A stretch of DNA of 64,000 nt from an uncultured Paracoccaceae bacterium (GTDB taxonomy: Bacteria; Pseudomonadota; Alphaproteobacteria; Rhodobacterales; Rhodobacteraceae): the NCBI GenBank assembly GCA_947499715.1, contig CANMPL010000001.1, positions 186,001 through 250,000 on the forward strand, written 5' to 3'. Under the pieces are notes generated by a model, which made no database searches, was not told the origin of the DNA, and was given only the letters and a program-made list of their open reading frames with translations. Shown one piece after another: positions 1-64,000 of this stretch; positions within the stretch are counted from its first letter, which is position 1; each line of letters starts with the position of its first letter. Both the position numbers and the translations under genes were made by a program.

Positions 1-1424
1 TGTCCGGCCTTCTTTTCCTGCGCCAACTCAAGGAATTTCCCGAACGTCCCGGCCCGATCCGGGACCGCTGGATCGGCGTCACCGTCATTCTGGCGGCGGT
101 TGCCATGGGCACCCTGGGGAAACTGTCCAGCATCAATGACATCGTGGCCTATTCCCTGATCCTCTGGATCGGTGGCCTGCTGCTTGTCAGTTTTGGTTGG
201 CAGACAGGCAAACACTTCTGGCCGCCCGTCGTCCACCTCGTCTATATGCTGCCGCTTCCTGGCGTTATTTACTATAAAACAACGACTTGGCTACAATTCA
301 TATCCTCCGAACTGGGCGTTTGGTTCCTCAAACTCATGAGCGTTCCCGTCTTCCTTGACGGCAATATCATCGACCTCGGTGTCACCAAACTCCACGTGGC
401 AGAGGCCTGTTCCGGCCTGCGCTACCTGTTCCCGATCCTTAGCTTTTCTTACATCTTTGCCGTGCTCTATCGCGGTCAGACATGGCACAAGGCGGTCCTT
501 TTGATCTCTGCCGTGCCGATCACAATCCTGATGAACTCCGTCCGGATCGCGATTGCAGGCTACATCGTCAACAACTGGGGCCTCGAATGGGTCGAAGGGT
601 TTTCGCACTTCTTCGAAGGCTGGGTGATCTTCATCGCCTGCATTCTGATCCTCTTCCTGCTGGCGCGGATCCTGCTGATCTTTAACCCCGTGAAGATGAG
701 CCTGATCGAAGCGCTCGACCTCGATACAGATGGCCTGGGCACACAGATGATGCGCTTGCGCCTCGTGCGGCCCTCCGCAGCGCTCATCACCTCTGTTGGG
801 ATCCTCGTCGCGGCGACGGCCGTCTTCATGGCTCTGCCAGAGCGCGGTGCGATGCGGGTCGAACGCGAATCCTTCAGCACCTTCCCCCGCACACTTGGCA
901 CTTGGGAGCAGGCAGGTCAGCGCCGCATCTTGGATACTGGTGTTGCGACCGTCTTGGGCGCCGACGACTACCATCAGGTTGAATTCGTCTCTCCAGCCGC
1001 TGCCGCACCGGTGAATTTCTTCACCGCGTGGTATTATGACCAAAGCAGCGGCGGCGTGCACTCACCAGAGATTTGCCTGCCCGGTGGTGGCTGGGAAATC
1101 GCATGGCTTGAACGCACTGACATCACCGAACAGATGGGCAGCGCAACGCCATTCAACATCAACCGTGCAATCATCCAAAAGGGTGAAACCCGGATGATGG
1201 TCTACTACTGGTTCGAACAAAAAGGCCGCCGGATCGCCTGGGACTTCGCTGCGAAATACTGGCTGATGGTTGATGGCATCCGCACTGGACGCACGGACGG
1301 TGCCCTTGTGCGCCTGACGACGCCGATCTTGCGGACTGAAACCGACGCAGAAGCAGAGGCGCGGCTGAACGACATACTCATGGAGGTACAGGCCCCATTG
1401 CCGCGGTTCATTCCATCTGAATAG
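1..1424 (+). CDS. xrtD: Exosortase with fused EpsI domain, XrtD type (5' end off the window)
   Basis: Exosortases are multi-pass inner-membrane cysteine transpeptidases that recognise C-terminal sorting signals and process surface proteins. The frame is open from base 3 with no stop, so the N-terminal membrane segments lie outside the window. Visible are the catalytic Cys in AEACSG (Cys codon 408-410), the Arg in NSVRIAIAGY and the His in FSHFFEGW, all within hydrophobic helices. From about base 780 a TM segment leads into an EpsI-like periplasmic domain with SPEICLPGGGW. An exosortase fused to EpsI is the architecture of XrtD, the VPLPA-CTERM enzyme common in Rhodobacteraceae. The start codon cannot be placed. 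No VPLPA-CTERM substrate is encoded in this window. The exact subclass rests on the fusion and the inferred taxonomy. Confidence 0.85.
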   Translation, partial: SGLLFLRQLKEFPERPGPIRDRWIGVTVILAAVAMGTLGKLSSINDIVAYSLILWIGGLLLVSFGWQTGKHFWPPVVHLVYMLPLPGVIYYKTTTWLQFISSELGVWFLKLMSVPVFLDGNIIDLGVTKLHVAEACSGLRYLFPILSFSYIFAVLYRGQTWHKAVLLISAVPITILMNSVRIAIAGYIVNNWGLEWVEGFSHFFEGWVIFIACILILFLLARILLIFNPVKMSLIEALDLDTDGLGTQMMRLRLVRPSAALITSVGILVAATAVFMALPERGAMRVERESFSTFPRTLGTWEQAGQRRILDTGVATVLGADDYHQVEFVSPAAAAPVNFFTAWYYDQSSGGVHSPEICLPGGGWEIAWLERTDITEQMGSATPFNINRAIIQKGETRMMVYYWFEQKGRRIAWDFAAKYWLMVDGIRTGRTDGALVRLTTPILRTETDAEAEARLNDILMEVQAPLPRFIPSE

Positions 1425-1534
1425 CTGGGCTTACAACCTCTAGATGACGGCTGCCTGACAAGTCAAAACGTCCGAATTTGCGCCAAGCCGCACTTTGAGA
1501 CCGATGCTTGCCGGACCTATCACCGGATGGGACT

Positions 1535-2371
1535 TCAAGACGCCCCTCCGAACGGGTCTTTGTAAAGCCCCAGCTTTTGCTTGATGAGCAACCAGATCAC
1601 CGGCGGCTGCTCGATGAAATACCGCCGCCAGCGCTGCTTTGGTTCTTTGATGACACGGTACAACCACTCCAGCCCTACGTTCGTCACCCATGGCGCGGGG
1701 CGCTTCAACGTCTCGGCCTCATAGTCAATCGTCCCGCCCAGCGGCAGGAACAGCTTCACACCCGGAAAGCGATCCCGGTATTTGACGATGAATTTTTCCT
1801 GACGCCCGCCGCCCAGACCAACCAGCAACGCTGTCGCACCAGAGGCGTTGACCGCATCAACAATCTTGTCCACCTCTTCCGGCTTATCGTCGAAATCAAA
1901 GGGCGGCGCATAAGTCCCCGCAATGAACTTGCGCCCGACACGCCCATCAATCCGCGCGGCCGCCTTATCCGCGACACCCGGCATCCCGCCCAGCAAGAAC
2001 GCTGTGACGTCGGGGTTGTCTTTGTGGTGCATGTAGAATCGTGGGAAATAATCGGACCCTGACACGCGCTCGCGCACAGGCGACCCCATCAGCTTAAGCG
2101 CAGCATACAAGATTTGGCTGTCACAAGTGATCAGATCGAACTTTTGAAAGGCGTCGTAAAACTCCCGATCCGACTGCAGCTTGATCAACATATCACTGTG
2201 CAACGTCAGCATCAGACCCGCATCAAAATCGTTGATCACCTCGTCCATGGTCAGGTCGTGCACAAAGACATTCAGCAATTGGCGACGTGCTGGTAAGGCA
2301 TTGGGGGTTCGGGTGTTTGGCAATTCAAATTCCGTCTGGATCAAAACATTCCTGTGCTCGCGTGAAAGCAC
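1535..2371 (-). CDS. WecG/TagA/CpsF family glycosyltransferase
   Basis: Family members transfer a hexose or N-acetyl-mannosamine(uronic acid) unit onto a lipid-linked acceptor, an early step of polymer synthesis at the cytoplasmic membrane face. The 278-residue protein has the family hallmarks in order: LITCDSQ with the probable catalytic Asp, GSDYF, the GGRQEKF nucleotide-sugar loop, and the C-terminal GGTIDYEAETLKRPAPW region followed by the conserved GLEWLYR. Length is typical of the family. It is the last gene of a leftward operon with yjbH-like, yjbF-like and wza-like genes, 56 bases after the wza-like stop, and is convergent with the exosortase gene. The sugar transferred cannot be read from sequence. 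Confidence 0.88.
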   Translation of the reverse strand: MLSREHRNVLIQTEFELPNTRTPNALPARRQLLNVFVHDLTMDEVINDFDAGLMLTLHSDMLIKLQSDREFYDAFQKFDLITCDSQILYAALKLMGSPVRERVSGSDYFPRFYMHHKDNPDVTAFLLGGMPGVADKAAARIDGRVGRKFIAGTYAPPFDFDDKPEEVDKIVDAVNASGATALLVGLGGGRQEKFIVKYRDRFPGVKLFLPLGGTIDYEAETLKRPAPWVTNVGLEWLYRVIKEPKQRWRRYFIEQPPVIWLLIKQKLGLYKDPFGGAS

Positions 2372-2427
2372 ATAACATAGGCCCGCAACAACCCATACGG
2401 CGCTTCGGCCTCACGTCTTGCGATCAA

Positions 2428-3789
2428 TTAGTTCGTGGCCGCATTCACCGTTGTATTCAAAAGCGACGGCGTGATCTGCTGGATTACCCGGTTCCACCGT
2501 GTCACCGGCTGCTCTGCAACAAAAATGACATCGTCCGGGCGCAGCTCAAACCGTGTGGCCAAGGTGAAGTTCGCCGCATTCCGTGCATCCAATTGCCACG
2601 CCGTGACCGCGCCAAACTCTCTGGGGTCGGTCGAGGCGCGCAGCACATAGATCTGGCTGACATCTCCGGTCTTGATCGGCACGCCTTCGCCGCCGTCAAA
2701 CAAGGCATCCGCCAATGTCGCCTGTTGCTCATATGGCAAGGCGTAGCGGGCCTGCTGACCGACCTCACCGGACAGATAGACATAATCGCGGTCCACCGCA
2801 CCCAAATCGGTTCGGGTGCGGAAATTGTCGCGCGCCTCATTCAGGTTGGCGCGGCGCAAAGCCACTTCTTGCGTCAACTCGTTCAACGCCGACACCCGTG
2901 ACGCCTGCCGCAACTGCGCGAGTGTGATCTGCTGCTCAAAATAGGCCTGCGCCTGTGACAGCTCGAACGCGGTGTCCACAAACACAGCATCCCCCGCGAC
3001 CAAGCGGATGTTGCGCAGATTTGGGTCGCTAAACAGCCTGTTCAACGGGATCTGATAAAGCGTCCCGTCGCGATAAAGTCGCACAGATGCGAAATCCTGA
3101 TCCTCAACCGTAATGCCACCGGCAAGTGACAGCACCTGATCCAACAAAACCGGCGTCAGCGCGATCGGCACCACCGTGGGGTTCGCAACAGCCCCGCCGA
3201 CAGATACTTTGCGTGAATTGAACTCGGCAATCTCAAGGCTGAACGTCGGGTCGATCTGGTTCTCGACCAGCCGCTGGAACAATTCCGCCTCGGCCTCGTC
3301 AATGGTCAAACCCGACAGGCGCACGCGGCCAACGTCGGGGATGTTGATCGACCCGTCATCCTGCACGGTATACCCTTGCCGGGCATTTTGCGCCGCCAGC
3401 AAACCGGACAGCTCCTCTACCGTGTTGCCGACGCGCGGCACGGCCAAAAGCACCACGTCACCGACACCAATCTGATAGGGTCCGGGGTCTACGCTTGGCG
3501 GCACCCGCAATTCCAACGTGCCAGGGCGCGCCGGATCATCCAGCACAGGCGCAGGTAACGCCCCTGCGCCGCGCAACCCCGAACCACCCCCGGCCGTGCC
3601 CGAAAAAATCGCTGGCAACGTCCGTGGCCGATAAGGCGCGCGGTTGGCGATCAACACGCTTTCGCCGGTCAAGGCCATCACCCGAACCTGCGTGCCATCC
3701 GCGACGCCCGCATTGATCGCCGGGCTGTTGTAGGCAACGCCGCAACTTGCCAAAAGGGCCGCACAGCAGATCATCATCAGTTTACGCAC
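2428..3789 (-). CDS. Polysaccharide export lipoprotein, Wza/GfcE-like
   Basis: This is the outer-membrane polysaccharide export channel of a Wzx/Wzy or group-4-capsule-like system. The best start is GTG at 3789, preceded by GAGGAG with a 7-base spacer; the in-frame ATG at 3822 overlaps the previous gene and lacks such a site. The N-terminus (MRKLMMICCAALLASCG) is a signal peptide with the lipobox LLASC. A Poly_export domain (DPGPYQIGVGDVVLLAVPRVG) is followed by SLBB-like repeats (KVSVGGAVANP, YLSGEVGQ). The C-terminus lacks an obvious amphipathic helix. It follows the yjbF-like gene closely. A second, much shorter Wza-like gene lies at 26707-27318. Confidence 0.87.
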   Translation of the reverse strand: MRKLMMICCAALLASCGVAYNSPAINAGVADGTQVRVMALTGESVLIANRAPYRPRTLPAIFSGTAGGGSGLRGAGALPAPVLDDPARPGTLELRVPPSVDPGPYQIGVGDVVLLAVPRVGNTVEELSGLLAAQNARQGYTVQDDGSINIPDVGRVRLSGLTIDEAEAELFQRLVENQIDPTFSLEIAEFNSRKVSVGGAVANPTVVPIALTPVLLDQVLSLAGGITVEDQDFASVRLYRDGTLYQIPLNRLFSDPNLRNIRLVAGDAVFVDTAFELSQAQAYFEQQITLAQLRQASRVSALNELTQEVALRRANLNEARDNFRTRTDLGAVDRDYVYLSGEVGQQARYALPYEQQATLADALFDGGEGVPIKTGDVSQIYVLRASTDPREFGAVTAWQLDARNAANFTLATRFELRPDDVIFVAEQPVTRWNRVIQQITPSLLNTTVNAATN

Positions 3790-3811
3790 GTGTCGTCTCC
3801 TCAAGGTGTCG

Positions 3812-4402
3812 TCATGGCACAATACGGAATGTCAGGATCCCTGCAAACTCGCCAGCCCACTGCCGCGATTGCACGATCCGACCGCTTTGGTCGAGCCAAT
3901 AAAGATTTAGAAATGCCTGATCCTGACTGGCGCAATCCTCGGCAATCAGCTGCGCCGGGACTGACACCGCGCCAAATGGCACATCACGCGGCCCACGATC
4001 AGCGATATCGCAGATATAGGCCCGCCGCTGCGCCCGGTTTTCGCCGTCCAGAAACGTGTGGAACCGGGTCACCCGCCCGGGACTGCGACGTGTGATCGCC
4101 GCACGCGATTCGTCAATATCAGACCCAAGCATATCGCCGCCCAGGCCCCGCGTTGCGACCATCATCCCATCGCGCATCGTAATGCTCGCCCCATCGGCAG
4201 AAACCCAGGTTTCAAACGGGCCGCGCACCGTATCCAGCGCCACCAGCGTGCCCGTCTTCTTGGACAGGATCCCGACCTGCAACACAGGTTTGCCCTGACT
4301 GGCCAAATTCCCGACGGCGGGCCCGGCGCCCGGTGTAACCCCCGGCAAGGCGCTGCAGGATGCCAACAGCAAACCGACTATGATGACCGACGCCCACCTC
4401 AT
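3812..4402 (-). CDS. YjbF/GfcB family lipoprotein
   Basis: A 196-residue lipoprotein with signal peptide and lipobox LLLASCS. The body matches the YjbF/GfcB family of group-4-capsule and yjbEFGH loci: short beta-rich segments, DGMMVATRGLGGDMLGSD, then a C-terminal QSRQWAGEFAGIL. GfcB and YjbF are periplasmic-facing outer-membrane lipoproteins needed for exopolysaccharide or capsule assembly, but their biochemical role is not established. Its ATG overlaps the stop of the upstream yjbH-like gene by 4 bases, so the two are translationally coupled. No YjbG/GfcC homologue is present between them, unlike the enterobacterial order. Confidence 0.8.
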   Translation of the reverse strand: MRWASVIIVGLLLASCSALPGVTPGAGPAVGNLASQGKPVLQVGILSKKTGTLVALDTVRGPFETWVSADGASITMRDGMMVATRGLGGDMLGSDIDESRAAITRRSPGRVTRFHTFLDGENRAQRRAYICDIADRGPRDVPFGAVSVPAQLIAEDCASQDQAFLNLYWLDQSGRIVQSRQWAGEFAGILTFRIVP

Positions 4403-6471
4403 CGCCAGAACAGCCCCCAGCTATCCGCAAGCTCTGCCCCGCGCAGGCCGCTTGTCGTTTCATAAAGTCTATTGCGGACCGCAAGCCTTGCCCCACCATC
4501 CCGCTGCACTGGCCGTATCTCTTGGCCGACGCGCCGCTGCGATGGTTGGCCATTCAGCCATGTAATCGGGATCGACACCCGGATGCCCTTGTCAAACGAT
4601 CCTTCGCCGAACTCTTCAAAAGACACATCCGTCAGGGTGAAAAAGGCACCAACGCGCACGCCGTTGTTAAACGCACGATCAAGCGACACCGTCGCCCCCC
4701 AATCACCCGCCAAATAGCGCCCGGCATCCACCTGCCCGTAAAAGCCGTTGCTGAAATCATAATAAGCTGACGCATGGCCGGTCCAAACACCGTAGTCCTG
4801 AAAGCCAAAGCCACCATCAAAGTCGCGCTGACGGGCATAGTTGACCTCTGCCCCCAGCGCGAGCCGGCTATTGACCGGATACCACAGCACCTCTGCCGAA
4901 ACGCCACCAAACATCTGCTCAAGATAGCCAACACTGACCCGTGCAAAGACGTCTTCTTGCGGACGCGCAAAGTACTCGCCTGTCAGATAGGTTATCTTGG
5001 CGCGTTCACTGGCGAAATATTGGATCGCTTCTGATCTCACGCGGGGCAGGACTGAATCGGATTGCCGGGTTGATTCATCAATCGTGCTGTAAATCGGTTG
5101 CCGAACTTCGCCCGAAATGATCATCCGGGGCCGTGGCGCATAGAACCCCGTCAGCTTTATACCGGTTTCAAATCGCAGCGGGTTCTGAGGATCAAAAAGC
5201 GAAGGCGTGAAATACGTCCCCCACCCGATGTCCGCTGCTGGGTATAGATTTGCCAGCTCACCACCGCGATCGGTCGCCGCAGCATCGGAGATGCGCGACC
5301 GGCTTAACATCTGCCAGCTGTTGTCGGGGCTGAATTCAAGCTCTTCCAGGTCGCTCCGGTTCAGGGTCACCGTGCTGACAGGCAGGCCATAAGTGATGAA
5401 CGTAATCTCGAACCGCTCAACACTTGGGTCCAATCGGTTCGCCAAGACACGCGCGGATCGTCCCAACGCCTGCGCGCTTGCCAGAAACCTTGTGCTGACC
5501 ACCCGAATGCGCGCGGTTTTGCCGGTGATTTCTAGGTTTTCCAGCGTCAGCCCTTGGGCCGACAACGCCGCTGACAGGTTGCGCGTCGATGCGGGTTCAA
5601 TACTGTCGCGGGCCACCAGCGCAGGCGGTGCACTGCCGCTGCCGCCCGGAACGGGCGGCTTTGCGGGATCAAAAACATAGCTCAGCGACAGGCCCACATC
5701 GCGTCCCTGCAACGCGTAAGCGCCCAAGGTCACACCGTTGTCAAAGGCGTATTGCGCCCCAAAATTCAACGGTGATGCGACGGGTGCGGCACCCCGTTGC
5801 TGTTCTTTGGTGTAAAGGTCCGGTGAATACTCCGCCACAAGCGTCAGTTTGTCGTTCACCGCCCAACTAACCCCTGCAAACGGCGCGACATCACCGCGAA
5901 ACCACGCGCCGAAATCCACTTGCCCGGTGGTCGAAATCCCACCCTCTGCTGCATCTGGCCGCGTCTCAAACCGGTCAGAAATCGCTCCAAGCGGTGAACT
6001 GAACGCATTACGACCCGCCAGGCGCCCCCAGCCAAGCCCGCCTGTCACCGTCACCTGCGGCGTAATCGCCTTGGTCGCGACAAGGTATTCGCTGCTGTAA
6101 ACGCCTGTGCCACCAAAGTCGCGCAGCCCGACGGAAATCGCGGGCCAATGCGCTGTTTCGCGGCTGATCTGATAGCTCAGATCGAAACTGCGGTCATAGC
6201 GGTCCTCGCCATTGGTGTTGAACCCCTTGATAAACGCATAGCGGAACACACCCTGAAGCCTTGGCGTAATCTGAAACGTCAACGTATTGCGCAACGTGTC
6301 ACCAAACCCCGCCGTCGTCAGCGCGATTTCGCCGTCGCTCAGCATATAGGCGTTGGGCATATCGACCAGTCCGGGCGTGCCGTAAAAAGACAAGGTATCA
6401 GCCGCCGCAGGCGCGCTTACACCTAACGCCGCAATCACTGGCCCTGCCTTTCGTATCGCCCGCGCGATCAT
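4399..6471 (-). CDS. YjbH/GfcD family outer-membrane beta-barrel protein
   Basis: An exported protein of about 690 residues. The start chosen is ATG at 6471, because it begins a normal signal peptide (MIARAIRKAGPVIAALGVSA, cleaved near APAAADT) with a G-rich stretch upstream; an in-frame ATG at 6501 would add 10 residues. After cleavage comes the YjbH-family opening (LSFYGTPGLVDMPNAYMLSDGEI) and many alternating amphipathic strands ending in a barrel. YjbH/GfcD proteins are outer-membrane components of exopolysaccharide or group-4-capsule secretion. It heads the leftward yjbH-yjbF-wza-wecG operon. Confidence 0.83.
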   Translation of the reverse strand: MIARAIRKAGPVIAALGVSAPAAADTLSFYGTPGLVDMPNAYMLSDGEIALTTAGFGDTLRNTLTFQITPRLQGVFRYAFIKGFNTNGEDRYDRSFDLSYQISRETAHWPAISVGLRDFGGTGVYSSEYLVATKAITPQVTVTGGLGWGRLAGRNAFSSPLGAISDRFETRPDAAEGGISTTGQVDFGAWFRGDVAPFAGVSWAVNDKLTLVAEYSPDLYTKEQQRGAAPVASPLNFGAQYAFDNGVTLGAYALQGRDVGLSLSYVFDPAKPPVPGGSGSAPPALVARDSIEPASTRNLSAALSAQGLTLENLEITGKTARIRVVSTRFLASAQALGRSARVLANRLDPSVERFEITFITYGLPVSTVTLNRSDLEELEFSPDNSWQMLSRSRISDAAATDRGGELANLYPAADIGWGTYFTPSLFDPQNPLRFETGIKLTGFYAPRPRMIISGEVRQPIYSTIDESTRQSDSVLPRVRSEAIQYFASERAKITYLTGEYFARPQEDVFARVSVGYLEQMFGGVSAEVLWYPVNSRLALGAEVNYARQRDFDGGFGFQDYGVWTGHASAYYDFSNGFYGQVDAGRYLAGDWGATVSLDRAFNNGVRVGAFFTLTDVSFEEFGEGSFDKGIRVSIPITWLNGQPSQRRVGQEIRPVQRDGGARLAVRNRLYETTSGLRGAELADSWGLFWR

Positions 6472-6561
6472 GACGCCCCCAAGTCGCTGTCTTGCATCCA
6501 TAACATGCCGATCAGACGGGTCTGCCCATTTCTGCCATACCCCGTTTCACTCGGCCAATAA

Positions 6562-6598
6562 TTGCGCCACAATGGCAACAAATCCATTGGCAGCGCAA
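6562..6598. promoter_or_regulatory. Long interrupted inverted repeat in a divergent promoter region
   Basis: Between the leftward yjbH-like gene and the rightward phosphatase gene there is a two-part inverted repeat. TTGCGC (6562-6567) and CAATGG (6570-6575) are mirrored by CCATTG (6584-6589) and GCGCAA (6593-6598), around an 8-base centre. It ends 7 bases before the ATG at 6606, which has no clear Shine-Dalgarno sequence. It could be an operator for both operons or an RNA hairpin in the phosphatase leader. Confidence 0.45.
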
Positions 6599-6605
6599 AC
6601 CACAT

Positions 6606-7349
6606 ATGAGCCTCTTGAACCGTTTATGGCCGCAGCGCCAGCCCGACCCGGCCGCCCCCGTTTGCGTTGATCCGCCCTGCTTTGTTATCGGTGATGTGCA
6701 CGGCTGTGACACGCTGCTTGCGCGTTTGATTGACCGCGCCCCGCAAGGTGCCGACATCATTTGCGTTGGTGACTACGTTGACCGTGGCGAACATTCCGCA
6801 GCGGTGCTGCACATGTTGCACGCCCGGCCAGATATCACCTGCCTGATGGGCAATCACGAAGCGATGATGCTCAAATTCCTCGATGCGCCAGACGGCCCGG
6901 CCCGCCGCTGGCTCAGGCACGGGGGGCTTCAGACGCTGGCAAGCTTTGGCGTATCCGGCGGGACCGAAACCGCTGATCCAGCCCTTGCCCAGCGCCTATC
7001 TGACGATCTGCGCGCCGCGATGGGGCCTGCGCTGATCGACTGGATCCGCCAACGCCCCTGCAAGCTGTTGCGCGGTAACGTCCTGATAACGCACGCCGGC
7101 GCTGACCCCGCTTTGGCACCGGATGCACAAGACGACAAGGTTCTGATCTGGGGCCACCCGGACTTTGCCAAGCGCCGCCGCACCGACGGCCTATGGGTCC
7201 TGCACGGCCACACGATCGTGAACGTGCCAGAGGCGCGAAACGGAAAAATCGCAATTGATACAGGTGCTTATGCAACCGGCCGCCTGACCGCCGCGCATCT
7301 GAACTCCGATGGCTGCACCTTTGTCGGGGTCAACCACAGCGATGCCTAG
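6606..7349 (+). CDS. PPP-family metallophosphoesterase (serine/threonine phosphatase-like)
   Basis: A 247-residue cytoplasmic protein with the calcineurin-like metallophosphatase motifs in order: GDVHG near residue 29, GDYVDRG near 56, GNHEAM near 81, and downstream histidines in ITHAGADP and LHGHT. This is the bacterial PPP family (like PrpA/PrpB or diadenosine tetraphosphatase ApaH-like enzymes). These enzymes hydrolyse phosphoprotein or nucleotide substrates with two metal ions. The start is the first ATG in frame. It overlaps the downstream sulfotransferase start by 8 bases, so the two are probably co-transcribed. Given the polysaccharide context it could act on a phosphoprotein or on PAP-like nucleotides; the substrate is not decidable from sequence. 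Confidence 0.87.
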   Translation: MSLLNRLWPQRQPDPAAPVCVDPPCFVIGDVHGCDTLLARLIDRAPQGADIICVGDYVDRGEHSAAVLHMLHARPDITCLMGNHEAMMLKFLDAPDGPARRWLRHGGLQTLASFGVSGGTETADPALAQRLSDDLRAAMGPALIDWIRQRPCKLLRGNVLITHAGADPALAPDAQDDKVLIWGHPDFAKRRRTDGLWVLHGHTIVNVPEARNGKIAIDTGAYATGRLTAAHLNSDGCTFVGVNHSDA

Positions 7350-8244
7350 CCCCGCCATGGTCCTTCCGAATTTCCTGATCGCAGGCGTGCCAAAGGCAGG
7401 CACCAGCTCTGTTCATGGCTGGCTGTCGGACCACCCCGACTGCGTCGGCTCGCATGAGAAAGAGACCTATTTCCTTGTCGATCCCGGCACCCATATGCAC
7501 CGCCCTGACAATCACGTCAGTCACGGGCTGCAAGGATATGCCGCGCATTTCCCGGATCAGCCGCAAGCGCCGATCCTCATGGAATCGACGCCCGCCTATA
7601 TCTACAGCGCCACGGCCCGCGCCACATTGTCCGACATGCCCGGCGACCCCAAGGTTCTCTTCATTCTGCGCGAACCAAGCGCACAAATTCATTCGCTCTT
7701 TCGCTATTTTCAAAACAACTGGGACTGGATCCCAAGCGACATGAGCTTTGCGGCCTTCCTCACCTCTGTCCGCGACGGCACGCATGACTTTAAGGGGAAT
7801 GAGCTTGCCCGCGATTGCCTGACCAACGCCGCCTATGTCGATCACCTGATCGCCTGGCGCGACGCGCTTGGCCCTGACCGCATGAAGATCATGTTGTTTG
7901 ATGACCTGGCCACCGATCACACCGCATTTCTTCAGCAGATCTGCGCATGGATCGGCCTCGACCCCTCGTTTTATGACACCTACGCCTTCCCGCTCGAAAA
8001 TGAGACCTATCAGCCCCGCTCGCGAGGCTTGCAGGCGATCAACCTCGCGATCCGAAGCCGCCTGCCAAAGGGGGCCGCCTATGATATGGCGCGCGCGGTC
8101 TATCGGCGGCTGAACACCCGTGCCCCGGACGAAAATACCGCCGCAGAGAACGCGGCACTGGCGGACCTCAAGGCGACATTCGCAGATGCCAACGCGCGGC
8201 TCGCAGCTGAATTTGACCTCGACCTGTCAGTCTGGGCCGACTAG
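7342..8244 (+). CDS. Sulfotransferase domain protein (heparan-type)
   Basis: A PAPS-dependent sulfotransferase that moves sulfate to a hydroxyl or amine, probably on a sugar. The ATG at 7342 is preferred; it overlaps the stop of the phosphatase gene and puts the PAPS 5'-phosphate loop (LIAGVPKAGTSS) near residue 10-20 as in the family. The 3'-phosphate binding region (KVLFILREPSAQIHSLFRYF) follows around residue 110, and a DDL motif (IMLFDDL) lies downstream. About 300 residues, normal for the family. It meets the next sulfotransferase gene tail to tail, the two stops sharing CTAG at 8241-8244. Confidence 0.87.
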   Translation: MPSPAMVLPNFLIAGVPKAGTSSVHGWLSDHPDCVGSHEKETYFLVDPGTHMHRPDNHVSHGLQGYAAHFPDQPQAPILMESTPAYIYSATARATLSDMPGDPKVLFILREPSAQIHSLFRYFQNNWDWIPSDMSFAAFLTSVRDGTHDFKGNELARDCLTNAAYVDHLIAWRDALGPDRMKIMLFDDLATDHTAFLQQICAWIGLDPSFYDTYAFPLENETYQPRSRGLQAINLAIRSRLPKGAAYDMARAVYRRLNTRAPDENTAAENAALADLKATFADANARLAAEFDLDLSVWAD

Positions 8245-9164
8245 CGGTTATCGCACGGCAGGGCATCCCATAGATCACCGGTGATCTTTTGCACGAGTTC
8301 AATTTCTTCGGGCGTCAACATACGCTGCCATGCCGAATTTGCCGCCTGCGCGCTGCGTTCAAAGTCATGGACCTGCCCCGGCACACTGTGCGTTCCCCTC
8401 GATGACCGCGCTGCAATAAGCTGATGCGCAGATCGTGGCATCTCTAGGCCCAGCCAATCGAACACCTGCCGGTAACCCGCAACCTCATCTTGCCCAAGCG
8501 CCTCCATATCAAGCAGATAAAGTGAAGCGCGCTTGGCCTTTGGCATCGTCGCAAACCGCGTATGAACCAACCGCCACATCAATGCGCCGGACCCCAATGG
8601 GGTATCACCGAACCTTGTGATCAGGTCGCAAAACCCCTCAATTTCGCCAAATGCCATGACATAGCGGGGGTAAACATCTGCCACGCGCGACACCCATCCC
8701 ATGCGCTTGTAACTCGCCGCATGGGCCAGCGGTGGCCGCACGGTCATCACGCTTCGATAGCCGGCGTCACCACCAAATTCGGCACAAAACGCAGCAAACG
8801 GATCCTTCCAGACAAGCGTCCTGACGAAGGGATCAAAGCGGAACTTGCGATAACTGTGCTGCGCCTGCGTACCCAAAATGCGGTAGACAAGCGCCATCTT
8901 GATCGGCGCAGCCTTGCGACGCGTGACCGCTGACATCTGCAACCGCCGACCCGCCATACGCTCTACAAAGCCCGCCAGATCCTGCGCCGTGAAATCCGCA
9001 GCGCCGGGAATGACAAATTGATCCGCAATCGCTGTGTCGCCATTGGGGCCCATCGGCTCGTATAGCATCCGGGCACCCGACACCCGTGCCAAAAGATCGC
9101 CCACCGGCGTCGTCCCGCTGCGCGGCGCGCCCGTCACCAGAACGATCCGCTCAGGTCGCTTCAT
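8241..9164 (-). CDS. Sulfotransferase family protein
   Basis: A second sulfotransferase-fold protein (307 residues). The PAPS loop is VLVTGAPRSGTTPVGDLLA at the N-terminus, and the 3'-phosphate region is the stretch around YRSVMTVRPPLAHAASYKRMGW. It is only distantly similar to the neighbour at 7342-8244 and to the one at 10434-11261, so these are not recent duplicates. Its ATG lies inside the flippase gene (14-base overlap), pointing to one leftward transcription unit of sulfotransferase, flippase, sulfotransferase. Predicted to sulfate a cell-surface glycan precursor, by context only. Confidence 0.8.
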   Translation of the reverse strand: MKRPERIVLVTGAPRSGTTPVGDLLARVSGARMLYEPMGPNGDTAIADQFVIPGAADFTAQDLAGFVERMAGRRLQMSAVTRRKAAPIKMALVYRILGTQAQHSYRKFRFDPFVRTLVWKDPFAAFCAEFGGDAGYRSVMTVRPPLAHAASYKRMGWVSRVADVYPRYVMAFGEIEGFCDLITRFGDTPLGSGALMWRLVHTRFATMPKAKRASLYLLDMEALGQDEVAGYRQVFDWLGLEMPRSAHQLIAARSSRGTHSVPGQVHDFERSAQAANSAWQRMLTPEEIELVQKITGDLWDALPCDNR

Positions 9165-10437
9165 CGGGCACCTCTTGCGTGGTGGCCCGCGCCCGCGACA
9201 TGGACCAGATCATCACCATGACCCCCAGCACCAAACGTATCACGGTGACCCAGATGATGACCCAGGCTGCACCATCAGCACCGCGCTCCGGGATCAGCCA
9301 TAGCGACAGCCCAATCGCCGCCAGCAGACACAACACGTTGATCCAAAGGCGGAGCCAGAAATGGTGGCTTGCCAGCAGCGCATATTGCGTGGCCCCCATC
9401 AGCAATTGCAGCGCGGCGGTCACCGCCACCATAACAATCAAAAAGCTGTTGACGTATTGCGCCCCATAAACCGCACCGACGACCCATTCTCCCACAATCA
9501 GCGCCCCGGCGATAATGACTAAACCCAGCAAGAGGTTCGCCCCCATCACAATCGCCGTAATCCGACGTAGCCGCTTTGCATTCCCCAATGACGCCGCCTT
9601 TGCCATCCGCGACACCGACGCCTGAGAGATGCTGCGGATCACCGTCTGGATCGCCGTCAGGAAATAGTAGATCGCACCAAACAGTCCCAATTCCTCGAAG
9701 GTCACATATTCGGCCAAGGCAATGCGCGGCACATAAAGCGATACCATCTGCAACACGCCTGCAATCGACAGCGGCAGCAACCAAACCATCAATCCCAGCG
9801 CGCGGCGGATCTGCGGACCTCTCGCGTCCCGGACCCCAAAAACCACCCCATCCTGCGCCAATGGCCTTCGCTCGCAAATCACCATCACCACGATCCAGCA
9901 CAGGGCCTGCGCGACAAACCCCGCACCGACGCTCTTCGTCAGCGCAAAGGCTGCGGCAAAACAAGCGACCCCCAAGATCCCGCGCAGGACCTGACTCTTG
10001 ACGATGACATCAAACCGCCCGCGCGTTTGCGCGATCCCGTAGTTCAGCGCCGATTGCGTATGCGGGATCTTGGTCAACACAAGCGCAAGTGCTGCCGCGA
10101 TAAACGCCGTTGCCGCGCCGCCGTACACTCCAAAAATGACAACCACCGCCAAGGCAACCGCAGCCGCAGTCATCATCATCCGCAACAGGAAATAGTCTTG
10201 GTCGGTACTCTCGCGACCGTGATCCACCGCGCGCGCGTCGCGCAGTGATAACCCGGTCAGCGCGAACACCGGTGTGACAATCGCCGCCGCCAAGGTGATG
10301 TATCCCACCTGCTCTGCCGTGCCCAAACGCGCCACAAAGATCAACAGCACCCATTGCGTCGCGGCAAACACCAGATTGCCCGTCAGCGTCCGGCGAATGT
10401 CCCCAAACAACCCGCTTTTCCGCCCGGTCTCGCTCAT
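9151..10437 (-). CDS. Polysaccharide flippase, Wzx/MATE-like
   Basis: A multi-spanning membrane protein of about 428 residues with 12 or so predicted TM helices, typical of the Wzx/RfbX oligosaccharide flippase group. These flip undecaprenyl-linked repeat units to the periplasmic face. The start is ATG at 10437 (MSETGRKSGLFGDIRR), in a 4-base ATGA overlap with the stop of the upstream sulfotransferase gene. The N-terminal GNLVFAATQWVLLIFVARLGTAEQVGY is characteristic of the family, in which an amphipathic first helix is followed by a short loop. Its position between two sulfotransferase genes suggests that the flipped unit may be sulfated. Confidence 0.83.
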   Translation of the reverse strand: MSETGRKSGLFGDIRRTLTGNLVFAATQWVLLIFVARLGTAEQVGYITLAAAIVTPVFALTGLSLRDARAVDHGRESTDQDYFLLRMMMTAAAVALAVVVIFGVYGGAATAFIAAALALVLTKIPHTQSALNYGIAQTRGRFDVIVKSQVLRGILGVACFAAAFALTKSVGAGFVAQALCWIVVMVICERRPLAQDGVVFGVRDARGPQIRRALGLMVWLLPLSIAGVLQMVSLYVPRIALAEYVTFEELGLFGAIYYFLTAIQTVIRSISQASVSRMAKAASLGNAKRLRRITAIVMGANLLLGLVIIAGALIVGEWVVGAVYGAQYVNSFLIVMVAVTAALQLLMGATQYALLASHHFWLRLWINVLCLLAAIGLSLWLIPERGADGAAWVIIWVTVIRLVLGVMVMIWSMSRARATTQEVPDEAT

Positions 10438-11261
10438 GCGGCGGGGCCCATGACACGATCCCAAATCGCAATGTCCGGCGCGCAAAGCTCTGTGATACGC
10501 GCCTGCTGCTGGGGCGAGATTTCGGTGCGATGATCCGCCCTTGCCGCACCCTTCTTGTTTTCGTGGCCTAGCTTGATCCGCACACCCAGCGCGCCCCGCA
10601 ACCCAGCCTCGAACCCGACCAGATCGTCCAACCGCCCGACAACATCAAGCTTTTGCAAATTGGCAACCGCGGCTTCCACCGCCTCTGCACCTGTGAAATC
10701 GGCACCCACCGGCAGGCCACTGAAGTATTCGCCATAGGTCGCACCCAAAAGCCGGGCGCGGTCCGTTTCCAGAAACGCATCCAGCGGTTCTTCGATCCGG
10801 CCAAAGGCGCCGGGGCGCTGATAGGACCAATTGTAATGCGAAATAAACCGCGCCACCGGATCGCGCAGCAGCGTCACAAACTTGTAGCGCTCTGCGAAAT
10901 GATCATGAGCCACCTGGCTAAAGCGCACATGCAGCGACACGCAGCGCACATCATCAGCCAACAGATACAGCATCATCTGCTCGCGCAGATCCAGCACATC
11001 CACCAGCATCGCTTCTCGGTCGGTGCGGCCGGTGAACATCTGATAGGCGCGAAAACTTTCCTCGGGCTTCACCGTCGCCTGGCTCAGCACATATCGCTTG
11101 CGCAGCGCACGCCCCGCCGACGTCCCGCCGCATTTGGGCACATGATGAAACACGACGCGCTGCGGGATCGTGCGATCCTGCAACGCCCTCAGCTGGCGCT
11201 TGGCGGTGTCAACAATGCCCATCTTCGGCCCCTGCGGCTGCGTTCCAAGCTGCATAAGCAA
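10434..11261 (-). CDS. Sulfotransferase family 2 domain protein
   Basis: A 275-residue sulfotransferase of the carbohydrate (family 2) type. The PAPS motif is VVFHHVPKCGGTSAGRAL; the second motif is VTLLRDPVARFISHYNW, both canonical. The frame opens with TTG at 11261, which has GGAGG 8 bases upstream; ATG at 11255 two codons later, or ATG at 11222, are alternatives with poorer spacing. It is translationally coupled to the flippase by ATGA. It is the third sulfotransferase in 4 kb and, with the flippase, the most direct evidence here for a sulfated surface polymer. Confidence 0.85.
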   Translation of the reverse strand: MLMQLGTQPQGPKMGIVDTAKRQLRALQDRTIPQRVVFHHVPKCGGTSAGRALRKRYVLSQATVKPEESFRAYQMFTGRTDREAMLVDVLDLREQMMLYLLADDVRCVSLHVRFSQVAHDHFAERYKFVTLLRDPVARFISHYNWSYQRPGAFGRIEEPLDAFLETDRARLLGATYGEYFSGLPVGADFTGAEAVEAAVANLQKLDVVGRLDDLVGFEAGLRGALGVRIKLGHENKKGAARADHRTEISPQQQARITELCAPDIAIWDRVMGPAA

Positions 11262-11295
11262 ATTGGACGCCTCCGCAAAGGGCCAATCAATCGCG

Positions 11296-12594
11296 CTAGA
11301 CGTAGCGGTTGACGATATTTTCCAGCTTTTCCTGTGCGCCAGACACCGGTTGCGGGTTCAGATCCGCGGCTTCGGCCTTTGCCGCAATCCCGTCCAGCGT
11401 TTGACCCGCCGCAAGGTAATCCGATGTCTCCCACCCGGCATAGCGCGCGCGGCGTGGTGCCTCTAGCGCATCGTCTTCCATCATCCTTGCCGCTGCCTTC
11501 AGACCACGCGCGCAGATGTCCATGCCGCCGACATGCGCTGCAATCAGATCCTCGGCATCCAATGACTGACGCCGCAGTTTGGCGTCAAAGTTGGTGCCGC
11601 CGCTGGTGAACCCTCCGGCCTTCAGCACCTCGTAATAGGCAAGTGCCGCCTCTGGCGTGCTGTTGGGGAACTGGTCGGTGTCCCAACCGGACTGGTAATC
11701 GTTGCGGTTCATGTCGATGGACCCAAAGATCCCCAGCGCATTGGCCATCGCCAGCTCGTGTTCAAACGAATGCCCCGCCAAAATCGCGTGGCCCTGCTCA
11801 ATATTGACCTTCACTTCGCCCTCCAGCCCAAACCGCTTGAGGAACCCGTAAACCGTCGCAACATCATAGTCATACTGATGCTTCGTCGGCTCTTGCGGCT
11901 TCGGTTCGATCAGGATCGCGCCCTTGAAGCCAATCTTGTGCTTGTATTCGACAACCATCTGCAAGAACCGGCCCATTTGTTCCAGTTCGCGCGACAGATC
12001 CGTGTTCAGCAGCGTCTCATAGCCTTCACGACCACCCCACAACACATAGTTTTCGCCGCCCAAACGGTGGGTGACATCCATGCAGGATTTCACCGTGCTG
12101 GCACAATAGGCAAACACATCCGGGTCCGGGTTTGTGCTGGCACCCGACATATAGCGCCGGTTGCTGAACATATTGGCCGTGCCCCACAACAGCTTTGGCC
12201 CGCCCGCCTCCATCTTGGCCTGCATATAATCAGCCACCTCGTTCAGCCGGTCATGGCTTTCCTTCAGGCTGGCCCCCTCTGGGCGCACATCATGATCGTG
12301 GAAACAGAAATAGGGCGCGCCCAGAATGCGGAACATCTCAAACGCGGCATCAGCTTTCGCTTTGGCCAGATCCATCGTATCAGCCGGGAACCACGGACGT
12401 TCAAACGTCTGGCCGCCAAAGGGGTCATTCCCTTCCCAAACAAAGTTGTGCCAGTAGCAAACGGCAAAGCGCAGATGATCTTCCATCCGTTTGCCCATCA
12501 CCACCTCATCTGGGTTGTAGTGGCGGAACGCTAAGGGATTGGTGCTGCCTTCGCCCTCATAGGCGATGGCGGGAATTCCGTCGAAGTAGGTCAT
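11296..12594 (-). CDS. xylA: Xylose isomerase
   Basis: Interconverts D-xylose and D-xylulose in the cytoplasm using two divalent metals. Both family signatures are present: [15 protein letters not shown] (metal-binding Glu) and [10 protein letters not shown] (catalytic His), plus WGGREGYE and the C-terminal [11 protein letters not shown]. Length (432) matches class II XylA. Its ATG overlaps the stop of the upstream lacI-type gene by 4 bases, so both are one transcript. No xylulokinase or xylose permease gene is adjacent, so the rest of the pathway must be elsewhere. Recognition is secure; in vivo it may also act on other aldoses. Confidence 0.97.
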
Positions 12595-13610
12595 GGCGTG
12601 TTCTCTTTGATGAAAATATTCAGTGGGATATCGCCGTCAGAAACGGCGACCGGGCGACCTGCGGACAGGTCACGCATCAGGGTGATCGCGCGTCTTGCGG
12701 CGCGGGCGGGGTCCTGATCGATCACCAGATCAAACAGGTCTTGATGTAGCGCGTTGCGGCTATGCGGCGTCAACTCGTGAACAATCGTCGTGGGGCGCGG
12801 GCGTTGGTGGCGGGCCAGCGCATCGGCCAGCCCCTCGTTTCCGGCACCAGTATGATAGATGCCCAGAACCGGCTGTCGCAGCGTTTCATTTACGACCGCA
12901 CGCACCCGCTTCGCGTTGTCGTATCCTTCTACAACGGGCAGCACCTCCAGCTTGGGATAGCTGGCGCGCATCACCTGCTTGAACCCCATAAGCCGCTCTG
13001 TGTGGTCGCGCGCATCAAGCGATCCGACAATGACTTTCACCTTGCCTTTGGACTGACCAACGAACCGCCCCATGAACCGCGCCGCCGTCCGCCCGGCAGA
13101 GATGTTGTCGATCCCGACAAACGTGCTGCGCGTGCTGCCCGGCAGGTCCGACACAAGTGTGATGACTTTGACACCTGCCCGCGTCAAATTTGCAACTTCT
13201 TCGCGCACGGATGGCACGTCGGGCGCCATGACCGCCACGCATGTGCATGGGTTGTGCATGAGATGTTGCAGGGTTGTGGCTGTTGCATTTATGTCGGATG
13301 AGGCTGAGGTGCGTTCCTCAAACTCGATCCGGTCAGCGGTTAGACGCGCCGTTTCCTGCTGAAGCGCAAAGCGCAAGGCATCCAAAAACTCCGATGGTCC
13401 CTCGGGCAGCACCACAGCAAAGCGTTCCGCCCGCCTCCGGGACAGGTTTGCCGCTGCCTGATCCCGCACGTAACCGGTCTTTTCAACAGCATTCAGCACT
13501 TTAGACACTGATTTCGCCGCGACACCCCCGCGATCATTCAGAACACGGTCCACGGTCGCGAGGCTGACTTGGGCGACTTCTGCGACATCATGAATGGTTG
13601 GCCGGGGCAT
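12591..13610 (-). CDS. LacI family transcriptional regulator
   Basis: A 339-residue repressor. The N-terminal LacI helix-turn-helix ([22 protein letters not shown]) and hinge helix ([17 protein letters not shown]) are followed by a periplasmic-binding-protein-like sugar domain. It is coupled to xylA, so it probably senses xylose or a related sugar and controls xylA and itself. A 22-base palindrome with a central CpG, the LacI-family operator signature, lies just upstream (13643-13664). Unlike XylR of gammaproteobacteria, this is not AraC type. Confidence 0.92.
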
Positions 13611-13642
13611 GGATTCTCCTCACCCATGGGCCTAGCATTCAG

Positions 13643-13664
13643 AAATGAGGAACGTCAATCATTT
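13643..13664. promoter_or_regulatory. Candidate LacI-family operator overlapping a -35 element
   Basis: AAATGA (13643-13648), a central ACGT (13652-13655) and TCATTT (13659-13664) form a symmetric 22-base site with CpG at the centre. On the minus strand TTGACG (13658-13653) overlaps it and could be the -35 box of the lacI-xylA promoter. Binding here would block the promoter, giving autoregulation. Confidence 0.5.
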
Positions 13665-13666
13665 TG

Positions 13667-14713
13667 TCATGAGTTGGGCGCATTGTCCGAATTTGACGAT
13701 GCGGCCCAAAGATTGATCGCCTGATCCGACGCCAATTCATCAATCGCCGCCAATTCCTCTTTTGAAAACAGCAGGTTATCGACAGCACCGGCGCAATCCT
13801 CGATTTGACTCGGTTTGCTGGCCCCGATCAGCGCCGTGGTGATCCCCTCGTCCCGCAGCACCCAGGCAATCGCCATCTGCGCCAATGTCTGACCCCGGTT
13901 TTCCGCGATGTCGTTGAGGCCACGAATGGCGCTAATGGCTTGATCTGTAATCAGATTTTGGCCCAGCGATTTGCCCTGCGACGCCCGGCTGCCTTCGGGA
14001 ATGCCATTGAGGTATTTTGTGCTCAACATCCCCTGCGCCAGCGGTGTAAAGGCAATGGATCCGACTCCCAATTCCTGCAAGGCGTCCTTCAACCCATCCG
14101 TTTCGACCCAGCGATTGAACATATTGTAGCTGGGCTGATGGATCAGGCACGGCGTCCCTAAGTCATTGAGAATGCTAACAGCTTCGCGGGTCTTTTCGGT
14201 GTTGTAGGAACTGATCCCGGCATAAAGCGCGCGGCCAGAGCGAACGATATGATCCAACGCGCCCATCGTTTCCTCAAGCGGCGTATTGGGGTCAAATCGG
14301 TGGGAATAGAAGATATCGACATAGTCCAAACCCATCCGTTTCAGCGACTGATCACAGCTTGCGATCAGATACTTACGGCTCCCCCACTCGCCATATGGTC
14401 CCGGCCACATGTCATATCCTGCCTTGGATGAGATAATCATCTCATCCCGCAAGCCCTTGAAATCTTCTGCTAAAATGGACCCAAACGCATGTTCGGCACT
14501 GCCCGGCGGCGGGCCGTAATTGTTGGCCAGATCAAAGTGCGTGATGCCATGATCAAATGCGGTCCGACACATGGCCCGCTTGGTTTCATGTGGCGTATCA
14601 CCACCGAAATTATGCCAAAGCCCCAGCGACACCGCGGGCAGTCGCACCCCCGACCGACCACACCGCCGATAGATCATCCGGTCATAACGGTCGGCAGCTG
14701 GCGAATATTGCAT
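13667..14713 (-). CDS. Aldo/keto reductase, YghZ/L-glyceraldehyde-3-phosphate reductase type
   Basis: An NADP-dependent aldehyde or ketone reductase with the (beta/alpha)8 AKR fold. The start is ATG at 14713 (MQYSPAADRYD) with AGGA upstream; 12 more codons are open but less likely. Catalytic residues are visible: Asp in HFDLANNYGP (with the Tyr), Lys in IISSKAGYDMWPGPYG, His in IFYSHRFDP. The GYDMWPGPYGEWGSRKYL stretch is typical of the YghZ/Kvbeta-like AKR14 group. It lies downstream of the iclR-type gene with a 66-base gap, and is followed by the lacI promoter region. The real substrate may be a sugar-derived aldehyde taken up by the nearby TRAP system (inference). Confidence 0.88.
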   Translation of the reverse strand: MQYSPAADRYDRMIYRRCGRSGVRLPAVSLGLWHNFGGDTPHETKRAMCRTAFDHGITHFDLANNYGPPPGSAEHAFGSILAEDFKGLRDEMIISSKAGYDMWPGPYGEWGSRKYLIASCDQSLKRMGLDYVDIFYSHRFDPNTPLEETMGALDHIVRSGRALYAGISSYNTEKTREAVSILNDLGTPCLIHQPSYNMFNRWVETDGLKDALQELGVGSIAFTPLAQGMLSTKYLNGIPEGSRASQGKSLGQNLITDQAISAIRGLNDIAENRGQTLAQMAIAWVLRDEGITTALIGASKPSQIEDCAGAVDNLLFSKEELAAIDELASDQAINLWAASSNSDNAPNS

Positions 14714-14779
14714 GAGATCTGTCCTTTGATTGCGGGGAATTTGCCGCAATCATCGCGTGTTAGACCCTAAATTCAAGGG

Positions 14780-15559
14780 CTATTCGCCCGCGATCTCACC
14801 CAACTCGCGCGCGGCGTCCCAAAGCGTGCCAAGATGGTCTTGCAGGCTATTGAGGTCATGCCGCTGCACCGGAGCATGAACAGAAAGCGTCGCCAGCAGC
14901 CGTCCACGATGGTCTTTGATCGGCACGGCAATCGCGGCCATGCCTTCCATGAATTCCTCGTTGTCGGTGGCAAAACCACTTTCCCGTGCATGCGCAAGCT
15001 CTGCGCGTAAGGTATTGGGATCAGTGATCGTTTTGTGGGTTTTTGCCGTCAGCGTGAGGTTGTTGAGCAGACGATCAAGGTAGTCCCCGCGTAGGCAAGA
15101 CAGGTGCATCTTGCCGCTCGCGGTGCAGTAGAACGGCACCTGACTGCCGATGGGCAAATTGATCCGCAGCGGCCAATGGGTTTCAACCCGGTCCAGGTAG
15201 AACATGCCATCACGATCAGGAATCGCCAGATTGCACGTCTCGCCGACCTTTTCGGCAACAGCCCTCAGCACCGACAGCCGCAATCCCCGCACCCTCTCAG
15301 AGGTCATGGTATCGACCGCCAATCGTCGCAACCGCGGCCCCGGCCCATAGGACCGCCCATCAATGTCGCGCTGAAGAAAGCCCTGCTGCTCGGCGGTGGC
15401 AAACAACCGATGCACCGTTGGCTTGGGCAACCCCAACACCTCGTTCACTGTGGACGGCGTGACCGGCACGCCTGCGCGCGCAACTTCTTCGATCACCGCC
15501 AACAGCCGGAGGTTTGTAGGGATCTGCCCCTTTTCTTCAACGCTTTGATCGTCAGGCAT
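14780..15559 (-). CDS. IclR family transcriptional regulator
   Basis: A 259-residue regulator with an N-terminal winged helix (RLLAVIEEVARAGVPVTPSTVNEVLGLPKPTVHRL) and a C-terminal IclR effector domain (GETCNLAIPDRDGMFYLDRVE, FYCTASGKMHLS, ESGFATDNEEFMEG, ISVPIKD-like VPIKDHRG). It starts 9 bases after the dctM stop, so it belongs to the dctPQM transcript and probably senses the TRAP substrate or a metabolite of it. Likely targets are the dctP-GMC divergent promoter and the aldo/keto reductase gene. Confidence 0.93.
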   Translation of the reverse strand: MPDDQSVEEKGQIPTNLRLLAVIEEVARAGVPVTPSTVNEVLGLPKPTVHRLFATAEQQGFLQRDIDGRSYGPGPRLRRLAVDTMTSERVRGLRLSVLRAVAEKVGETCNLAIPDRDGMFYLDRVETHWPLRINLPIGSQVPFYCTASGKMHLSCLRGDYLDRLLNNLTLTAKTHKTITDPNTLRAELAHARESGFATDNEEFMEGMAAIAVPIKDHRGRLLATLSVHAPVQRHDLNSLQDHLGTLWDAARELGEIAGE

Positions 15560-15568
15560 GACCGGTCC

Positions 15569-16927
15569 TTAACGGTCTGGAAGCAGTGACAACGCCAGTG
15601 ATGGGGTTAAGGCCACAATGATCCAAACACTCAGCAGAGCAATCAGATAAAGCGAGCTGAATGGCAAGAGCCTAAAGTACGGCACACCCGTCACACCCGA
15701 CGCCACATAGAGGTTGAGGCCATAGGGCGGTGTGATGAAGCCGATTGAGGCACCCACAAGGAAGATCACCGAAAAGTGGATCGGATCAATGCCGACGCTT
15801 GCAGCAATCGGCGCAAGGATCGGGGCCAGAATGATCGTCACAGGCAGTGATTCAAGGATCATACCCGTCACAAACACAATCGCCATCGACGTAAACAGAA
15901 CCGCATAATAGCCGCCCATACCGGTCACAAAGTCACCGATAAAGTCTTTGGCACCCAGCGATGACATCACCTGCTGCATCGCGACGGACACCGCGATCAG
16001 TGGCACCAGAATGCCGGTGATCTGCGCTGAACGCGACACAATGTTTGGCAGTTGCGGGATGGTAAAGCCTTCGACGACAAACATCGACAGAACGCCTTTT
16101 TCCTCAACCGGCGTATCGGTTGAACTGCCCATGATCTTGTTCAGCGGGAAGCACAACAAACCGACCAGCATACAGAAACCAACGGTTACGCCGGCAGCCT
16201 CTGTGGGTGAGAATTTACCGGTGTAGATGCCCCAAAGCACAAGACCAATGGCGAAGAAGCCAAGCCATGCGCCGATGGCCGTCTTGATCATACGTGTCAG
16301 CGAGAGCCGGATCAGGATGCCCCAGCCGTTGATCGTGCAGACGATGAACGCCATGACCATCATACCAAGAACCATCAGCGAACCCGGCAAGATACCGGCC
16401 ACAAACAGGTCGGAAATCGGCAGGTTCAGAAGGAAGCCGTAGACAATAAAGATGATCGACGGCGGGATGATGATACCAACCGTACCACCAGCCGCTGCAG
16501 TCGAGGCTGAGAAGCGTTCGTCGTATCCGCCTTTGACCATTTCAGGGTGCAGCATCGAACCAATCGTCGCCGTGGTGGCAGAGTTTGACCCCGAGATCGC
16601 TGCGAACAATCCGCAGGCCGCGATGGATGCCATCGCCAGACCGCCACGCAGCCAGCCCAGACAGGAATAGGCAAAGTCCGATAGCCTTCGCGCGATCCCC
16701 GATTGGTTGATCAAGTCACCCGTCAGGATAAAGAGTGGCATCGCGAGCAGGGCAAAGCCCTTACTGAACACGTTGATCAGCTCGTTGCCGGTATTGGCCA
16801 AAGGCAGGTCGATGACAAAGCTACAGCCAATGACCCAGTAAAAGATGACCAGCAAAACTGGCGTGCCAAGCATGAACAGGAACGTCACGCCCAATGAAAT
16901 CAGTGTAATGAGTGTACCGTCAGACAT
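15569..16927 (-). CDS. dctM: TRAP transporter large permease (DctM)
   Basis: The large membrane subunit of a tripartite ATP-independent periplasmic transporter; it catalyses Na+-driven uptake of an organic acid delivered by the binding protein. The start is ATG at 16927 (MSDGTLITLISLGVTF), overlapping the last base of the dctQ stop; the frame is open 46 codons further upstream inside dctQ. The protein has 12 to 13 hydrophobic helices, with SGSNSATTATIGSMLHPEM and GILPGSLMVLGMM motifs of the DctM/YiaN family. The insert around KIMGSSTDTPVEEKGVLS is a cytoplasmic loop. Confidence 0.95.
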   Translation of the reverse strand: MSDGTLITLISLGVTFLFMLGTPVLLVIFYWVIGCSFVIDLPLANTGNELINVFSKGFALLAMPLFILTGDLINQSGIARRLSDFAYSCLGWLRGGLAMASIAACGLFAAISGSNSATTATIGSMLHPEMVKGGYDERFSASTAAAGGTVGIIIPPSIIFIVYGFLLNLPISDLFVAGILPGSLMVLGMMVMAFIVCTINGWGILIRLSLTRMIKTAIGAWLGFFAIGLVLWGIYTGKFSPTEAAGVTVGFCMLVGLLCFPLNKIMGSSTDTPVEEKGVLSMFVVEGFTIPQLPNIVSRSAQITGILVPLIAVSVAMQQVMSSLGAKDFIGDFVTGMGGYYAVLFTSMAIVFVTGMILESLPVTIILAPILAPIAASVGIDPIHFSVIFLVGASIGFITPPYGLNLYVASGVTGVPYFRLLPFSSLYLIALLSVWIIVALTPSLALSLLPDR

Positions 16928-17595
16928 TAGACATCCCCCCCGATAACAGCTTGTTTGATGATGGGTGTTCCCGCGCGATAGTTGCCCCAGTCCTCTAGCC
17001 AATTGCCGATCACGCGACCGGACATCAGGCAAAATGCGATGGGAACGGTGATATAGAACCACCACTTCATGACGTCGTCGACACCATCAACAAGTTGAAA
17101 GTTGTCAGCAGACAGCGCGGTGAACCGCAGCGACGTCGTGATCGCGATCCAGCAGAAGATAAACCATAGGGCCGCATCAAGGCTAAGCGTGGCCATTTGC
17201 CCGGATGGGGGCATCTTGGACCGGAATTCGCTAAAGCTCAGGTGTGTGCGCAGTTTGACATTATAGGAACAGGCAAACCAGGCCATCACCATGAAAAGGA
17301 ACGGGGGAACCGTCGTTGAACCAGCCCACTGGTTCGAGAAAACAAACCGGTCAATCACGCCCCAACAGATGATTCCGGCGATCACCAGATAGGCGGCAAC
17401 GGATATGCCGCGCTCAAGGTGACGTTCAAGAAAGGGGACCATCCTGTAAATCAGATAGACGAGATAGCCTGCAACAAACGTCAGCACGAAACAGAACAGC
17501 CACATGCCGTTCGTGTCGAATGCGCTCCTCATGTCCCAAGTGCTGCCTGAGAATATCGCAGGGATTACAGCAACCGCTTCCGCGAAAATCGACAT
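16927..17595 (-). CDS. dctQ: TRAP transporter small permease (DctQ)
   Basis: The small membrane subunit, 222 residues, with four core TM helices plus one or two extra hydrophobic segments near the N-terminus, somewhat longer than the usual 160-200. The conserved region WFACSYNVKLRTHLSFSEF corresponds to the family motif for the second/third helix. It lies between dctP and dctM, downstream of a terminator-like hairpin that should lower its expression relative to the binding protein. Confidence 0.9.
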   Translation of the reverse strand: MSIFAEAVAVIPAIFSGSTWDMRSAFDTNGMWLFCFVLTFVAGYLVYLIYRMVPFLERHLERGISVAAYLVIAGIICWGVIDRFVFSNQWAGSTTVPPFLFMVMAWFACSYNVKLRTHLSFSEFRSKMPPSGQMATLSLDAALWFIFCWIAITTSLRFTALSADNFQLVDGVDDVMKWWFYITVPIAFCLMSGRVIGNWLEDWGNYRAGTPIIKQAVIGGDV

Positions 17596-17647
17596 CTAGG
17601 TGTCCCCCCATCATGCGTTTGCCACCCTTGTTGGGCGGTCTTGATCG

Positions 17648-17684
17648 AAAAAGGGCCGGTCCGAACTCCTCTTCGGACCGGCCC
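17648..17684 (-). terminator. Intrinsic terminator/attenuator between dctP and dctQ
   Basis: A perfect 12-base stem, GGGCCGGTCCGA (17653-17664) paired with TCGGACCGGCCC (17673-17684), with an 8-base loop. On the minus strand it is followed directly by TTTTT (17652-17648). It sits just after the dctP stop. Partial read-through would give high DctP and lower DctQM, the usual stoichiometry of TRAP systems. Confidence 0.85.
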
Positions 17685-17710
17685 AATCTAACTGTTAGCT
17701 TAGGGCTAAC

Positions 17711-18943
17711 TTAGGATTTCCACCAGCGACGTGGTTCAACATTCTCTGGCAGTGTATCGCCATCGATTGTCCGCACTTCGTCATAGATTTCCTGATATGT
17801 ATCCAGACCGCCGGACCAGCCGTTAAGCCGCTCGCGCCATTCTTCCCACAACTGCGGCTGGAACTCTGGCGAACACATTTCCTCGGCCTTGCGGATCTCT
17901 TCAGCAGACAAGAACGCGTTGCGGACGTTGTTCTGCGCAAAGATCGTGTTGGGAAGCTGTGGATCGGACTGACCAACAGTTTTCACCAATGCGGCTTCGT
18001 TTGCGGCCTGCACGTGTGTCTGCGCCCAGTAGGACGATTCCATCACGGCATCCTGCAGATGACCATCAAGGCTGTCGAACACGGATGCGGACATCGCTGT
18101 GTGCTCTGTGCCGCAGAAGAAGTTCAGGTGAACCGACTGGGACACAACAGGCGACATGTTGGCGTATGCCACGGCGGATGCCCATGTTTCTGCACCGTCG
18201 ATCAGGCCCTGCTTCAGACCGTCGAGCGTTTCTTCCCAAGCAACCGGAACCGGGTTCAGGTTCAGCGCGTTCATGGCGATACGGCCAAGCTGCGTACCCG
18301 TCACGCGGTTCTTTGTGCCTGCAAGCTGATCGATGCTTGTGACCGTTGGCTTATCTTCCCAAGACAGACCCAACTGGATGCCACGAAGTTCAGCGTGGCT
18401 GAACAGGAACTTCAGACCGTGGCGCTTTTCATAAGGCTCACGCAGCAGTGCCATCGACTTTGGCGAATACAGGAAGTGATACTGGTCGGCGCGGTTACGG
18501 AACATGTAGGCATAGTCCAACACGTTCAGATATGGCGCACCACCGGCAGAGTTCTGCGTGGATGCCGCGTAGATGTCGACGATGCCCTGCTGTGTTTTCT
18601 CAACGCAGGATGTCTGACCACAGATCTGGTTGTCGCCGATGAATTCGACGCGGATTTCGCCGTCAGTGCGGCTTTCCAGATCGCGTGCAAATTCCAGTGC
18701 GCCGGCGCGCTCGATCAGCAGGTTGCGGGCGTTAAAGCCAGCTGCACCGAACTTCAGCGTGAATTTTGCTTCTTTCGCAAAGCGCCGCTCGTAGGTTGAT
18801 TCGGCTGCACTCGCGAGGTTCGCGATGCTCATCGCACCACCAAAGCTACCTGCTGCAAGCAGCGTAGAGCTCATGCCGTATTGACCGGCCAATTTGAACA
18901 AATCGCGACGCGAAATGCCGCCTAGTTTATTCATCAACGTCAT
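17711..18943 (-). CDS. dctP: TRAP transporter substrate-binding protein (DctP)
   Basis: A periplasmic binding protein of 410 residues. The N-terminus has a twin-arginine-like signal (ISRRDLFKLAGQYG, then a hydrophobic run to ANLASAAES), suggesting Tat export of a folded protein. The DctP fold is seen in AGALEFARDLESRTDGEIRVEFIGDNQICG, the conserved ATSKNRVTGTQLGR-like LAGTKNRVTGTQLG (binding Arg) and PVAWEETLDGLKQGLIDGAE. The start ATG at 18943 has GGGAGG 5 bases upstream. Ligand unknown; probably an organic anion or sugar acid given the AKR and IclR neighbours. Confidence 0.93.
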   Translation of the reverse strand: MTLMNKLGGISRRDLFKLAGQYGMSSTLLAAGSFGGAMSIANLASAAESTYERRFAKEAKFTLKFGAAGFNARNLLIERAGALEFARDLESRTDGEIRVEFIGDNQICGQTSCVEKTQQGIVDIYAASTQNSAGGAPYLNVLDYAYMFRNRADQYHFLYSPKSMALLREPYEKRHGLKFLFSHAELRGIQLGLSWEDKPTVTSIDQLAGTKNRVTGTQLGRIAMNALNLNPVPVAWEETLDGLKQGLIDGAETWASAVAYANMSPVVSQSVHLNFFCGTEHTAMSASVFDSLDGHLQDAVMESSYWAQTHVQAANEAALVKTVGQSDPQLPNTIFAQNNVRNAFLSAEEIRKAEEMCSPEFQPQLWEEWRERLNGWSGGLDTYQEIYDEVRTIDGDTLPENVEPRRWWKS

Positions 18944-19051
18944 AGTGTCCTCCCAGACTGTCTATTATTGAGACTCTTATTCTCAAAAAAAGACTAGTAT
19001 GGTTCTCGCAATCTGCCTAATGTTTTTTTTGGAAATAGAAGGATCAAGGCT
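18944..19051. promoter_or_regulatory. Divergent dctP/GMC promoter region with palindrome
   Basis: A 108-base AT-rich divergent region. It contains TTGAGA (18968-18973), 7 bases, TCTCAA (18981-18986), a symmetric 19-base element close to dctP. It is a candidate operator for the IclR protein of the dct operon. A T8 run (19023-19030) precedes the GMC ribosome-binding site AGAAGGA. No -10/-35 pair can be assigned with confidence. Confidence 0.45.
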
Positions 19052-20650
19052 GTGGAGGCTGATTTTATTGTTATTGGCGCGGGTTCAGCGGGCTGTGTGG
19101 TCGCAAATCGGCTCAGCGCGAACCCCAACCATAGGGTGATTCTCCTTGAAGCTGGTGGAAAAGATTGGAACCCATGGATCCATATCCCGGTCGGCTACTT
19201 CAAGACCATTCATAATCCGTCGGTCGACTGGTGCTACAAAACGGAACCCGATCCCGGCTTGAACGGGCGCTCGATCGAATGGCCGCGCGGCAAGGTGCTG
19301 GGAGGGTCATCGTCTTTGAACGGTCTGCTATATGTACGTGGGCAGCCGCAGGATTATGACCGCTGGCGGCAAATGGGCAACGCGGGCTGGGGCTGGGATG
19401 ACGTCCTGCCGCTGTTCAAGCGGGCCGAGAAAAACGAACGCGGCGCTGACGAATATCATGGCGATCAGGGCCCACTGTCGGTCAGCAACATGCGCATTCA
19501 GCGCCCCATCACCGACGCATGGGTCGCCGCAGCACAGGCAGAGGGTTATCCTTTCAACCCTGACTATAACGGCGAAACCCAGGAAGGCGTGGGGTTCTTT
19601 CAGCTGACCGCCCGCAATGGACGGCGGTGTAGCTCTGCTGTGGCATATCTCAACCCGGTCAAAGACCGCGACAACCTGACAATCATCACGCACGCGCTGG
19701 TGCAAAAGGTTGAGCTGGACGGCAATCGCGCCACCGGCGTCAGCTATCAGGACAAGGCGGGCAACACCCACACGATCAAAGCGGCCAAGGAAATCATTCT
19801 ATGTGGCGGGGCGATCAACTCGCCTCAGCTTTTGATGCTCTCCGGTATCGGAGAGGCGGCGCAGCTGTCGGACCACGGCATAGCGGTGCAAAAGGACCTG
19901 CCCGGTGTGGGCAAGAATATGCAAGACCACCTGCAGGCGCGGCTTGTCTACAAATGCAATGAACCCACGTTGAACGACGAGGTCAGCAGCTTGTTCGGCC
20001 AAGCCAAGATCGCGCTGAAATATGCGATGTTCCGCGCGGGTCCGATGACAATGGCCGCCAGCCTGGCAACCGGGTTCCTCAAAACCCGAGAGGATCTGGA
20101 GACACCTGATATTCAATTCCACGTTCAACCCCTGTCGGCCGAAAACCCCGGCAAGGGCGCCGACAAATTCTCTGCCTTTACGATGTCGGTCTGCCAGCTC
20201 CGCCCTGAAAGCCGGGGCGAGATTCGCCTCGCCGGGCCGGAGCCGACGACTTACCCCAAGATCATCCCAAACTACCTGTCGACCGAAACCGACTGTCGGA
20301 CCGTGGTGGAGGGCGTCAATATTGCCCGACGCATCGCGCGAAATGCACCACTGACATCGAAGATCAGCGAAGAGTATCGGCCTCATGCCTCGCTGGATAT
20401 GAACGACTACGACGCCACGCTGGATTGGGCCCGCAACAACACGGCCTCGATCTATCACCCCACCGGAACCTGCAAGATGGGCGATGGCAAGGATGCTGTG
20501 GTCGATGCGCGCCTGCGGGTGCACGGCATCGCAGGGCTGCGTGTGGCGGATTGTTCAATCATGCCCGAAATCGTGTCCGGTAACACCAACGCGCCAGCCA
20601 TCATGATCGGCGAAAAAGTCAGCGACCTGATCCGCGAAGACCACCCCTAA
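19052..20650 (+). CDS. GMC family oxidoreductase (choline dehydrogenase-like)
   Basis: An FAD-dependent alcohol dehydrogenase/oxidase of 532 residues. It has the Rossmann loop [21 protein letters not shown] signature 1 ([22 protein letters not shown]), signature 2 ([16 protein letters not shown]) and the C-terminal active-site region [10 protein letters not shown] and [14 protein letters not shown]. The start is GTG at 19052 with AGAAGGA about 8 bases upstream. Divergent from dctPQM, so likely co-regulated with uptake of its substrate. BetA homology is common in this family but no betB or betI lies nearby, so choline is not assured as substrate. Confidence 0.9.
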
Positions 20651-20690
20651 GGGGCCGCAAAACGCGGCAACAGCCAAAAATCGCACCCGA

Positions 20691-20711
20691 CTAGACATAA
20701 GTGTCTAGACA
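20691..20711. promoter_or_regulatory. Candidate TetR-type operator
   Basis: CTAGACA (20691-20697) and TGTCTAG (20702-20708) form a perfect inverted repeat around TAAG. The right half extends into a second perfect palindrome, TGTCTAGACA (20702-20711). The site lies 54-74 bases before the first gene of an operon whose third gene is a TetR regulator, so it is a plausible autoregulatory operator. Confidence 0.5.
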
Positions 20712-20764
20712 GGTGCGCGCTGTGTCTTTTAGCCTTCTGAAAGCGAGTCAGCGGAGGGTCAGTC

Positions 20765-23170
20765 ATGAAATCGCATTACCGTGTTGTGGTGGTCGGCGGC
20801 GGCGTCGTCGGCACATCTGTCCTGTATCACCTTGCCAAAATGGGCTGGACCGACGTGGCGCTTGTCGAACGCTCTGTGCTGACGGCAGGGTCAAGCTGGC
20901 ACGCGGCGGGCGGCATCCACGCCTTGAACGCGGACCCAAACATCGCGCAATTGCAGGCCTATACCATTGACCTGCTGTCCGAGATCGAAGCCGAATCCGG
21001 CCAGAACATCGGCCTGCATATGACCGGCGGCCTTACGATGGCAGGCACGCCTGACCGCTGGGAATGGCTGCAATCGGCCTTTCGCACCTTCCAATCCATC
21101 GGCATCGAAGATTGCCGTCTGGTGACGGTGGAAGAAGCCGTCGAACTCAACCCGATCATGTCGGGCGAGGGCCTTTTGGGCGGCATGTGGGCCGACCGCG
21201 AAGGCTATATCGACACCACTGGCACCGTGCACGCCTACGCAGGGGCCGCCAAGAAACGCGGCGCGACCGTGATCGAACACAACCGTGTTCTCGAACTGGT
21301 CCAGACGTTGCAAGGCTGGGATGTGGTGACGGAAAAGGGCACGATTTCCTGCGAACATGTGGTCAACGCCGCAGGCCTTTGGGCCAAGCAGTTGGGCCGA
21401 ATGGCGGGGGTCGAACTGCCTGTTTCACCGCTCAACCATCACTACCTGATCTCTGATACGATCCCCGCGCTGGAAGACCTGGATTTTGAGGTGCCGATGA
21501 CCGTTGACCTCGAAGGGTTCACCTATCTGCGACAAGATCAAAAGGGCGTCCTACTTGGCATTTACGAGGTCGATCACCAGCACTGGATGATGGACGGCGC
21601 ACCTTGGGAATATGGGTTTGAGTTGCAGCAGGAAGATCCTGACCGGATCGAAAAAGAGCTGATCATGGGGTTTGAGCGTTACCCCGCGCTTCAGGACGTC
21701 GGTGTCAAAACATGGGTCAATGGTGCCTTCACCTTTTCGCCCGATGGTAACCCGCTGGTCGGCCCGGTGCCCGGCCTGCGCGGCTATTGGTCGGCCTGTG
21801 CTGTCATGGCCGGATTCCTGCAAGGCGGCGGCGTGGGCAAAAGCCTTGCGGAGTGGATGATCAATGGCACGCCAGAGGCGGACGTCTACGGCATGGACGT
21901 TGCGCGCTACGGCGTCTGGGCCGAGAACAAGCAATACATCAAGGAAACGACGGGCCAATTCTATTCCCGCCGCTTTGTGATGACCTATCCCAACGAACAA
22001 CTGCCCGCCGGGCGGCCCCTGAAAACCGCGCCTGCGCATAGCGACATGACGGCGGCGGGGTGCCAGTGGGGGCAAAGCTGGGATCTTGAGGTGCCGTTGT
22101 ATTTCGCCGCACCGGGGTTCGCGGAAACGCCATCGCTCAAGCGGTCGAACGCCTTCGACATTGTCGCGGCAGAGTGCAAGGCCGTGCGCGAAGGCGTGGG
22201 CCTGCTTGATATCACCGGTTTCTCTCGGTTCGAGGTGTCAGGCCCCAACGCAGAACGCTGGCTGAACACCATGTTCGCCACAGCCCTGCCGAAACCTGGC
22301 CGCGCCCGTTTGGCCGTTTTGCTGGCAGAGGATGGGCGGCTAAAGGGCGATCTGACGCTCTTTAACTGGGGTGACGGCACATGGTGGATCATGGGCAGCT
22401 ATTATCTGCGGCAATGGCACATGCGCTGGTTTGACGACCACATGGAAGACGGCGTCGTGATCCGTGATCTGGGCGAAGAGATGGCCGGATTTTCCCTGTC
22501 CGGTCCAAAGTCCCGCGCCGTGATTGCGAAACTGACCGATGCGCCAATCGGTGATCTGCCGCTTTTTGGCTGCGGACAATTCGACATTGGCATGATCCGC
22601 GCCCGCGTCGCACGCATGTCCGTCAGCGGAGAAATGGGATACGAGATCAACTGCCGCATGGGCGATCATATCACTTTGCGCAACACGCTGCTGGCCGCGG
22701 GCAGGGACGAGGGGATGATCGAATACGGCTTTAACGCGATGCTGTCTCTGCGGTTAGAGAAGTCATTTGGCATCTGGAGCGCGGAATTCACCCAAGGCTA
22801 CACCCCCGGCATGACTGCGATGGACCGCTGGATCAAATGGGACAAGGGCGATTTTGTCGGGCGTGACGCGGCCATCGCAGAACGCGATGGCAATGGCCCC
22901 GCACAGGTTCAGGTCACGCTAGAGGTTGACGCCGTTGACGCAGATGCCAGCGGGTACGAGCCGATCTGGGCAGGTGGCGAAAAAGTGGGTTTTGTCACCT
23001 CTGGCGGCTATGGCCACACCGTCGGCAAGTCGCTTGCGATGGCCTTGGTGAACGTCGAACACGCCGCCGAAGGGTCTGATCTGACGGTCCATATCGTCGG
23101 CGTTGAACGCGCGGCCAAGGTGATTGCCCCCTCGCCCTATGACCCGGACGGCAAGGCGATGCGCGGATGA
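20765..23170 (+). CDS. FAD-dependent oxidoreductase with GcvT domains (dimethylglycine/sarcosine dehydrogenase-like)
   Basis: An 801-residue enzyme with an N-terminal DAO domain (VVVVGGGVVGTSVLYHLAK, residues 6-24) and C-terminal aminomethyltransferase (GcvT) and GcvT_C barrel domains from about residue 430. The SSWHAAGG motif carries the His that covalently holds FAD in dimethylglycine and sarcosine dehydrogenases. Such enzymes oxidatively demethylate N-methyl amines and pass the one-carbon unit to tetrahydrofolate on the GcvT part (e.g. GFSRFEVSGPNAERWLNTM, GEMGYEINC). It overlaps the mttB-like gene by ATGA. Likely substrate: a secondary or tertiary methylamine such as dimethylglycine or a structural analogue; not provable from sequence. 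Confidence 0.9.
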   Translation: MKSHYRVVVVGGGVVGTSVLYHLAKMGWTDVALVERSVLTAGSSWHAAGGIHALNADPNIAQLQAYTIDLLSEIEAESGQNIGLHMTGGLTMAGTPDRWEWLQSAFRTFQSIGIEDCRLVTVEEAVELNPIMSGEGLLGGMWADREGYIDTTGTVHAYAGAAKKRGATVIEHNRVLELVQTLQGWDVVTEKGTISCEHVVNAAGLWAKQLGRMAGVELPVSPLNHHYLISDTIPALEDLDFEVPMTVDLEGFTYLRQDQKGVLLGIYEVDHQHWMMDGAPWEYGFELQQEDPDRIEKELIMGFERYPALQDVGVKTWVNGAFTFSPDGNPLVGPVPGLRGYWSACAVMAGFLQGGGVGKSLAEWMINGTPEADVYGMDVARYGVWAENKQYIKETTGQFYSRRFVMTYPNEQLPAGRPLKTAPAHSDMTAAGCQWGQSWDLEVPLYFAAPGFAETPSLKRSNAFDIVAAECKAVREGVGLLDITGFSRFEVSGPNAERWLNTMFATALPKPGRARLAVLLAEDGRLKGDLTLFNWGDGTWWIMGSYYLRQWHMRWFDDHMEDGVVIRDLGEEMAGFSLSGPKSRAVIAKLTDAPIGDLPLFGCGQFDIGMIRARVARMSVSGEMGYEINCRMGDHITLRNTLLAAGRDEGMIEYGFNAMLSLRLEKSFGIWSAEFTQGYTPGMTAMDRWIKWDKGDFVGRDAAIAERDGNGPAQVQVTLEVDAVDADASGYEPIWAGGEKVGFVTSGGYGHTVGKSLAMALVNVEHAAEGSDLTVHIVGVERAAKVIAPSPYDPDGKAMRG

Positions 23171-24705
23171 CGTGCGGGCCAACACGGCGGGGCGGACGGC
23201 GGCGCGGCGAGACTGAGGCGCCCGCCACCCGAGACGTGGACTATCGCAATCTGCGCAATCCCTTCCCGCCGATGAAGGCCTTTACCGACGACCACATCAC
23301 GGCGATGCATAACGCCGCACTCGAGGTGCTGGAAACACTTGGCGTGAAGGTCCTGCTGCCCGAGGCCCGTAAGATCCTTGCTGCCGGTGGCGCGCTGGTC
23401 GACGAAGGCACCGAGATGGTGCGCATCGGGCGCGACACGGTGACGGCAGCGCTTGAAACCGCGCCCAAGTCGATCCCCGTTGCCGGTGCCGTGCGTGACC
23501 GCGATATCGTGCTGGAGCTTGGCAACCTTGTTTTCCAACCCGGCGCCGGTGCGCCCCATGCCACCGACCTGACCCGTGGCCGCCGCCCCGGCACGCGCGC
23601 CGACTACGATGAATTGACCCGGCTGACGCAACATTTCGATGTGCTGCACATGGTCCCGCCGCTGATCGAACCGCAGGACGTGCCCATCCATTTGCGTCAC
23701 TACGCCACGATGGAATCGCAACTGACCCTGTCCGACAAAGTGCCCTTTGTGTTTTCACGCGGCACCGGGCAGGTTGACCAATCCTTTGAGATGTTGCGCG
23801 ACTTTCGCGGCCTGTCTGATGCGGAATTTGCCGCGCAGTCACATTGCTACACGATCATCAACACCAATTCGCCCCGGACCATCGACATCCCGATGGCGCA
23901 AGGCCTGATCGACTTTGCCAAGGCGGGGCAAGTCAGCATTGTGACACCCTTCACCTTGATGGGGGCGATGGCCCCGATCACTGTCGCAGGCGCGATTACC
24001 CTGTCCCACGCCGAAGCCTTGGCCGCGATCACGCTGGTGCAATTGACCAACCCCGGCGCGCCGGTCTGCTATGGCACGTTCACCTCGAACGTCGATATGA
24101 AATCGGGCGCGCCGGTCTTTGGCACGCCGGAACACTTCCGCGCCTCACTGGCGGCAGGACAGCTTGCCCGACTGATTGGCTTGCCGTGGCGCAGCGCGTC
24201 AGGCTCTGCTGCAAACCTGTCTGACGTGCAGGCCGCCAATGAAACGCAATTCGGCACGTGGGGCTGTCTGATGGCCGGGGCCACCGTGGTCATCCACGCC
24301 GCAGGCTGGCTAGAGGGCGGATTGTCGGTCTCTTACGAAAAGCTCATCACCGATATCGAGGTTCTCAATATGGTGGCAGAGCTTTGCAATGCGGGCACTG
24401 ACGCGGGCAGTGATATTGGCCTTGATGCCCTGGCAGAGGTTCAGCCGGGCGGTCACTTCTTTGGGGCGGACCACACAATGGCCCGCTACAAAACCGAATT
24501 TTACGAACCGGTCGTGGCGGACTACGCCAACTTTGGCACTTGGACGGAAAAGGGCGGCCTTGATGCCACCACCCGCGCGACAGCGATCTGGCAGAACATT
24601 CTGGCAGAGCCTTCGCCGATCAAACCGGACCCAATGCGCCTTGGCACGCTGCAAGATTATATCGCCAAAGCGACCGCTGCAGGCGGCGAACCACCGGTCA
24701 GCTGA
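23167..24705 (+). CDS. MttB-like methyltransferase (non-pyrrolysine, trimethylamine methyltransferase family)
   Basis: A 512-residue member of the MttB superfamily. Archaeal MttB contains pyrrolysine at an amber codon; here the frame is intact without TAG, so it is the non-Pyl class that includes glycine-betaine methyltransferase MtgB. Recognisable regions are the N-terminal HNAALEVLETLGVKV, ATDLTRGRRPGTRADYDELTRL, the barrel segments TPFTLMGAMAPITVAGA and PVCYGTFTSNVDM, and the C-terminal PGGHFFGADHTM. The first 20 residues are Arg/Gly rich and the true start may be slightly downstream. No corrinoid-protein gene accompanies it. With the DMGDH-like partner it suggests stepwise removal of methyl groups from a quaternary amine. 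Confidence 0.87.
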   Translation: MTCGPTRRGGRRRGETEAPATRDVDYRNLRNPFPPMKAFTDDHITAMHNAALEVLETLGVKVLLPEARKILAAGGALVDEGTEMVRIGRDTVTAALETAPKSIPVAGAVRDRDIVLELGNLVFQPGAGAPHATDLTRGRRPGTRADYDELTRLTQHFDVLHMVPPLIEPQDVPIHLRHYATMESQLTLSDKVPFVFSRGTGQVDQSFEMLRDFRGLSDAEFAAQSHCYTIINTNSPRTIDIPMAQGLIDFAKAGQVSIVTPFTLMGAMAPITVAGAITLSHAEALAAITLVQLTNPGAPVCYGTFTSNVDMKSGAPVFGTPEHFRASLAAGQLARLIGLPWRSASGSAANLSDVQAANETQFGTWGCLMAGATVVIHAAGWLEGGLSVSYEKLITDIEVLNMVAELCNAGTDAGSDIGLDALAEVQPGGHFFGADHTMARYKTEFYEPVVADYANFGTWTEKGGLDATTRATAIWQNILAEPSPIKPDPMRLGTLQDYIAKATAAGGEPPVS

Positions 24706-24707
24706 CG

Positions 24708-25340
24708 ATGGATACACCCTTACCCGGCAACACAAAGGTGACCCGTCAGGATTGGCTGGATGCCGCAACGCAGATCCTTCTGACCGATGGCGTCGAACGG
24801 GTGAAAATCCTGACGCTGGCCAATCTGCTGAACGTGTCGCGGTCGAGCTTTTACTGGTATTTCGAAAGCAGAGAGGCCCTGCTGACAGCGCTGCTGGATC
24901 ACTGGATTGGCACCAATACGGCCGCGCTTGTCGCCCATGCCGCCACACAGCAACCGACGATCACGGCGGCTGTTGCGAATGTCTTCATCTGCTTCATTGA
25001 CGAAAGGCAGTTTAACAACCGGCTGGACTTTGCAGTGCGTGATTGGGCGCGACGAGATCCTTCGGTGCGTGAGGTGCTCGCGCAGTCCGATGAACAACGC
25101 CTAACCGCCCTTGCTGCGATGTTCGGCGCGCATGGTTACACCCCGGAAGATGCCCGCATTCGCGCGCGCGTTCTATACTACATGCAAATCGGCTATATCG
25201 ATGCCGACCTGCAAGAAACCACGCAAGAGCGTTTGGAACAGGTCGCCCATTATATCTTTGCCTTCACCGGCCAGCACGCCACACAGGCCGAACTGGATAC
25301 GTTCAGAACAACGGTCCTGTCATTTAGCGAAACAGGGTAA
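24708..25340 (+). CDS. TetR/AcrR family transcriptional regulator
   Basis: A 210-residue regulator with an N-terminal TetR helix-turn-helix (DAATQILLTDGVERVKILTLANLLNVSRSSFYWYFESREALL) and a divergent ligand-binding domain. It starts 2 bases after the mttB-like stop and so is the third gene of that operon, probably its own regulator through the palindrome at 20691-20711. Its last 17 bases overlap, tail to tail, the convergent gene at 25324-26688. Confidence 0.92.
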   Translation: MDTPLPGNTKVTRQDWLDAATQILLTDGVERVKILTLANLLNVSRSSFYWYFESREALLTALLDHWIGTNTAALVAHAATQQPTITAAVANVFICFIDERQFNNRLDFAVRDWARRDPSVREVLAQSDEQRLTALAAMFGAHGYTPEDARIRARVLYYMQIGYIDADLQETTQERLEQVAHYIFAFTGQHATQAELDTFRTTVLSFSETG

Positions 25341-26688
25341 TGTCGCGGTTCAGGCGCACCGTCAGACCAGTATCGCTGTCGGTATCTGCGCCTTCTTTTG
25401 TCCGCGTATGCCGGACCGAAGCCGAAACACTCCAGTCGCGGGTCAGATCGTGCTGATAGGTGACAGAGGCTGACACGCTGCTGCCGTCTTCCTCGATCGG
25501 GTCGTCGTAGTTCAGGCTCGCCAATGAGGCCGCGACGCTTAGGCTGCTGCGTGGGGTCAGATCTGTGCGATAGCTCCCGTTCACGCGCCGCGAAATGGCA
25601 CGCGCGCCATCGTCCGTGACAAAACCATCCTGCCCAGCCTGAAGCGAGATCAAGCCATTGCGCAGTTCCTGCTGAAAATTCACGCTGCCAAGGAACGAAA
25701 TATCGCTGTCCTGCTTGATCGCCCCAACCGTGTAGTTCAGCGATTGCGTCTTCGTCAGCTCCATGCTCCGGCGATAGGTCAGCCGATCATCTGAGCCGCC
25801 AACATCCACCGTGCGGCTATAGGCGAACCGGCTTTGGCCGCTGCGCTGATCAATGGTCACACCAAGATCAAAGCCAAGCCCGTCCTGGGTCGATGTCACC
25901 CGATTTCCGGCCCCATCGTCTGTTGTTGTGTCAATATCGTTCCAGTTCACCGAGGCATCAAGCCGCGCGGCCTTATTGATGCTGGCCGTCATCCCAAGCG
26001 ACGCATTGCGCCGCTTTTCGATTGAATTAAGCGCGTCTTCACGGTCGTCAGTGCTTTGCCCCAGCCCTGCATTCACGCTGAACACGCGGGTGATATCAAA
26101 ACGCAGGCTGACGTCTGCGCCACGCACCGTGCTGTCATAAAGCCGCGCATCGGTCGTATCCTCATAGGACACGTCCCCATAGGTCAGATTGACCCGCGCC
26201 CCAAAGGGGTTCCGCTCACCAAATGCGATGCCAACGGACCCGTTCTGGCGCACGCGCGTGCCTGTTGAAACGATAAAGCTGTCTTCGTCCAACCCGTTCT
26301 CGCCATCCAGCAGGACCGATTGGCCGTCAACGTCAGCAGAGGCGTAGGTATAACCAACATTGAAATCCAGCGGCCCGGATTGCTGCGCATAGCTCAGGTC
26401 AACGCGTGGGTCGATGATGCCAAAGTCGCTGTCGTCTTCGGTGACTTCCATCAGACGCGTATTGATCGAGAACTGAAACTGCTGCGACCGTGTCGCACGC
26501 CTGATGTTCAGGTCAGCATCTGTAAACAGCGTCGTGGTGTCTTCTGTCTCAATTCCACCAGAAAGCCGCAGAACCGACGGGTTTTCATCCGTCGCCTGCG
26601 CAACAGCCCCAATCCCGGCACTGCACAACATGAAAGACAATACTCCGCGTTTTCGAAAGTGTCCGAAACGGGCAATCTTGCTATTCAT
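25324..26688 (-). CDS. Putative outer-membrane beta-barrel protein of an exosortase/EPS locus
   Basis: A 454-residue exported protein: basic N-terminus, hydrophobic stretch (GVLSFMLCSAGIGAVAQA), then about 18-20 alternating amphipathic beta segments rich in S, T, D and N. These resemble the TIGR03016-type barrel proteins that sit beside PrsT/EpsH genes in PEP-CTERM loci. It ends in LNRDITLFR, near but not exactly the usual terminal Phe of barrel proteins. Function is unknown; a secretin-independent polymer pore or outer-membrane anchor is possible. It follows the short Wza-like gene by 18 bases, in the same leftward operon. Confidence 0.7.
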   Translation of the reverse strand: MNSKIARFGHFRKRGVLSFMLCSAGIGAVAQATDENPSVLRLSGGIETEDTTTLFTDADLNIRRATRSQQFQFSINTRLMEVTEDDSDFGIIDPRVDLSYAQQSGPLDFNVGYTYASADVDGQSVLLDGENGLDEDSFIVSTGTRVRQNGSVGIAFGERNPFGARVNLTYGDVSYEDTTDARLYDSTVRGADVSLRFDITRVFSVNAGLGQSTDDREDALNSIEKRRNASLGMTASINKAARLDASVNWNDIDTTTDDGAGNRVTSTQDGLGFDLGVTIDQRSGQSRFAYSRTVDVGGSDDRLTYRRSMELTKTQSLNYTVGAIKQDSDISFLGSVNFQQELRNGLISLQAGQDGFVTDDGARAISRRVNGSYRTDLTPRSSLSVAASLASLNYDDPIEEDGSSVSASVTYQHDLTRDWSVSASVRHTRTKEGADTDSDTGLTVRLNRDITLFR

Positions 26689-26706
26689 GCTGTGTATCCA
26701 GTGTCT

Positions 26707-27318
26707 TTATTCGAAAAGGCGGCGTTCAGGCGCGACCAATACATCACCGTCCTGCAGCACGATATCGCGCAACACTTCGGACCCATCTGCGATGGCTTTG
26801 TAGTTGATAAGGATCGTGCTGACGGCGCCGGTTTGGGTATTTGTACGACGCAACTGGATACGCTTTTGCGCGGCAAAGTTGGTGAAACCACCACCTGACG
26901 CCATCGCTTGTAACATGGTGATTCCGGGGTCGAGCTCCTTGGGACCGGGGGCGGCCCATTCGCCAAGGAAGAAGACATCAATTGTGGGGTCAGGCTCTGG
27001 TGCGCTGGCGGTCTGCGGCAAGCGCGGGCGCAACTGCTGCACCGAAACAAAGACGTTCGGCGACTGGGCGAACTGCGACGCAATACCTGCAGAGATCTGC
27101 GATCCGATCTGGCCCGGCGTCTTGCCGCGCACGGAAAGCGTGCCCGCAAACGGGAAGGTGATGCTGCCATTTGGCAGAACCAGCACCGACCGGTTCAAAC
27201 CCGGATCTTCAAGCACTTCAATCGCCAGCGTGTCGCCAGCGTTCACGCGATAACCGTCCTGCGCTGTTGCGACATTCGCAAATACCAGCGCAAACAGGAG
27301 AACAAGTAATTTTTTCAT
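26707..27318 (-). CDS. Short polysaccharide biosynthesis/export protein (Wza/EpsA-like)
   Basis: A periplasmic or outer-membrane export component of about 203 residues. The start is ATG at 27318 (MKKLLVLLFALVFANVATAQ signal peptide) with AAGG 8 bases upstream. The Poly_export domain (YRVNAGDTLAIEVLEDPGLNR, VLPNGSITFPFAGTLSVRGKT) is followed by one SLBB-like segment (IDVFFLGEWAAPGPKEL). It has no lipobox Cys and is less than half the length of the other Wza-like protein (2428-3789), the size seen in XrtA-type EPS loci. Operon: PrsT-like, this gene, barrel protein. Confidence 0.87.
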   Translation of the reverse strand: MKKLLVLLFALVFANVATAQDGYRVNAGDTLAIEVLEDPGLNRSVLVLPNGSITFPFAGTLSVRGKTPGQIGSQISAGIASQFAQSPNVFVSVQQLRPRLPQTASAPEPDPTIDVFFLGEWAAPGPKELDPGITMLQAMASGGGFTNFAAQKRIQLRRTNTQTGAVSTILINYKAIADGSEVLRDIVLQDGDVLVAPERRLFE

Positions 27319-27483
27319 CAGGTGACCTTTGTCATTAGTTCGCACCCATCCAAAGACGCTTAAAGACGCGTTAACCTTTCGATGGAACACTTTTCTGGTC
27401 CAATGCTCGAAAAATCGTGTTTTTGTTTCCTAACCGTCACAGAAACACCATGAAATATGGCGGTTTTGTGGCCGTGCCCCCGC

Positions 27484-29928
27484 CTATTCAGCGGGGGTGA
27501 TACCTTCGGAAACCAGCCTTTCGGCCTCTGACTTGGACAATTCGATTTCCGGGAATTGCGCGACATTGCTCGTAATGGCGGCAGCGGCATTGAAATACTT
27601 CAACGCCTCCGGTTTGCGATTCAATGCCTCGTAGACCACTGCCAGATGATACAGGACCGACGGCTCTTGCGACAGCGCGGCGGCGGCATCTTCTAGATAG
27701 GGCAGCGCTTCTTCTGAATCACCACGACGATGGGCAATCCAGCCAAAGGTGTCCTGAAACGCAGGGACCTCTGATCCGCGCAACCGTCGGGCGACGGTAT
27801 AGGCACGCTCCAGGCTTTCTTCATCAGTCCGCGTATTGGCCAGCAATGTCGCGAGGTTGTTGGCAATCAACAGCGACCCTGACGCGCGCTCGTACACCCG
27901 CTCATAGATCGCGATTGCGGCTTCGGCGTCACCTTCTTCGGTCAGAACGCTGGCTTGCGCCCATGCCAGTGCGACAGAATTTGGCATCGCCTTGGTTGCC
28001 CGCTCCATCAGGCTGTCGCGCTTTTCCTTGTCGCCCTGGATCGTTGCAATCCTGATCAGGGCTGTCCAAGCAGCTTCGATCTGGTCGTTCTCTTCCACCA
28101 CCGCTTCCAGCATGTCGCGGCCTTCCTCGACTTCGCCGGTCCCGACCTTGGTCGAGGCAACAATCAATTTCAGCGCGATGTTTTCAGGATCCGCCGCAAG
28201 GCTGTCCTCGGCGACGGAAAGGGCCTCTGCCGTTTCGCCGTTCGCCAGCCGCGCACGCACAAGCGCCGCAACCGACTGGACAGAGCCATCACTGGCCGCG
28301 AGGTTTTCAAGAATACCAATCGCATCATCGATCTTTGCCTGTGACGCAAGGCGGGTGACCTCAAAACCGGCAGCTACGCGCAGCGCCTGTTCCCCACCGA
28401 TCCGACGCAGCGTGTCTTCGATCTGCGCGACCCTTGGCCAGTCTTCGCGTGCAATCTGCACACGGCCCAACGTGCCCAGAAGTTCCAGATTGTTGGGCTG
28501 AACACGCAGCGCTTCGACCAAGGTCTCTTCGGCCAACAGCAACCGATCTTCCTGAATCAACAGGTTTGCAAACCGCAGGCTAGGACCGGGGGCATTGTTG
28601 GACGTATCAACTGCAAGCGACACAAAATCGCGCGACAACTCGTGGCTGCCGGAACGGGAAAACGCATCAGCCATCAAAAGCATCGCTTCCCAATCGTCAG
28701 GATTGTTGTCGATCGCCGTACGCAACATTGTCACCGCTTCATCAGGTTGGTCATCCGCAATCAGCCATGACGCCTGCATCTTCATTGCAGCACCATTTGT
28801 GTTGTCGGTTGCCAGCACCTCTTCGACCAGCCGCCTTGCGCCGACCTCGTTGCCAGTGCCCAGCAGCATCCGGGACAACACAATCTTGGCGGTGTCCAGA
28901 TCTTCGCCCGGTGCGGCATCTTCGGCATTCACGATCGCCTCGATTGCTGCAATCGCAGCATCCCGTTCGCCCGATTCAAACTGGATACGCGCACGCTGTG
29001 TCAGCAAGATCGTCTGGTTTTCGGCCGTCTCCATCAAGCGGTCGATTTCCGCGATGGCAGCTTCGTTACCTTCGGACGCCGCGACGAGTTCGATCAGCGT
29101 GTTCGTTGCAGGCAGGTTACCGGGGTTCTTGGCAAGGTAGCCGCGCAGATAGGTGGACGCATCGTCAACCCGCCCTTGTCCCGTATAGAACTGCAACAGG
29201 GCAGGCAGGAATTCTTCGCGATTCGGGAACTTGTCGACAAGGGCAATAAGGGTCGTCTCAATTTCATCTCGCCGATCCAGCGAACCCAGAATCTGCAACC
29301 GCATGATATGCAGCTCGACCTGATCTTCGCGCTGCGCGATCAGTTCATCCATCTGCGCCAACGCCGTGTCCAGATCCGTATCGTTCATCGATTGCTGGAT
29401 CAGAATAAAGCGCAGCATCGATACTTCTGGGAATTCCGGGATCAGTGCAGCGGCTTCATCGGCGACCTGCTTTTGGACAAGCGCGTCTTCGTCTTCGCTG
29501 GCCGTCCGGAACCGCAAGACGACATCAGCCACCCCCGCAATCGGATCATCTGGCAGAAGGGTCGCAAGCTTTTTGCCGTGACGCTCAATCTCTGGCCAGT
29601 TTTGCGCATCCATCGCCAAAAGCGTCAGGGCGCGGCGCACGTCCGGGTCTTCTGGCAATAGTTCGGACAAGCGCAGATATTGCGCATTCGCCCGCGCGGG
29701 CCGGCCCATGTCCAGCAACATCTGCGCATAGGTCGTCCGTGCTTCGATATGTTGACCGTTGAGTTCAAACACATTGCGGAATTCGATTTCGGCGCGGTTG
29801 AAGTCGCCCTCTTCGATCAACGCCAGCGCATTTTCGTAGTGCTCTTCAGCGCGTTCCTCGACGCTATCACAAGCAGCAAGCGCAAAGCACAGCACGGCAG
29901 CCGCGAGCGGACGCAACGGATTCCACAT
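27484..29928 (-). CDS. TPR-repeat lipoprotein, PrsT-like (exosortase/EPS system)
   Basis: An 814-residue protein with a lipoprotein signal (AAAVLCFALAACDS) and roughly 18-20 tandem TPR/TPR-like helical repeats to the C-terminus (e.g. HYENALALIEEGDFNRAEIEFRNVFELNG, VLYHLAVVYEALNRKPEALKYFNAAA). Size, lipobox and repeat density fit PrsT, the TPR lipoprotein found beside EpsH/exosortase genes. It likely scaffolds the export machinery in the periplasm, possibly interacting with the beta-barrel encoded downstream. The protein is strikingly acidic. It heads the leftward operon. Confidence 0.8.
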   Translation of the reverse strand: MWNPLRPLAAAVLCFALAACDSVEERAEEHYENALALIEEGDFNRAEIEFRNVFELNGQHIEARTTYAQMLLDMGRPARANAQYLRLSELLPEDPDVRRALTLLAMDAQNWPEIERHGKKLATLLPDDPIAGVADVVLRFRTASEDEDALVQKQVADEAAALIPEFPEVSMLRFILIQQSMNDTDLDTALAQMDELIAQREDQVELHIMRLQILGSLDRRDEIETTLIALVDKFPNREEFLPALLQFYTGQGRVDDASTYLRGYLAKNPGNLPATNTLIELVAASEGNEAAIAEIDRLMETAENQTILLTQRARIQFESGERDAAIAAIEAIVNAEDAAPGEDLDTAKIVLSRMLLGTGNEVGARRLVEEVLATDNTNGAAMKMQASWLIADDQPDEAVTMLRTAIDNNPDDWEAMLLMADAFSRSGSHELSRDFVSLAVDTSNNAPGPSLRFANLLIQEDRLLLAEETLVEALRVQPNNLELLGTLGRVQIAREDWPRVAQIEDTLRRIGGEQALRVAAGFEVTRLASQAKIDDAIGILENLAASDGSVQSVAALVRARLANGETAEALSVAEDSLAADPENIALKLIVASTKVGTGEVEEGRDMLEAVVEENDQIEAAWTALIRIATIQGDKEKRDSLMERATKAMPNSVALAWAQASVLTEEGDAEAAIAIYERVYERASGSLLIANNLATLLANTRTDEESLERAYTVARRLRGSEVPAFQDTFGWIAHRRGDSEEALPYLEDAAAALSQEPSVLYHLAVVYEALNRKPEALKYFNAAAAITSNVAQFPEIELSKSEAERLVSEGITPAE

Positions 29929-29968
29929 AGTTAGACCTCTTGTTCGGTGCGGGAAAATCCCCGCTTGT

Positions 29969-30673
29969 TTAGCAGCCGGTCCCGCGGGCGACAGCTACCA
30001 GTGTCCGAAGCATAATGCGAATGTCGCCGCCAAAGGACAAGCTTCTCGCATAGAGATCATCAAATTGTGCACGTGCGACAAATTCGCTGTCATGCCGGGT
30101 TGAAATTTGCCACAGCCCTGAAAGCCCCGGACGCAGGTCAAAATAGCGCGTGCCAGTATACTGGTCGCGCTGATCAACCGTGAACGGACGTGGACCGATC
30201 AGCGACATGTCACCGAACAAGACGTTCAGAAACTGTGGCATCTCATCGATCGACGATTTGCGGATAAACCGGCCAGCAAGCGTGATCCGAGGATCGTTAC
30301 GCAGCTTTTGGTTCAGATCCCATTCGGCTTGAGCGTCAGGGTTGTTGGCCAGATGCTCTGCCAGCAAGGCATCGGCATTTGGCACCATGGACCGCAGCTT
30401 ATAAAGGCGAAACACCTTACCGCCCTGGCCCACACGCTCTTGCGCGTAGAATGGGTTGTGGCCGTCCAACGCCACGATCAACGCACTGACACCAACAATG
30501 GTCAGAATGATCGGGGCAAACAAAAGGACAAGAAGAACATCCAGCGCAGGTTTAACGACACGGGCATAGATCCCGTCAGTTGCACGCGCGCTTGATACTG
30601 ATTTGATCGCCGAAAGAATAACCGGCTTGTGGGACGACCTGAAACTGGAAAGATCGTCATCATGAAACGACAT
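29969..30673 (-). CDS. Undecaprenyl-phosphate sugar phosphotransferase (ExoY/WbaP C-terminal type)
   Basis: The initiating enzyme for lipid-linked repeat-unit assembly, moving a sugar-1-phosphate to undecaprenyl phosphate. 234 residues: a cytoplasmic N-terminal tail, one TM hairpin (ALDVLLVLLFAPIILTIVGVSALIVA) and the conserved catalytic domain: QERVGQGGKVFRLYKLRSM, RFIRKSSIDEMPQFLNVLFGDMSLIGPRP and LRPGLSGLWQIS. It lacks the four-helix N-terminal region of WbaP and so resembles ExoY. The upstream AAGGAAA is its ribosome-binding site. It is divergent from the ATPase-Wzz-BY-kinase operon. Confidence 0.93.
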   Translation of the reverse strand: MSFHDDDLSSFRSSHKPVILSAIKSVSSARATDGIYARVVKPALDVLLVLLFAPIILTIVGVSALIVALDGHNPFYAQERVGQGGKVFRLYKLRSMVPNADALLAEHLANNPDAQAEWDLNQKLRNDPRITLAGRFIRKSSIDEMPQFLNVLFGDMSLIGPRPFTVDQRDQYTGTRYFDLRPGLSGLWQISTRHDSEFVARAQFDDLYARSLSFGGDIRIMLRTLVAVARGTGC

Positions 30674-31056
30674 AAACTGTTTTCCTTAAACATGCCCAAA
30701 ATTCGGGCTACTTATAACGAACGTAGGAATGCGGCTTCAGCAACACCTTACACGGTTTTCAACCATCATCCCCCGCAGCCTTATTCTGACCACAAATGAG
30801 TATAGGCAAATTTTCGCTAAATTTGCAAATAATCCCGTCGGAAAGTTCACTATTGGTTAAGCATAACAGGCCGAAACAGGCCGAATGCGCAGAAAATCAT
30901 CAAAATCTGCGCGTTTGCGCCATCAAACAGTCAGAATGTTTTGTTTCATAATGGTCCCGAAGCAGCGGAAATCGGGGGTACTGTGGCAGATTAGGCAACG
31001 ATTGAATGGTGTTCTGCGAATCAGAACACTATCTGACAAGTCAGTCACTGTGATTT
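30674..31056. promoter_or_regulatory. 383-base divergent intergenic region of the EPS operons
   Basis: AT-rich region between the sugar transferase and the XrtA-type ATPase genes, the probable control region for both EPS transcripts. It holds a tandem direct repeat of AACAGGCCGA (30865-30874, 30875-30884) and two palindromes close to the ATPase start, described separately. No coding frame or RNA gene is recognised, and the promoters were not resolved. Confidence 0.6.
31009..31044. promoter_or_regulatory. Two adjacent palindromes before the EPS ATPase gene
   Basis: GTGTTCTG (31009-31016) and CAGAACAC (31022-31029) are perfect 8-base arms around a 5-base centre; CTGAC (31033-31037) and GTCAG (31040-31044) follow at once. 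They end 12 bases before the ATG at 31057 and overlap the expected ribosome-binding region, so they may be operators or RNA hairpins that control translation. Confidence 0.5.
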
Positions 31057-32100
31057 ATGGCAGACATTACGCAACAAGAAGAAGGCATGATCGGCTTGGC
31101 AAAGACCGACAACACTGGCAACGCGTCGCTCTGGTCCAAATTCTTTGGACGCAAGGGCGCGCCCCTGCTTGCCCCGCAACCAGATCCCCCGCCCTTCCGA
31201 AGTGCGCGCGCGGCCGAGGAAGACGCAGAAGACGCCGCCGAACCGGCTGGCGATTTCTTTTCTGTCGGCTTCGGCCTAAAGCGCCGCGCCTTCACGCTTT
31301 TGCCTGATCCCGACTTCCTGTTCTGGAGCCCGGGACACAAACGCGCCTACTCTGTCCTTGAATACGGGATCATGACGCGCGCGCCGATCACCGTGATCAC
31401 GGGTGATGTCGGCGCAGGTAAGACCACATTGCTACAGGCACTGCTGGAACGCGTGAATGACGACACCATCGTTGGGTTGATCTCAAATGCCCACGGCAAC
31501 CGGGGCGATCTTCTGCGGTGGGCCCTATCTGCGCTGGACGTGCCCAGCCCGCGCGAAGCCAACTATGTTGAAACCTTCCAGATCCTGCAGAACTTTCTGG
31601 TCGAAAACTATGCGGCAGGGAAATACGCCATTCTGGTCATCGACGAGGCGCAGCAGCTAAGCCCCGAAGGCTTGGAAGAACTGCGGATGCTGACCAATAT
31701 CAACACCCGCACGGACGAACTTTTGCAGCTTGTCCTTATCGGTCAGCCAGAGCTGAAAGAGGTCATCTCGCGCCCTGAAATGCGCCAGTTTGCACAGCGC
31801 ATCATGGCATCGTTCCACCTGGGTCCGATGGATGCCGATACCACCTCTGCTTATATCCGTCATCGCCTTGAACACGCGGGCGGATCCGGTGAACAAATCA
31901 CCGACAGCGCAGCCGCGCTGGTCTATGAACAAACAGGCGGGATCCCGCGTCTGATCAACAAGCTTTGCGACTTTGCGATCGTTTACGCCGCAACGGCAGA
32001 GCAACAAATCATCGACAAGCCAATCGTCGAAAGCGTAATAAGAGACGGGCTATTGCAAGGGGTGACGGCCGACACCCCCGGTGAAAGCGATGTATTATGA
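31057..32100 (+). CDS. XrtA/ExeA-type AAA ATPase (exosortase/EPS-associated)
   Basis: A 347-residue ATPase. After a variable, Ala/Asp-rich N-terminal tail (to about residue 70) comes the TIGR03015-like core: FTLLPDPDFLFWSPGHKRAYSVLEYGI, Walker A GDVGAGKTTLLQ, Walker B AILVIDEAQQLS, sensor-1 LQLVLIGQPEL and arginine region GGIPRLINKLCD. The family (ExeA, PEP-CTERM ATPase) is peripheral to the membrane and powers assembly of the envelope export complex; the PG-binding domain of ExeA itself is not present. Its stop overlaps the Wzz-like start by 4 bases. Confidence 0.9.
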   Translation: MADITQQEEGMIGLAKTDNTGNASLWSKFFGRKGAPLLAPQPDPPPFRSARAAEEDAEDAAEPAGDFFSVGFGLKRRAFTLLPDPDFLFWSPGHKRAYSVLEYGIMTRAPITVITGDVGAGKTTLLQALLERVNDDTIVGLISNAHGNRGDLLRWALSALDVPSPREANYVETFQILQNFLVENYAAGKYAILVIDEAQQLSPEGLEELRMLTNINTRTDELLQLVLIGQPELKEVISRPEMRQFAQRIMASFHLGPMDADTTSAYIRHRLEHAGGSGEQITDSAAALVYEQTGGIPRLINKLCDFAIVYAATAEQQIIDKPIVESVIRDGLLQGVTADTPGESDVL

Positions 32101-33650
32101 GTGCCTTAATTAAATTCTATTGGACCCTATTCCTGCGCCGACTCCCCGTGATGGCGGTGCTTTTCTTGCTGTTCTCCGTGGCTGGTCTTGCCACCGCATT
32201 GCGCCTGCCTCCGACGTTTCAGGCCTCTGCCCGCCTTATCGTTGAGACACCGCAGATTCCGGATGAACTGGCACAATCCACAGTGCGTATCTCGGCCACC
32301 GAAGAGATTGAATTCATCCGCCAGCGCCTGTTCACGCGTTCTACACTTCTGGAACTTCAGCAACGTTTTCGCGTTCTCGACGACACCGCCAGCATGACAC
32401 CTGACGAGATCGTCAGCGAAATGCGCAGACGTACCGACATTCGGAGCTTTCAAAGCGGGGCCTCCCGCCGGGGCGAGGCACGGCCAACGCTCGTGAATGT
32501 GAATTTTGAGGCTCGCGATGGTCGGATTGCGGCCAATGTCGTCAATGAATTCGTGACCCGCATCATCGATGAAAACGTCAGTCTGCGCACCGATACCGCC
32601 GAAGACACGCTCGCCTTCTTCAGCCAAGAGGTCGAACGCCTGAGCCAGGAACTTAATGGCCGAAGCGTCGAAATATCAGAATTTCAGCGCGACAACGCTG
32701 ACGCTCTGCCGGGCGATTTGTCCTTCAAACAGTCGCGTCTTGCCCTTTTGCAGGAACGCATCGCGACCTCTGAACGCGAACGCAATGCGCTGGTCGAGCA
32801 GAAGGCGCGTATTCAGGTCGCCTTTGAGCGCACAGGCGGGCTAAGTGCCGGTGGCACCGCGCCCCGCGCCTCCATTGACGAACGCCAGCTCAACACGCTG
32901 CGCACCCAGTTGCGGCAGGCTTTGACCGTCTATTCGGAAACAAACCCCAACGTGGTCTCCCTGCGCAATCAGATCGAACTGCTCGAGGCGCAAATCGCGG
33001 CAGATGCCGCTGAACCAGTTGAGGTCAGCAATGCAGCCCAGCTTGTTCTTGAGTTACAGATGTCCGAAATCGATTCTCGAATAAACAGCATTACGAACGA
33101 AATCGCCCGTTCAGAGCAGCGCGTGGCAGAGATTTCTGAAAGTGTCGCGCGCACGCCCAGCGTCGCGGTCGAGCTGGATAAGCTTAACCGCGACTACGAA
33201 AACATCCGCTCGCAATACGACAGTGCCGTGCGCAGTCTGGCCCGCGCGAACATGGGCGAACGGATCGAACTGACGGCCCGTGGCCAAAGGATCACCCTGA
33301 TCGAAGCCGCGACCGTGCCAAACGAACCCAGCAGCCCAAATCGTCCGCGCGTTGCAATGATGGGTATTGGTCTTGGACTCGGCTCTGCCGCGGGATTTTT
33401 CCTTTTGCTTGAATTGCTTAACCGCACCATCCGGCGACCGGTTGAGCTGACGGCTGCATTGGGAATCACCCCAATCGCGACCATTCCGTTCATCGAAAGC
33501 AAAAGCCGCCGGATCGTGCGCCGGTCCTTCAAGGTGCTCGCCATTGTGTTGACCATTGTCGCAATTCTTGGCGGAATATACGTGGTCGACAACTACTACA
33601 TGCCGATCGAACTGATCGTGCAGAAAGTCATCCGCCGGGTGGGTCTATGA
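32097..33650 (+). CDS. Polysaccharide chain-length determinant, Wzz/GumC-like
   Basis: A polysaccharide co-polymerase of 517 residues. Two TM segments flank a long periplasmic domain: N-terminal (VMAVLFLLFSVAGLATAL) and C-terminal (VLAIVLTIVAILGGIYVV), the latter unusually near the end. The Wzz domain (FQASARLIVETPQIP) is followed by long coiled coils (residues about 170-390), then the Pro/Gly-rich LIEAATVPNEPSSPNRPRV motif. It sets polymer length and works with the BY-kinase encoded 35 bases downstream; the kinase is separate rather than fused. Confidence 0.92.
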   Translation: MSALIKFYWTLFLRRLPVMAVLFLLFSVAGLATALRLPPTFQASARLIVETPQIPDELAQSTVRISATEEIEFIRQRLFTRSTLLELQQRFRVLDDTASMTPDEIVSEMRRRTDIRSFQSGASRRGEARPTLVNVNFEARDGRIAANVVNEFVTRIIDENVSLRTDTAEDTLAFFSQEVERLSQELNGRSVEISEFQRDNADALPGDLSFKQSRLALLQERIATSERERNALVEQKARIQVAFERTGGLSAGGTAPRASIDERQLNTLRTQLRQALTVYSETNPNVVSLRNQIELLEAQIAADAAEPVEVSNAAQLVLELQMSEIDSRINSITNEIARSEQRVAEISESVARTPSVAVELDKLNRDYENIRSQYDSAVRSLARANMGERIELTARGQRITLIEAATVPNEPSSPNRPRVAMMGIGLGLGSAAGFFLLLELLNRTIRRPVELTAALGITPIATIPFIESKSRRIVRRSFKVLAIVLTIVAILGGIYVVDNYYMPIELIVQKVIRRVGL

Positions 33651-33685
33651 CCTTTTCGACGCTGGCATAGGAAAAGAGGCACGGC

Positions 33686-34507
33686 ATGGAAAAGCTGCAA
33701 AAAGCAATTGCTGACGCGCGCAAATCCCGCGCGAGCAGCGCAGGTCGTGCCTCGCCCGGCAAAGCGCGCGCACGACAGACCAAAACAGAGGCTGGCGACG
33801 TTTGGAGTGAAATCCAACCGATCACCCCAGATCCCCGTCATATGACCCGCAATCGCATCGTCTCGCACAAGGCGGATGCCGCCTCCGCTGCCTTTGACGT
33901 GCTGCGCACAAAGGTCATGCAGCAGATGCGGCAGAATGACTGGAAACGGCTGATGATCACCTCGCCCATGCCAAGCTGTGGCAAGACCACACTTGCGGCC
34001 AACATGGCTTATGGCATCGCCAGGCAGGGTGCAAAATCGGCCATCCTGATGGAACTTGATCTGCGCAAACCCAATCTTGCAAACATCCTGGGCGAAACAC
34101 CAAAGCACGACATCCGGGATGTCCTGGCAAGCAAGGTCGCGTTTCAGGATCAAGCCTTGCGGATCGGGAAAAACGTCGCCGTTTCAATGGCATCTCGTCG
34201 GTCGGCTGACCCAACGCGCTTTCTGATTTCGGGCGAAACCCACGACAAGATCAGCGAGCTGGAAGAGATCTATCAACCCGACATGATGATCTTTGACATG
34301 CCGCCTTTGCTGGTCAATGACGACGCCCGGTCGTTCCTGCCCAACGTCGATTGCGTCTTGCTTGTCGCCCGCGCGGAATCAACCACAAACAAGCAAATCG
34401 ACGTCTGCGAAAAAGAAGTTTCGGAGCAGACCAACGTCGTTGGCGTCGTGTTGAATCACTGCAAATTCGCGGATGAGACCCAAGGCTACGGTTACGGAAA
34501 CTACTAG
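33686..34507 (+). CDS. CpsD/CapB-type BY-kinase (P-loop tyrosine autokinase)
   Basis: Cytoplasmic tyrosine autokinase partner of the Wzz-like protein. 273 residues: a basic N-terminal tail (residues 10-35), Walker A ITSPMPSCGKTTLAANMA, a Walker A' segment ILMELDLRKPNL and Walker B MMIFDMPP. The C-terminus ends with three closely spaced Tyr (GYGYGNY), the usual autophosphorylation cluster in miniature. The first Asp of Walker A' (normally DxDxR) is Glu here, ELDLR. The CDS begins at ATG 33686. It is convergent with rmlA; the two genes overlap by 4 bases. Confidence 0.88.
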   Translation: MEKLQKAIADARKSRASSAGRASPGKARARQTKTEAGDVWSEIQPITPDPRHMTRNRIVSHKADAASAAFDVLRTKVMQQMRQNDWKRLMITSPMPSCGKTTLAANMAYGIARQGAKSAILMELDLRKPNLANILGETPKHDIRDVLASKVAFQDQALRIGKNVAVSMASRRSADPTRFLISGETHDKISELEEIYQPDMMIFDMPPLLVNDDARSFLPNVDCVLLVARAESTTNKQIDVCEKEVSEQTNVVGVVLNHCKFADETQGYGYGNY

Positions 34508-35373
34508 CGCAAAAGCCCGCGCAAATACTCACCGTAATTGTTCTTGCCAAACATCTCTGCGCGTTTGTGCAGGGCATCGGCATCAATCCAGCCAGCCTCG
34601 AACGCGATCTCTTCAGGGGAACCCGTCTGCAACCCCTGCCGGTCCTGCAACGTGCGCACAAAGTTGCCCGCATCCAGCAGTGACGCATGCGTGCCAGTAT
34701 CAAGCCAGGCAAAACCACGCCCCATCTTTTCGACCGTCAGCAAACCGGCATCCAGATACATCTCTAGCAGGGTCACGATCTCAAGCTCCCCGCGTGCAGA
34801 CGGCGTGACCTCACGCGCCAGCTTTGGCGCATTCCCGTCCAGAAAATACAGGCCCGTCACCGCATAGGGTGATGGCGCAACTGCGGGCTTTTCGATGATC
34901 GCCTTGACCGTTTCACCTTCGAAATCAACAACGCCATAGCGTTCCGGGTCAGACACGCGATAGCCAAAGACCGTCCCGCCTTCGACCTTCTTGTCCGCTT
35001 TCAAAAGGCTTTCGGGCAGGCCATGCCCAAAAAAGATATTGTCCCCCAGAACCATCGCACTTGGCGCGCCATCCAGAAAATCCTCAGCCAGAATATAGGC
35101 CTGCGCCAAGCCGTCAGGGCTTGGTTGCACGATCCAGGTCAGATCAATGCCCCACTGCGATCCGTCTCCCATAAGCCTTTGAAATTGCGCCTGATCTTGC
35201 GGCGTTGTGATCATCGCAATCTCACGAATACCTGCCAGCATCAGGATGCTAAGCGGGTAGAAGATCATCGGCTTGTCGTAAACCGGCAAAAGCTGTTTTG
35301 AGACGGCCAATGTCATCGGATATAGCCGTGTGCCCGACCCACCTGCCAGAATGATTCCCTTGCGCTGTGTCAT
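34504..35373 (-). CDS. rmlA: Glucose-1-phosphate thymidylyltransferase
   Basis: First enzyme of dTDP-L-rhamnose synthesis: glucose-1-phosphate plus dTTP to dTDP-glucose. The start is ATG at 35373 ([21 protein letters not shown]), in ATGA overlap with the rmlD stop; 31 more codons are open upstream within rmlD. The nucleotidyltransferase signature GGSGTRLYPMTLAVSKQLLPVYDKPMI is nearly the E. coli RmlA text, with LGDNIFFGHGL and the C-terminal KNNYGEYL. Last gene of the rmlCBDA operon. Confidence 0.97.
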   Translation of the reverse strand: MTQRKGIILAGGSGTRLYPMTLAVSKQLLPVYDKPMIFYPLSILMLAGIREIAMITTPQDQAQFQRLMGDGSQWGIDLTWIVQPSPDGLAQAYILAEDFLDGAPSAMVLGDNIFFGHGLPESLLKADKKVEGGTVFGYRVSDPERYGVVDFEGETVKAIIEKPAVAPSPYAVTGLYFLDGNAPKLAREVTPSARGELEIVTLLEMYLDAGLLTVEKMGRGFAWLDTGTHASLLDAGNFVRTLQDRQGLQTGSPEEIAFEAGWIDADALHKRAEMFGKNNYGEYLRGLLR

Positions 35374-36218
35374 GCGCTTGCCTCCAAAACCTTTGTCACG
35401 ACCTGACGCAATGCAGGCTGCCATGCCGGGGGTGTAATGCCAAAAGTGTCCGTCAACGTGGCGCAATCAAGCCGCGAATTTGACGGCCGCTTTGCCGGCG
35501 TCGGATAGTCGCGACCGGGGATGCCCGTTACCGCCACTTTTTGCCCGCTTGCCGCAAACACTGCACGGGCAAAATCGGCCCAACTCACGCTGGGTTGTCC
35601 GCTGAAATGATAGGTCCCGGCCTTGTCCGCGTCCCGCAATTGGGCGGCAATCTCAAGACATGCCGCCGCAATCGCATCCGCCGGGGTTGGCCCGGTCACT
35701 TGATCCGCCACGACATTCAGCACATCGCGCTCGGCCCCCAGCCGCAGCATCGTCTTGACGAAATTCGCGCCATCGGCCGAAAAAACCGCAGCCGTGCGCA
35801 GGACTACGGCCCGGCCACTCGCGGCGCTCACCGCGATTTCACCGGCCAGCTTGCTGCGCCCATAGGCACCAAGGGGCGCGGTGGGGGCGTCGGGCGTCCA
35901 CGGCGCATCACCGCTGCCGTCAAAGACGTAATCGGTCGAGATATGGACGAATGGGATGTCCCGCGCGGCACATGCAACGGCCATTGCACCGGGTGCATCG
36001 CCGTTGATCACCGTTGCCAGCGCCTCTTCCGTTTCGGCTTTGTCGACGGCGGTATAGGCGGCTGCGTTGATCACTGCGGTCGGCGCCACATCGGCGATCA
36101 ATGCGCCAATCCCGTCCGGCCTAGCCAGATCCAGCGTTTCGCGGCCCACACAGGTCGCCCCCATCCGGCCCAGCGCCAGCGCCACCTGACCTGTCTTGCC
36201 GAACACCAGGACCGTCAT
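35370..36218 (-). CDS. rmlD: dTDP-4-dehydrorhamnose reductase
   Basis: Final step of dTDP-L-rhamnose synthesis. The start is ATG at 36218 ([17 protein letters not shown]), coupled to rmlB by a 4-base overlap. The NAD(P)-binding loop [11 protein letters not shown], the [14 protein letters not shown] motif and the [13 protein letters not shown] region with the extended-SDR Tyr-x3-Lys (YGRSKLAGE) identify it. 283 residues, normal length. Confidence 0.95.
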
Positions 36219-37252
36219 TTCGCGCCCAGCCGTTCCCCAACCCCGTCCCGGTCCAGCAAGGCCTGCAACCAATCGCCATTGTCCAGATACCACTGCACTG
36301 TCAGCCGCAGACCCTCATCCACCGTGACCGAGGGCGTCCAGCCCAGCTCTGCCTCGACCCGCGTGGCATCAATGGCATAACGCTGGTCGTGGCCGGGCCG
36401 GTCGGTCACAAAGGTAATCTGATCGGCATAGGGGTGGTTCGCTGGCCGCAGTTCATCCAGAATTGTGCAAAGCTTGCCCACAAGGTCGATATTCTTCACC
36501 TCGTTGAATCCGCCGATATTGTAGGACTGCCCAAGCGCGCCCTTGTCGAGCGCCAGCAGCAAGGCGGTTGCGTGATCTTCCACATATAGCCAATCACGGA
36601 TGTTTTCGCCCTTGCCGTAAACCGGGATCGGCTTGCCGCCCAAGGCGTTCAAAATAACCACCGGCACCAGCTTTTCCGGGAACTGACAGGGGCCGTAGTT
36701 GTTGGAACAATTTGTCACGATCACAGGCAGGCCATAGGTCTCTGCCCAGGCACGCACCAGATGGTCCGACCCCGCCTTGGATGCCGAATAGGGGCTGCGC
36801 GGGTCATAGGGCGATTTTTCGGTAAACAGCCCCGTTGGCCCCAACGACCCAAACACTTCATCGGTCGAGATGTGGTGGAACCGGAACGCTTCGGGCTTGC
36901 CCTTGCCCGCCCAATAGGCGCGAGCTGCTTCGAGCATGGTGTAAGTGCCAATCACATTGGTCGAAACGAATTCTCCCGGCCCGTCAATGGACCTGTCGAC
37001 GTGTGATTCAGCGGCCAGATGCATGACCGCGTCAGGCTGATGGGTGGCAAAGATGCGGTCCATCGCATCGCGGTCTCGGATATCCGCTTGCTCCAACAGA
37101 TAGCGGTCGCTGGTTGCTGCCTCGGCCACATTCGCCAGACACGCCGCATAGGTCAGGCTATCGACATTGACGACTGCGTCGCCACGCGCAATCGCCTGAC
37201 GCACCACGGCGGATCCGATGAAACCCGCACCGCCTGTCACCAAAATCTTCAT
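36215..37252 (-). CDS. rmlB: dTDP-glucose 4,6-dehydratase
   Basis: Second step of dTDP-L-rhamnose synthesis; an extended SDR with bound NAD+. The glycine motif [25 protein letters not shown], the catalytic [11 protein letters not shown] (Asp-Glu) and [11 protein letters not shown] (Tyr-x3-Lys), and the C-terminal [12 protein letters not shown] all match RmlB. 345 residues. Its start overlaps the rmlC stop by 4 bases. Confidence 0.97.
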
Positions 37253-37803
37253 GATGAATACACGAACGGGCTGTCGAAATCGGCCAATGCGGGTGCTGTG
37301 GCGTCTTTGTCAGACAGAACCGGGTCGCCCTGCAACGGCCAGTCCACTCCGCAACTATCCCACCGCACCGCGCCGTCGGCATCAGGCGCATAAACGTCAG
37401 AACATTTGTAGATAATCTCTGTCATCGGTTCCAAGGTAACAAACCCATGTGCAAACCCCTCTGGCACCAAAAGCTGCGCGCCATTTTCATAGCTTAACAC
37501 TTCGCCCACCCACTGCCCAAAGGTCGGACTGCCCTTGCGGATATCAACAGCCACATCAAAAAACGCCCCACGTCCACACCGCACCAGCTTCGCCTGCGCA
37601 TGGGGTGGGGCCTGAAAATGAAGGCCCCGCAGCGTGCCAGCGGCTTCGCTCATGGAATGGTTGTCTTGCACGAAATCATAATGCAGCCCGGCATTATCCA
37701 GCGCTGATTGCTTCCAGCTTTCGCTAAAGAACCCACGTGCGTCGCCAAAACGCTTGGGCGTGATCTTCATCACACCGGGCAAAGAGGTCGGCTCAATCTT
37801 CAC
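37249..37803 (-). CDS. rmlC: dTDP-4-dehydrorhamnose 3,5-epimerase
   Basis: Third step of dTDP-L-rhamnose synthesis; a cupin-like epimerase. The motifs [42 protein letters not shown] (catalytic His), [20 protein letters not shown] and [12 protein letters not shown] are canonical. 184 residues. It heads the rmlCBDA operon; 108 bases upstream separate it from the rhomboid gene, with no clear promoter element assigned. The operon shows rhamnose is a component of the polymer made by this locus or by LPS. Confidence 0.97.
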
Positions 37804-37911
37804 GCATCAATTCTCACAACGGACATGTCAGCGATTGGAGTGGTTGATAAGCCGCTCAAATGCAAGTCTGGCAAACCCTGCCTTTGCGGGTCGTGTTGCT
37901 GGCGCACCACC

Positions 37912-38655
37912 TCAAGTTTTGCGATAAACCGTGATCGCAATCAACGCGCCGGACAGAAAGCCGCCCAGATGGGTTTGCCACGCCAGATGCCCGTTGAGCG
38001 CCCACCACATCACCACATTGATCGCAATCAAAAGCCCCGCCATCCGCACCACGGGCCAGATGTCTTCGCGCAGATCGACCCGGTCAAGGTAGTTCCAGCC
38101 CAGCAACGCCCCCGCCAATCCAAACAACGCTCCAGAGGCCCCGACCATCGGCTGCGGCGTCTGTGCCAGCAGCGCATAGGCAATCGCGCCACCCAGAACA
38201 GACCCGCCGTAGATGACGACAAAGCCACGGCCAACAACCCGGTCCATGACGGCACTGCCAAGGCTGTAAAGCGTGATCATATTGACGATCAGATGCCCCA
38301 GACCGCCGTGTAAGAAGCCATAGGTCAAAAACATTGTCGCCGGTTGCGCGGCATAATTGGGCCGCCAATTGTCCAAAAGACCGGGCCAAAAGCCGCCGTA
38401 TTCATAGACCGTTTGGCGCAAACGCACGATGTCGATGACCTGCCAATCGGACAGGGTCAACACGATCTCGATCAAGCTACACAGCCCGATCAGCGCGATC
38501 AGCACCGTCAGCTGCTTGGGCGTGCGGCTTGGCGCTGTGCTGGTGCTTGATGGATCTTTGGGGGTCAACACGGCTACCTTGGACGGAATGTATTTGCCCG
38601 ACGTTAGGGGCTTGCCGGGCTGGTGCCAAGCCAATGCGCGCTTGACGGTCCGCAC
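37912..38655 (-). CDS. Rhomboid family intramembrane serine protease
   Basis: A polytopic inner-membrane protease of 247 residues: a 45-residue hydrophilic N-terminal tail then six to seven TM helices. The catalytic Ser is in MVGASGALFGLAGALLG, the catalytic His in QTHLGGFLSG, and the helix-2 His/Asn motif is HGGLGHLIVNM. It is longer and more widely spaced than rhombosortases and lacks their typical context. It is divergent from the T6SS operon. Substrates unknown. Confidence 0.92.
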   Translation of the reverse strand: MRTVKRALAWHQPGKPLTSGKYIPSKVAVLTPKDPSSTSTAPSRTPKQLTVLIALIGLCSLIEIVLTLSDWQVIDIVRLRQTVYEYGGFWPGLLDNWRPNYAAQPATMFLTYGFLHGGLGHLIVNMITLYSLGSAVMDRVVGRGFVVIYGGSVLGGAIAYALLAQTPQPMVGASGALFGLAGALLGWNYLDRVDLREDIWPVVRMAGLLIAINVVMWWALNGHLAWQTHLGGFLSGALIAITVYRKT

Positions 38656-38712
38656 TTAAATCGGAACACTTAGGCCGAGGATATATTCACGCTACACATT
38701 TAAGGTCGCGCT

Positions 38713-39333
38713 TTGGATACGCATACGATGCCAGCCACTGGCCCCGCGCCCGACAAAGGCGCCGATGGGGACAAGACACGGCCCCCCGCCGTGACACAGC
38801 GCTATGACACGCTGGCTGACCTCTTTGCCGCTATCCCCCAACTGGCCGAACTGACGCGTGACCGCCCCCGCGCCAACGAAGATGCGCAGGACGTGCTTTT
38901 TCGCCTCCGCCGGTCCAACACACCCGAAGAGGCGATCACCTTTACCGCTTTTGCTTTTGTGCCCAAGCTTGCGATCTGGTGGGGCTATGAATGCCTGCGA
39001 TCAATCCCAGAGGTGTTGACCCAAACCGACCGCGACATGATGGACGGCATCGCCACATGGATCGGCCAGCCCACCATGGAAAACCGCCATAACGTGATGA
39101 AAGAGGCGCTATGGGCCCCCGAGAGATGCCCCGGTGTGCATCTTGCATTGGCCGTCGGCTGGTCAGGCGGATCCATCGCGCCCAACGACCCCGCCCCCGT
39201 GCCATTGCATCGCTGCCCCCGCGCGATCAATACAGCCGTCCTGTCCTGCCTCGCGCAGGCCAACATTAGCCGCCGCACGATCTATTTGACGCGGTTTATG
39301 GACGTGGCACAATCGCTCTTCAAAGTGTATTGA
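38713..39333 (+). CDS. DUF6931-like protein at the head of the T6SS operon
   Basis: A 206-residue protein without known enzymatic motifs, resembling the DUF6931 family seen beside T6SS genes in alphaproteobacteria (my recognition, moderate). It has a hydrophilic N-terminus, then predicted helices around DTLADLFAAIPQLAELT and AFAFVPKLAIWWGYECLRSIPEVL, and a Pro/Trp-rich middle. No signal peptide or TM segment, so cytoplasmic. The frame opens with TTG at 38713, preceded by AAGG with a 7-base spacer; ATG at 38728 has no comparable site. It is followed 34 bases later by tagH, so it is probably co-transcribed with the T6SS genes. Confidence 0.7.
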   Translation: MDTHTMPATGPAPDKGADGDKTRPPAVTQRYDTLADLFAAIPQLAELTRDRPRANEDAQDVLFRLRRSNTPEEAITFTAFAFVPKLAIWWGYECLRSIPEVLTQTDRDMMDGIATWIGQPTMENRHNVMKEALWAPERCPGVHLALAVGWSGGSIAPNDPAPVPLHRCPRAINTAVLSCLAQANISRRTIYLTRFMDVAQSLFKVY

Positions 39334-39367
39334 TCCGTCAACACACACCTGAATCGCCCGGACTTCC

Positions 39368-40627
39368 ATGACGCTAACGCTGAAAATCGACAATTATGAC
39401 GTCTTACAAGACGGCGGCCCCACCTTTGTGACCGCGACTGGCAAGGGGCTGCAGATTGGCCGCTCGACCTCTATGGATTGGACTTTGCCCGATCCTGAAC
39501 GTCATATTTCCAGCCATCACTTTAGCATCGAATACCGCGACAGCGCCTATTTTCTGGTCGATACCTCAACGAATGGCGTCTTTCTCGATGGCCAGCGCCA
39601 CCGCATTGAAGGCGCGCATCGGTTGCAATCAGGCGACCGGTTTCAGGTCGGCCACTACTATATCGTCGCCACCGTTGAAGGGGCCGCACCCAAGCCAACG
39701 GGCTTTACCCCAACGGCGGCGGCCCCTGCTGCTGCCGCCCCGCCACCTATGGCGCCCCCCGTTGACGAACATGATCCTTGGTCGATGGGCGCACCCGCCA
39801 CTCCGATCAATCCCAATCCAACCCCGAACAGGGATCCGTTTGCGGATTTTTCGCAGGACTTTATCGTCAACCCCCATGCCCCCGTCGCGCCGCCAGCACC
39901 GGCCCCCGCCCCTGCGCCCATGCCGCAGCAAGGCTCTGCCTCGCCATTTGGCGCAGCACCCGTGCCTGCCGCCGGGGTGCCACCGGTGCAGCCTTTGGTG
40001 CCGCAAGCCGCACCTGCCCCGGCAGCAGCGCCCATACCACAAGCCGCCGCCGGCAATGTGCTGGCCGCCTTCTGCGAAGGTGCTGGCCTGCCCGCTGGCA
40101 GCTATGGCGCGGCCGACGCCGAAGCACTTGCGCGGGAACTTGGCCGCACGATGCGCGTCGCCAGCCAGGAACTGATCGCGATGCTGCAAGACCGCGCCTC
40201 GGCCAAGAAATTCACCCGCGGCGGCGAACGCACCATGATGGGCAACACTGAAAATAACCCTTTGAAATTCCTGCCCGATGCCGCACAGGCGCTCGAGGTG
40301 ATGTTCCTGCAACCACGCCCCGGCTTCATGGAAGGCGGCACCGGCATGGACGCCGCCCTGCGCGATGTGCGCACGCACCAGATGGCCGTCTTTGCCGCCA
40401 TCCAACCGGCATTGATCCAACTGTTGTCCGACATGTCACCCGAGGCCATCGAAGAAGAAGCAGGCTCTGGCGGGCTGTTGTCAGGCGGCGGCAAGCGCAA
40501 AGCCTGGGACACATATGTCGAACGCTGGGACGGCAAAGTTGGCGCACACGAAAACGGCATGCTTGGCGCGTTTCTTGAACATTTTGCTGAAAGCTACCGG
40601 ACCGCCGTGCAATCGGCCAAAAAGTAA
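39368..40627 (+). CDS. tagH: T6SS-associated FHA domain protein TagH
   Basis: A phosphothreonine-binding scaffold, 419 residues. The N-terminal FHA domain (GLQIGRSTSMDWTLPDPERHISSHHFSIEYR, STNGVFLDG; residues about 25-100) has the conserved GR, SxxH and NG residues. A Pro/Ala-rich linker (about 110-225) leads to the TagH/ImpI C-terminal domain (about 225-419, e.g. FTRGGERTMMGNTENNPLKFLPDAAQALEVMF). In studied T6SSs, FHA proteins are phosphorylated or bound by a PpkA-type kinase to switch assembly on. The matching kinase and phosphatase lie at 60656-64000. Confidence 0.94.
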   Translation: MTLTLKIDNYDVLQDGGPTFVTATGKGLQIGRSTSMDWTLPDPERHISSHHFSIEYRDSAYFLVDTSTNGVFLDGQRHRIEGAHRLQSGDRFQVGHYYIVATVEGAAPKPTGFTPTAAAPAAAAPPPMAPPVDEHDPWSMGAPATPINPNPTPNRDPFADFSQDFIVNPHAPVAPPAPAPAPAPMPQQGSASPFGAAPVPAAGVPPVQPLVPQAAPAPAAAPIPQAAAGNVLAAFCEGAGLPAGSYGAADAEALARELGRTMRVASQELIAMLQDRASAKKFTRGGERTMMGNTENNPLKFLPDAAQALEVMFLQPRPGFMEGGTGMDAALRDVRTHQMAVFAAIQPALIQLLSDMSPEAIEEEAGSGGLLSGGGKRKAWDTYVERWDGKVGAHENGMLGAFLEHFAESYRTAVQSAKK

Positions 40628-40768
40628 CCAGCAAAATCAACATGATCGCCTTACTGTTGTCATACTGGTAAGGAATCCCTTGCTTGACCCGGCGGCGACT
40701 TGAACGCAGGGTAAAGGCATAACTTTTGCGGCCAGAATGGCTGATATGATGGGACACGAAATTTACCG

Positions 40769-42136
40769 ATGACGCTCGAATGGCTCAAAGAACCGATTTC
40801 TGACGACGATCCCGCTGGCCCGGACCTCGAAGCTGCCGATGACGCGAACTTTCTGGATTACTACTACGAAGCCGAAGCGCACATGCCAGAGCGGTATTTT
40901 ACCCCCGGCATCAAAAGCGACAAAGACGACTTTGCCCCCGGCGCATTGTTCGACAAGAAATCGATCAACCTCAAAGATGACAGGGCCAAGATCGAAGGCC
41001 TGCTCAAGCGCAGCCGTGATCTGCGCCTGCTGTCGCTTCTGGCGCGTCTGTCCATTCTCGCTGGCGATTTGGCCGGATTTGCCGAAGCATTGGAGGGCAC
41101 CGCTGATGTGCTCGAAGCTTTCCCCGCTGACGTGAACCCCAAAGACCTGACCGACAAACGCGGCGCGCTGGATGAACTCGGCAACTCTGTTGTCGTCGGC
41201 ATTCCGCTGCAATACGCCGAAGTCGCGGGCCCCGGCGAGGTGAGCTTTCGCCGGATGCAAGTCGCATTGGGCAAATCCGAACCGCGTCAGGGCGAACTTG
41301 GCCTTGATCCGGGCAAGATCTCGACCGAACTGGCCTCTCCCGGAAACGCCAAGGCCGTTGATGCAGCACAGGCCCTGCTGACCCGATGTGCCGCGGCCTT
41401 GGCCCGGATCAAAACCGCGGGCCTGATGAACGACCCACCGTTCAACCCGGCTGTTGATCCGACTGCGACCACAATCGCCGAGATCCAGACAATGATCGCC
41501 GGCGCGCGCCCCGACCTCCCACCTTGGAGCGCCGAGGAAGCAGCCGCAGAAGCAGCGCCCGCTGCCGCTGCCGATGACGACGCCGCAGAGGCCGCAACCG
41601 ATAGCGACGACCCGGCCCCCGTGGCCGCCGCACCCGTCGCGGCTCCAACCGTGGTCACCAAAATCCCATCGCGTACCGCCGCCGTGCGTACCATCAGCGC
41701 GATAGAGGCTTACTTTGCCACTCATGAACCCGCAGCACCCGCACTTTTGCTGATTACGCAGGCCCGCCTGCTTGTCGGCAAGCCGCTGATCGAGGCGATT
41801 GAAACCCTGCTGCCCGCCGATGCACCGCGCGTGATGATCGACTTTGGGCCAGCGACCGGTTTCAAAATGGACATGAACCGGCTCAAGATGCTGGCAGGCG
41901 AATCCGCTTCGCTTGCGGGCACTGTTGAAGACGAAGATCCGGGCGAAGACCCCGTTGTCGGCAATCGCGCCGACGTCGCAGGCCACCTGTCCGCGCTGGA
42001 AGAATTCTTCCGCGCCCGCGAACCGGCCAGCCCTATACCAGTTCTACTGTTCCGCGCACGGTCCTACCTCGAAAAAGACTTCGCCGCGATTGTCTCGGAA
42101 CTCATACCACCTCTGGCTGAGACACAAAGCGAATAA
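40769..42136 (+). CDS. tssA: T6SS protein TssA (ImpA family)
   Basis: A baseplate/sheath-capping protein of 455 residues. The ImpA_N domain is clear (SDDDPAGPDLEAADDANFLDYYYEAEA, NLKDDRAKIEGLLKRSRDLRLLSLLARLSILAGDLAGFAEALE, residues about 10-130). A long Ala/Asp/Pro-rich linker (about 250-300) precedes a C-terminal helical domain with tandem segments (RTISAIEAYFATHEPAAPALLLITQAR, HLSALEEFFRAREPASPIPVLLFRARSY) that look like an internal duplication. Gap of 141 bases after tagH; a candidate promoter for tssB lies after its stop. Confidence 0.93.
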   Translation: MTLEWLKEPISDDDPAGPDLEAADDANFLDYYYEAEAHMPERYFTPGIKSDKDDFAPGALFDKKSINLKDDRAKIEGLLKRSRDLRLLSLLARLSILAGDLAGFAEALEGTADVLEAFPADVNPKDLTDKRGALDELGNSVVVGIPLQYAEVAGPGEVSFRRMQVALGKSEPRQGELGLDPGKISTELASPGNAKAVDAAQALLTRCAAALARIKTAGLMNDPPFNPAVDPTATTIAEIQTMIAGARPDLPPWSAEEAAAEAAPAAAADDDAAEAATDSDDPAPVAAAPVAAPTVVTKIPSRTAAVRTISAIEAYFATHEPAAPALLLITQARLLVGKPLIEAIETLLPADAPRVMIDFGPATGFKMDMNRLKMLAGESASLAGTVEDEDPGEDPVVGNRADVAGHLSALEEFFRAREPASPIPVLLFRARSYLEKDFAAIVSELIPPLAETQSE

Positions 42137-42173
42137 ACAACCAGAATCGTTTCCAACGCACCCGTCTCAACCG

Positions 42174-42202
42174 TTGACTCACACAACCATTCGCAGTTTC
42201 AT
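42174..42202 (+). promoter_or_regulatory. Candidate promoter upstream of tssBC
   Basis: TTGACT (42174-42179), 17-base spacer, TTTCAT (42197-42202), in the gap between tssA and tssB. The -10 match is only 4 of 6. The strong tssB ribosome-binding site (GGGAGAAAAAAG) follows. Confidence 0.35.
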
Positions 42203-42228
42203 CTGCTTCAAATATTGGGAGAAAAAAG

Positions 42229-42759
42229 ATGGCCTCAGATTCCGCAACAGGTTTTATCAAACGTAACCGTCCGCCACGCGTGAATATTTCTTACGCAGAT
42301 CCTTACGATGCCGAAAAGGTGGTTGAGCTGCCTTTCGTCATGGGCGTGATGGCAGACCTCTCGGGCAACGCGTCCCCGGTCGAAAAAGAAGCAATCGCAG
42401 ATCGTGACTTTACCGACGTGACCAATTCCACGCTGGATGCCTATGTCGCCTCTGTGAACCCCGGCCTGTCGTTCAATGTTGAAAACAAACTTGACCCCGA
42501 CAGCACCGACCGTCTGGGCGTGAACCTTGAATTCAAATCAATGGACGACTTTGGCCCAGCGCAAGTGGCCCGTCAGGTGCCCGCGCTGAACAAGCTGCTT
42601 GAAGCACGTGAACAGCTCGCCAACCTTGCCCGTTACATGAACGGTAAATCCAAGGCACAAGATCACATCCGCGCCCTTCTGGACGATCCTGATCTGATGG
42701 CTGCATTGGCCGACCGCGCTGGATCTGACGAAGACGAAGACGGCGAAGACAACGCGTAA
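42229..42759 (+). CDS. tssB: T6SS contractile sheath small subunit TssB
   Basis: One of the two sheath proteins, forming heterodimers with TssC around the Hcp tube. 176 residues: the N-terminal KRNRPPRVNISYADPYDAEKVVELPFVMGVMADLSG and VNPGLSFNVENKL are diagnostic. The C-terminus is highly acidic (SDEDEDGEDN). ATG with a strong GGGAGAA site upstream; 73 bases separate it from tssC. Expected to be abundant. Confidence 0.97.
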   Translation: MASDSATGFIKRNRPPRVNISYADPYDAEKVVELPFVMGVMADLSGNASPVEKEAIADRDFTDVTNSTLDAYVASVNPGLSFNVENKLDPDSTDRLGVNLEFKSMDDFGPAQVARQVPALNKLLEAREQLANLARYMNGKSKAQDHIRALLDDPDLMAALADRAGSDEDEDGEDNA

Positions 42760-42832
42760 CGCATAGAATACGAAGCGCGCCAAACCCACCGGTTGGCGTG
42801 CTATCAAGAATACGAACAGGGGACATCACACG

Positions 42833-44329
42833 ATGGCAAACGACGGCACACAACAGGAAGGACAAGTCGAAGGCGGCGCGCTGAGCGAGCTCGACGAGTT
42901 TTCCGACATCCTCCAAAAGACAATCAAGCCACGCACTGAAGAGGCCTCAAAAGAGGTCGACAGCGCGGTCACCACATTGGTGAAAGAGGCGCTGAGCGAC
43001 GACACCCTCGTTCAGGAAGACATCATCGACACCATTCAGGCGATGCTGGCCAAGATCGACAAGAAACTGACCGATCAGGTCAACCAGATCATCCACGCTG
43101 ATGAATTCCAGAAACTGGAAGCCAGCTGGCGCGGTCTCGCCTATACCGTCAACAACTCCGAAACCGACAGCAGCCTGCGCGTCAAGGTGATGAACGTCGG
43201 CAAGGACGAGCTGAAGTCAGAAATGCGCCGCTATCCCGGTGCCAAGTGGGACAAGTCCCCACTGTTCACCAAGATCTACAGCCAGGAATTCGACACGCTC
43301 GGTGGTAAGCCCTACGGCGCGATCGTGGGTGACTTCTACTTCGACCATTCCTCTGGCGACGTGAACCTGCTGCGCGACATGGGCAAAATTGCCGCCGTCG
43401 CCCACGCACCATTCCTGACCTCTGCCGCGCCTGAACTTCTGGGCATGGACAGCTGGAACGAAATGCCAAACCCGCAGGACCTGAACGAGATTTTCGATAC
43501 ACCTGACTACGCGGGCTGGAACTCTCTGCGCGAAAGCGAAAATTCACGCTATATCGGCATGACCCTGCCCCGCGTGTTGTCGCGTGAACCCTACAGCCAG
43601 AACTCCACCTCTGTTGTTGAAGAGTTCAACTTTGAAGAGGAAACCGATGGCCACGCGGGCAACCAATACGCTTGGATGAACGCAGCCCACGCCATGGCCG
43701 TGAACATCAACCGCGCCCACAAGGAACACGGCTGGACCGTCCGCATCCGCGGCGTGCAGTCGGGTGGTGAGGTGATGAACCTGCCGACCCACACCTTTGA
43801 CACCGGCGACGGCGCCAAGGACATGAAGATCCCGACAGAGGTGTCCATCACCGACCGTCGCGAGGGCGAGCTTTCGAAGGCGGGCCTGATCGGCCTTGTC
43901 CACCGCAAGCACACCGACAAGGCGGCCTTTATCGGTGGCCAGTCGCTTTATAAGCCCAAAAAGTTCGTGGATGCAGAAGCAACCGCATCGGACAACATGT
44001 CCTCGCGCCTGCCCTACATCTTCGCGGTCTCACGCTTCAGCCACTATCTGAAGTGTATGGTCCGCGACAAAGTCGGCAGCACGCCCGACCGGACGCAGAT
44101 CCAGAACGACCTGCAAAGCTGGATCAACAACTACGTCACGGCCAATCCTTCGACCGCAAGCGAAAAGGAAAAGGCACGCAAGCCGCTGGCAGCTGCCACG
44201 GTCCAAGTCATTGAGGACGAAGAAAACCCCGGCTACTACATGGGTAAATTCTTCCTCAAACCCCACTTCCAGATGGAAGGAATGGATATCGGGATGAGCC
44301 TTGTATCCAAGCTACCATCTGGTGGCTAA
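42833..44329 (+). CDS. tssC: T6SS contractile sheath large subunit TssC
   Basis: The large sheath protein, 498 residues, normal length. The family core EFQKLEASWRGLAYTVNNSETDSSLRVKVMNVGKDEL, FGAIVGDFYFDHS-like YGAIVGDFYFDHSSGDV, LPRVLSREPYS and the C-terminal PGYYMGKFFLKPHFQMEGMD are present. The N-terminal helix, recognised by ClpV in other systems, is EFSDILQKTIKPRTEEASKE. Confidence 0.97.
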   Translation: MANDGTQQEGQVEGGALSELDEFSDILQKTIKPRTEEASKEVDSAVTTLVKEALSDDTLVQEDIIDTIQAMLAKIDKKLTDQVNQIIHADEFQKLEASWRGLAYTVNNSETDSSLRVKVMNVGKDELKSEMRRYPGAKWDKSPLFTKIYSQEFDTLGGKPYGAIVGDFYFDHSSGDVNLLRDMGKIAAVAHAPFLTSAAPELLGMDSWNEMPNPQDLNEIFDTPDYAGWNSLRESENSRYIGMTLPRVLSREPYSQNSTSVVEEFNFEEETDGHAGNQYAWMNAAHAMAVNINRAHKEHGWTVRIRGVQSGGEVMNLPTHTFDTGDGAKDMKIPTEVSITDRREGELSKAGLIGLVHRKHTDKAAFIGGQSLYKPKKFVDAEATASDNMSSRLPYIFAVSRFSHYLKCMVRDKVGSTPDRTQIQNDLQSWINNYVTANPSTASEKEKARKPLAAATVQVIEDEENPGYYMGKFFLKPHFQMEGMDIGMSLVSKLPSGG

Positions 44330-44400
44330 GCCCTGCTTATTTAACCCCCCTGTCGGGAACACATAGAAAAGACCGACATTTCTAAAAGGAGAAGACCCCA

Positions 44401-44880
44401 ATGTTTGACATGTTTTTCAAGATCGATGGCATCGACGGCGAATCCAAAGATGCAACCCACGCCGATGAAATCGACGTGCTTGCTTGGAGCTGGGGCATGT
44501 CCCAGGCTGCATCAACCCACATCGGTGGCGGCGGCGGCGCTGGTAAAGCCAACGTGCAGGACATCTCGTTCACAAAGTACGTCGACAAATCCTCGCCCGA
44601 GCTGATGAAGGCCTGCTTGACCGGCCGTCACATCACCGAAGCAACCCTTGTTGTGCGTAAAGCTGGCGACAAGCCACTTGAGTACATGACCATCAAGATC
44701 AGCGACATCATCGTGTCGTCCGTCTCGACCGGTGGTTCCGGTGGCGAAGATCGTCTGACAGAAAACGTCACGCTGAACTTCAGCCAGGTGGACTACAAGT
44801 ACATCGAGCAGACAGACACAGGTGCCGAAGGTGCCAAGCCCGACGTCAAGTGGGACATCGCCAAGAACGAAGCGATGTAA
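44401..44880 (+). CDS. hcp: T6SS tube protein Hcp (TssD)
   Basis: The inner tube and effector carrier, 159 residues. MFDMFFKIDGIDGESKDATHADEIDVLAWSWGMSQ and GGAGKANVQDISFTKYVDKSSPELM are typical Hcp, as is VTLNFSQVDYKYIEQT. No C-terminal effector extension. The site AAAAGGAGAAG upstream is a strong ribosome-binding site, and the two stem-loops after its stop should favour high expression of this cistron. Confidence 0.97.
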   Translation: MFDMFFKIDGIDGESKDATHADEIDVLAWSWGMSQAASTHIGGGGGAGKANVQDISFTKYVDKSSPELMKACLTGRHITEATLVVRKAGDKPLEYMTIKISDIIVSSVSTGGSGGEDRLTENVTLNFSQVDYKYIEQTDTGAEGAKPDVKWDIAKNEAM

Positions 44881-44886
44881 TTGGCA

Positions 44887-44947
44887 GGGTCTTTTCAGAC
44901 CCGCTGATCGAAATACTGAACCGGCCTTCGTATTTGGGGGCCGGTTC
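44887..44947 (+). terminator. Two stem-loops downstream of hcp (partial terminator/mRNA stabiliser)
   Basis: GGGTCT (44887-44892)/AGACCC (44897-44902) with loop TTTC, then GAACCGGCC (44918-44926)/GGCCGGTTC (44939-44947) with a 12-base loop. There is no long T run. Likely they attenuate read-through into tssE or protect the hcp mRNA 3' end, giving the high Hcp:baseplate ratio. Confidence 0.6.
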
Positions 44948-45025
44948 GCACTCTGAACGGCATGACTTGCCCCGTCGCGGGCCGCGCGGTTCGCAGCGCC
45001 TCACCCGACCGACAAGGCTCAAGAC

Positions 45026-45610
45026 ATGAACGCCACCACATCAAGAACCCAAGACAAGACGATGGCCCCGCGGGACCGTCACCAGCTGTCCTTGATGCAC
45101 GTCTTCCGCGCCGCCCATGCCAGCCGTGATGCCGCCAAGGAACAGAAAAACCTTGTTGATGGCGACCGCGAATTGACCCAGCGCAGCAAAGAACGCCGCG
45201 CCGGCACCGACGAAGAAACCCTGCGCCAACACCTGAATCGTGACATGGCCAGCCTGATGAATACGGTCAATCTTGATGCGACGGTGTCGCTCGAAGACTA
45301 CCCATATCTGCGTAAATCCGTCGCCAACTTTGGCTTCGGTGACCTCAGCCAGCTGGCAGGCACCGTCGATGGCCCCTCCAAGATCGCCGAATTGATCCGC
45401 AAGACGCTTTTGGCGTTTGAACCGCGCCTGATCCCCGACACGCTCGAAGTCACGGCCTCCTCTGACAACGATGTCGCCGATGCGCGGATCACCTTTGATA
45501 TCTCGGCTGAAATGGCCGCCTCTCCGGCCGACATCCCGCTGAACTTTGTGGCAGAGGTCGACAATGGCGCGGGCAAGATCCAGATGACCAAACTGCGGGT
45601 GAAAACGTGA
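45026..45610 (+). CDS. tssE: T6SS baseplate protein TssE (gp25-like)
   Basis: A gp25-like baseplate wedge protein, 194 residues. The conserved core DTLRQHLNRD-like ETLRQHLNRDMASLMNTVNLDATVSLEDYPYLRKSVANFGFGDL and the gp25 domain ELIRKTLLAFEPRLIPDTLEV are visible. The N-terminal 40 residues are basic and variable. It overlaps the tssF GTG start by 4 bases. Confidence 0.95.
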   Translation: MNATTSRTQDKTMAPRDRHQLSLMHVFRAAHASRDAAKEQKNLVDGDRELTQRSKERRAGTDEETLRQHLNRDMASLMNTVNLDATVSLEDYPYLRKSVANFGFGDLSQLAGTVDGPSKIAELIRKTLLAFEPRLIPDTLEVTASSDNDVADARITFDISAEMAASPADIPLNFVAEVDNGAGKIQMTKLRVKT

Positions 45611-47544
45611 AGAAAGAATTCCGCGACACCTATAACCGCGAATTGGCGCTGCTCTACGAACGCTCTGCCGAATTCGCCAAAGATTACCCCGGCATCGCCG
45701 ACCGTCTGGGTGGTCTGGTGCGCGAAAACCTTGACCCCGCCATCGCAGGCCTCTTGGAAGGCACCGCCTTTATGGCCGCTCGTGTGCAGCTCAAGATCCA
45801 GGACGAATTCCGCACCTTTAGCACCGAACTTCTCAACCAGGTCTTCCCGGATGCGCTTGCACCCACGCCTTCTGTCATGCTGGTCCAGGGCAATCCGCCA
45901 TTTGACAACAAAGACCTCGTCGATGGCCTGCATTTTGACGCCGGTGCCTACCTTGATGCCCGCTTTGTCGACGCCGATCAGCGCGTCTCTTGTCGCTACC
46001 GGCTTTGCGCCCCGCTTTCGATCTGGCCGCTGACGGTCAGCAATGCCGTCTATCACGCCAGCCCCGCGCCCTTCCTCGCCGCCGGTGAATCAGAGGTCGC
46101 ACCCGGCACCAAAGGCGGCCTGCACCTGACGATCCACCGCCCCAATGCCGCAGGCAGCGACCAAGACGGCGGACCCTTGTCCGAAGTTGGCGCCGATACA
46201 TTGCCCGTCTACCTGATCGGTGACCTGCCCGATGCCGTGGCACTTTATGAACAGATCTTCTGCGATCTCAAACGCGCCAGCCTGCGCTACCTTGATAAAC
46301 ACGGCGACCCGGTCTTTGTCCGGCTTGACCCCCGGTCCATCGAACAGCTCGGCTTTGATGACAACGACCACCTCTTCCCGCGCAAAGGCAGCATGTTCGA
46401 AGGCTTCGCCCGCCTGCGCGAGGCTTTCGTCTTTCCGCGCAAAACCTTGGGCTTCCGCCTGACCGGCCTGCAATCCGCGCTGCGCAATATTTCCACGTCC
46501 GAGGTTCAGCTCCTCCTCGAATTTGGTCGCGCCAACCAAGGTCTCGCAGCCCGTATCGAAGCCACCGATTTCGCGCTGAACGCTGCCCCCGCCGTCAACC
46601 TGTTCGAAGAACCCGCCAGCCAGATCCGCATGGACGGCAAGCGCACCGAATACGTCGTCACCCCGGACAGCAGCCCGCTAACCCACTACGAAATCCACGA
46701 GGTCACCGCCGTCAGCGCCTATTACGCTGATCTTGCGTCCAAGGTGCCCGTGCATCCGCTTTATGCCGTCCCGCAAGGCATCGGCAAACCGCGCCAGGCG
46801 CTCTATTTCACAACCCGCACCCGCCAGCGCCGCCCCACCGCCAAGGAACGCCGCTTTGGCGCGACCCAACGCTACCGGGGCACGGAAACCTTTATCTCGC
46901 TTTACGAGCCACCCGAAACCGGGGCGCAGGGACAGGCCCAGCGCTTGCAGGTCCGCACCCTTTGTTCCAACCGGCACCTGCCGGAATACCTGCCGATCGC
47001 GCAGTCCAAAGACGACTTTCACATGTGCGATGATGTCTCTGTCTCGCTTGGCGTCGTGGCCGGGCCAACCCCGCCGCGCGCCGCCCTCACGGACATCGAA
47101 AAAAGCGCAGGCCACCGCAACACCGCAGGCGACAACTACTGGCGGCTCATCAGTTATCTGTCGCTGTCGCAGTTCACCCTTGATGGCAACGACGCGATCT
47201 CTGCCGCCGATAGCCTGCGCGAAATGCTTTCGCTTTTTGCCGACCTGTCCGACGCGGTGACAGAGGCGCAGCTTCAAGGCATAAAAGAGGTGCAGACCCG
47301 CCCCGTTGTCCGCTCTATCCTGCGCTCTGGCAGCTATCACGCCGCCCGCGGGGTCGAGGTCAAGATTACCTTTGACGAAAGCGCTTTTGAGGGCTCAGGC
47401 GTCATCCTTTTGGGCGCCGTGCTGGACCGGTTCTTGGCCGAATATGCCGCCGTCAACAGCTTTACCCAAACCATCATCGCCAGTCAGGAACGCGGTGATA
47501 TCACCACCTTCCCACCCCGCACCGGATCGGGGCCCTTGATATGA
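45607..47544 (+). CDS. tssF: T6SS baseplate protein TssF
   Basis: A 645-residue baseplate subunit. The start is GTG at 45607 (KKEFRDTYNRELALLYERSAEFAKDYPGIADRLGG), in a GTGA overlap with tssE. The N-terminal segment through LEGTAFMAARVQLKIQDEFRTFSTELLNQVFPDALAPTPS is strongly conserved. It pairs with TssG and TssK to form the wedge. Confidence 0.96.
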   Translation: MKKEFRDTYNRELALLYERSAEFAKDYPGIADRLGGLVRENLDPAIAGLLEGTAFMAARVQLKIQDEFRTFSTELLNQVFPDALAPTPSVMLVQGNPPFDNKDLVDGLHFDAGAYLDARFVDADQRVSCRYRLCAPLSIWPLTVSNAVYHASPAPFLAAGESEVAPGTKGGLHLTIHRPNAAGSDQDGGPLSEVGADTLPVYLIGDLPDAVALYEQIFCDLKRASLRYLDKHGDPVFVRLDPRSIEQLGFDDNDHLFPRKGSMFEGFARLREAFVFPRKTLGFRLTGLQSALRNISTSEVQLLLEFGRANQGLAARIEATDFALNAAPAVNLFEEPASQIRMDGKRTEYVVTPDSSPLTHYEIHEVTAVSAYYADLASKVPVHPLYAVPQGIGKPRQALYFTTRTRQRRPTAKERRFGATQRYRGTETFISLYEPPETGAQGQAQRLQVRTLCSNRHLPEYLPIAQSKDDFHMCDDVSVSLGVVAGPTPPRAALTDIEKSAGHRNTAGDNYWRLISYLSLSQFTLDGNDAISAADSLREMLSLFADLSDAVTEAQLQGIKEVQTRPVVRSILRSGSYHAARGVEVKITFDESAFEGSGVILLGAVLDRFLAEYAAVNSFTQTIIASQERGDITTFPPRTGSGPLI

Positions 47545-48542
47545 AAAAACCCGCCACCACCGACGCGCCAGAGCGCCCCGTTGATGGCCTTGGCTACCTG
47601 AACTTCCTGCGCGCGATTGAACAGCGCAGCACCGGCAAACCGCGTATCGGGTCCAATACCTCCCTGCGCCAAGAGGTGGTCAACATTGGGCAAGACCCGC
47701 TGATGGCCTTCCCGGTCAACGACTTCAACCGCCTGTTGGACGGCAAACGCAGCAACCCCGAGGTGCGCAACAACATCATCGGCTTCTTTGGCTCCAACGG
47801 CGCGCTGCCCTTGGACATCACAGAAGAGGTCTACCGCTGGGCACAATCGGGCGACATGGCCTTTGTCCGTTTCACCGATATCTTCGCGACCCGCTTTCAG
47901 CAGCTGTTTTTCCGCGCGTGGTCCGACAGCCGGGCAATCACACAGTTTGACCACCCCGAACAAGACCGCTTTGCGTCCTACGTAGGCGCAGTTCTGGGCA
48001 TCGGCACACCCGCCTTCCAAGGCCGCGACAGCCTTGATGACCTGAACAAACTGGCCCTCGCGCCGCTTGCACTTGGCCGGGTCAAAAGCCCGCGCAAATT
48101 GCAGCAGATGCTGGAAAAGGACCTGTCCGCCGATATCCACGTCGAAGAACACGTCCCTGTCTGGATCGCATTCGAAGATGACGCCCGCAATGCCCTTGGC
48201 ATGGCCGGTTCCTCGCTGGGGCGTGACATGTATCTGGGCGCCCGCGTGCAATCGGTCGAGGAAAAGATCGTCCTGCATATCCACACCGAAACACTCGCCG
48301 AATATCGCGCCTTTCTGCCCGGCGGCACCAGCCACGCCCGCCTGCATGACATCGTCAACTGGTATCTGGGTGCCGCCTACGAGGTGAACGTCTCGCTCAC
48401 CCTGCCCGCCGATCAGGTGCAGCCCGCAACAATCGGTGAAAGCGCGGAACTTGGCTGGATGGCCGTCATACCGCAGCGCGTGCCACCACCCGCAAACACA
48501 CCCGTTCAAGGGGCCACATATGCCTTGACGGAAGTCGCATAA
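47541..48542 (+). CDS. tssG: T6SS baseplate protein TssG
   Basis: A 333-residue partner of TssF. The ATG overlaps the tssF stop by 4 bases. Conserved text: LNFLRAIEQRSTGKPRIGSNTSLRQEVVNIGQDPLMAFP, GFFGSNGALPLDITEEV, FRAWSDSRAI and the C-terminal GTSHARLHDIVNWYLGAAYEVNVSLTL. A long antisense open frame over this gene is a codon-bias shadow. Confidence 0.96.
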   Translation: MKKPATTDAPERPVDGLGYLNFLRAIEQRSTGKPRIGSNTSLRQEVVNIGQDPLMAFPVNDFNRLLDGKRSNPEVRNNIIGFFGSNGALPLDITEEVYRWAQSGDMAFVRFTDIFATRFQQLFFRAWSDSRAITQFDHPEQDRFASYVGAVLGIGTPAFQGRDSLDDLNKLALAPLALGRVKSPRKLQQMLEKDLSADIHVEEHVPVWIAFEDDARNALGMAGSSLGRDMYLGARVQSVEEKIVLHIHTETLAEYRAFLPGGTSHARLHDIVNWYLGAAYEVNVSLTLPADQVQPATIGESAELGWMAVIPQRVPPPANTPVQGATYALTEVA

Positions 48543-48580
48543 CACTTTGATAATATATAAAATTTCCAAGGGGACGGAAA

Positions 48581-51361
48581 ATGGCTGAGATCAATATCGA
48601 AAAATATGCCGGTAAAATGAACCGCGCAGGCTACGACGCATTCCTCAAGGCGATGCGCCACGCCCGGTCCGAAAAGAACCGCAATATCGAAGTCGTCCAC
48701 TGGCTGTTTCACGTCGTCGCCAACAAAAACTGCGACGTCTCCGTCACACTCAACGCGCTCAGCCTTGACCGTGGTGTTGTGTTGAAAGAACTCGACGGCG
48801 CCATGTCCCGTCTGGACAAAAACGTCACCGAAAGTCCGGGCATTTCCGAAAACCTGTCGTCCACGCTGAACCACGCATGGACCTACGCGACCCTGTTCTT
48901 CGGAGAGGCGCAGATCAGGACCGGCCACGTCCTCTTGGCGATGCTCAACGACAAAAACCTCGCCCGCGAGGTCAGTCGCCTGTCCCCCATTCTGGGCGGG
49001 ATCTCCGTTGACCAGCTCGGCAAAGAAAGCCGCAGCCTGTGGAAGGAAAGCGAAGAAGAAGACATGCGCCCCATGGACGGCTCCGGCCTGTCCTCAGGTG
49101 GTGGCGAAGGGGCCGCCGGTGATCCTACGGCCTCTGCCTCAACCGCGCTTGGCCGCTTTTGCAAAGACATGACCGCCGCTGCGGGTGACACCGACAAGAT
49201 CGTGGGCCGCGATGACGAAATCCGCCAGATCGTCGATGTGTTGCTCCGCCGCCGTCAAAACAACCCAATCCTGACAGGCGAGGCCGGGGTCGGCAAAACC
49301 GCCGTCGTCGAAGGGTTTGCTCAGCGCCTCGCCGCCGGTGACGTCCCACCCAAGCTCAAAGGCACCAAGCTTTATGAGATGGACATCCAGGCGATGCAGG
49401 CCGGGGCCTCCATGAAGGGTGAATTCGAACAACGCCTGAAATCCCTCATCGACGAGGTGCAATCCTCCCCCATCCCGATCATCCTATTCATTGATGAGGC
49501 GCACACCCTGATCGGCGCAGGCGGCGCACAAGGCACCGGCGATGCCGCCAACCTGCTCAAACCCGCCCTCGCCCGTGGCACCCTGCGCACCATTGGTGCC
49601 ACCACGCAAAGCGAATACGCCAAGTATTTCGAAAAAGACCCCGCCCTGACCCGCCGCTTCCAGCCGGTGCAAGTTGACGAGCCCGATGTCGACCGCTGCT
49701 GCTACATGCTCCGCGGCATCCTCGACCCCATGGAAGCGCACCACAAGGTCCGCATCAGTGACGAGGCCATCGTCGCTGCCGTCAGCCTCTCGCACCGCTA
49801 TATCCCCGCGCGGCAACTGCCCGATAAGGCCGTCAGCCTGCTCGATACCGCCTGCGCCCGCGTTGCCGTCTCGCAATCGACCATCCCCGCGCGCATCGCC
49901 GACTTGAAAGAGGCCATCGTGTCATTGGACGTCGAAATGTCTTCCAAGACCGCGCAAAAGGACCTTGGCGAAGAGAACGAAGAACGTCTGGCAGAGGCCG
50001 CTTTGGAAAAGGCCGCCAAGGAAACCGAACTCGCTGAATATGAAGAGAAATACGCCGCCGAAAAGATCATCGTCGACCGTATCCTCGCCCTGCGCGCCGC
50101 TCTGATAGAGGCCGAAGGCGGCACCGATGAGATGGAAGAGGAAGAATCCCATCAGCCGGTCCAGCCGACAGACACAGAAGCAGACGCACCCGCCGAGGAC
50201 ACAGCGGAGGGCGAAAACGCCCCACCACCCCCAGCACCCGAGGTCAGTGAAAACATCCCCGCCGATCCCGACGCGATCCGCGCCGAAATGCTGGCCGAAA
50301 TGGCCAAGCTAGAGGCAGGCAACCCCGACGACCGCATGGTCTACAGCCACGTCGACGAACAGGCCGTCGCCTCCATCATCTCTGATTGGACCGGCATTCC
50401 CGCGGGCCGGATGATGGCCGATGAACTCGACCGCATCCTGAAACTCGCCGACCACCTCAAGGAACGCGTCGTGGGCCAAGACCACGGCCTCAAGATGATC
50501 GCCAAGCGGATCGAAACCAACCGCGCGGGCCTGTCGAACCCCAACAAACCCATCGGTGTCTTCATGCTCGCCGGCCCCTCTGGCGTCGGTAAGACCGAAA
50601 CCGCGATTGCCCTGGCAGAGGAACTTTACGGAGGTGAGCAAAACATCATCACCATCAACATGTCCGAGTTCCAGGAGGCGCACAGCGTCAGCCTCCTCAA
50701 AGGCGCGCCTCCGGGCTATGTCGGCTATGGCGAAGGCGGCCGCCTGACCGAAGCCGTGCGCCGCAAGCCCTACTCTGTTGTGCTGCTGGATGAGGTCGAA
50801 AAGGCCCACCCCGACATCCACGAGATGTTCTTTCAGGTCTTTGACAAGGGCATCATGGAAGACGGCTCTGGCCGCCCGATCAACTTCAAGAACTGCCTCA
50901 TCCTGCTGACATCCAACGTCGGCACCGACGTCATCATGGATGCCACCGATCAGGGCCGCAAAAACGATGAAATCGACTCCGAGGCGCTGGCCGAAACGCT
51001 CAAGCCCGCCACGCTTGACGTCTTTCCGCCCGCCCTGATGGGCCGCATCGTGACAATCCCCTACTTCCCGCTTTCGACAGAGGCGCTGCACGGTATCACC
51101 AACCTCAAGCTGAAGTCCGTCATCAAGCGCCTGAAAGAAGCACATGGCGCGCACATGACCTTTAACAAGGACGTGCTCGACCACATCGTTTCTCAGTGTC
51201 GCGACCCCGATTCAGGTGGCCGCATGATCGACAACATTATCACCAACTCCATCTTGCCGGATCTCTCGCGTCAGGTCCTTTCCAAGATGGTCGCCGGTGA
51301 AGAAATGCAAGCGGTCGAGGTCGTCCTCAAAGACGGCGAAATCGCTTACGAATTTAGTTAA
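48581..51361 (+). CDS. tssH: T6SS AAA+ ATPase ClpV (TssH)
   Basis: The hexameric unfoldase that disassembles the contracted TssBC sheath. 926 residues: Clp_N domain (residues about 10-150), AAA1 with Walker A GEAGVGKTAVVEG and Walker B ILFIDEAHTLIGAGG, a middle coiled coil, an unusual acidic/Pro-rich insertion (about residues 520-570), then AAA2 with GPSGVGKTETAIAL and VVLLDEVEKAHPD, and the Clp C-terminal domain. The start has AGGGGACGG upstream. Its stop is 10 bases before the putative effector gene. Confidence 0.97.
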   Translation: MAEINIEKYAGKMNRAGYDAFLKAMRHARSEKNRNIEVVHWLFHVVANKNCDVSVTLNALSLDRGVVLKELDGAMSRLDKNVTESPGISENLSSTLNHAWTYATLFFGEAQIRTGHVLLAMLNDKNLAREVSRLSPILGGISVDQLGKESRSLWKESEEEDMRPMDGSGLSSGGGEGAAGDPTASASTALGRFCKDMTAAAGDTDKIVGRDDEIRQIVDVLLRRRQNNPILTGEAGVGKTAVVEGFAQRLAAGDVPPKLKGTKLYEMDIQAMQAGASMKGEFEQRLKSLIDEVQSSPIPIILFIDEAHTLIGAGGAQGTGDAANLLKPALARGTLRTIGATTQSEYAKYFEKDPALTRRFQPVQVDEPDVDRCCYMLRGILDPMEAHHKVRISDEAIVAAVSLSHRYIPARQLPDKAVSLLDTACARVAVSQSTIPARIADLKEAIVSLDVEMSSKTAQKDLGEENEERLAEAALEKAAKETELAEYEEKYAAEKIIVDRILALRAALIEAEGGTDEMEEEESHQPVQPTDTEADAPAEDTAEGENAPPPPAPEVSENIPADPDAIRAEMLAEMAKLEAGNPDDRMVYSHVDEQAVASIISDWTGIPAGRMMADELDRILKLADHLKERVVGQDHGLKMIAKRIETNRAGLSNPNKPIGVFMLAGPSGVGKTETAIALAEELYGGEQNIITINMSEFQEAHSVSLLKGAPPGYVGYGEGGRLTEAVRRKPYSVVLLDEVEKAHPDIHEMFFQVFDKGIMEDGSGRPINFKNCLILLTSNVGTDVIMDATDQGRKNDEIDSEALAETLKPATLDVFPPALMGRIVTIPYFPLSTEALHGITNLKLKSVIKRLKEAHGAHMTFNKDVLDHIVSQCRDPDSGGRMIDNIITNSILPDLSRQVLSKMVAGEEMQAVEVVLKDGEIAYEFS

Positions 51362-51371
51362 AGGGTTGTAA

Positions 51372-52178
51372 ATGGACATTTATTTCGGAATTGACGGCAC
51401 TGGGCCGGACGACAATGACACCTATGAGACGGATTTTCGGTCCAGTCACGTCAGGCAGCTATACGAACAATGGCACACCCCGATCGCCGGATATCTACGC
51501 GGCCCCCGCTGGCATGGGTCCGGGACACCGGCCAAGGCCAAACAAGGACTGGAGTGGGTCGCAGAGCAATGGAACAAACAGCAAAAGCTCGCAAAGGTGC
51601 GCTCTGCGCTGTCCGCCAAACCGACCCGGATCTTCCTCAGCGGCTACAGCCGTGGCGGGGCCGCCGTGATCGAGCTGGCCTACGAGCTGAACAAAAAAGG
51701 CATCCCCGTGCATTGCATGATGCTTTTTGATGCCGTTGACCGCTCGCCCTTGGAAAACTGCGACACGATCTCCAAGAACGTGAAAATGGTTTACCACGCC
51801 CTGCGCGATCCTCGGGCGGGTTCTCGCGAAAGCTTTGGCAATTGCGGCTTGCAGCACCCGTCCAAGGGCCTGCCGGTGTTCCGCAAATTTATGTGCACCC
51901 ACGGCGGTGTCGGCGGCTGTCCTTGGGACAAGAACGGCAAATCCGGCAAGATCGAAGAGATGTCGATGAAGGCAAAAATTGCCGCCGTTGCCGCGATGGG
52001 CAAACCTTTGGCAGATAAACACGACTTTACCAACGTCACCGCTGCGCAGGACAAGGCTGGCGCGCTGGCAAGCTGGGCCTGGATGCAATCCAATCTCAGT
52101 GTGGCCCGTGCCACCGGTCTGGACGCGCGTACTGGCACAATCGGGGATTTCAACCTGCTGCCGCCAAATCTGGCCTAA
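51372..52178 (+). CDS. Putative T6SS lipase effector, DUF2235/Tle-like alpha/beta hydrolase
   Basis: 268 residues, cytoplasmic by sequence (no signal peptide), as expected for T6SS cargo. The serine nucleophile motif is GYSRGG (Ser93), followed by LFDAVDRS (Asp120 or 123) and FMCTHGGVGGC (His177), a spacing close to DUF2235/Tle1-type phospholipases (GxSRG, later H-x-DVGG). It has no MIX, PAAR or DUF4150 motif. It immediately follows clpV by 10 bases, so it is in the T6SS operon. No candidate immunity gene adjoins; the next gene is convergent. Alternatives: a housekeeping hydrolase or a T6SS accessory protein. Lipid specificity is unknown. Confidence 0.7.
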   Translation: MDIYFGIDGTGPDDNDTYETDFRSSHVRQLYEQWHTPIAGYLRGPRWHGSGTPAKAKQGLEWVAEQWNKQQKLAKVRSALSAKPTRIFLSGYSRGGAAVIELAYELNKKGIPVHCMMLFDAVDRSPLENCDTISKNVKMVYHALRDPRAGSRESFGNCGLQHPSKGLPVFRKFMCTHGGVGGCPWDKNGKSGKIEEMSMKAKIAAVAAMGKPLADKHDFTNVTAAQDKAGALASWAWMQSNLSVARATGLDARTGTIGDFNLLPPNLA

Positions 52179-52198
52179 GCCGGATCGACCCAAAAACA

Positions 52199-52229
52199 CA
52201 AAGGCCCCTGTTTGCCACCGGGGCCTTTG
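52199..52229. terminator. Bidirectional terminator after the T6SS operon
   Basis: CAAAGGCCCC (52199-52208) and GGGGCCTTTG (52220-52229) form a perfect 10-base stem with an 11-base loop in the gap between two convergent genes. An A run on one side (52192-52196) gives the T-rich tail for the leftward transcript. Confidence 0.85.
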
Positions 52230-52235
52230 CTTGTC

Positions 52236-54563
52236 TTATCCCGCCTCTTCCAACACCTGATCGATGACCTCTTTGTAGGCCTTCATTTCTGCCGTCATCA
52301 CCGGCCTTGGCGCCGCCACCGCCACGGCCGGGGCTGATCCCGCGCCGCGCATCTTGCGATCCGCCCAGGCCTTCAGGTCCGCCACGGTATAATTGCGCAG
52401 GAACGGGTTGGCATTGACCACACCCGATCCCATGACTGACAAAATCGTCTCACTATCGCCGCGTGACAGCACCGTATTGGCCCCACCCGGCCCAAGGAAG
52501 TGCGCCAGATACAACCGACCGGGAGAGATGCTATGCCCCCGTCCCGACAGATACCGCTCATTCTCGCGGGCCAGATTTGTCACCATCTCGCGGCTCAATG
52601 TCGGGTCAGTCCGTAGCGCCAACTGCTCCGCCCGGCTCATGGTGCGGGCCAGATCCGGGCGATAATCCCGCATCATCCGCAACCACGTGCTCTCGATGAA
52701 CTGTCCCAGACCCGTCGCCGTCGACAGCGGGTTCTTGGCATTGGCATTGCCCGCACTTTCGACCCGGATGATCTGGTTCACCAGGGCCTCAACCGCGCCA
52801 GACGCCGCCCCGCCACCAGACGCCACAACCGTGCCGCCTTGCGGATTGACGGTGAAAGGATCAACCGGCGTGCCATTCTGGCGAAACTCAAAGTGCAAAT
52901 GCGGGCCCGTGGATCGCCCCGTGGTACCAACATAGCCAATCACCTCGCCCTGCTGCACCGCACGACCCGCGCGCATCCCTTCGCCAAAGCGGCTCATGTG
53001 GGCATAGCGTGACTGCAAACCGCCCGCATGGTCGATATAGATCACATTGCCATAGCCGCCGCCGTCCCCCACAACGGCCAGCGTCCCCGCAAGGGCCGCG
53101 ACAATCGGCGTGCCCGTTGGCGCCGCCCAATCAACCCCGCCATGCAAGCGCACGGTCTTCAGGATTGGGTGGTGCCTTGGCCCGAACTTGCTCGTCAGCG
53201 TGCCTTGCACCGGCGTCGTGAACCCACCCTGTGACGCAGCCCCCGCGCGGCCACGGTCGCTAAAGCAACTGAACTTGCCCTCGTCGTCGGCGCTTACATA
53301 ACAAGGCATATTGCCAGATGGCCCTTCGATCCCGGCAAACAGGATCTGCCCCGGCCCACTGCCCGCCGGGCCGGGGGCAGGGGCATAAAGCACCGTCACC
53401 TCGTCGCCGGGGGCGGCGAAAGCATCCAGATCGTAGGACTGCGACATCATCACGATCATCTCGCCCACCAGCGTTGTCGGCACGCCTTTGCGGATCACCG
53501 CGCTATAGACCGCATCCAACAGGCGATAGTCCTGCTGCGGGGCGGCCAGATTTGCCGTAGGCGACGACAGGGCATAAAGGTCAACATCGACCCACGGATC
53601 GGCCGCCAGCTCAAAGCCCAGCGACCCGCGCCGCGCGGTGGAGTTGATGTAGCCCTGTGGCCCGTAAAGCGACAATTGCAAGGGCGCCAAGACGCCGCCG
53701 TCCTTTCTTGCGCGGATCGCCACAATAGACCCCGGCGCCATCTTTGCCGCCTCGGGGATGATCACCGCGATCTGTTCGCCCCATGATTTCGCCGCATCAG
53801 GGGCAAAGCCGTTGGTGGCCAACACATCGGTGATGCTGCGCTCTGTCACCATCCGCACCACGATGTCTTCGTAAAGCTGCCTGCGCTGCGCTTCGGGTCG
53901 CACAAAGGACACGCTTGTGGTGTTCTCGATCCGCGTCTCCACGTAGGTCGCGGGTGATGCATCCTCATCCCCCAGCGCGGTTCCCCAACTGTCGTCACTG
54001 TCTGCGGCGACCACCACCACATCAAGATCCGCCTCGGGCACCGGCACCTCGACCGCAGCAATCGCGGGCGCATTCAAAGACGCAGACCTTTGCGCCTGAA
54101 AGAACGCAAAATCCTCGCGACTGGATGGCAGGGCCGTGATCAACTGCCGCTCTTGCACGATCAACGGCTCTCGCACCAGCGCCAGACGGTCAGCCCTCGG
54201 GTTGCCAATCCGGCGCGCATCCAGCGTCATCGGCCCGGCAAGGCTAAGGCTGTCCTGCGCGCCGCCAGATTCGAACCGCAGGATCATCGGGTCGCCTGCA
54301 ATATCCACAAACGGGGTCGCCGCCCGCACCGGTGCGGCCACCTCTTCGGTTTCGACCTGAACGAACTGTCCTTCTGCGGCGTCGGCCTCTGCAATCACCG
54401 GATCCGCGTCACTGCCGCTGAACAGCCAGACCACCCCAAACCCCAGCAAGACCACGACAACTGCACCACCTGCGATCGCCGCAACCCGCTGCATCCGCCT
54501 TTGGGCGCGGCGCTTTCTGGCCTTGGCCTGTGATTTCTGGAATGCGGGATCGACCTCGATCAT
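52236..54563 (-). CDS. Membrane-anchored bifunctional peptidoglycan hydrolase: M23 endopeptidase plus lytic-transglycosylase domain
   Basis: 775 residues. A basic N-terminus and one TM (VAAIAGGAVVVVLLGFGVVWLFSG) tether it to the inner membrane with a large periplasmic part. Residues about 447-575 are an M23/LytM domain with all zinc ligands: H474 and D478 in RLHGGVDW, HLHF (His555, His557). Residues about 591-690 resemble a lytic-transglycosylase/lysozyme-like fold (IIRVESAGNANAKNPLSTATGLGQFIESTW, Glu602 the likely acid). The N-terminal 400 residues include a LysM-/OapA-like region. It should cut both glycan and peptide bonds. Beside a T6SS it could open the wall for the TssJLM trunk, as MltE does elsewhere, rather than be secreted. 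Confidence 0.82.
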   Translation of the reverse strand: MIEVDPAFQKSQAKARKRRAQRRMQRVAAIAGGAVVVVLLGFGVVWLFSGSDADPVIAEADAAEGQFVQVETEEVAAPVRAATPFVDIAGDPMILRFESGGAQDSLSLAGPMTLDARRIGNPRADRLALVREPLIVQERQLITALPSSREDFAFFQAQRSASLNAPAIAAVEVPVPEADLDVVVVAADSDDSWGTALGDEDASPATYVETRIENTTSVSFVRPEAQRRQLYEDIVVRMVTERSITDVLATNGFAPDAAKSWGEQIAVIIPEAAKMAPGSIVAIRARKDGGVLAPLQLSLYGPQGYINSTARRGSLGFELAADPWVDVDLYALSSPTANLAAPQQDYRLLDAVYSAVIRKGVPTTLVGEMIVMMSQSYDLDAFAAPGDEVTVLYAPAPGPAGSGPGQILFAGIEGPSGNMPCYVSADDEGKFSCFSDRGRAGAASQGGFTTPVQGTLTSKFGPRHHPILKTVRLHGGVDWAAPTGTPIVAALAGTLAVVGDGGGYGNVIYIDHAGGLQSRYAHMSRFGEGMRAGRAVQQGEVIGYVGTTGRSTGPHLHFEFRQNGTPVDPFTVNPQGGTVVASGGGAASGAVEALVNQIIRVESAGNANAKNPLSTATGLGQFIESTWLRMMRDYRPDLARTMSRAEQLALRTDPTLSREMVTNLARENERYLSGRGHSISPGRLYLAHFLGPGGANTVLSRGDSETILSVMGSGVVNANPFLRNYTVADLKAWADRKMRGAGSAPAVAVAAPRPVMTAEMKAYKEVIDQVLEEAG

Positions 54564-54572
54564 CGCGGCATC

Positions 54573-56246
54573 CTAGCGGAACACGCCCGTGCCGCCGGTG
54601 CTGTTCAACGTCCGCCGCGCCGGTGCTGCGGGCGCTGGTGCGGGTGCGGGCGCCGGCGTCGCCCGACGTGGCGCGGATTGCGTCGTGGTCTGGCGACGTG
54701 GCGCGGATTGCGTCGTCTGCCTTGGGGCAGGTGCCGCAATCACCTGATCAGGACAGCGCACATCATCTTTCACCAGGATCTGCCGCCATAAATCAATCGT
54801 GGCATCCTGCCCGGCAAACGTCCCGCCAAACTGCTCAAAATACAGCGCGACAGAGGCGCGCGACCCGCGACCCCAATCGCCATCAATCGCGGCGTAATAG
54901 CAATTCATCCGCTTCATCTCTGTCTGGATCGCCGCGGCCAATTGCGCCTGCGGCGGGTCAAAGGCACCGGTTTCGATCAGGCTCAGATATAGCTCTCTGT
55001 TGTTCTCGGCAAAATCCCGGCGCAGCGCCACGTCAGAGGCGCTGATCTCTGATCCGCCAACCGCTGCACCATCATCCTCTGCGGCCACGTCAAAGCTCGC
55101 TTCGACCTCTTGTTCAGGGTAGCCCACGATGATCGACGGCAGCGGCAGACCACCTGCCCCCGGCACCGGGCGCGGCGTGTTTGACACCGGCTGCGGGGCC
55201 ACCGTCAGGATTGATACATCGCCCTGCACCTGTGCGACGCCCGCTGCAGCCACCGAAACGGGCGACACCGCATTGGCGACACTGACCGGGCGCACCGGTT
55301 CAATCAGCACCACGGTTTCTTCGGTCACGGTGCCAACCTGCGCGGGTGCCGCGCCAACCTCTCCGGCGAAATCCACGGCGATCCCCGCCTCTTCCCACAT
55401 CGCCAGCAATTGCGCGCGGGCAGACGGAGAGACGCTTTCAAGCATCTCATAATCTTTCTGGGTCAACGCCACTTCGCTCGTGGCGCGGCGGAACACGAAT
55501 GGCTCTGCCAATGTCGATGCCGCCCATAGCCCCGTGTCGGGGGTCACAACCTCTGTCCCGTCTTCAGCCACTTCGACCACTGGCGCTTCGGCTGGCGGCA
55601 GCAACTCGGTCGAGGGCAGACCCGGCACCGTCAGACGTTCCAGCAGCACCGATGTCAGCCCCTCACCCGGTTCAACCGGGCAGGCCACTCCGGGCGGCAC
55701 TGTGCTGAACAGCGCCAGATCCGGGGTTACCGCAGCCACATCCGCCAAGGACACATCAAGCGCCCCGGCACCGATAATCCCTTGCGATGCCCCACCGTGG
55801 CAGGTGTCCAGCATCACGACCCGCTCGCCTTCGCGGCCCAGCAGATCGACCACCTGCACGGATGCCGCTGCAAGTTCCTGCGGGGTCTCGCCCACCGCCG
55901 CGACCGGCTGCACATAGCTGACACCGTCGACGGCAAATCCGTGACCTGCATAATACACCACCGCCGGTCCGTCCTTGCCCGCCAAATCAGCCAAGGCCGC
56001 CTCGATCGCGGCCTTTTCGGCGTTCTCAAGCCGGGTCACGGTGAACCCCAAACCAAACAGCGCCTCTGACAACTTTTCAGTGTCGCGCCGCAGCCCGCCC
56101 AAGGCCGCATTCCCGGCATAGCTGGTATTGGCAATCACCAGGGCCGGCCGCTCTTGCGCTGTGGCTTGGCTGGCACCCAGACACAGCGCGGCCGCCCCGC
56201 AAAAGCGGGCAAATCCGGTCAGCATTGTCGGCACCAGTCTTTTCAT
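54573..56246 (-). CDS. Exported caspase-like (metacaspase) protease
   Basis: 557 residues from ATG 56246 (GGAAGG upstream), starting with a clear signal peptide (to about ATAQE). The caspase-like domain has VVYYAGHG (His102) and VVMLDTCHGG (Cys149), the metacaspase catalytic dyad. After a variable Val/Pro-rich middle (about residues 250-430) comes a tail (MNCYYAAIDGDWGRGSRASVALYF) like a peptidoglycan-binding/YkuD-type fold region, and a Thr/Pro/Ala low-complexity end. It is leftward, 9 bases before the M23/LT gene, probably one operon. A periplasmic metacaspase in a T6SS locus is unusual; it may process envelope or effector proteins. Confidence 0.8.
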   Translation of the reverse strand: MKRLVPTMLTGFARFCGAAALCLGASQATAQERPALVIANTSYAGNAALGGLRRDTEKLSEALFGLGFTVTRLENAEKAAIEAALADLAGKDGPAVVYYAGHGFAVDGVSYVQPVAAVGETPQELAAASVQVVDLLGREGERVVMLDTCHGGASQGIIGAGALDVSLADVAAVTPDLALFSTVPPGVACPVEPGEGLTSVLLERLTVPGLPSTELLPPAEAPVVEVAEDGTEVVTPDTGLWAASTLAEPFVFRRATSEVALTQKDYEMLESVSPSARAQLLAMWEEAGIAVDFAGEVGAAPAQVGTVTEETVVLIEPVRPVSVANAVSPVSVAAAGVAQVQGDVSILTVAPQPVSNTPRPVPGAGGLPLPSIIVGYPEQEVEASFDVAAEDDGAAVGGSEISASDVALRRDFAENNRELYLSLIETGAFDPPQAQLAAAIQTEMKRMNCYYAAIDGDWGRGSRASVALYFEQFGGTFAGQDATIDLWRQILVKDDVRCPDQVIAAPAPRQTTQSAPRRQTTTQSAPRRATPAPAPAPAPAAPARRTLNSTGGTGVFR

Positions 56247-56290
56247 CAAGAACCTTCCATCCTCAGGATACCGCACCAAACCCGTTCAAG

Positions 56291-56701
56291 CTAGGGTTGC
56301 GGCGTCAAAAACAACGTCCAGCGTTCGGTCTGCTGCGTGTCCACTTCGATAAAGTTCGCAGGCAAATGCCCCCGGATCAAACAATCGTCCACGCCGCGAA
56401 TGACAAACCTTGCTGTGCCGATGCACATCGGCGTGCTGCCATTCATCACCTCATTGCCAAAAACATCTTGCGCAAAGACGTAAATATACCGTGCCGTCAG
56501 GCTTTCCTTGATCGCATTGGCACATTGATTGGGGCCAATTGTCCACCATCCGCGGGTGACAAATGTGTCATCCTCAAATTGCCCAATGGCGACGTTCACG
56601 ACGTCAAAAGATTGATTACACACGGCAAATGCGGCCTTCGCGGTGCCCGGCAGGACACCGAGAACCATCGCAGTCAGGGCGGAAAGGGCAAATCGGCACA
56701 T
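56291..56701 (-). CDS. DUF1036 family secreted protein
   Basis: 136 residues from ATG 56701, with a signal peptide (MCRFALSALTAMVLGVLPGTAKA). The mature part fits DUF1036: AFAVCNQSFDVVNVAIG, RGWWTIGPNQCANAI, YIYVFAQDVFG, PMCIGT, FVIRGVDDCLIRG. Conserved cysteines probably form disulfides in the periplasm. Function unknown for the family, which is common in alphaproteobacteria. It precedes the caspase gene by 44 bases in the leftward unit. Confidence 0.85.
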   Translation of the reverse strand: MCRFALSALTAMVLGVLPGTAKAAFAVCNQSFDVVNVAIGQFEDDTFVTRGWWTIGPNQCANAIKESLTARYIYVFAQDVFGNEVMNGSTPMCIGTARFVIRGVDDCLIRGHLPANFIEVDTQQTERWTLFLTPQP

Positions 56702-56838
56702 GCGACATTGATACAACGCATCTTTAGGAATGCGAAAGCAAACTCCACCAAAGTGGGGCAAGCTTTGCGCAGAGGCCGGATTTATGGCATATCGGGCGCA
56801 TTGCTGGGGGAAGACTGATTTAGATAAGGAATTTCCGC

Positions 56839-57135
56839 ATGGAATTCTCGACCCTTCGCATCTGTGCCTTGATCGTCCTGGCCGCCTGTGTGCCCGCCGC
56901 GGTGCTGGCCAATGACCCGCCTGTCACCAAATTGCAGCAATCGTTTTCTGACCAGATCGTCACCGTCCGCATCGGTGAGATGACGGAAACCCGTGATATC
57001 ACCATCGCCGCCTATCAGGTGCTGATGAACCAGGGCGTGCCCACAACACTGGTGGATATGCCACCGGCTCAGCAAGACGAATTGCGCCAGTTGATGATAC
57101 AATCCACCGGATGGAGCGTTGGCGTCTTCCGCTAG
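56839..57135 (+). CDS. Small secreted protein of unknown function
   Basis: 98 residues. Signal peptide MEFSTLRICALIVLAACVPAAVLA, then a short helical mature region (KLQQSFSDQIVTVRIGEMTETRDITIAAYQVLMNQGVPTTLVDMPPAQQDELRQLM). The Cys at residue 17 is in the signal, not clearly a lipobox. Not recognised as any family. It opens the rightward series leading to the ExbB-like gene. AAGGAATTTCCGC upstream gives a usable ribosome-binding site. Confidence 0.65.
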   Translation: MEFSTLRICALIVLAACVPAAVLANDPPVTKLQQSFSDQIVTVRIGEMTETRDITIAAYQVLMNQGVPTTLVDMPPAQQDELRQLMIQSTGWSVGVFR

Positions 57136-57226
57136 CCTTCAATCGCGCGTCAAACCCCGATAATCATGGACAAAGCGTCGATGGGTCTAATACCATTGCT
57201 GCACACAAACTTTGTCCGGGGAAGCT

Positions 57227-57670
57227 ATGTCATTTCTGAAATCACTGAACCGCGCTGCCGTCCTTGCTGGGTCGCTCGCACTTCTGGCCGTGCCTGCCGC
57301 CGCACAGGACGCCGCTGAATTCTCGCTCGAGCTGAATAACGCCGCAGAAACCACCGCAGGTGGCTGCCGACTGACCTATGTCGCGACCAACAAGACCGGA
57401 CAGGAACTGGCCCAGACCGCCTACGAGGTGGCCGTGTTCAACTCTGACGGCGTTGTCAGCCGGATCCTGGTGCTGGAATTTGGCGCGCTGACCATCGGCA
57501 AAACCAAGGTCGTGCAGTTCGACCTGTCCGATCAGCCCTGCACCGGCCTAAGCCGGATCGTGGTGAATGACGTCGCCGCCTGCACATTGGCCGATGGCTC
57601 TGGCGAAGGCGATTTCTGCCTTTCGGGGCTTGTGACGGCCTCGCGATCCACTATCCAGTTCGGTATCTGA
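57227..57670 (+). CDS. Secreted four-cysteine protein, unknown function
   Basis: 147 residues from ATG 57227 (GGGGAAG upstream; TTG at 57212 is in frame but less likely). Signal peptide MSFLKSLNRAAVLAGSLALLAVPAAAQ. The mature domain looks like an Ig-like beta sandwich (CRLTYVATNKTGQELAQTAYEVAVFN, TKVVQFDLSDQPCTG) with four Cys, probably two disulfides. Not assigned to a family. Just upstream of the exbB-like gene but separated by a terminator at 57678-57700. Confidence 0.72.
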   Translation: MSFLKSLNRAAVLAGSLALLAVPAAAQDAAEFSLELNNAAETTAGGCRLTYVATNKTGQELAQTAYEVAVFNSDGVVSRILVLEFGALTIGKTKVVQFDLSDQPCTGLSRIVVNDVAACTLADGSGEGDFCLSGLVTASRSTIQFGI

Positions 57671-57677
57671 TCCATTC

Positions 57678-57706
57678 CGGCCCGCAGCCTCTGCGGGCCG
57701 CTCGTT
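57678..57706 (+). terminator. Intrinsic terminator before the exbB-like gene
   Basis: CGGCCCGCAG (57678-57687), loop CCT, CTGCGGGCCG (57691-57700), a perfect 10-base stem followed by CTCGTTTT. The exbB-like operon may therefore have its own promoter or depend on read-through. Confidence 0.75.
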
Positions 57707-57724
57707 TTCTGACAAAGGCATTCC

Positions 57725-58366
57725 ATGAACGCTCCTGATCTCTCGGCCTTGAACACGTCCACCCTCGCCGTGTTTGCGGCCCTTGCCATCATGTCTCTGC
57801 TGGCCGTCACGGTCGCCTTCTTCAAGATCTTCCAATTCGCCCGCATGGGCGTGGGCCGTGGCCGCGCTGCCGAAGACATCCTCGAAGACTGGCTGGGTGG
57901 CCGTGCTGACGCCGCCCTGTCCCGTGCCGCCGAACGTCGCTTTGTCTTGGCCCGTGTGCTGCAATCGGTCTTCTCTGGCCTGCGCGCCCGCCCCGACAAT
58001 TCCGAATTCGCAGAAGAGCTGGGCCGACAAACTGCATTGGTCGAACTTGGCAACATGACCAGCCGGATGCGCGTGCTGGAAACCGTGGTGCAAGCCGCCC
58101 CGATCCTTGGCCTGCTGGGCACAGTGATCGGGATGATCGATGCCTTTTCGACCCTCGCCAGCGCTGACGGCGCAGTGGATCCGACGCAACTTGCCGGTGG
58201 TATCTGGACCGCTTTGACCACCACCGCCGCTGGCCTTGCCATCGCGCTGATCACCTACTTCATCGCAACTTGGCTTGAAGGCCGGATTGAAACCGAACGT
58301 CAATCGATCGAGACGCTGATCTCTGCCGCGATCCATGGGCGCGTTGACGCCAACACGCCGCAATAG
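57725..58366 (+). CDS. MotA/TolQ/ExbB proton-channel family protein
   Basis: A 213-residue three-TM protein. TM1 (TLAVFAALAIMSLLAVTVAFFKIFQFA), a cytoplasmic loop, then TM2 (LETVVQAAPILGLLGTVIGMIDAF) and TM3 (GIWTALTTTAAGLAIALITYFIATW) carry the ExbB/TolQ signatures. The ExbB pentamer forms a proton-driven rotor/stator with an ExbD dimer. It is part of exbB-exbD-exbD'-tonB-like, 3 bases from the first exbD gene, inside a T6SS locus rather than at an iron-uptake or tol-pal locus. Confidence 0.92.
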   Translation: MNAPDLSALNTSTLAVFAALAIMSLLAVTVAFFKIFQFARMGVGRGRAAEDILEDWLGGRADAALSRAAERRFVLARVLQSVFSGLRARPDNSEFAEELGRQTALVELGNMTSRMRVLETVVQAAPILGLLGTVIGMIDAFSTLASADGAVDPTQLAGGIWTALTTTAAGLAIALITYFIATWLEGRIETERQSIETLISAAIHGRVDANTPQ

Positions 58367-58369
58367 ACC

Positions 58370-58822
58370 ATGTCCAAGGCCCGATCAAAGGTCGCTCTGC
58401 CCCGGCACACCGGGCGCTATAACATCACGTTGACCCCTCTGGCCGACGCGATGTTTCAGCTTTTGATCTTTTTCATGCTGTCCTCCAACCTCGCGCCCTA
58501 TTCCCTGCTGACCATCCGCACCGGGCTGACCGGCGAAGAAGGGGCGCAATCCTCAGGCCAGGACATCCCCGACCAGATCGCCGAGGCCCCGCCAAACGCC
58601 GCCATCTGGACCGTTGACGCCGGTCAGGTCACAGCCCAAGGCCAGCGGTTTGAACCCAGCCAGCTTTCGGCGCTCGCCATGGCCCTTGCTGCCAATGATG
58701 ACGCCGCCGTCGTGCTGATCCTGCGCGAGACCGCGCAAGTGCAGGATCTCTCGAACGTGCTAGAGGCACTGACCGCCGCCGGTGTCGTCTCTGTCCAAAT
58801 CGCTGAAAGCGGGGGCGCATAG
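58370..58822 (+). CDS. ExbD/TolR family protein with the conserved TM aspartate
   Basis: 150 residues: short N-terminus, one TM and a periplasmic domain. The TM motif TPLADAMFQLLIFFM aligns with E. coli ExbD VTPFIDVMLVLLIIFM, so the Asp is in the position of the proton-carrying Asp25. The periplasmic domain (AAIWTVDAGQVTAQGQRFEPSQLSALAMALA) is the usual ExbD/TolR fold. Immediately followed by a second ExbD-like gene with no gap. Confidence 0.9.
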   Translation: MSKARSKVALPRHTGRYNITLTPLADAMFQLLIFFMLSSNLAPYSLLTIRTGLTGEEGAQSSGQDIPDQIAEAPPNAAIWTVDAGQVTAQGQRFEPSQLSALAMALAANDDAAVVLILRETAQVQDLSNVLEALTAAGVVSVQIAESGGA

Positions 58823-59227
58823 ATGCAGGCTCTTCCCCGCCCCAAAAAGCCGATCCAACTTGATGTCTCGCTTGCCATCGTCAACATCGTGCTTCTGCTG
58901 ATCTTCTTCTTCCTTGCCACCGGGCAGCTGATGAACCCGCCTGCGCAAGGCGTTGATCTGGCCGAAACCACGGACCTGCCGCTTGACCAGCTCCCCTCTC
59001 CGATCCTTGTGGTCGACCCCGCGGGCAACTGGGAATTGGACGGCCAGCCGCTTGCGCCCGACCTTTTGGGCGTCAGCATCGCGGACCTGCCGCAGCCACT
59101 GACCCTGCACATCCTCATTTCGGGCGACGCCCCCGCCGGCACATTGCTTGAGATTGTGAACAGGCCGGAACTGACCGATATCAACATGAAACTGGTCACC
59201 CTGCGCGTGCCGGGTGAAGACGCATGA
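58823..59227 (+). CDS. ExbD-like protein lacking the proton-carrying aspartate
   Basis: 134 residues with one TM (LAIVNIVLLLIFFFLATGQLM) and an ExbD-like periplasmic domain. Aligning its LLIFF with the upstream paralogue puts Val where the paralogue has the essential Asp (Asn one place on), so it probably cannot carry protons. It may form an asymmetric heterodimer with the intact ExbD inside the ExbB ring, or be a structural variant. ATG follows directly after the upstream stop, and its own end overlaps the TonB-like start. Confidence 0.82.
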   Translation: MQALPRPKKPIQLDVSLAIVNIVLLLIFFFLATGQLMNPPAQGVDLAETTDLPLDQLPSPILVVDPAGNWELDGQPLAPDLLGVSIADLPQPLTLHILISGDAPAGTLLEIVNRPELTDINMKLVTLRVPGEDA

Positions 59228-60564
59228 CCGGGCGTGGCGGCAAACCAATCCACTGGGTCGAGGCGTTTGGCCTGTCTGCACTGGTGCACGTGGGCCTTGT
59301 GTTCTTTGCACTGGATTTCGTGAACGACCTACAGCTTTTCTCGGAATCCGAGGATGAAGCCACCGTCGATATCATCGTCACCAGCCTGCAATTCGACAAT
59401 ATCACCATCGAACAACCGTCGGATACCACCGGGGCCGAGGGCGACGTTGGCGAAGGCCTTGAAACACCGCCCGACGCGCCAGAAAGCCTGCCCGCCCTCG
59501 CGCCGGAACCCGCGCCAGAGCCAGAGCCGGAACCCGCCGTCGAACCTGACGAACCCGAAGAACTCGTCGCCGAAACGCCCGATGCGGTCGAACCAGAGGC
59601 GCTGACACCCGAACCCGTGGAACCAGAGGCGCTGACCCCCGAACCCGTTCAGCCAGAACGCGCCGATGCGCCAGAGGCGCTGCAACCGGTTGAGGCTGAA
59701 CCAACTGCCCTTGCCCCCGAACCCCTTAGCCCGCTGCGCCCCGATGATGATACGATCGCCGCCCTTGCCCCGATCGACGGCGGCGCGCCCGAACGGCTTT
59801 CAGCCGCCGCGCCTTCGATTGCACCTGTCGCCGTTGCCCCGGCGACCGCTGGCACAACGACCCGCATCGCACCCGTCTCAACCCGGCCACAACTGACACC
59901 GCCCGCGCCGCGCCGCCCCGCCGTGGAACCCCCCGCGCCCGGCAGCCCGCAGGCCGTCGTGAACGAACTGGTCGCCAAGATCCGCGCCAATACCTCTGAC
60001 GCCTGCCTTGTCGCGATGCCGCAGCAAGGGGCAGATGGCGCACCGGAACTTGTGATGCTGGCCGCCGATGAACCCAGCATTACAACCTTCGCCGCTGATG
60101 TCTTGTCAGAGATTGAACCCCGCCCTTCCCAGCGCGGCGTGCTGATTGATCCGCGCCAATGCGCCGCGGCCACCTTCATCCGCGAAAACACCAGCTATCC
60201 CGCCTTCCGCCTTTCGCTTGGCGTGGTCGAGGATCGCTTGCCGTCCGGCGAAGAACTCACCGGCGTCGTTGGCCGCGCGGCGGGTGCTTATGTGACGCTT
60301 TTGCTGGTGGATGATAACGGCGTGGTGCAGGACATTGGCAACTACCTGACCTTCGCCGGGGCCGACGCCCGTTTTGCGGCACCGATGCGACGGGAAGGGG
60401 CCGCGCGCGACACATCCCAGATGTTGATCGCCTTGGCCACCGACGCCCGCCCCCGCACCCTTGATACGCAGAACGGTCAATTGGCCGAAGACTTCTTTCC
60501 TGCCCTCAAGGCCGAGATTGGGACCAATATCCCGCTGGTCATGATCCCGTTTGAAGTGCGTTAA
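59224..60564 (+). CDS. TonB-like transducer with a novel C-terminal domain shared with the T6SS kinase
   Basis: 446 residues. The N-terminal TM (WVEAFGLSALVHVGLVFFAL) has the SxxxH motif of TonB (Ser18, His22) that engages ExbB/ExbD. A Glu/Pro-rich periplasmic stalk (about residues 80-250; includes a 30-base tandem repeat at 59591-59650) follows. Residues 254-446 (bases 59983-60564) are not a recognisable TonB C-terminal domain, but resemble the extracytoplasmic end of the kinase at 60656-63283: ACxxA (Cys261), RPxxxxxIxPxxCAA (Cys313, 52 residues on), QMLIALATDA, AEDFFPALKAEI. Probably the energised partner of a sensor. ATGA overlap with the upstream gene. Confidence 0.78.
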   Translation: MTGRGGKPIHWVEAFGLSALVHVGLVFFALDFVNDLQLFSESEDEATVDIIVTSLQFDNITIEQPSDTTGAEGDVGEGLETPPDAPESLPALAPEPAPEPEPEPAVEPDEPEELVAETPDAVEPEALTPEPVEPEALTPEPVQPERADAPEALQPVEAEPTALAPEPLSPLRPDDDTIAALAPIDGGAPERLSAAAPSIAPVAVAPATAGTTTRIAPVSTRPQLTPPAPRRPAVEPPAPGSPQAVVNELVAKIRANTSDACLVAMPQQGADGAPELVMLAADEPSITTFAADVLSEIEPRPSQRGVLIDPRQCAAATFIRENTSYPAFRLSLGVVEDRLPSGEELTGVVGRAAGAYVTLLLVDDNGVVQDIGNYLTFAGADARFAAPMRREGAARDTSQMLIALATDARPRTLDTQNGQLAEDFFPALKAEIGTNIPLVMIPFEVR

Positions 60565-60655
60565 CCCGACCGTACGGTTAACGCGGCTTAAAACTCTCAT
60601 GCATATGGTATGTGGCCACTATGTGCATGGGTTGTGCATGGTTTGTGCATACCCC
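60558..60655. repeat. Stem-loop and helically phased repeats between convergent genes
   Basis: GCGTTAACC (60558-60566) and GGTTAACGC (60576-60584) form a perfect 9-base stem overlapping the TonB-like stop codon. Further on, three direct repeats of TGTGCATGG start at 60622, 60633 and 60644 (the third is TGTGCAT only), exactly 11 bases apart, one DNA turn. They could be a protein-binding array or a remnant of duplication. Confidence 0.55.
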
Positions 60656-63283
60656 TTATGGCAGCAAATCGAACACCGCGATGGCCGCGCCCGCACGCCC
60701 ATCCGTTCCGGCGATCTCCGCCTCAATCAGGGGCAGCAAATCTGACGCGCGCGCGCCATTGTTCGCCGCTGCCGCCGCGATCAGAGGTGCGTCAGACGCC
60801 ACGGCCATGATCATCTGCGGCTGCGCCTCACCGCTGCCATCGCTGTTCAGGCCAAAGCTGAACGTGGCACTGCCGTCAGCACCTTCGGTCATCCGATCCG
60901 TCAGGTTATAAACCCCGCCAGCGGCCGTGATCAGCACCAGCCAGACAGGGCGACCGCGACGGTCGCTCAACCGGCCAACGATGGATCCACCGCTTTGCAT
61001 CTCATTGGAATCCAAGACCAAAATGGGTGCGGCCCCACCGGTTTGTTGCATCGTCCGGCCCAAATCGAGCGCGGCACAATGGCTGTCGGGGATGATTTTG
61101 GTGCTGATGTTTGGACGGCTGTCAAAGGCATCCTCGAACGCATCCGCCAAGCCATCAAAAGCCCCTTGGGAGTTGCTGAACGTCGCCACCACCCCGGCCT
61201 CTGGACCGGTCGCAATCCGCGTCGCATAGGTGCAGGCACCCGCGTCATAGTTGGCAAGGAAACTTGCCCGCGTCATCGGCCCCGATGGGGTCGAGGTCAC
61301 AGGATCCTCGATCGTCTCACTGCCGCCCGCATCTGCTTGCCGCAGTCCGTCTGGCAACATTTCATCTGGGATAAGTCCTTGTTGCCACGCAACAAATCCA
61401 CCCAAACCCGCAATCACCAACAGGATCAAAAGCCATCGTCCAACACCGCCGCCGCCGTCACTGTTGCGGCGTCTTGGGCTGGTGCCTGCCATCGTGTTCT
61501 GGCCCGGCGCAAAGGTGCCCGGCGCCGCTGTCACACCCGGTGCAAACGTCCCCGGTGCCACCCCGGTTGGCGCGCCAAAGGGGCTGGCCGAGGTTGCATC
61601 TGCCGCGGCTGGCACAAGGCTTGGGGCAACCCCTTGGGTTTGCCCTGAATGGGTCGGCGGTTGCTGCAATCCCGGCGTTGCAATCCCCGACGTGACCTGT
61701 CCCGCAGGCGGTCGGGTTTGCCCATCGGCGACAGGTCGTGCGCCACCGTATTTGGCAGGAATATCAGCAGGATGGTCAAGCAATCGGATCACATCCAGCA
61801 TCCGCGCAGGCCGGTGAATCGGATCCGGTTCCAGCATATGCGCCAGCAGCGGCCGCAGCCCATCCGGCACGTCGCTGAGGTCCGGGATTTCGCGTCGGGC
61901 GTTCACGGCCTCAACCACGGATGAACCCATGTCCAACGGCTCTCCGCGCAGGCCTGCGGCCATCAGCAGACCAAGGCCATAAATATCGGTGCGGGGCCCA
62001 ATCTCTCCGCCGAAGTGACCAAGTTGTTCGGGCGATATATATTTGAATTTACCGGCCAATTGACCGTGCAGCGTGTTTTCTGCCATCTCGGTCGACTTTG
62101 CGATACCAAAGTCAATTAGCACCGCCTCTGACACCTTTCCGTCGCGCAGCATCACGTTATCAGGCGACAGATCGCGGTGGACCACATCCATCTGGTGGGC
62201 ACGGTCCAGACCACGGGCCACGCGGCGCAAAAGGCCGCGCGCTTCGTCTTCGGTCAGGGGGCGTTCATCCCGGACGAAATCCGAAAGGGACACGCCGTCG
62301 ATGAACTCCATAATCAGGCAGAACCGATCAAGCGCTGCGTCTTTCACAAAGTTGAAATAACGCACGATGGCGTTGTCAGACAGGCCGCAAAGCACCTTGG
62401 CTTCGCGCATGAAAAGGGCCGCGATCTTGCTGTCATTGGCCAGCGATTGCAGCACGATCTTGATCGCCACCGCATCGCCGGTAAAGGCGTTCACACCGCG
62501 AAAGACCTCGCCCATACCGCCAGCGCTGATCAGTTCTTTGATCTCGTAGTTGTTGTTGATCATCGTGCCAACGGGCACGGCATCCTTGGGCGGAGAGGGC
62601 TCATCTATCGGCGCGTCCGACAGATCGTCGGGCGGCGGTGCGATGGAGGGTTCTTTTGCCGCTTCAATGGGTTCCGGCGGCAGTGAAGGCGCTGGTTCTT
62701 CCGCGTCCGGGGTGTCTTCTTCGGTCGTGTCGATCTCTTCCGGTGTGGCGATGCCAACTGCTGCGGCAGCCACAGCCTCCACCACCGGAGGAGAGGCGAT
62801 CCCGCTGGTTGCAGCCATCGGGGCCTCTGTCACGGGCGGCGTCGCAATGCCGCTGTCGCCATCCGCGGGGGTTTCGGTCACGGGGGGAGTCGCGATGCCA
62901 CTGTCACCTTCGGCAGGGGCCTCTGCCTTTGGTGGGGACGAGATGCCCGTTTCGCTATCTTCGGGCGGGGTCGTCACAGGCGGTGTTGAGAGACCTGCAA
63001 CAGGGGTGTCTTCGGGATCTTCCGGCAAAGCCTCGGCCGTGGGCGGGGCCACTGCGGGCGGGACATCATCATCGGTGGCGATCTGCGTGCGATCTTCGTC
63101 CACAGCCGGGGACTGGATCGGTTCGATCACGGTGCGATCTTCATCCGCCGAAGCAGGCGGCACGGCAGCACTGGAAATGACGGTGCGGTCAACATCTTCT
63201 GCGGGGGAGTCGACCGCAAAGATATCATCCTCTTCGCCCTGTGGCGGGATGGTCTTGTCAGGATCTGGCGTATCGTTTTGCAT
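60656..63283 (-). CDS. T6SS-linked Ser/Thr protein kinase (PpkA-like) with extracytoplasmic sensor domain
   Basis: 875 residues from ATG 63283 (AGGGGG upstream). Residues 1-75 hold four threonine motifs (Thr11, 34, 51, 66), three of the form D-R-T-[VQ]-I. Residues 96-182 are six 16-residue repeats containing G-[IL]-[AS]-[TS]-P. The Hanks kinase domain begins near residue 243: glycine loop AGGMGEVF, Lys275 (VAIK), Asp371 (HRDLSPDN, Ser where Lys is usual) and DFG at 391. A long Pro/Gly linker precedes one TM (about 615-635). Residues 676-875 are the shared domain with Cys684 and Cys736. It likely phosphorylates TagH to switch the T6SS on. Confidence 0.93.
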   Translation of the reverse strand: MQNDTPDPDKTIPPQGEEDDIFAVDSPAEDVDRTVISSAAVPPASADEDRTVIEPIQSPAVDEDRTQIATDDDVPPAVAPPTAEALPEDPEDTPVAGLSTPPVTTPPEDSETGISSPPKAEAPAEGDSGIATPPVTETPADGDSGIATPPVTEAPMAATSGIASPPVVEAVAAAAVGIATPEEIDTTEEDTPDAEEPAPSLPPEPIEAAKEPSIAPPPDDLSDAPIDEPSPPKDAVPVGTMINNNYEIKELISAGGMGEVFRGVNAFTGDAVAIKIVLQSLANDSKIAALFMREAKVLCGLSDNAIVRYFNFVKDAALDRFCLIMEFIDGVSLSDFVRDERPLTEDEARGLLRRVARGLDRAHQMDVVHRDLSPDNVMLRDGKVSEAVLIDFGIAKSTEMAENTLHGQLAGKFKYISPEQLGHFGGEIGPRTDIYGLGLLMAAGLRGEPLDMGSSVVEAVNARREIPDLSDVPDGLRPLLAHMLEPDPIHRPARMLDVIRLLDHPADIPAKYGGARPVADGQTRPPAGQVTSGIATPGLQQPPTHSGQTQGVAPSLVPAAADATSASPFGAPTGVAPGTFAPGVTAAPGTFAPGQNTMAGTSPRRRNSDGGGGVGRWLLILLVIAGLGGFVAWQQGLIPDEMLPDGLRQADAGGSETIEDPVTSTPSGPMTRASFLANYDAGACTYATRIATGPEAGVVATFSNSQGAFDGLADAFEDAFDSRPNISTKIIPDSHCAALDLGRTMQQTGGAAPILVLDSNEMQSGGSIVGRLSDRRGRPVWLVLITAAGGVYNLTDRMTEGADGSATFSFGLNSDGSGEAQPQMIMAVASDAPLIAAAAANNGARASDLLPLIEAEIAGTDGRAGAAIAVFDLLP

Positions 63284-63294
63284 CACGCGACCCC

Positions 63295-64000
63295 CTAGAA
63301 GAACGGCTCTGGCGGCAGGCATCGCACCACCACCGCCGTGACGTTATCTTTGGCCCCGCGATCAAGGGTCTGGGCAATCAAATCGTTGCAAATCGACTGC
63401 GCCGTTTCCCCCCGCTGAAGGGCGGCGACGATATCGGCATCGCTGTTATGTTCCGTCAGCCCGTCAGAGCACAAAAGCAACATGTCGCCCTGTCGGATCT
63501 CACCGCTGACAACGTCGCAATTGGGTTCCTCTGACACGCCAATCGCGCGGGTGATGACGTTCTTGCGTGGCCAATTTTCGGCCTCTTCTTCGCCGATCAT
63601 ACCGGCATCGAGCAGTTCCTGCACTTCGGTATGGTCGCGGGTCAGCTGTTCAAGCGATCCGTTGCGCATCCGGTAGATCCGACTGTCCCCGGACCAGATG
63701 CAAGCATAGCTTTCTTCGTAGACCAAAAGCGCCACCAGCGTCGCGCCAACAGTGCCGCCGCCCAGCGAAATCGCATGTTCGCCAATCTTGTGATGCGCCC
63801 GGCCAAGCCGTTCCATAAAGCGGGCTTGCAGATCCCCGGCTGAGATTGAAAAGCCGACCGTCTCCATCTCTCCGGTGATGGTTTGGCTGGCGAAATCGCC
63901 CGCGTCATGGCCGCCCATGCCATCCGCCACGACCCAGACGCCGGATTCAGGGCGCACGAAATAGCTATCTTCGTTGTGGTCACGGACGCGGCCCGTGTCT
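63295..64000 (-). CDS. PP2C-type protein phosphatase (PppA-like, 5' end off the window)
   Basis: Antagonist of the T6SS kinase; dephosphorylates the FHA protein in studied systems. The frame reads on to the window edge, so the internal GTG at 63957 is not the start. Metal-binding motifs: DTGRVRDHNEDSY, VVADGMGGHDAGD, WSGDSRIYR, LCSDGLTEHNSDADI, KDNVTAVVV. Its stop is 11 bases before the kinase ATG, so phosphatase and kinase are one leftward unit, with phosphatase first. More T6SS genes (tssJKLM) may lie further upstream, outside. Confidence 0.95.
   Translation of the reverse strand, partial: DTGRVRDHNEDSYFVRPESGVWVVADGMGGHDAGDFASQTITGEMETVGFSISAGDLQARFMERLGRAHHKIGEHAISLGGGTVGATLVALLVYEESYACIWSGDSRIYRMRNGSLEQLTRDHTEVQELLDAGMIGEEEAENWPRKNVITRAIGVSEEPNCDVVSGEIRQGDMLLLCSDGLTEHNSDADIVAALQRGETAQSICNDLIAQTLDRGAKDNVTAVVVRCLPPEPFF

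Follow-up and report, generated by a model that had tools for sequence, protein, structure and literature searches.

Two proteins encoded side by side next to a type VI secretion system (T6SS) of an uncultured Paracoccaceae bacterium, a TonB-like protein and a transmembrane Ser/Thr kinase, end in homologous periplasmic domains, and relatives of the two are found together in nearly every genome that has the first. Read from the genomes, this homology and near-constant pairing suggest that membrane energy helps decide T6SS use. The window, meaning the whole stretch of 64,000 nucleotides analysed here, holds the following features.

39368..51361, plus strand: T6SS core (FHA protein, ImpA/TssA, VipA/TssB, VipB/TssC, Hcp, gp25/TssE, TssF, TssG and TssH, the last assigned through HMM matches to the annotated TssH of loci L003 and L004)
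52236..54563, minus strand: M23 peptidase that also has an SLT domain and, at its N-terminus, a hydrophobic stretch (Pfam 2.7e-32 and 8.2e-5), a neighbour conserved in 52/81 loci
54573..56279, minus strand: caspase-domain (C14) protein (Pfam 3.9e-15), a neighbour conserved in 42/81 loci
56291..56761, minus strand: DUF1036 protein (Pfam 1.5e-33), a neighbour conserved in 61/81 loci
57212..57670, plus strand: "prot3", which opens the ExbBD-TonB-like cluster, a small protein of no Pfam family whose N-terminus resembles a signal peptide, 76/81 loci
57725..58366, plus strand: ExbB-like proton-channel protein (Pfam MotA_ExbB 9.6e-27), 80/81 loci
58370..58822, plus strand: ExbD1 (Pfam ExbD 2.5e-14), transmembrane Asp (D26) kept
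58823..59227, plus strand: ExbD2 (Pfam ExbD 2.4e-5; 24.8 bits, slightly below the 25.4 cut-off), N21 in place of the transmembrane Asp
59224..60564, plus strand: TonB-like protein, 446 residues, with an N-terminal transmembrane segment, a Pro-rich linker and a two-lobed C-terminal domain
59953..60561, plus strand: shared periplasmic domain, TonB-like copy (AF2 model m9944aa69f70f, alignment A3, hhalign against the kinase domain)
60656..63322, minus strand: transmembrane Ser/Thr kinase, PpkA-like, 888 residues counted from the first ATG
60659..61291, minus strand: shared periplasmic domain, kinase copy (AF2 model m11435e967a01, alignment A4)
63295..63999, minus strand: PP2C phosphatase, PppA-like (Pfam PP2C 1.7e-12), its start lying outside the window

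The TonB-like protein and its ExbB/ExbD partners

In TonB, the (S)xxxH motif of the N-terminal transmembrane segment couples the protein to ExbB, while its C-terminal domain contacts receptors at their TonB box. The protein of the window has a single N-terminal transmembrane segment (residues 11-29, at 59254-59310), inside which the S18-x3-H22 motif announced in the preliminary description is indeed found. The claimed lack of a TonB C-terminal domain was borne out as well: no Pfam or NCBIfam family, that domain included, is matched at E up to 1, hence the name "TonB-like" rather than TonB. Its relatives number 80, from 78 loci on contigs and two plasmids. A His is found in the transmembrane window of 79 of 80 TonB-like proteins and the pattern [ST]x3H in 60 of 80, the count leaving aside L052, whose N-terminus is missing, and the minus-strand tail of L054, which is cut.

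The three partner genes exbB, exbD1 and exbD2 each occur in 80 of the 81 loci, the sole exception (L052) starting within the TonB-like gene. The membrane Asp of ExbD/TolR proteins carries protons. ExbD1 keeps it in 80/80 sequences; in a joint ExbD1/ExbD2 alignment, the same position of ExbD2 is Asn in 78 of 80, with one Ser and one gap. The ExbD2 of a second T6SS type, presented below, has Asp in the five sequences inspected (5/5).

The kinase and its T6SS

The catalytic domain of the kinase spans residues 259-506 (61805-62548), with its AIK, HRD and DFG motifs intact, and the transmembrane segment spans residues 625-643 (61394-61450). The protein thus shows the features of a T6SS PpkA, namely Hanks kinase motifs, one transmembrane segment, a C-terminal tail past it, an adjoining PP2C gene and a tie to a T6SS. 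Of 25 distant kinase loci that were read, 24 likewise have a PP2C in view. The T6SS cluster itself extends past the window with TagF, TssM, TssL and TssK, and beside tssK is encoded a protein of 2,083 residues that matches no Pfam family and whose N-terminus is signal-like. VipB is present in 24 of 25 domain-bearing genomes, versus 72 of the 295 in the whole family set (Fisher p 1.4e-15); nine of these 72 VipB genomes have neither version of the domain. OmpA-family proteins neighbour the module in two loci scanned.

Might the module then serve the secretion machine directly? It could mainly energise effector export, outer-membrane passage or assembly, replacing TssJ, with the kinase only sensing the finished assembly through its matching domain. 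The 2,083-residue protein speaks for such a role, as does a search of 18 genomes in which TssJ gave no match above the cut-off, but the model used may miss a strongly divergent TssJ, and standalone copies of the module found separate from the T6SS cluster (G026 and G175, both of which also hold a second-type kinase) fit it poorly, so that this role appears improbable.

One domain at the end of two proteins

The two open reading frames lie where the preliminary description had placed them: residues 254-446 of the TonB-like protein are encoded at 59983-60561, and the final 200 residues of the kinase at 60659-61258. The alignment that it had claimed between these C-terminal regions reflects true homology: when 65 TonB-like domains are compared with 49 kinase domains by hhalign, the probability is 99.6 and the E-value 5.2e-25 over 196 columns, and each domain's profile recovers its partner. 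For the window pair taken alone, pairwise blastp gives an E-value of 5e-6 and phmmer, as a one-target search, a domain E-value of 8e-11, while the local score is 105 against a maximum of 64 over 2000 shuffles of the kinase tail. Identity within family alignment A5 amounts to 41 of 203 aligned positions. A domain search of the window's own genome returns two matching proteins, which are the TonB-like protein and the kinase.

Each copy carries a Cys pair, at codons 60004-60006 and 60160-60162 in the TonB-like protein and 61232-61234 and 61076-61078 in the kinase. The spacing of 52 residues reported for both proteins holds, as do positions 261 and 313 in the first; in the kinase, the Cys reported at 684 and 736 are residues 697 and 749 when counted from the first ATG, the earlier numbers fitting a start at Met14. 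Exactly two Cys are present in every domain row (184/184), and both are aligned in all 86 rows of a four-group alignment. Among the motifs described as shared, the following keep their register: ACxxA, RP..I....CAA, QM[LI][IM]A[LV]A[TS]DA and the block [AS][ED]x[FL]P...AEI. Others had to be given up: the "VGR" blocks are mutually shifted in the alignments, only the TonB-like protein has the Pro of I-x-P-x2-C, and there is an offset of one at the terminal Ile.

Predicted fold and Pfam relatives

AlphaFold2 (AF2) models have a mean pLDDT of 95.5 for the TonB-like domain and 95.4 for the kinase domain. When these two separate models were compared by the order of their secondary-structure elements, it was identical, which supports a common fold. 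The domain is described as an alpha/beta lobe, probably BON-like, joined to an Ig-like lobe resembling DUF4384, with one conserved Cys pair. The alpha/beta lobe has the element order H-E-E-H-E-H in both models; the fold comparison was crowded by matches of Ig-like structures to the second lobe.

Was this domain really undescribed, as first proposed? It is so in that the version of the window is invisible to Pfam: for its 21 TonB-like and 49 kinase members, a search up to an E-value of 10 lists no DUF4384 (PF14326), and BON_like (PF21923) is not listed either, BON profile matches being found in second-type relatives only. It is nevertheless not wholly undescribed, because it is a remote relative of the BON-like and DUF4384 unit, recognised by Pfam, of the second T6SS type. 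This profile link has E-values of 2.5e-5 to 5.2e-5 with the kinase rows, the best decoy reaching 0.0047.

Pairing across genomes

A domain-bearing kinase is encoded in the same genome or record for 77 of the 80 TonB-like relatives, sometimes more than 1 Mb away; the outcome that had been proposed as a refutation, a TonB-like gene routinely free of the kinase, was not borne out. Both genes occur, for example, in Tritonibacter mobilis or a Leisingera strain (loci L058 and L060). In 52 of the 80 loci this kinase lies inside the fetched stretch; in 26 another protein with the domain is encoded outside that stretch but in the same genome or record. Of these 26 proteins, 25 read as kinases, two of them in pieces across several open reading frames, and one is cut by a contig end. 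The two remaining relatives lack a kinase, and both come from assemblies that are 71-73% complete. A sample of 295 family genomes, partly overlapping the 80, tells the same story: the TonB-like gene is present in 19, the kinase in 17 of those, all 17 with a kinase-domain match, and the two genomes that lack it are again those incomplete assemblies. The partners stay together in the genome even when far apart, at 138 kb in G149 and more than 1 Mb in G298, G300, G369 and G394.

The pairing appears to hold in one direction. Among genomes at least 97% complete, G121, G131, G247, G004 and G392 have the kinase version without a TonB-like gene, so the kinase does not depend on that gene everywhere; G004 moreover encodes a fusion of the domain with a murein endopeptidase.

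A common domain can reflect a common ligand instead of contact. The two proteins could accordingly read one ligand in parallel: the TonB-like protein would work mechanically on peptidoglycan, the outer membrane or the membrane complex of the T6SS, and the kinase would monitor the same site through the same binding domain, with no mutual contact. This fits the envelope-enzyme neighbours (M23/SLT and caspase fold, with OmpA-family proteins in two loci scanned), the endopeptidase fusion, the kinases that lack a TonB-like gene, and the room that the missing TssJ matches leave for another outer-membrane attachment. Independent readers, however, need no one-way dependence, and a TonB-like protein was seen without the kinase only in the two assemblies of 71-73% completeness, even when the genes are unlinked; moreover, the greater similarity of the domains within each T6SS type than between types exceeds what a common ligand requires. 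Parallel reading is on the whole rather unlikely.

A second T6SS type with the same arrangement

In a second T6SS type of the same family, a TonB-like protein and a kinase again carry matching domains (alignments A8 and A9, E 4.6e-16). Two copies are present in 31 of 43 positive genomes, one of them reading as a kinase in all 31, and a single copy in the other 12, where the nine that were read are kinases. At E up to 1, DUF4384 is matched by 30/30 TonB-like members and 28/40 kinase members, and BON_like, weakly, by 23/30 and 3/40.

Could it simply be a generic BON-like/DUF4384 unit, shuffled among unrelated envelope proteins, leaving the kinase and the TonB-like protein functionally unconnected? 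DUF4384 does turn up elsewhere among the family's proteins, with 19 matches spread over 14 of 61 genomes, one of them in a protein that also has a caspase-domain match (L256), and the second-type unit is found in a kinase from a different family within the class (G540). Yet one-to-one pairing is kept at a distance across genomes, 31 of the 32 positive genomes of the order sample have exactly two proteins with the window version, and the arrangement recurs in two T6SS types; mere shuffling has little to recommend it.

A possible route from membrane energy to the kinase

The preferred reading, based on sequence comparison and about evenly balanced between true and false, is that the module couples the proton-motive force (PMF) to the phosphorylation switch of the T6SS, as a transducer that acts on the kinase via the paired periplasmic domains. 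From their families, ExbB and ExbD1/ExbD2 would form a proton-driven stator in the inner membrane, to which the transmembrane His would dock the TonB-like protein. The Pro-rich linker would carry this protein across the periplasm, and its tip, where homology places a kinase-type periplasmic domain instead of the TonB receptor-binding domain, may meet the kinase's own, either directly as homotypic partners, much as the preliminary description had suggested with hetero-oligomerisation, or at one shared envelope site. The energised TonB-like protein would then set the dimerisation state of the kinase and so its activity, and kinase and PP2C phosphatase together would control FHA protein phosphorylation and T6SS assembly.

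A fuller version is more tentative. Here a PMF motor drives the kinase: a stator with a single protonatable ExbD would move the TonB-like arm, whose tip duplicates the kinase domain, and membrane energisation would be turned into the phosphorylation that gates T6SS firing, PMF collapse on attack freeing the kinase, for example. The tip may have been kept matched to the kinase, or recopied from it, in each T6SS type.

Relation to known systems and significance

The PpkA/PppA/Fha threonine-phosphorylation pathway of the T6SS is known from P. aeruginosa, S. marcescens, A. tumefaciens and A. citrulli, and TagQRST is a known input to it. Like it, the present locus combines a transmembrane Hanks kinase, a PP2C and an FHA protein within a T6SS, and a periplasmic kinase tail would receive the input. 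Other inputs are RtkS, which binds the PpkA periplasmic domain, the signal behind it still being unknown according to the parts consulted (PMC6082577), and TssW, an outer-membrane protein that, in the sections seen, binds PpkA (PMC12607579). As far as these partial sources go, the known inputs differ from the present one in being neither ExbB/ExbD/TonB-like transducers nor bearers of a homologue of the kinase periplasmic domain. With TonB-ExbB-ExbD and TolA-TolQ-TolR, the module has in common an ExbB-family channel, ExbD-family partners, one N-terminal transmembrane segment with (S)xxxH and a long Pro-rich linker; it differs in its C-terminus, a BON-like/DUF4384-like domain common to the kinase, in having a pair of ExbD paralogues, of which one carries Asn in place of Asp, and in its T6SS setting. 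No description of this arrangement turned up in the open-access library searched.

T6SS phosphorylation pathways vary in how the periplasm switches the kinase on. In the present case the genomic evidence suggests that the input is physical, namely membrane energy, with the pair of homologous domains on kinase and transducer as its probable contact. If this is true, loss of PMF or damage to the envelope would reach the kinase through the TonB-like protein, and a TonB-type machine would be used for signalling, not import, in both T6SS types of this large family.

Layout of the Locus

The T6SS locus spans 39368 to beyond 63999, with an envelope block placed after the core genes and arranged as follows.

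Minus strand: M23/SLT peptidase, caspase-fold protein and DUF1036 protein
Plus strand, after the DUF1036 gene: prot3 (57212-57670, a small protein with a signal-peptide-like N-terminus), exbB, exbD1, exbD2 (58823-59227) and tonB-like (59224-60564)
Minus strand, convergent to the tonB-like cluster: PpkA-like Ser/Thr kinase (60656-63322) and PP2C phosphatase
Beyond the window: TagF, TssM, TssL with an OmpA domain, TssK and a 2,083-aa protein

This last protein (L221:7505-13753) adjoins tssK just past the window and has a signal-like N-terminus, and Pfam gave it no family; in another locus, a hypothetical gene of similar size also lies beside tssK (L003:1868-8215). After tssH, 51372-52178 encodes an alpha/beta-hydrolase-like protein (Pfam Abhydrolase_3 0.0016, below cut-off), possibly an effector; relatives of it are encoded in 6 of 81 loci. 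For TssJ (PF12790), no match over cut-off was obtained in 18 genomes of both T6SS types, six of which gave weak sub-threshold matches.

A Domain Common to the TonB-Like Protein and the Kinase

The preliminary description had proposed that the TonB-like protein and the kinase end in the same periplasmic domain, and this is borne out by pairwise comparison (blastp 5e-6; phmmer 8e-11; 2000 shuffles all fell well short) and by comparison of the two profiles (196 columns, E 5.2e-25). When 81 loci were searched iteratively, starts from either sequence converged on an identical set of 135 proteins, and in the window's own genome the domain matches are the TonB-like protein and the kinase. The two AF2 models, built separately with 65 and 49 sequences, reach mean pLDDT values of 95.5 and 95.4 and are alike as judged by element order: in each, helix-strand-strand-helix-strand-helix is followed by an Ig-like sandwich that has two helices and a final strand. 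In fold comparison, the Ig-like matches fall in the corresponding part of both. Since exactly two cysteines occur in each of 184 domain rows from four alignments, in matching columns in all 86 rows of the joint alignment, the pair points to one conserved disulfide.

Pairing of the Two Proteins

A scan of genome contigs gave 78 loci, all of them apparently from Rhodobacterales to judge by their titles; the two plasmids read first bring the set to 80, the window's own locus being excluded. A domain-bearing kinase lies inside the fetched stretch in 52. When the genome or record was searched for the other 28, a second domain protein was found in 26 and was absent in two. All 25 of those read are kinases (split across several ORFs in G466 and G472), with PP2C in view for 24; the 26th is a tail cut by a contig end (L054). 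The two loci without one belong to assemblies 73 and 71% complete (G147 and G166, by identical contig coordinates).

In a sample of 295 genomes of the family, the domain occurs in 25. Seventeen carry the TonB-like form with the kinase, whose kinase domain was found in every case (16 directly, G056 via the identical place L198). The TonB-like protein stands alone in two, the same 73 and 71% complete assemblies, and the kinase form in five (G121, G131, G247, G273 and G028); in G273 kinase and tail sit in two ORFs, and in G028 the kinase-type tail is cut by a contig end. The remaining genome, G004, has the kinase and a copy of the domain fused to a penicillin-insensitive murein endopeptidase (L212:6432-8489; Pfam M74, 2.4e-95); a search of it for the domain found no TonB-like copy.

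An overlapping order sample (244 genomes) has the domain in 32, with exactly two copies in 31. The pairs of 27 of these (all but G328, G351, G458 and G462) were read, 24 directly and three by identical coordinates, and each includes a kinase. The sole single-copy genome, G392, keeps prot3 and the kinase side by side (L211:2536-5298) but lacks the intervening exbB, exbD and TonB-like genes; the motor part seems to have been lost naturally there. Across a class sample of 289, the domain was found only in the window's genome and G294.

Association with T6SS

Of the 25 family genomes that carry the domain, 24 have the T6SS core protein VipB, which is present in 72 of all 295 (Fisher p 1.4e-15); the one without it, G028, is 86% complete and has an FHA gene after the tail. 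VipB was also searched for in the genomes of 23 of the 78 loci, picked for few or no T6SS genes at the locus, and was found in 22; in the other, G480, the stretch read includes an FHA gene. In G026 and G175, about 12-18 kb read to each side of the module contain no T6SS core gene, although an OmpA-family gene there matches the TssL model; the T6SS is located elsewhere in the genome. The module seen there outside any T6SS cluster (L222/L223 and L224/L225, respectively) reads PP2C-kinase/TonB-like-ExbD2-ExbD1-ExbB-prot3/caspase/OmpA.

A Second T6SS Type with the Same Design

A DUF4384 search led to TonB-like proteins adjoining another T6SS type. In the eight loci read, prot3, exbB and exbD1 lie upstream of the TonB-like gene in all, a caspase gene was found in seven and exbD2 was detected in five. 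The TonB-like tips (C-terminal domains) match DUF4384 in 30 of 30 rows and BON_like in 23 (E up to 1). Starting from a single tip of this kind, a profile search (inclusion 1e-6) reported two kinases, with E values of 1.6e-6 and 7.1e-6; TonB-like and kinase tips of this type match at E 4.6e-16. A further profile combining both (10 rows, two of them kinases) matches 43 of the 295 family genomes, all with VipB: 31 with two copies, one of them a kinase in every case and the other without a kinase domain in the 30 read, and 12 with one, a kinase in all nine read. In a class sample of 157, two further genomes matched; the protein from G540, which was read, is a kinase. The second T6SS type repeats the TonB-like/kinase design. 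Either domain version occurs in 64 of the 295 genomes, and 63 of these have VipB; neither was found in the remaining nine of the 72 VipB genomes.

Comparisons between the two versions are given below.

Profile comparisons across the two T6SS types and decoys (E)
Window's-type kinase tips against second-type kinase tips: 2.5e-5
Mixed profile (TonB-like and kinase tips together) against second-type kinase tips: 5.2e-5
Mixed against mixed: 0.0011
Mixed profile against TonB-like tips: 0.027
TonB-like against TonB-like: 0.15
TonB-like against kinase: 0.11; kinase against TonB-like: 0.093
Decoys, mixed profile: best of 40 column-shuffles 0.027; best of 19 other families 0.025
Decoys, second-type kinase profile as query: best of 19 other families 0.0047 (DUF1036)

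From these sequence comparisons we take the two to be remote homologues; the window's domain would therefore be a divergent BON-like/DUF4384-like unit, its N-lobe presumably BON-like. Mean identity between TonB-like protein and kinase is 20 and 21% within the types, against 16% (TonB-like) and 14% (kinase) across them, so the tips are more like their own type's kinase than like each other; across types, ExbB and prot3 retain 32 and 25%. A tree is in accord with grouping by T6SS type, but the AU test rejects none of the alternatives.

A Putative Motor-Driven Input to the Kinase

ExbB keeps Thr133, Thr166 and Thr167, and ExbD1 its membrane Asp, in 80 of 80 loci. At the aligned place, ExbD2 (codon 58883-58885) and its relatives have Asn in 78 of 80, so the window's type would combine one protonatable and one non-protonatable ExbD. 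In the second type, ExbD2 has Asp in all five rows printed and ExbD1 in six of eight, the segment being absent from view in the other two.

The TonB-like protein is hardly ever found without the kinase and the kinase is sometimes found without it, which fits a putative action of the former on the latter. In the proposed mechanism, a PMF-driven TonB-like protein would act on the kinase through the paired periplasmic domains. Among known inputs to PpkA, the closest are TagQRST, RtkS and TssW, all of which work from the periplasm (PMC6082577, PMC12607579), so a periplasmic input to the window's kinase is to be expected. In the papers listed by searches of an open-access library, no PMF-driven input with a domain copied from the kinase itself was seen. 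The window's proposed input would differ from TagQRST, RtkS and TssW in being driven by the PMF and in carrying a homologue of the kinase's periplasmic domain.
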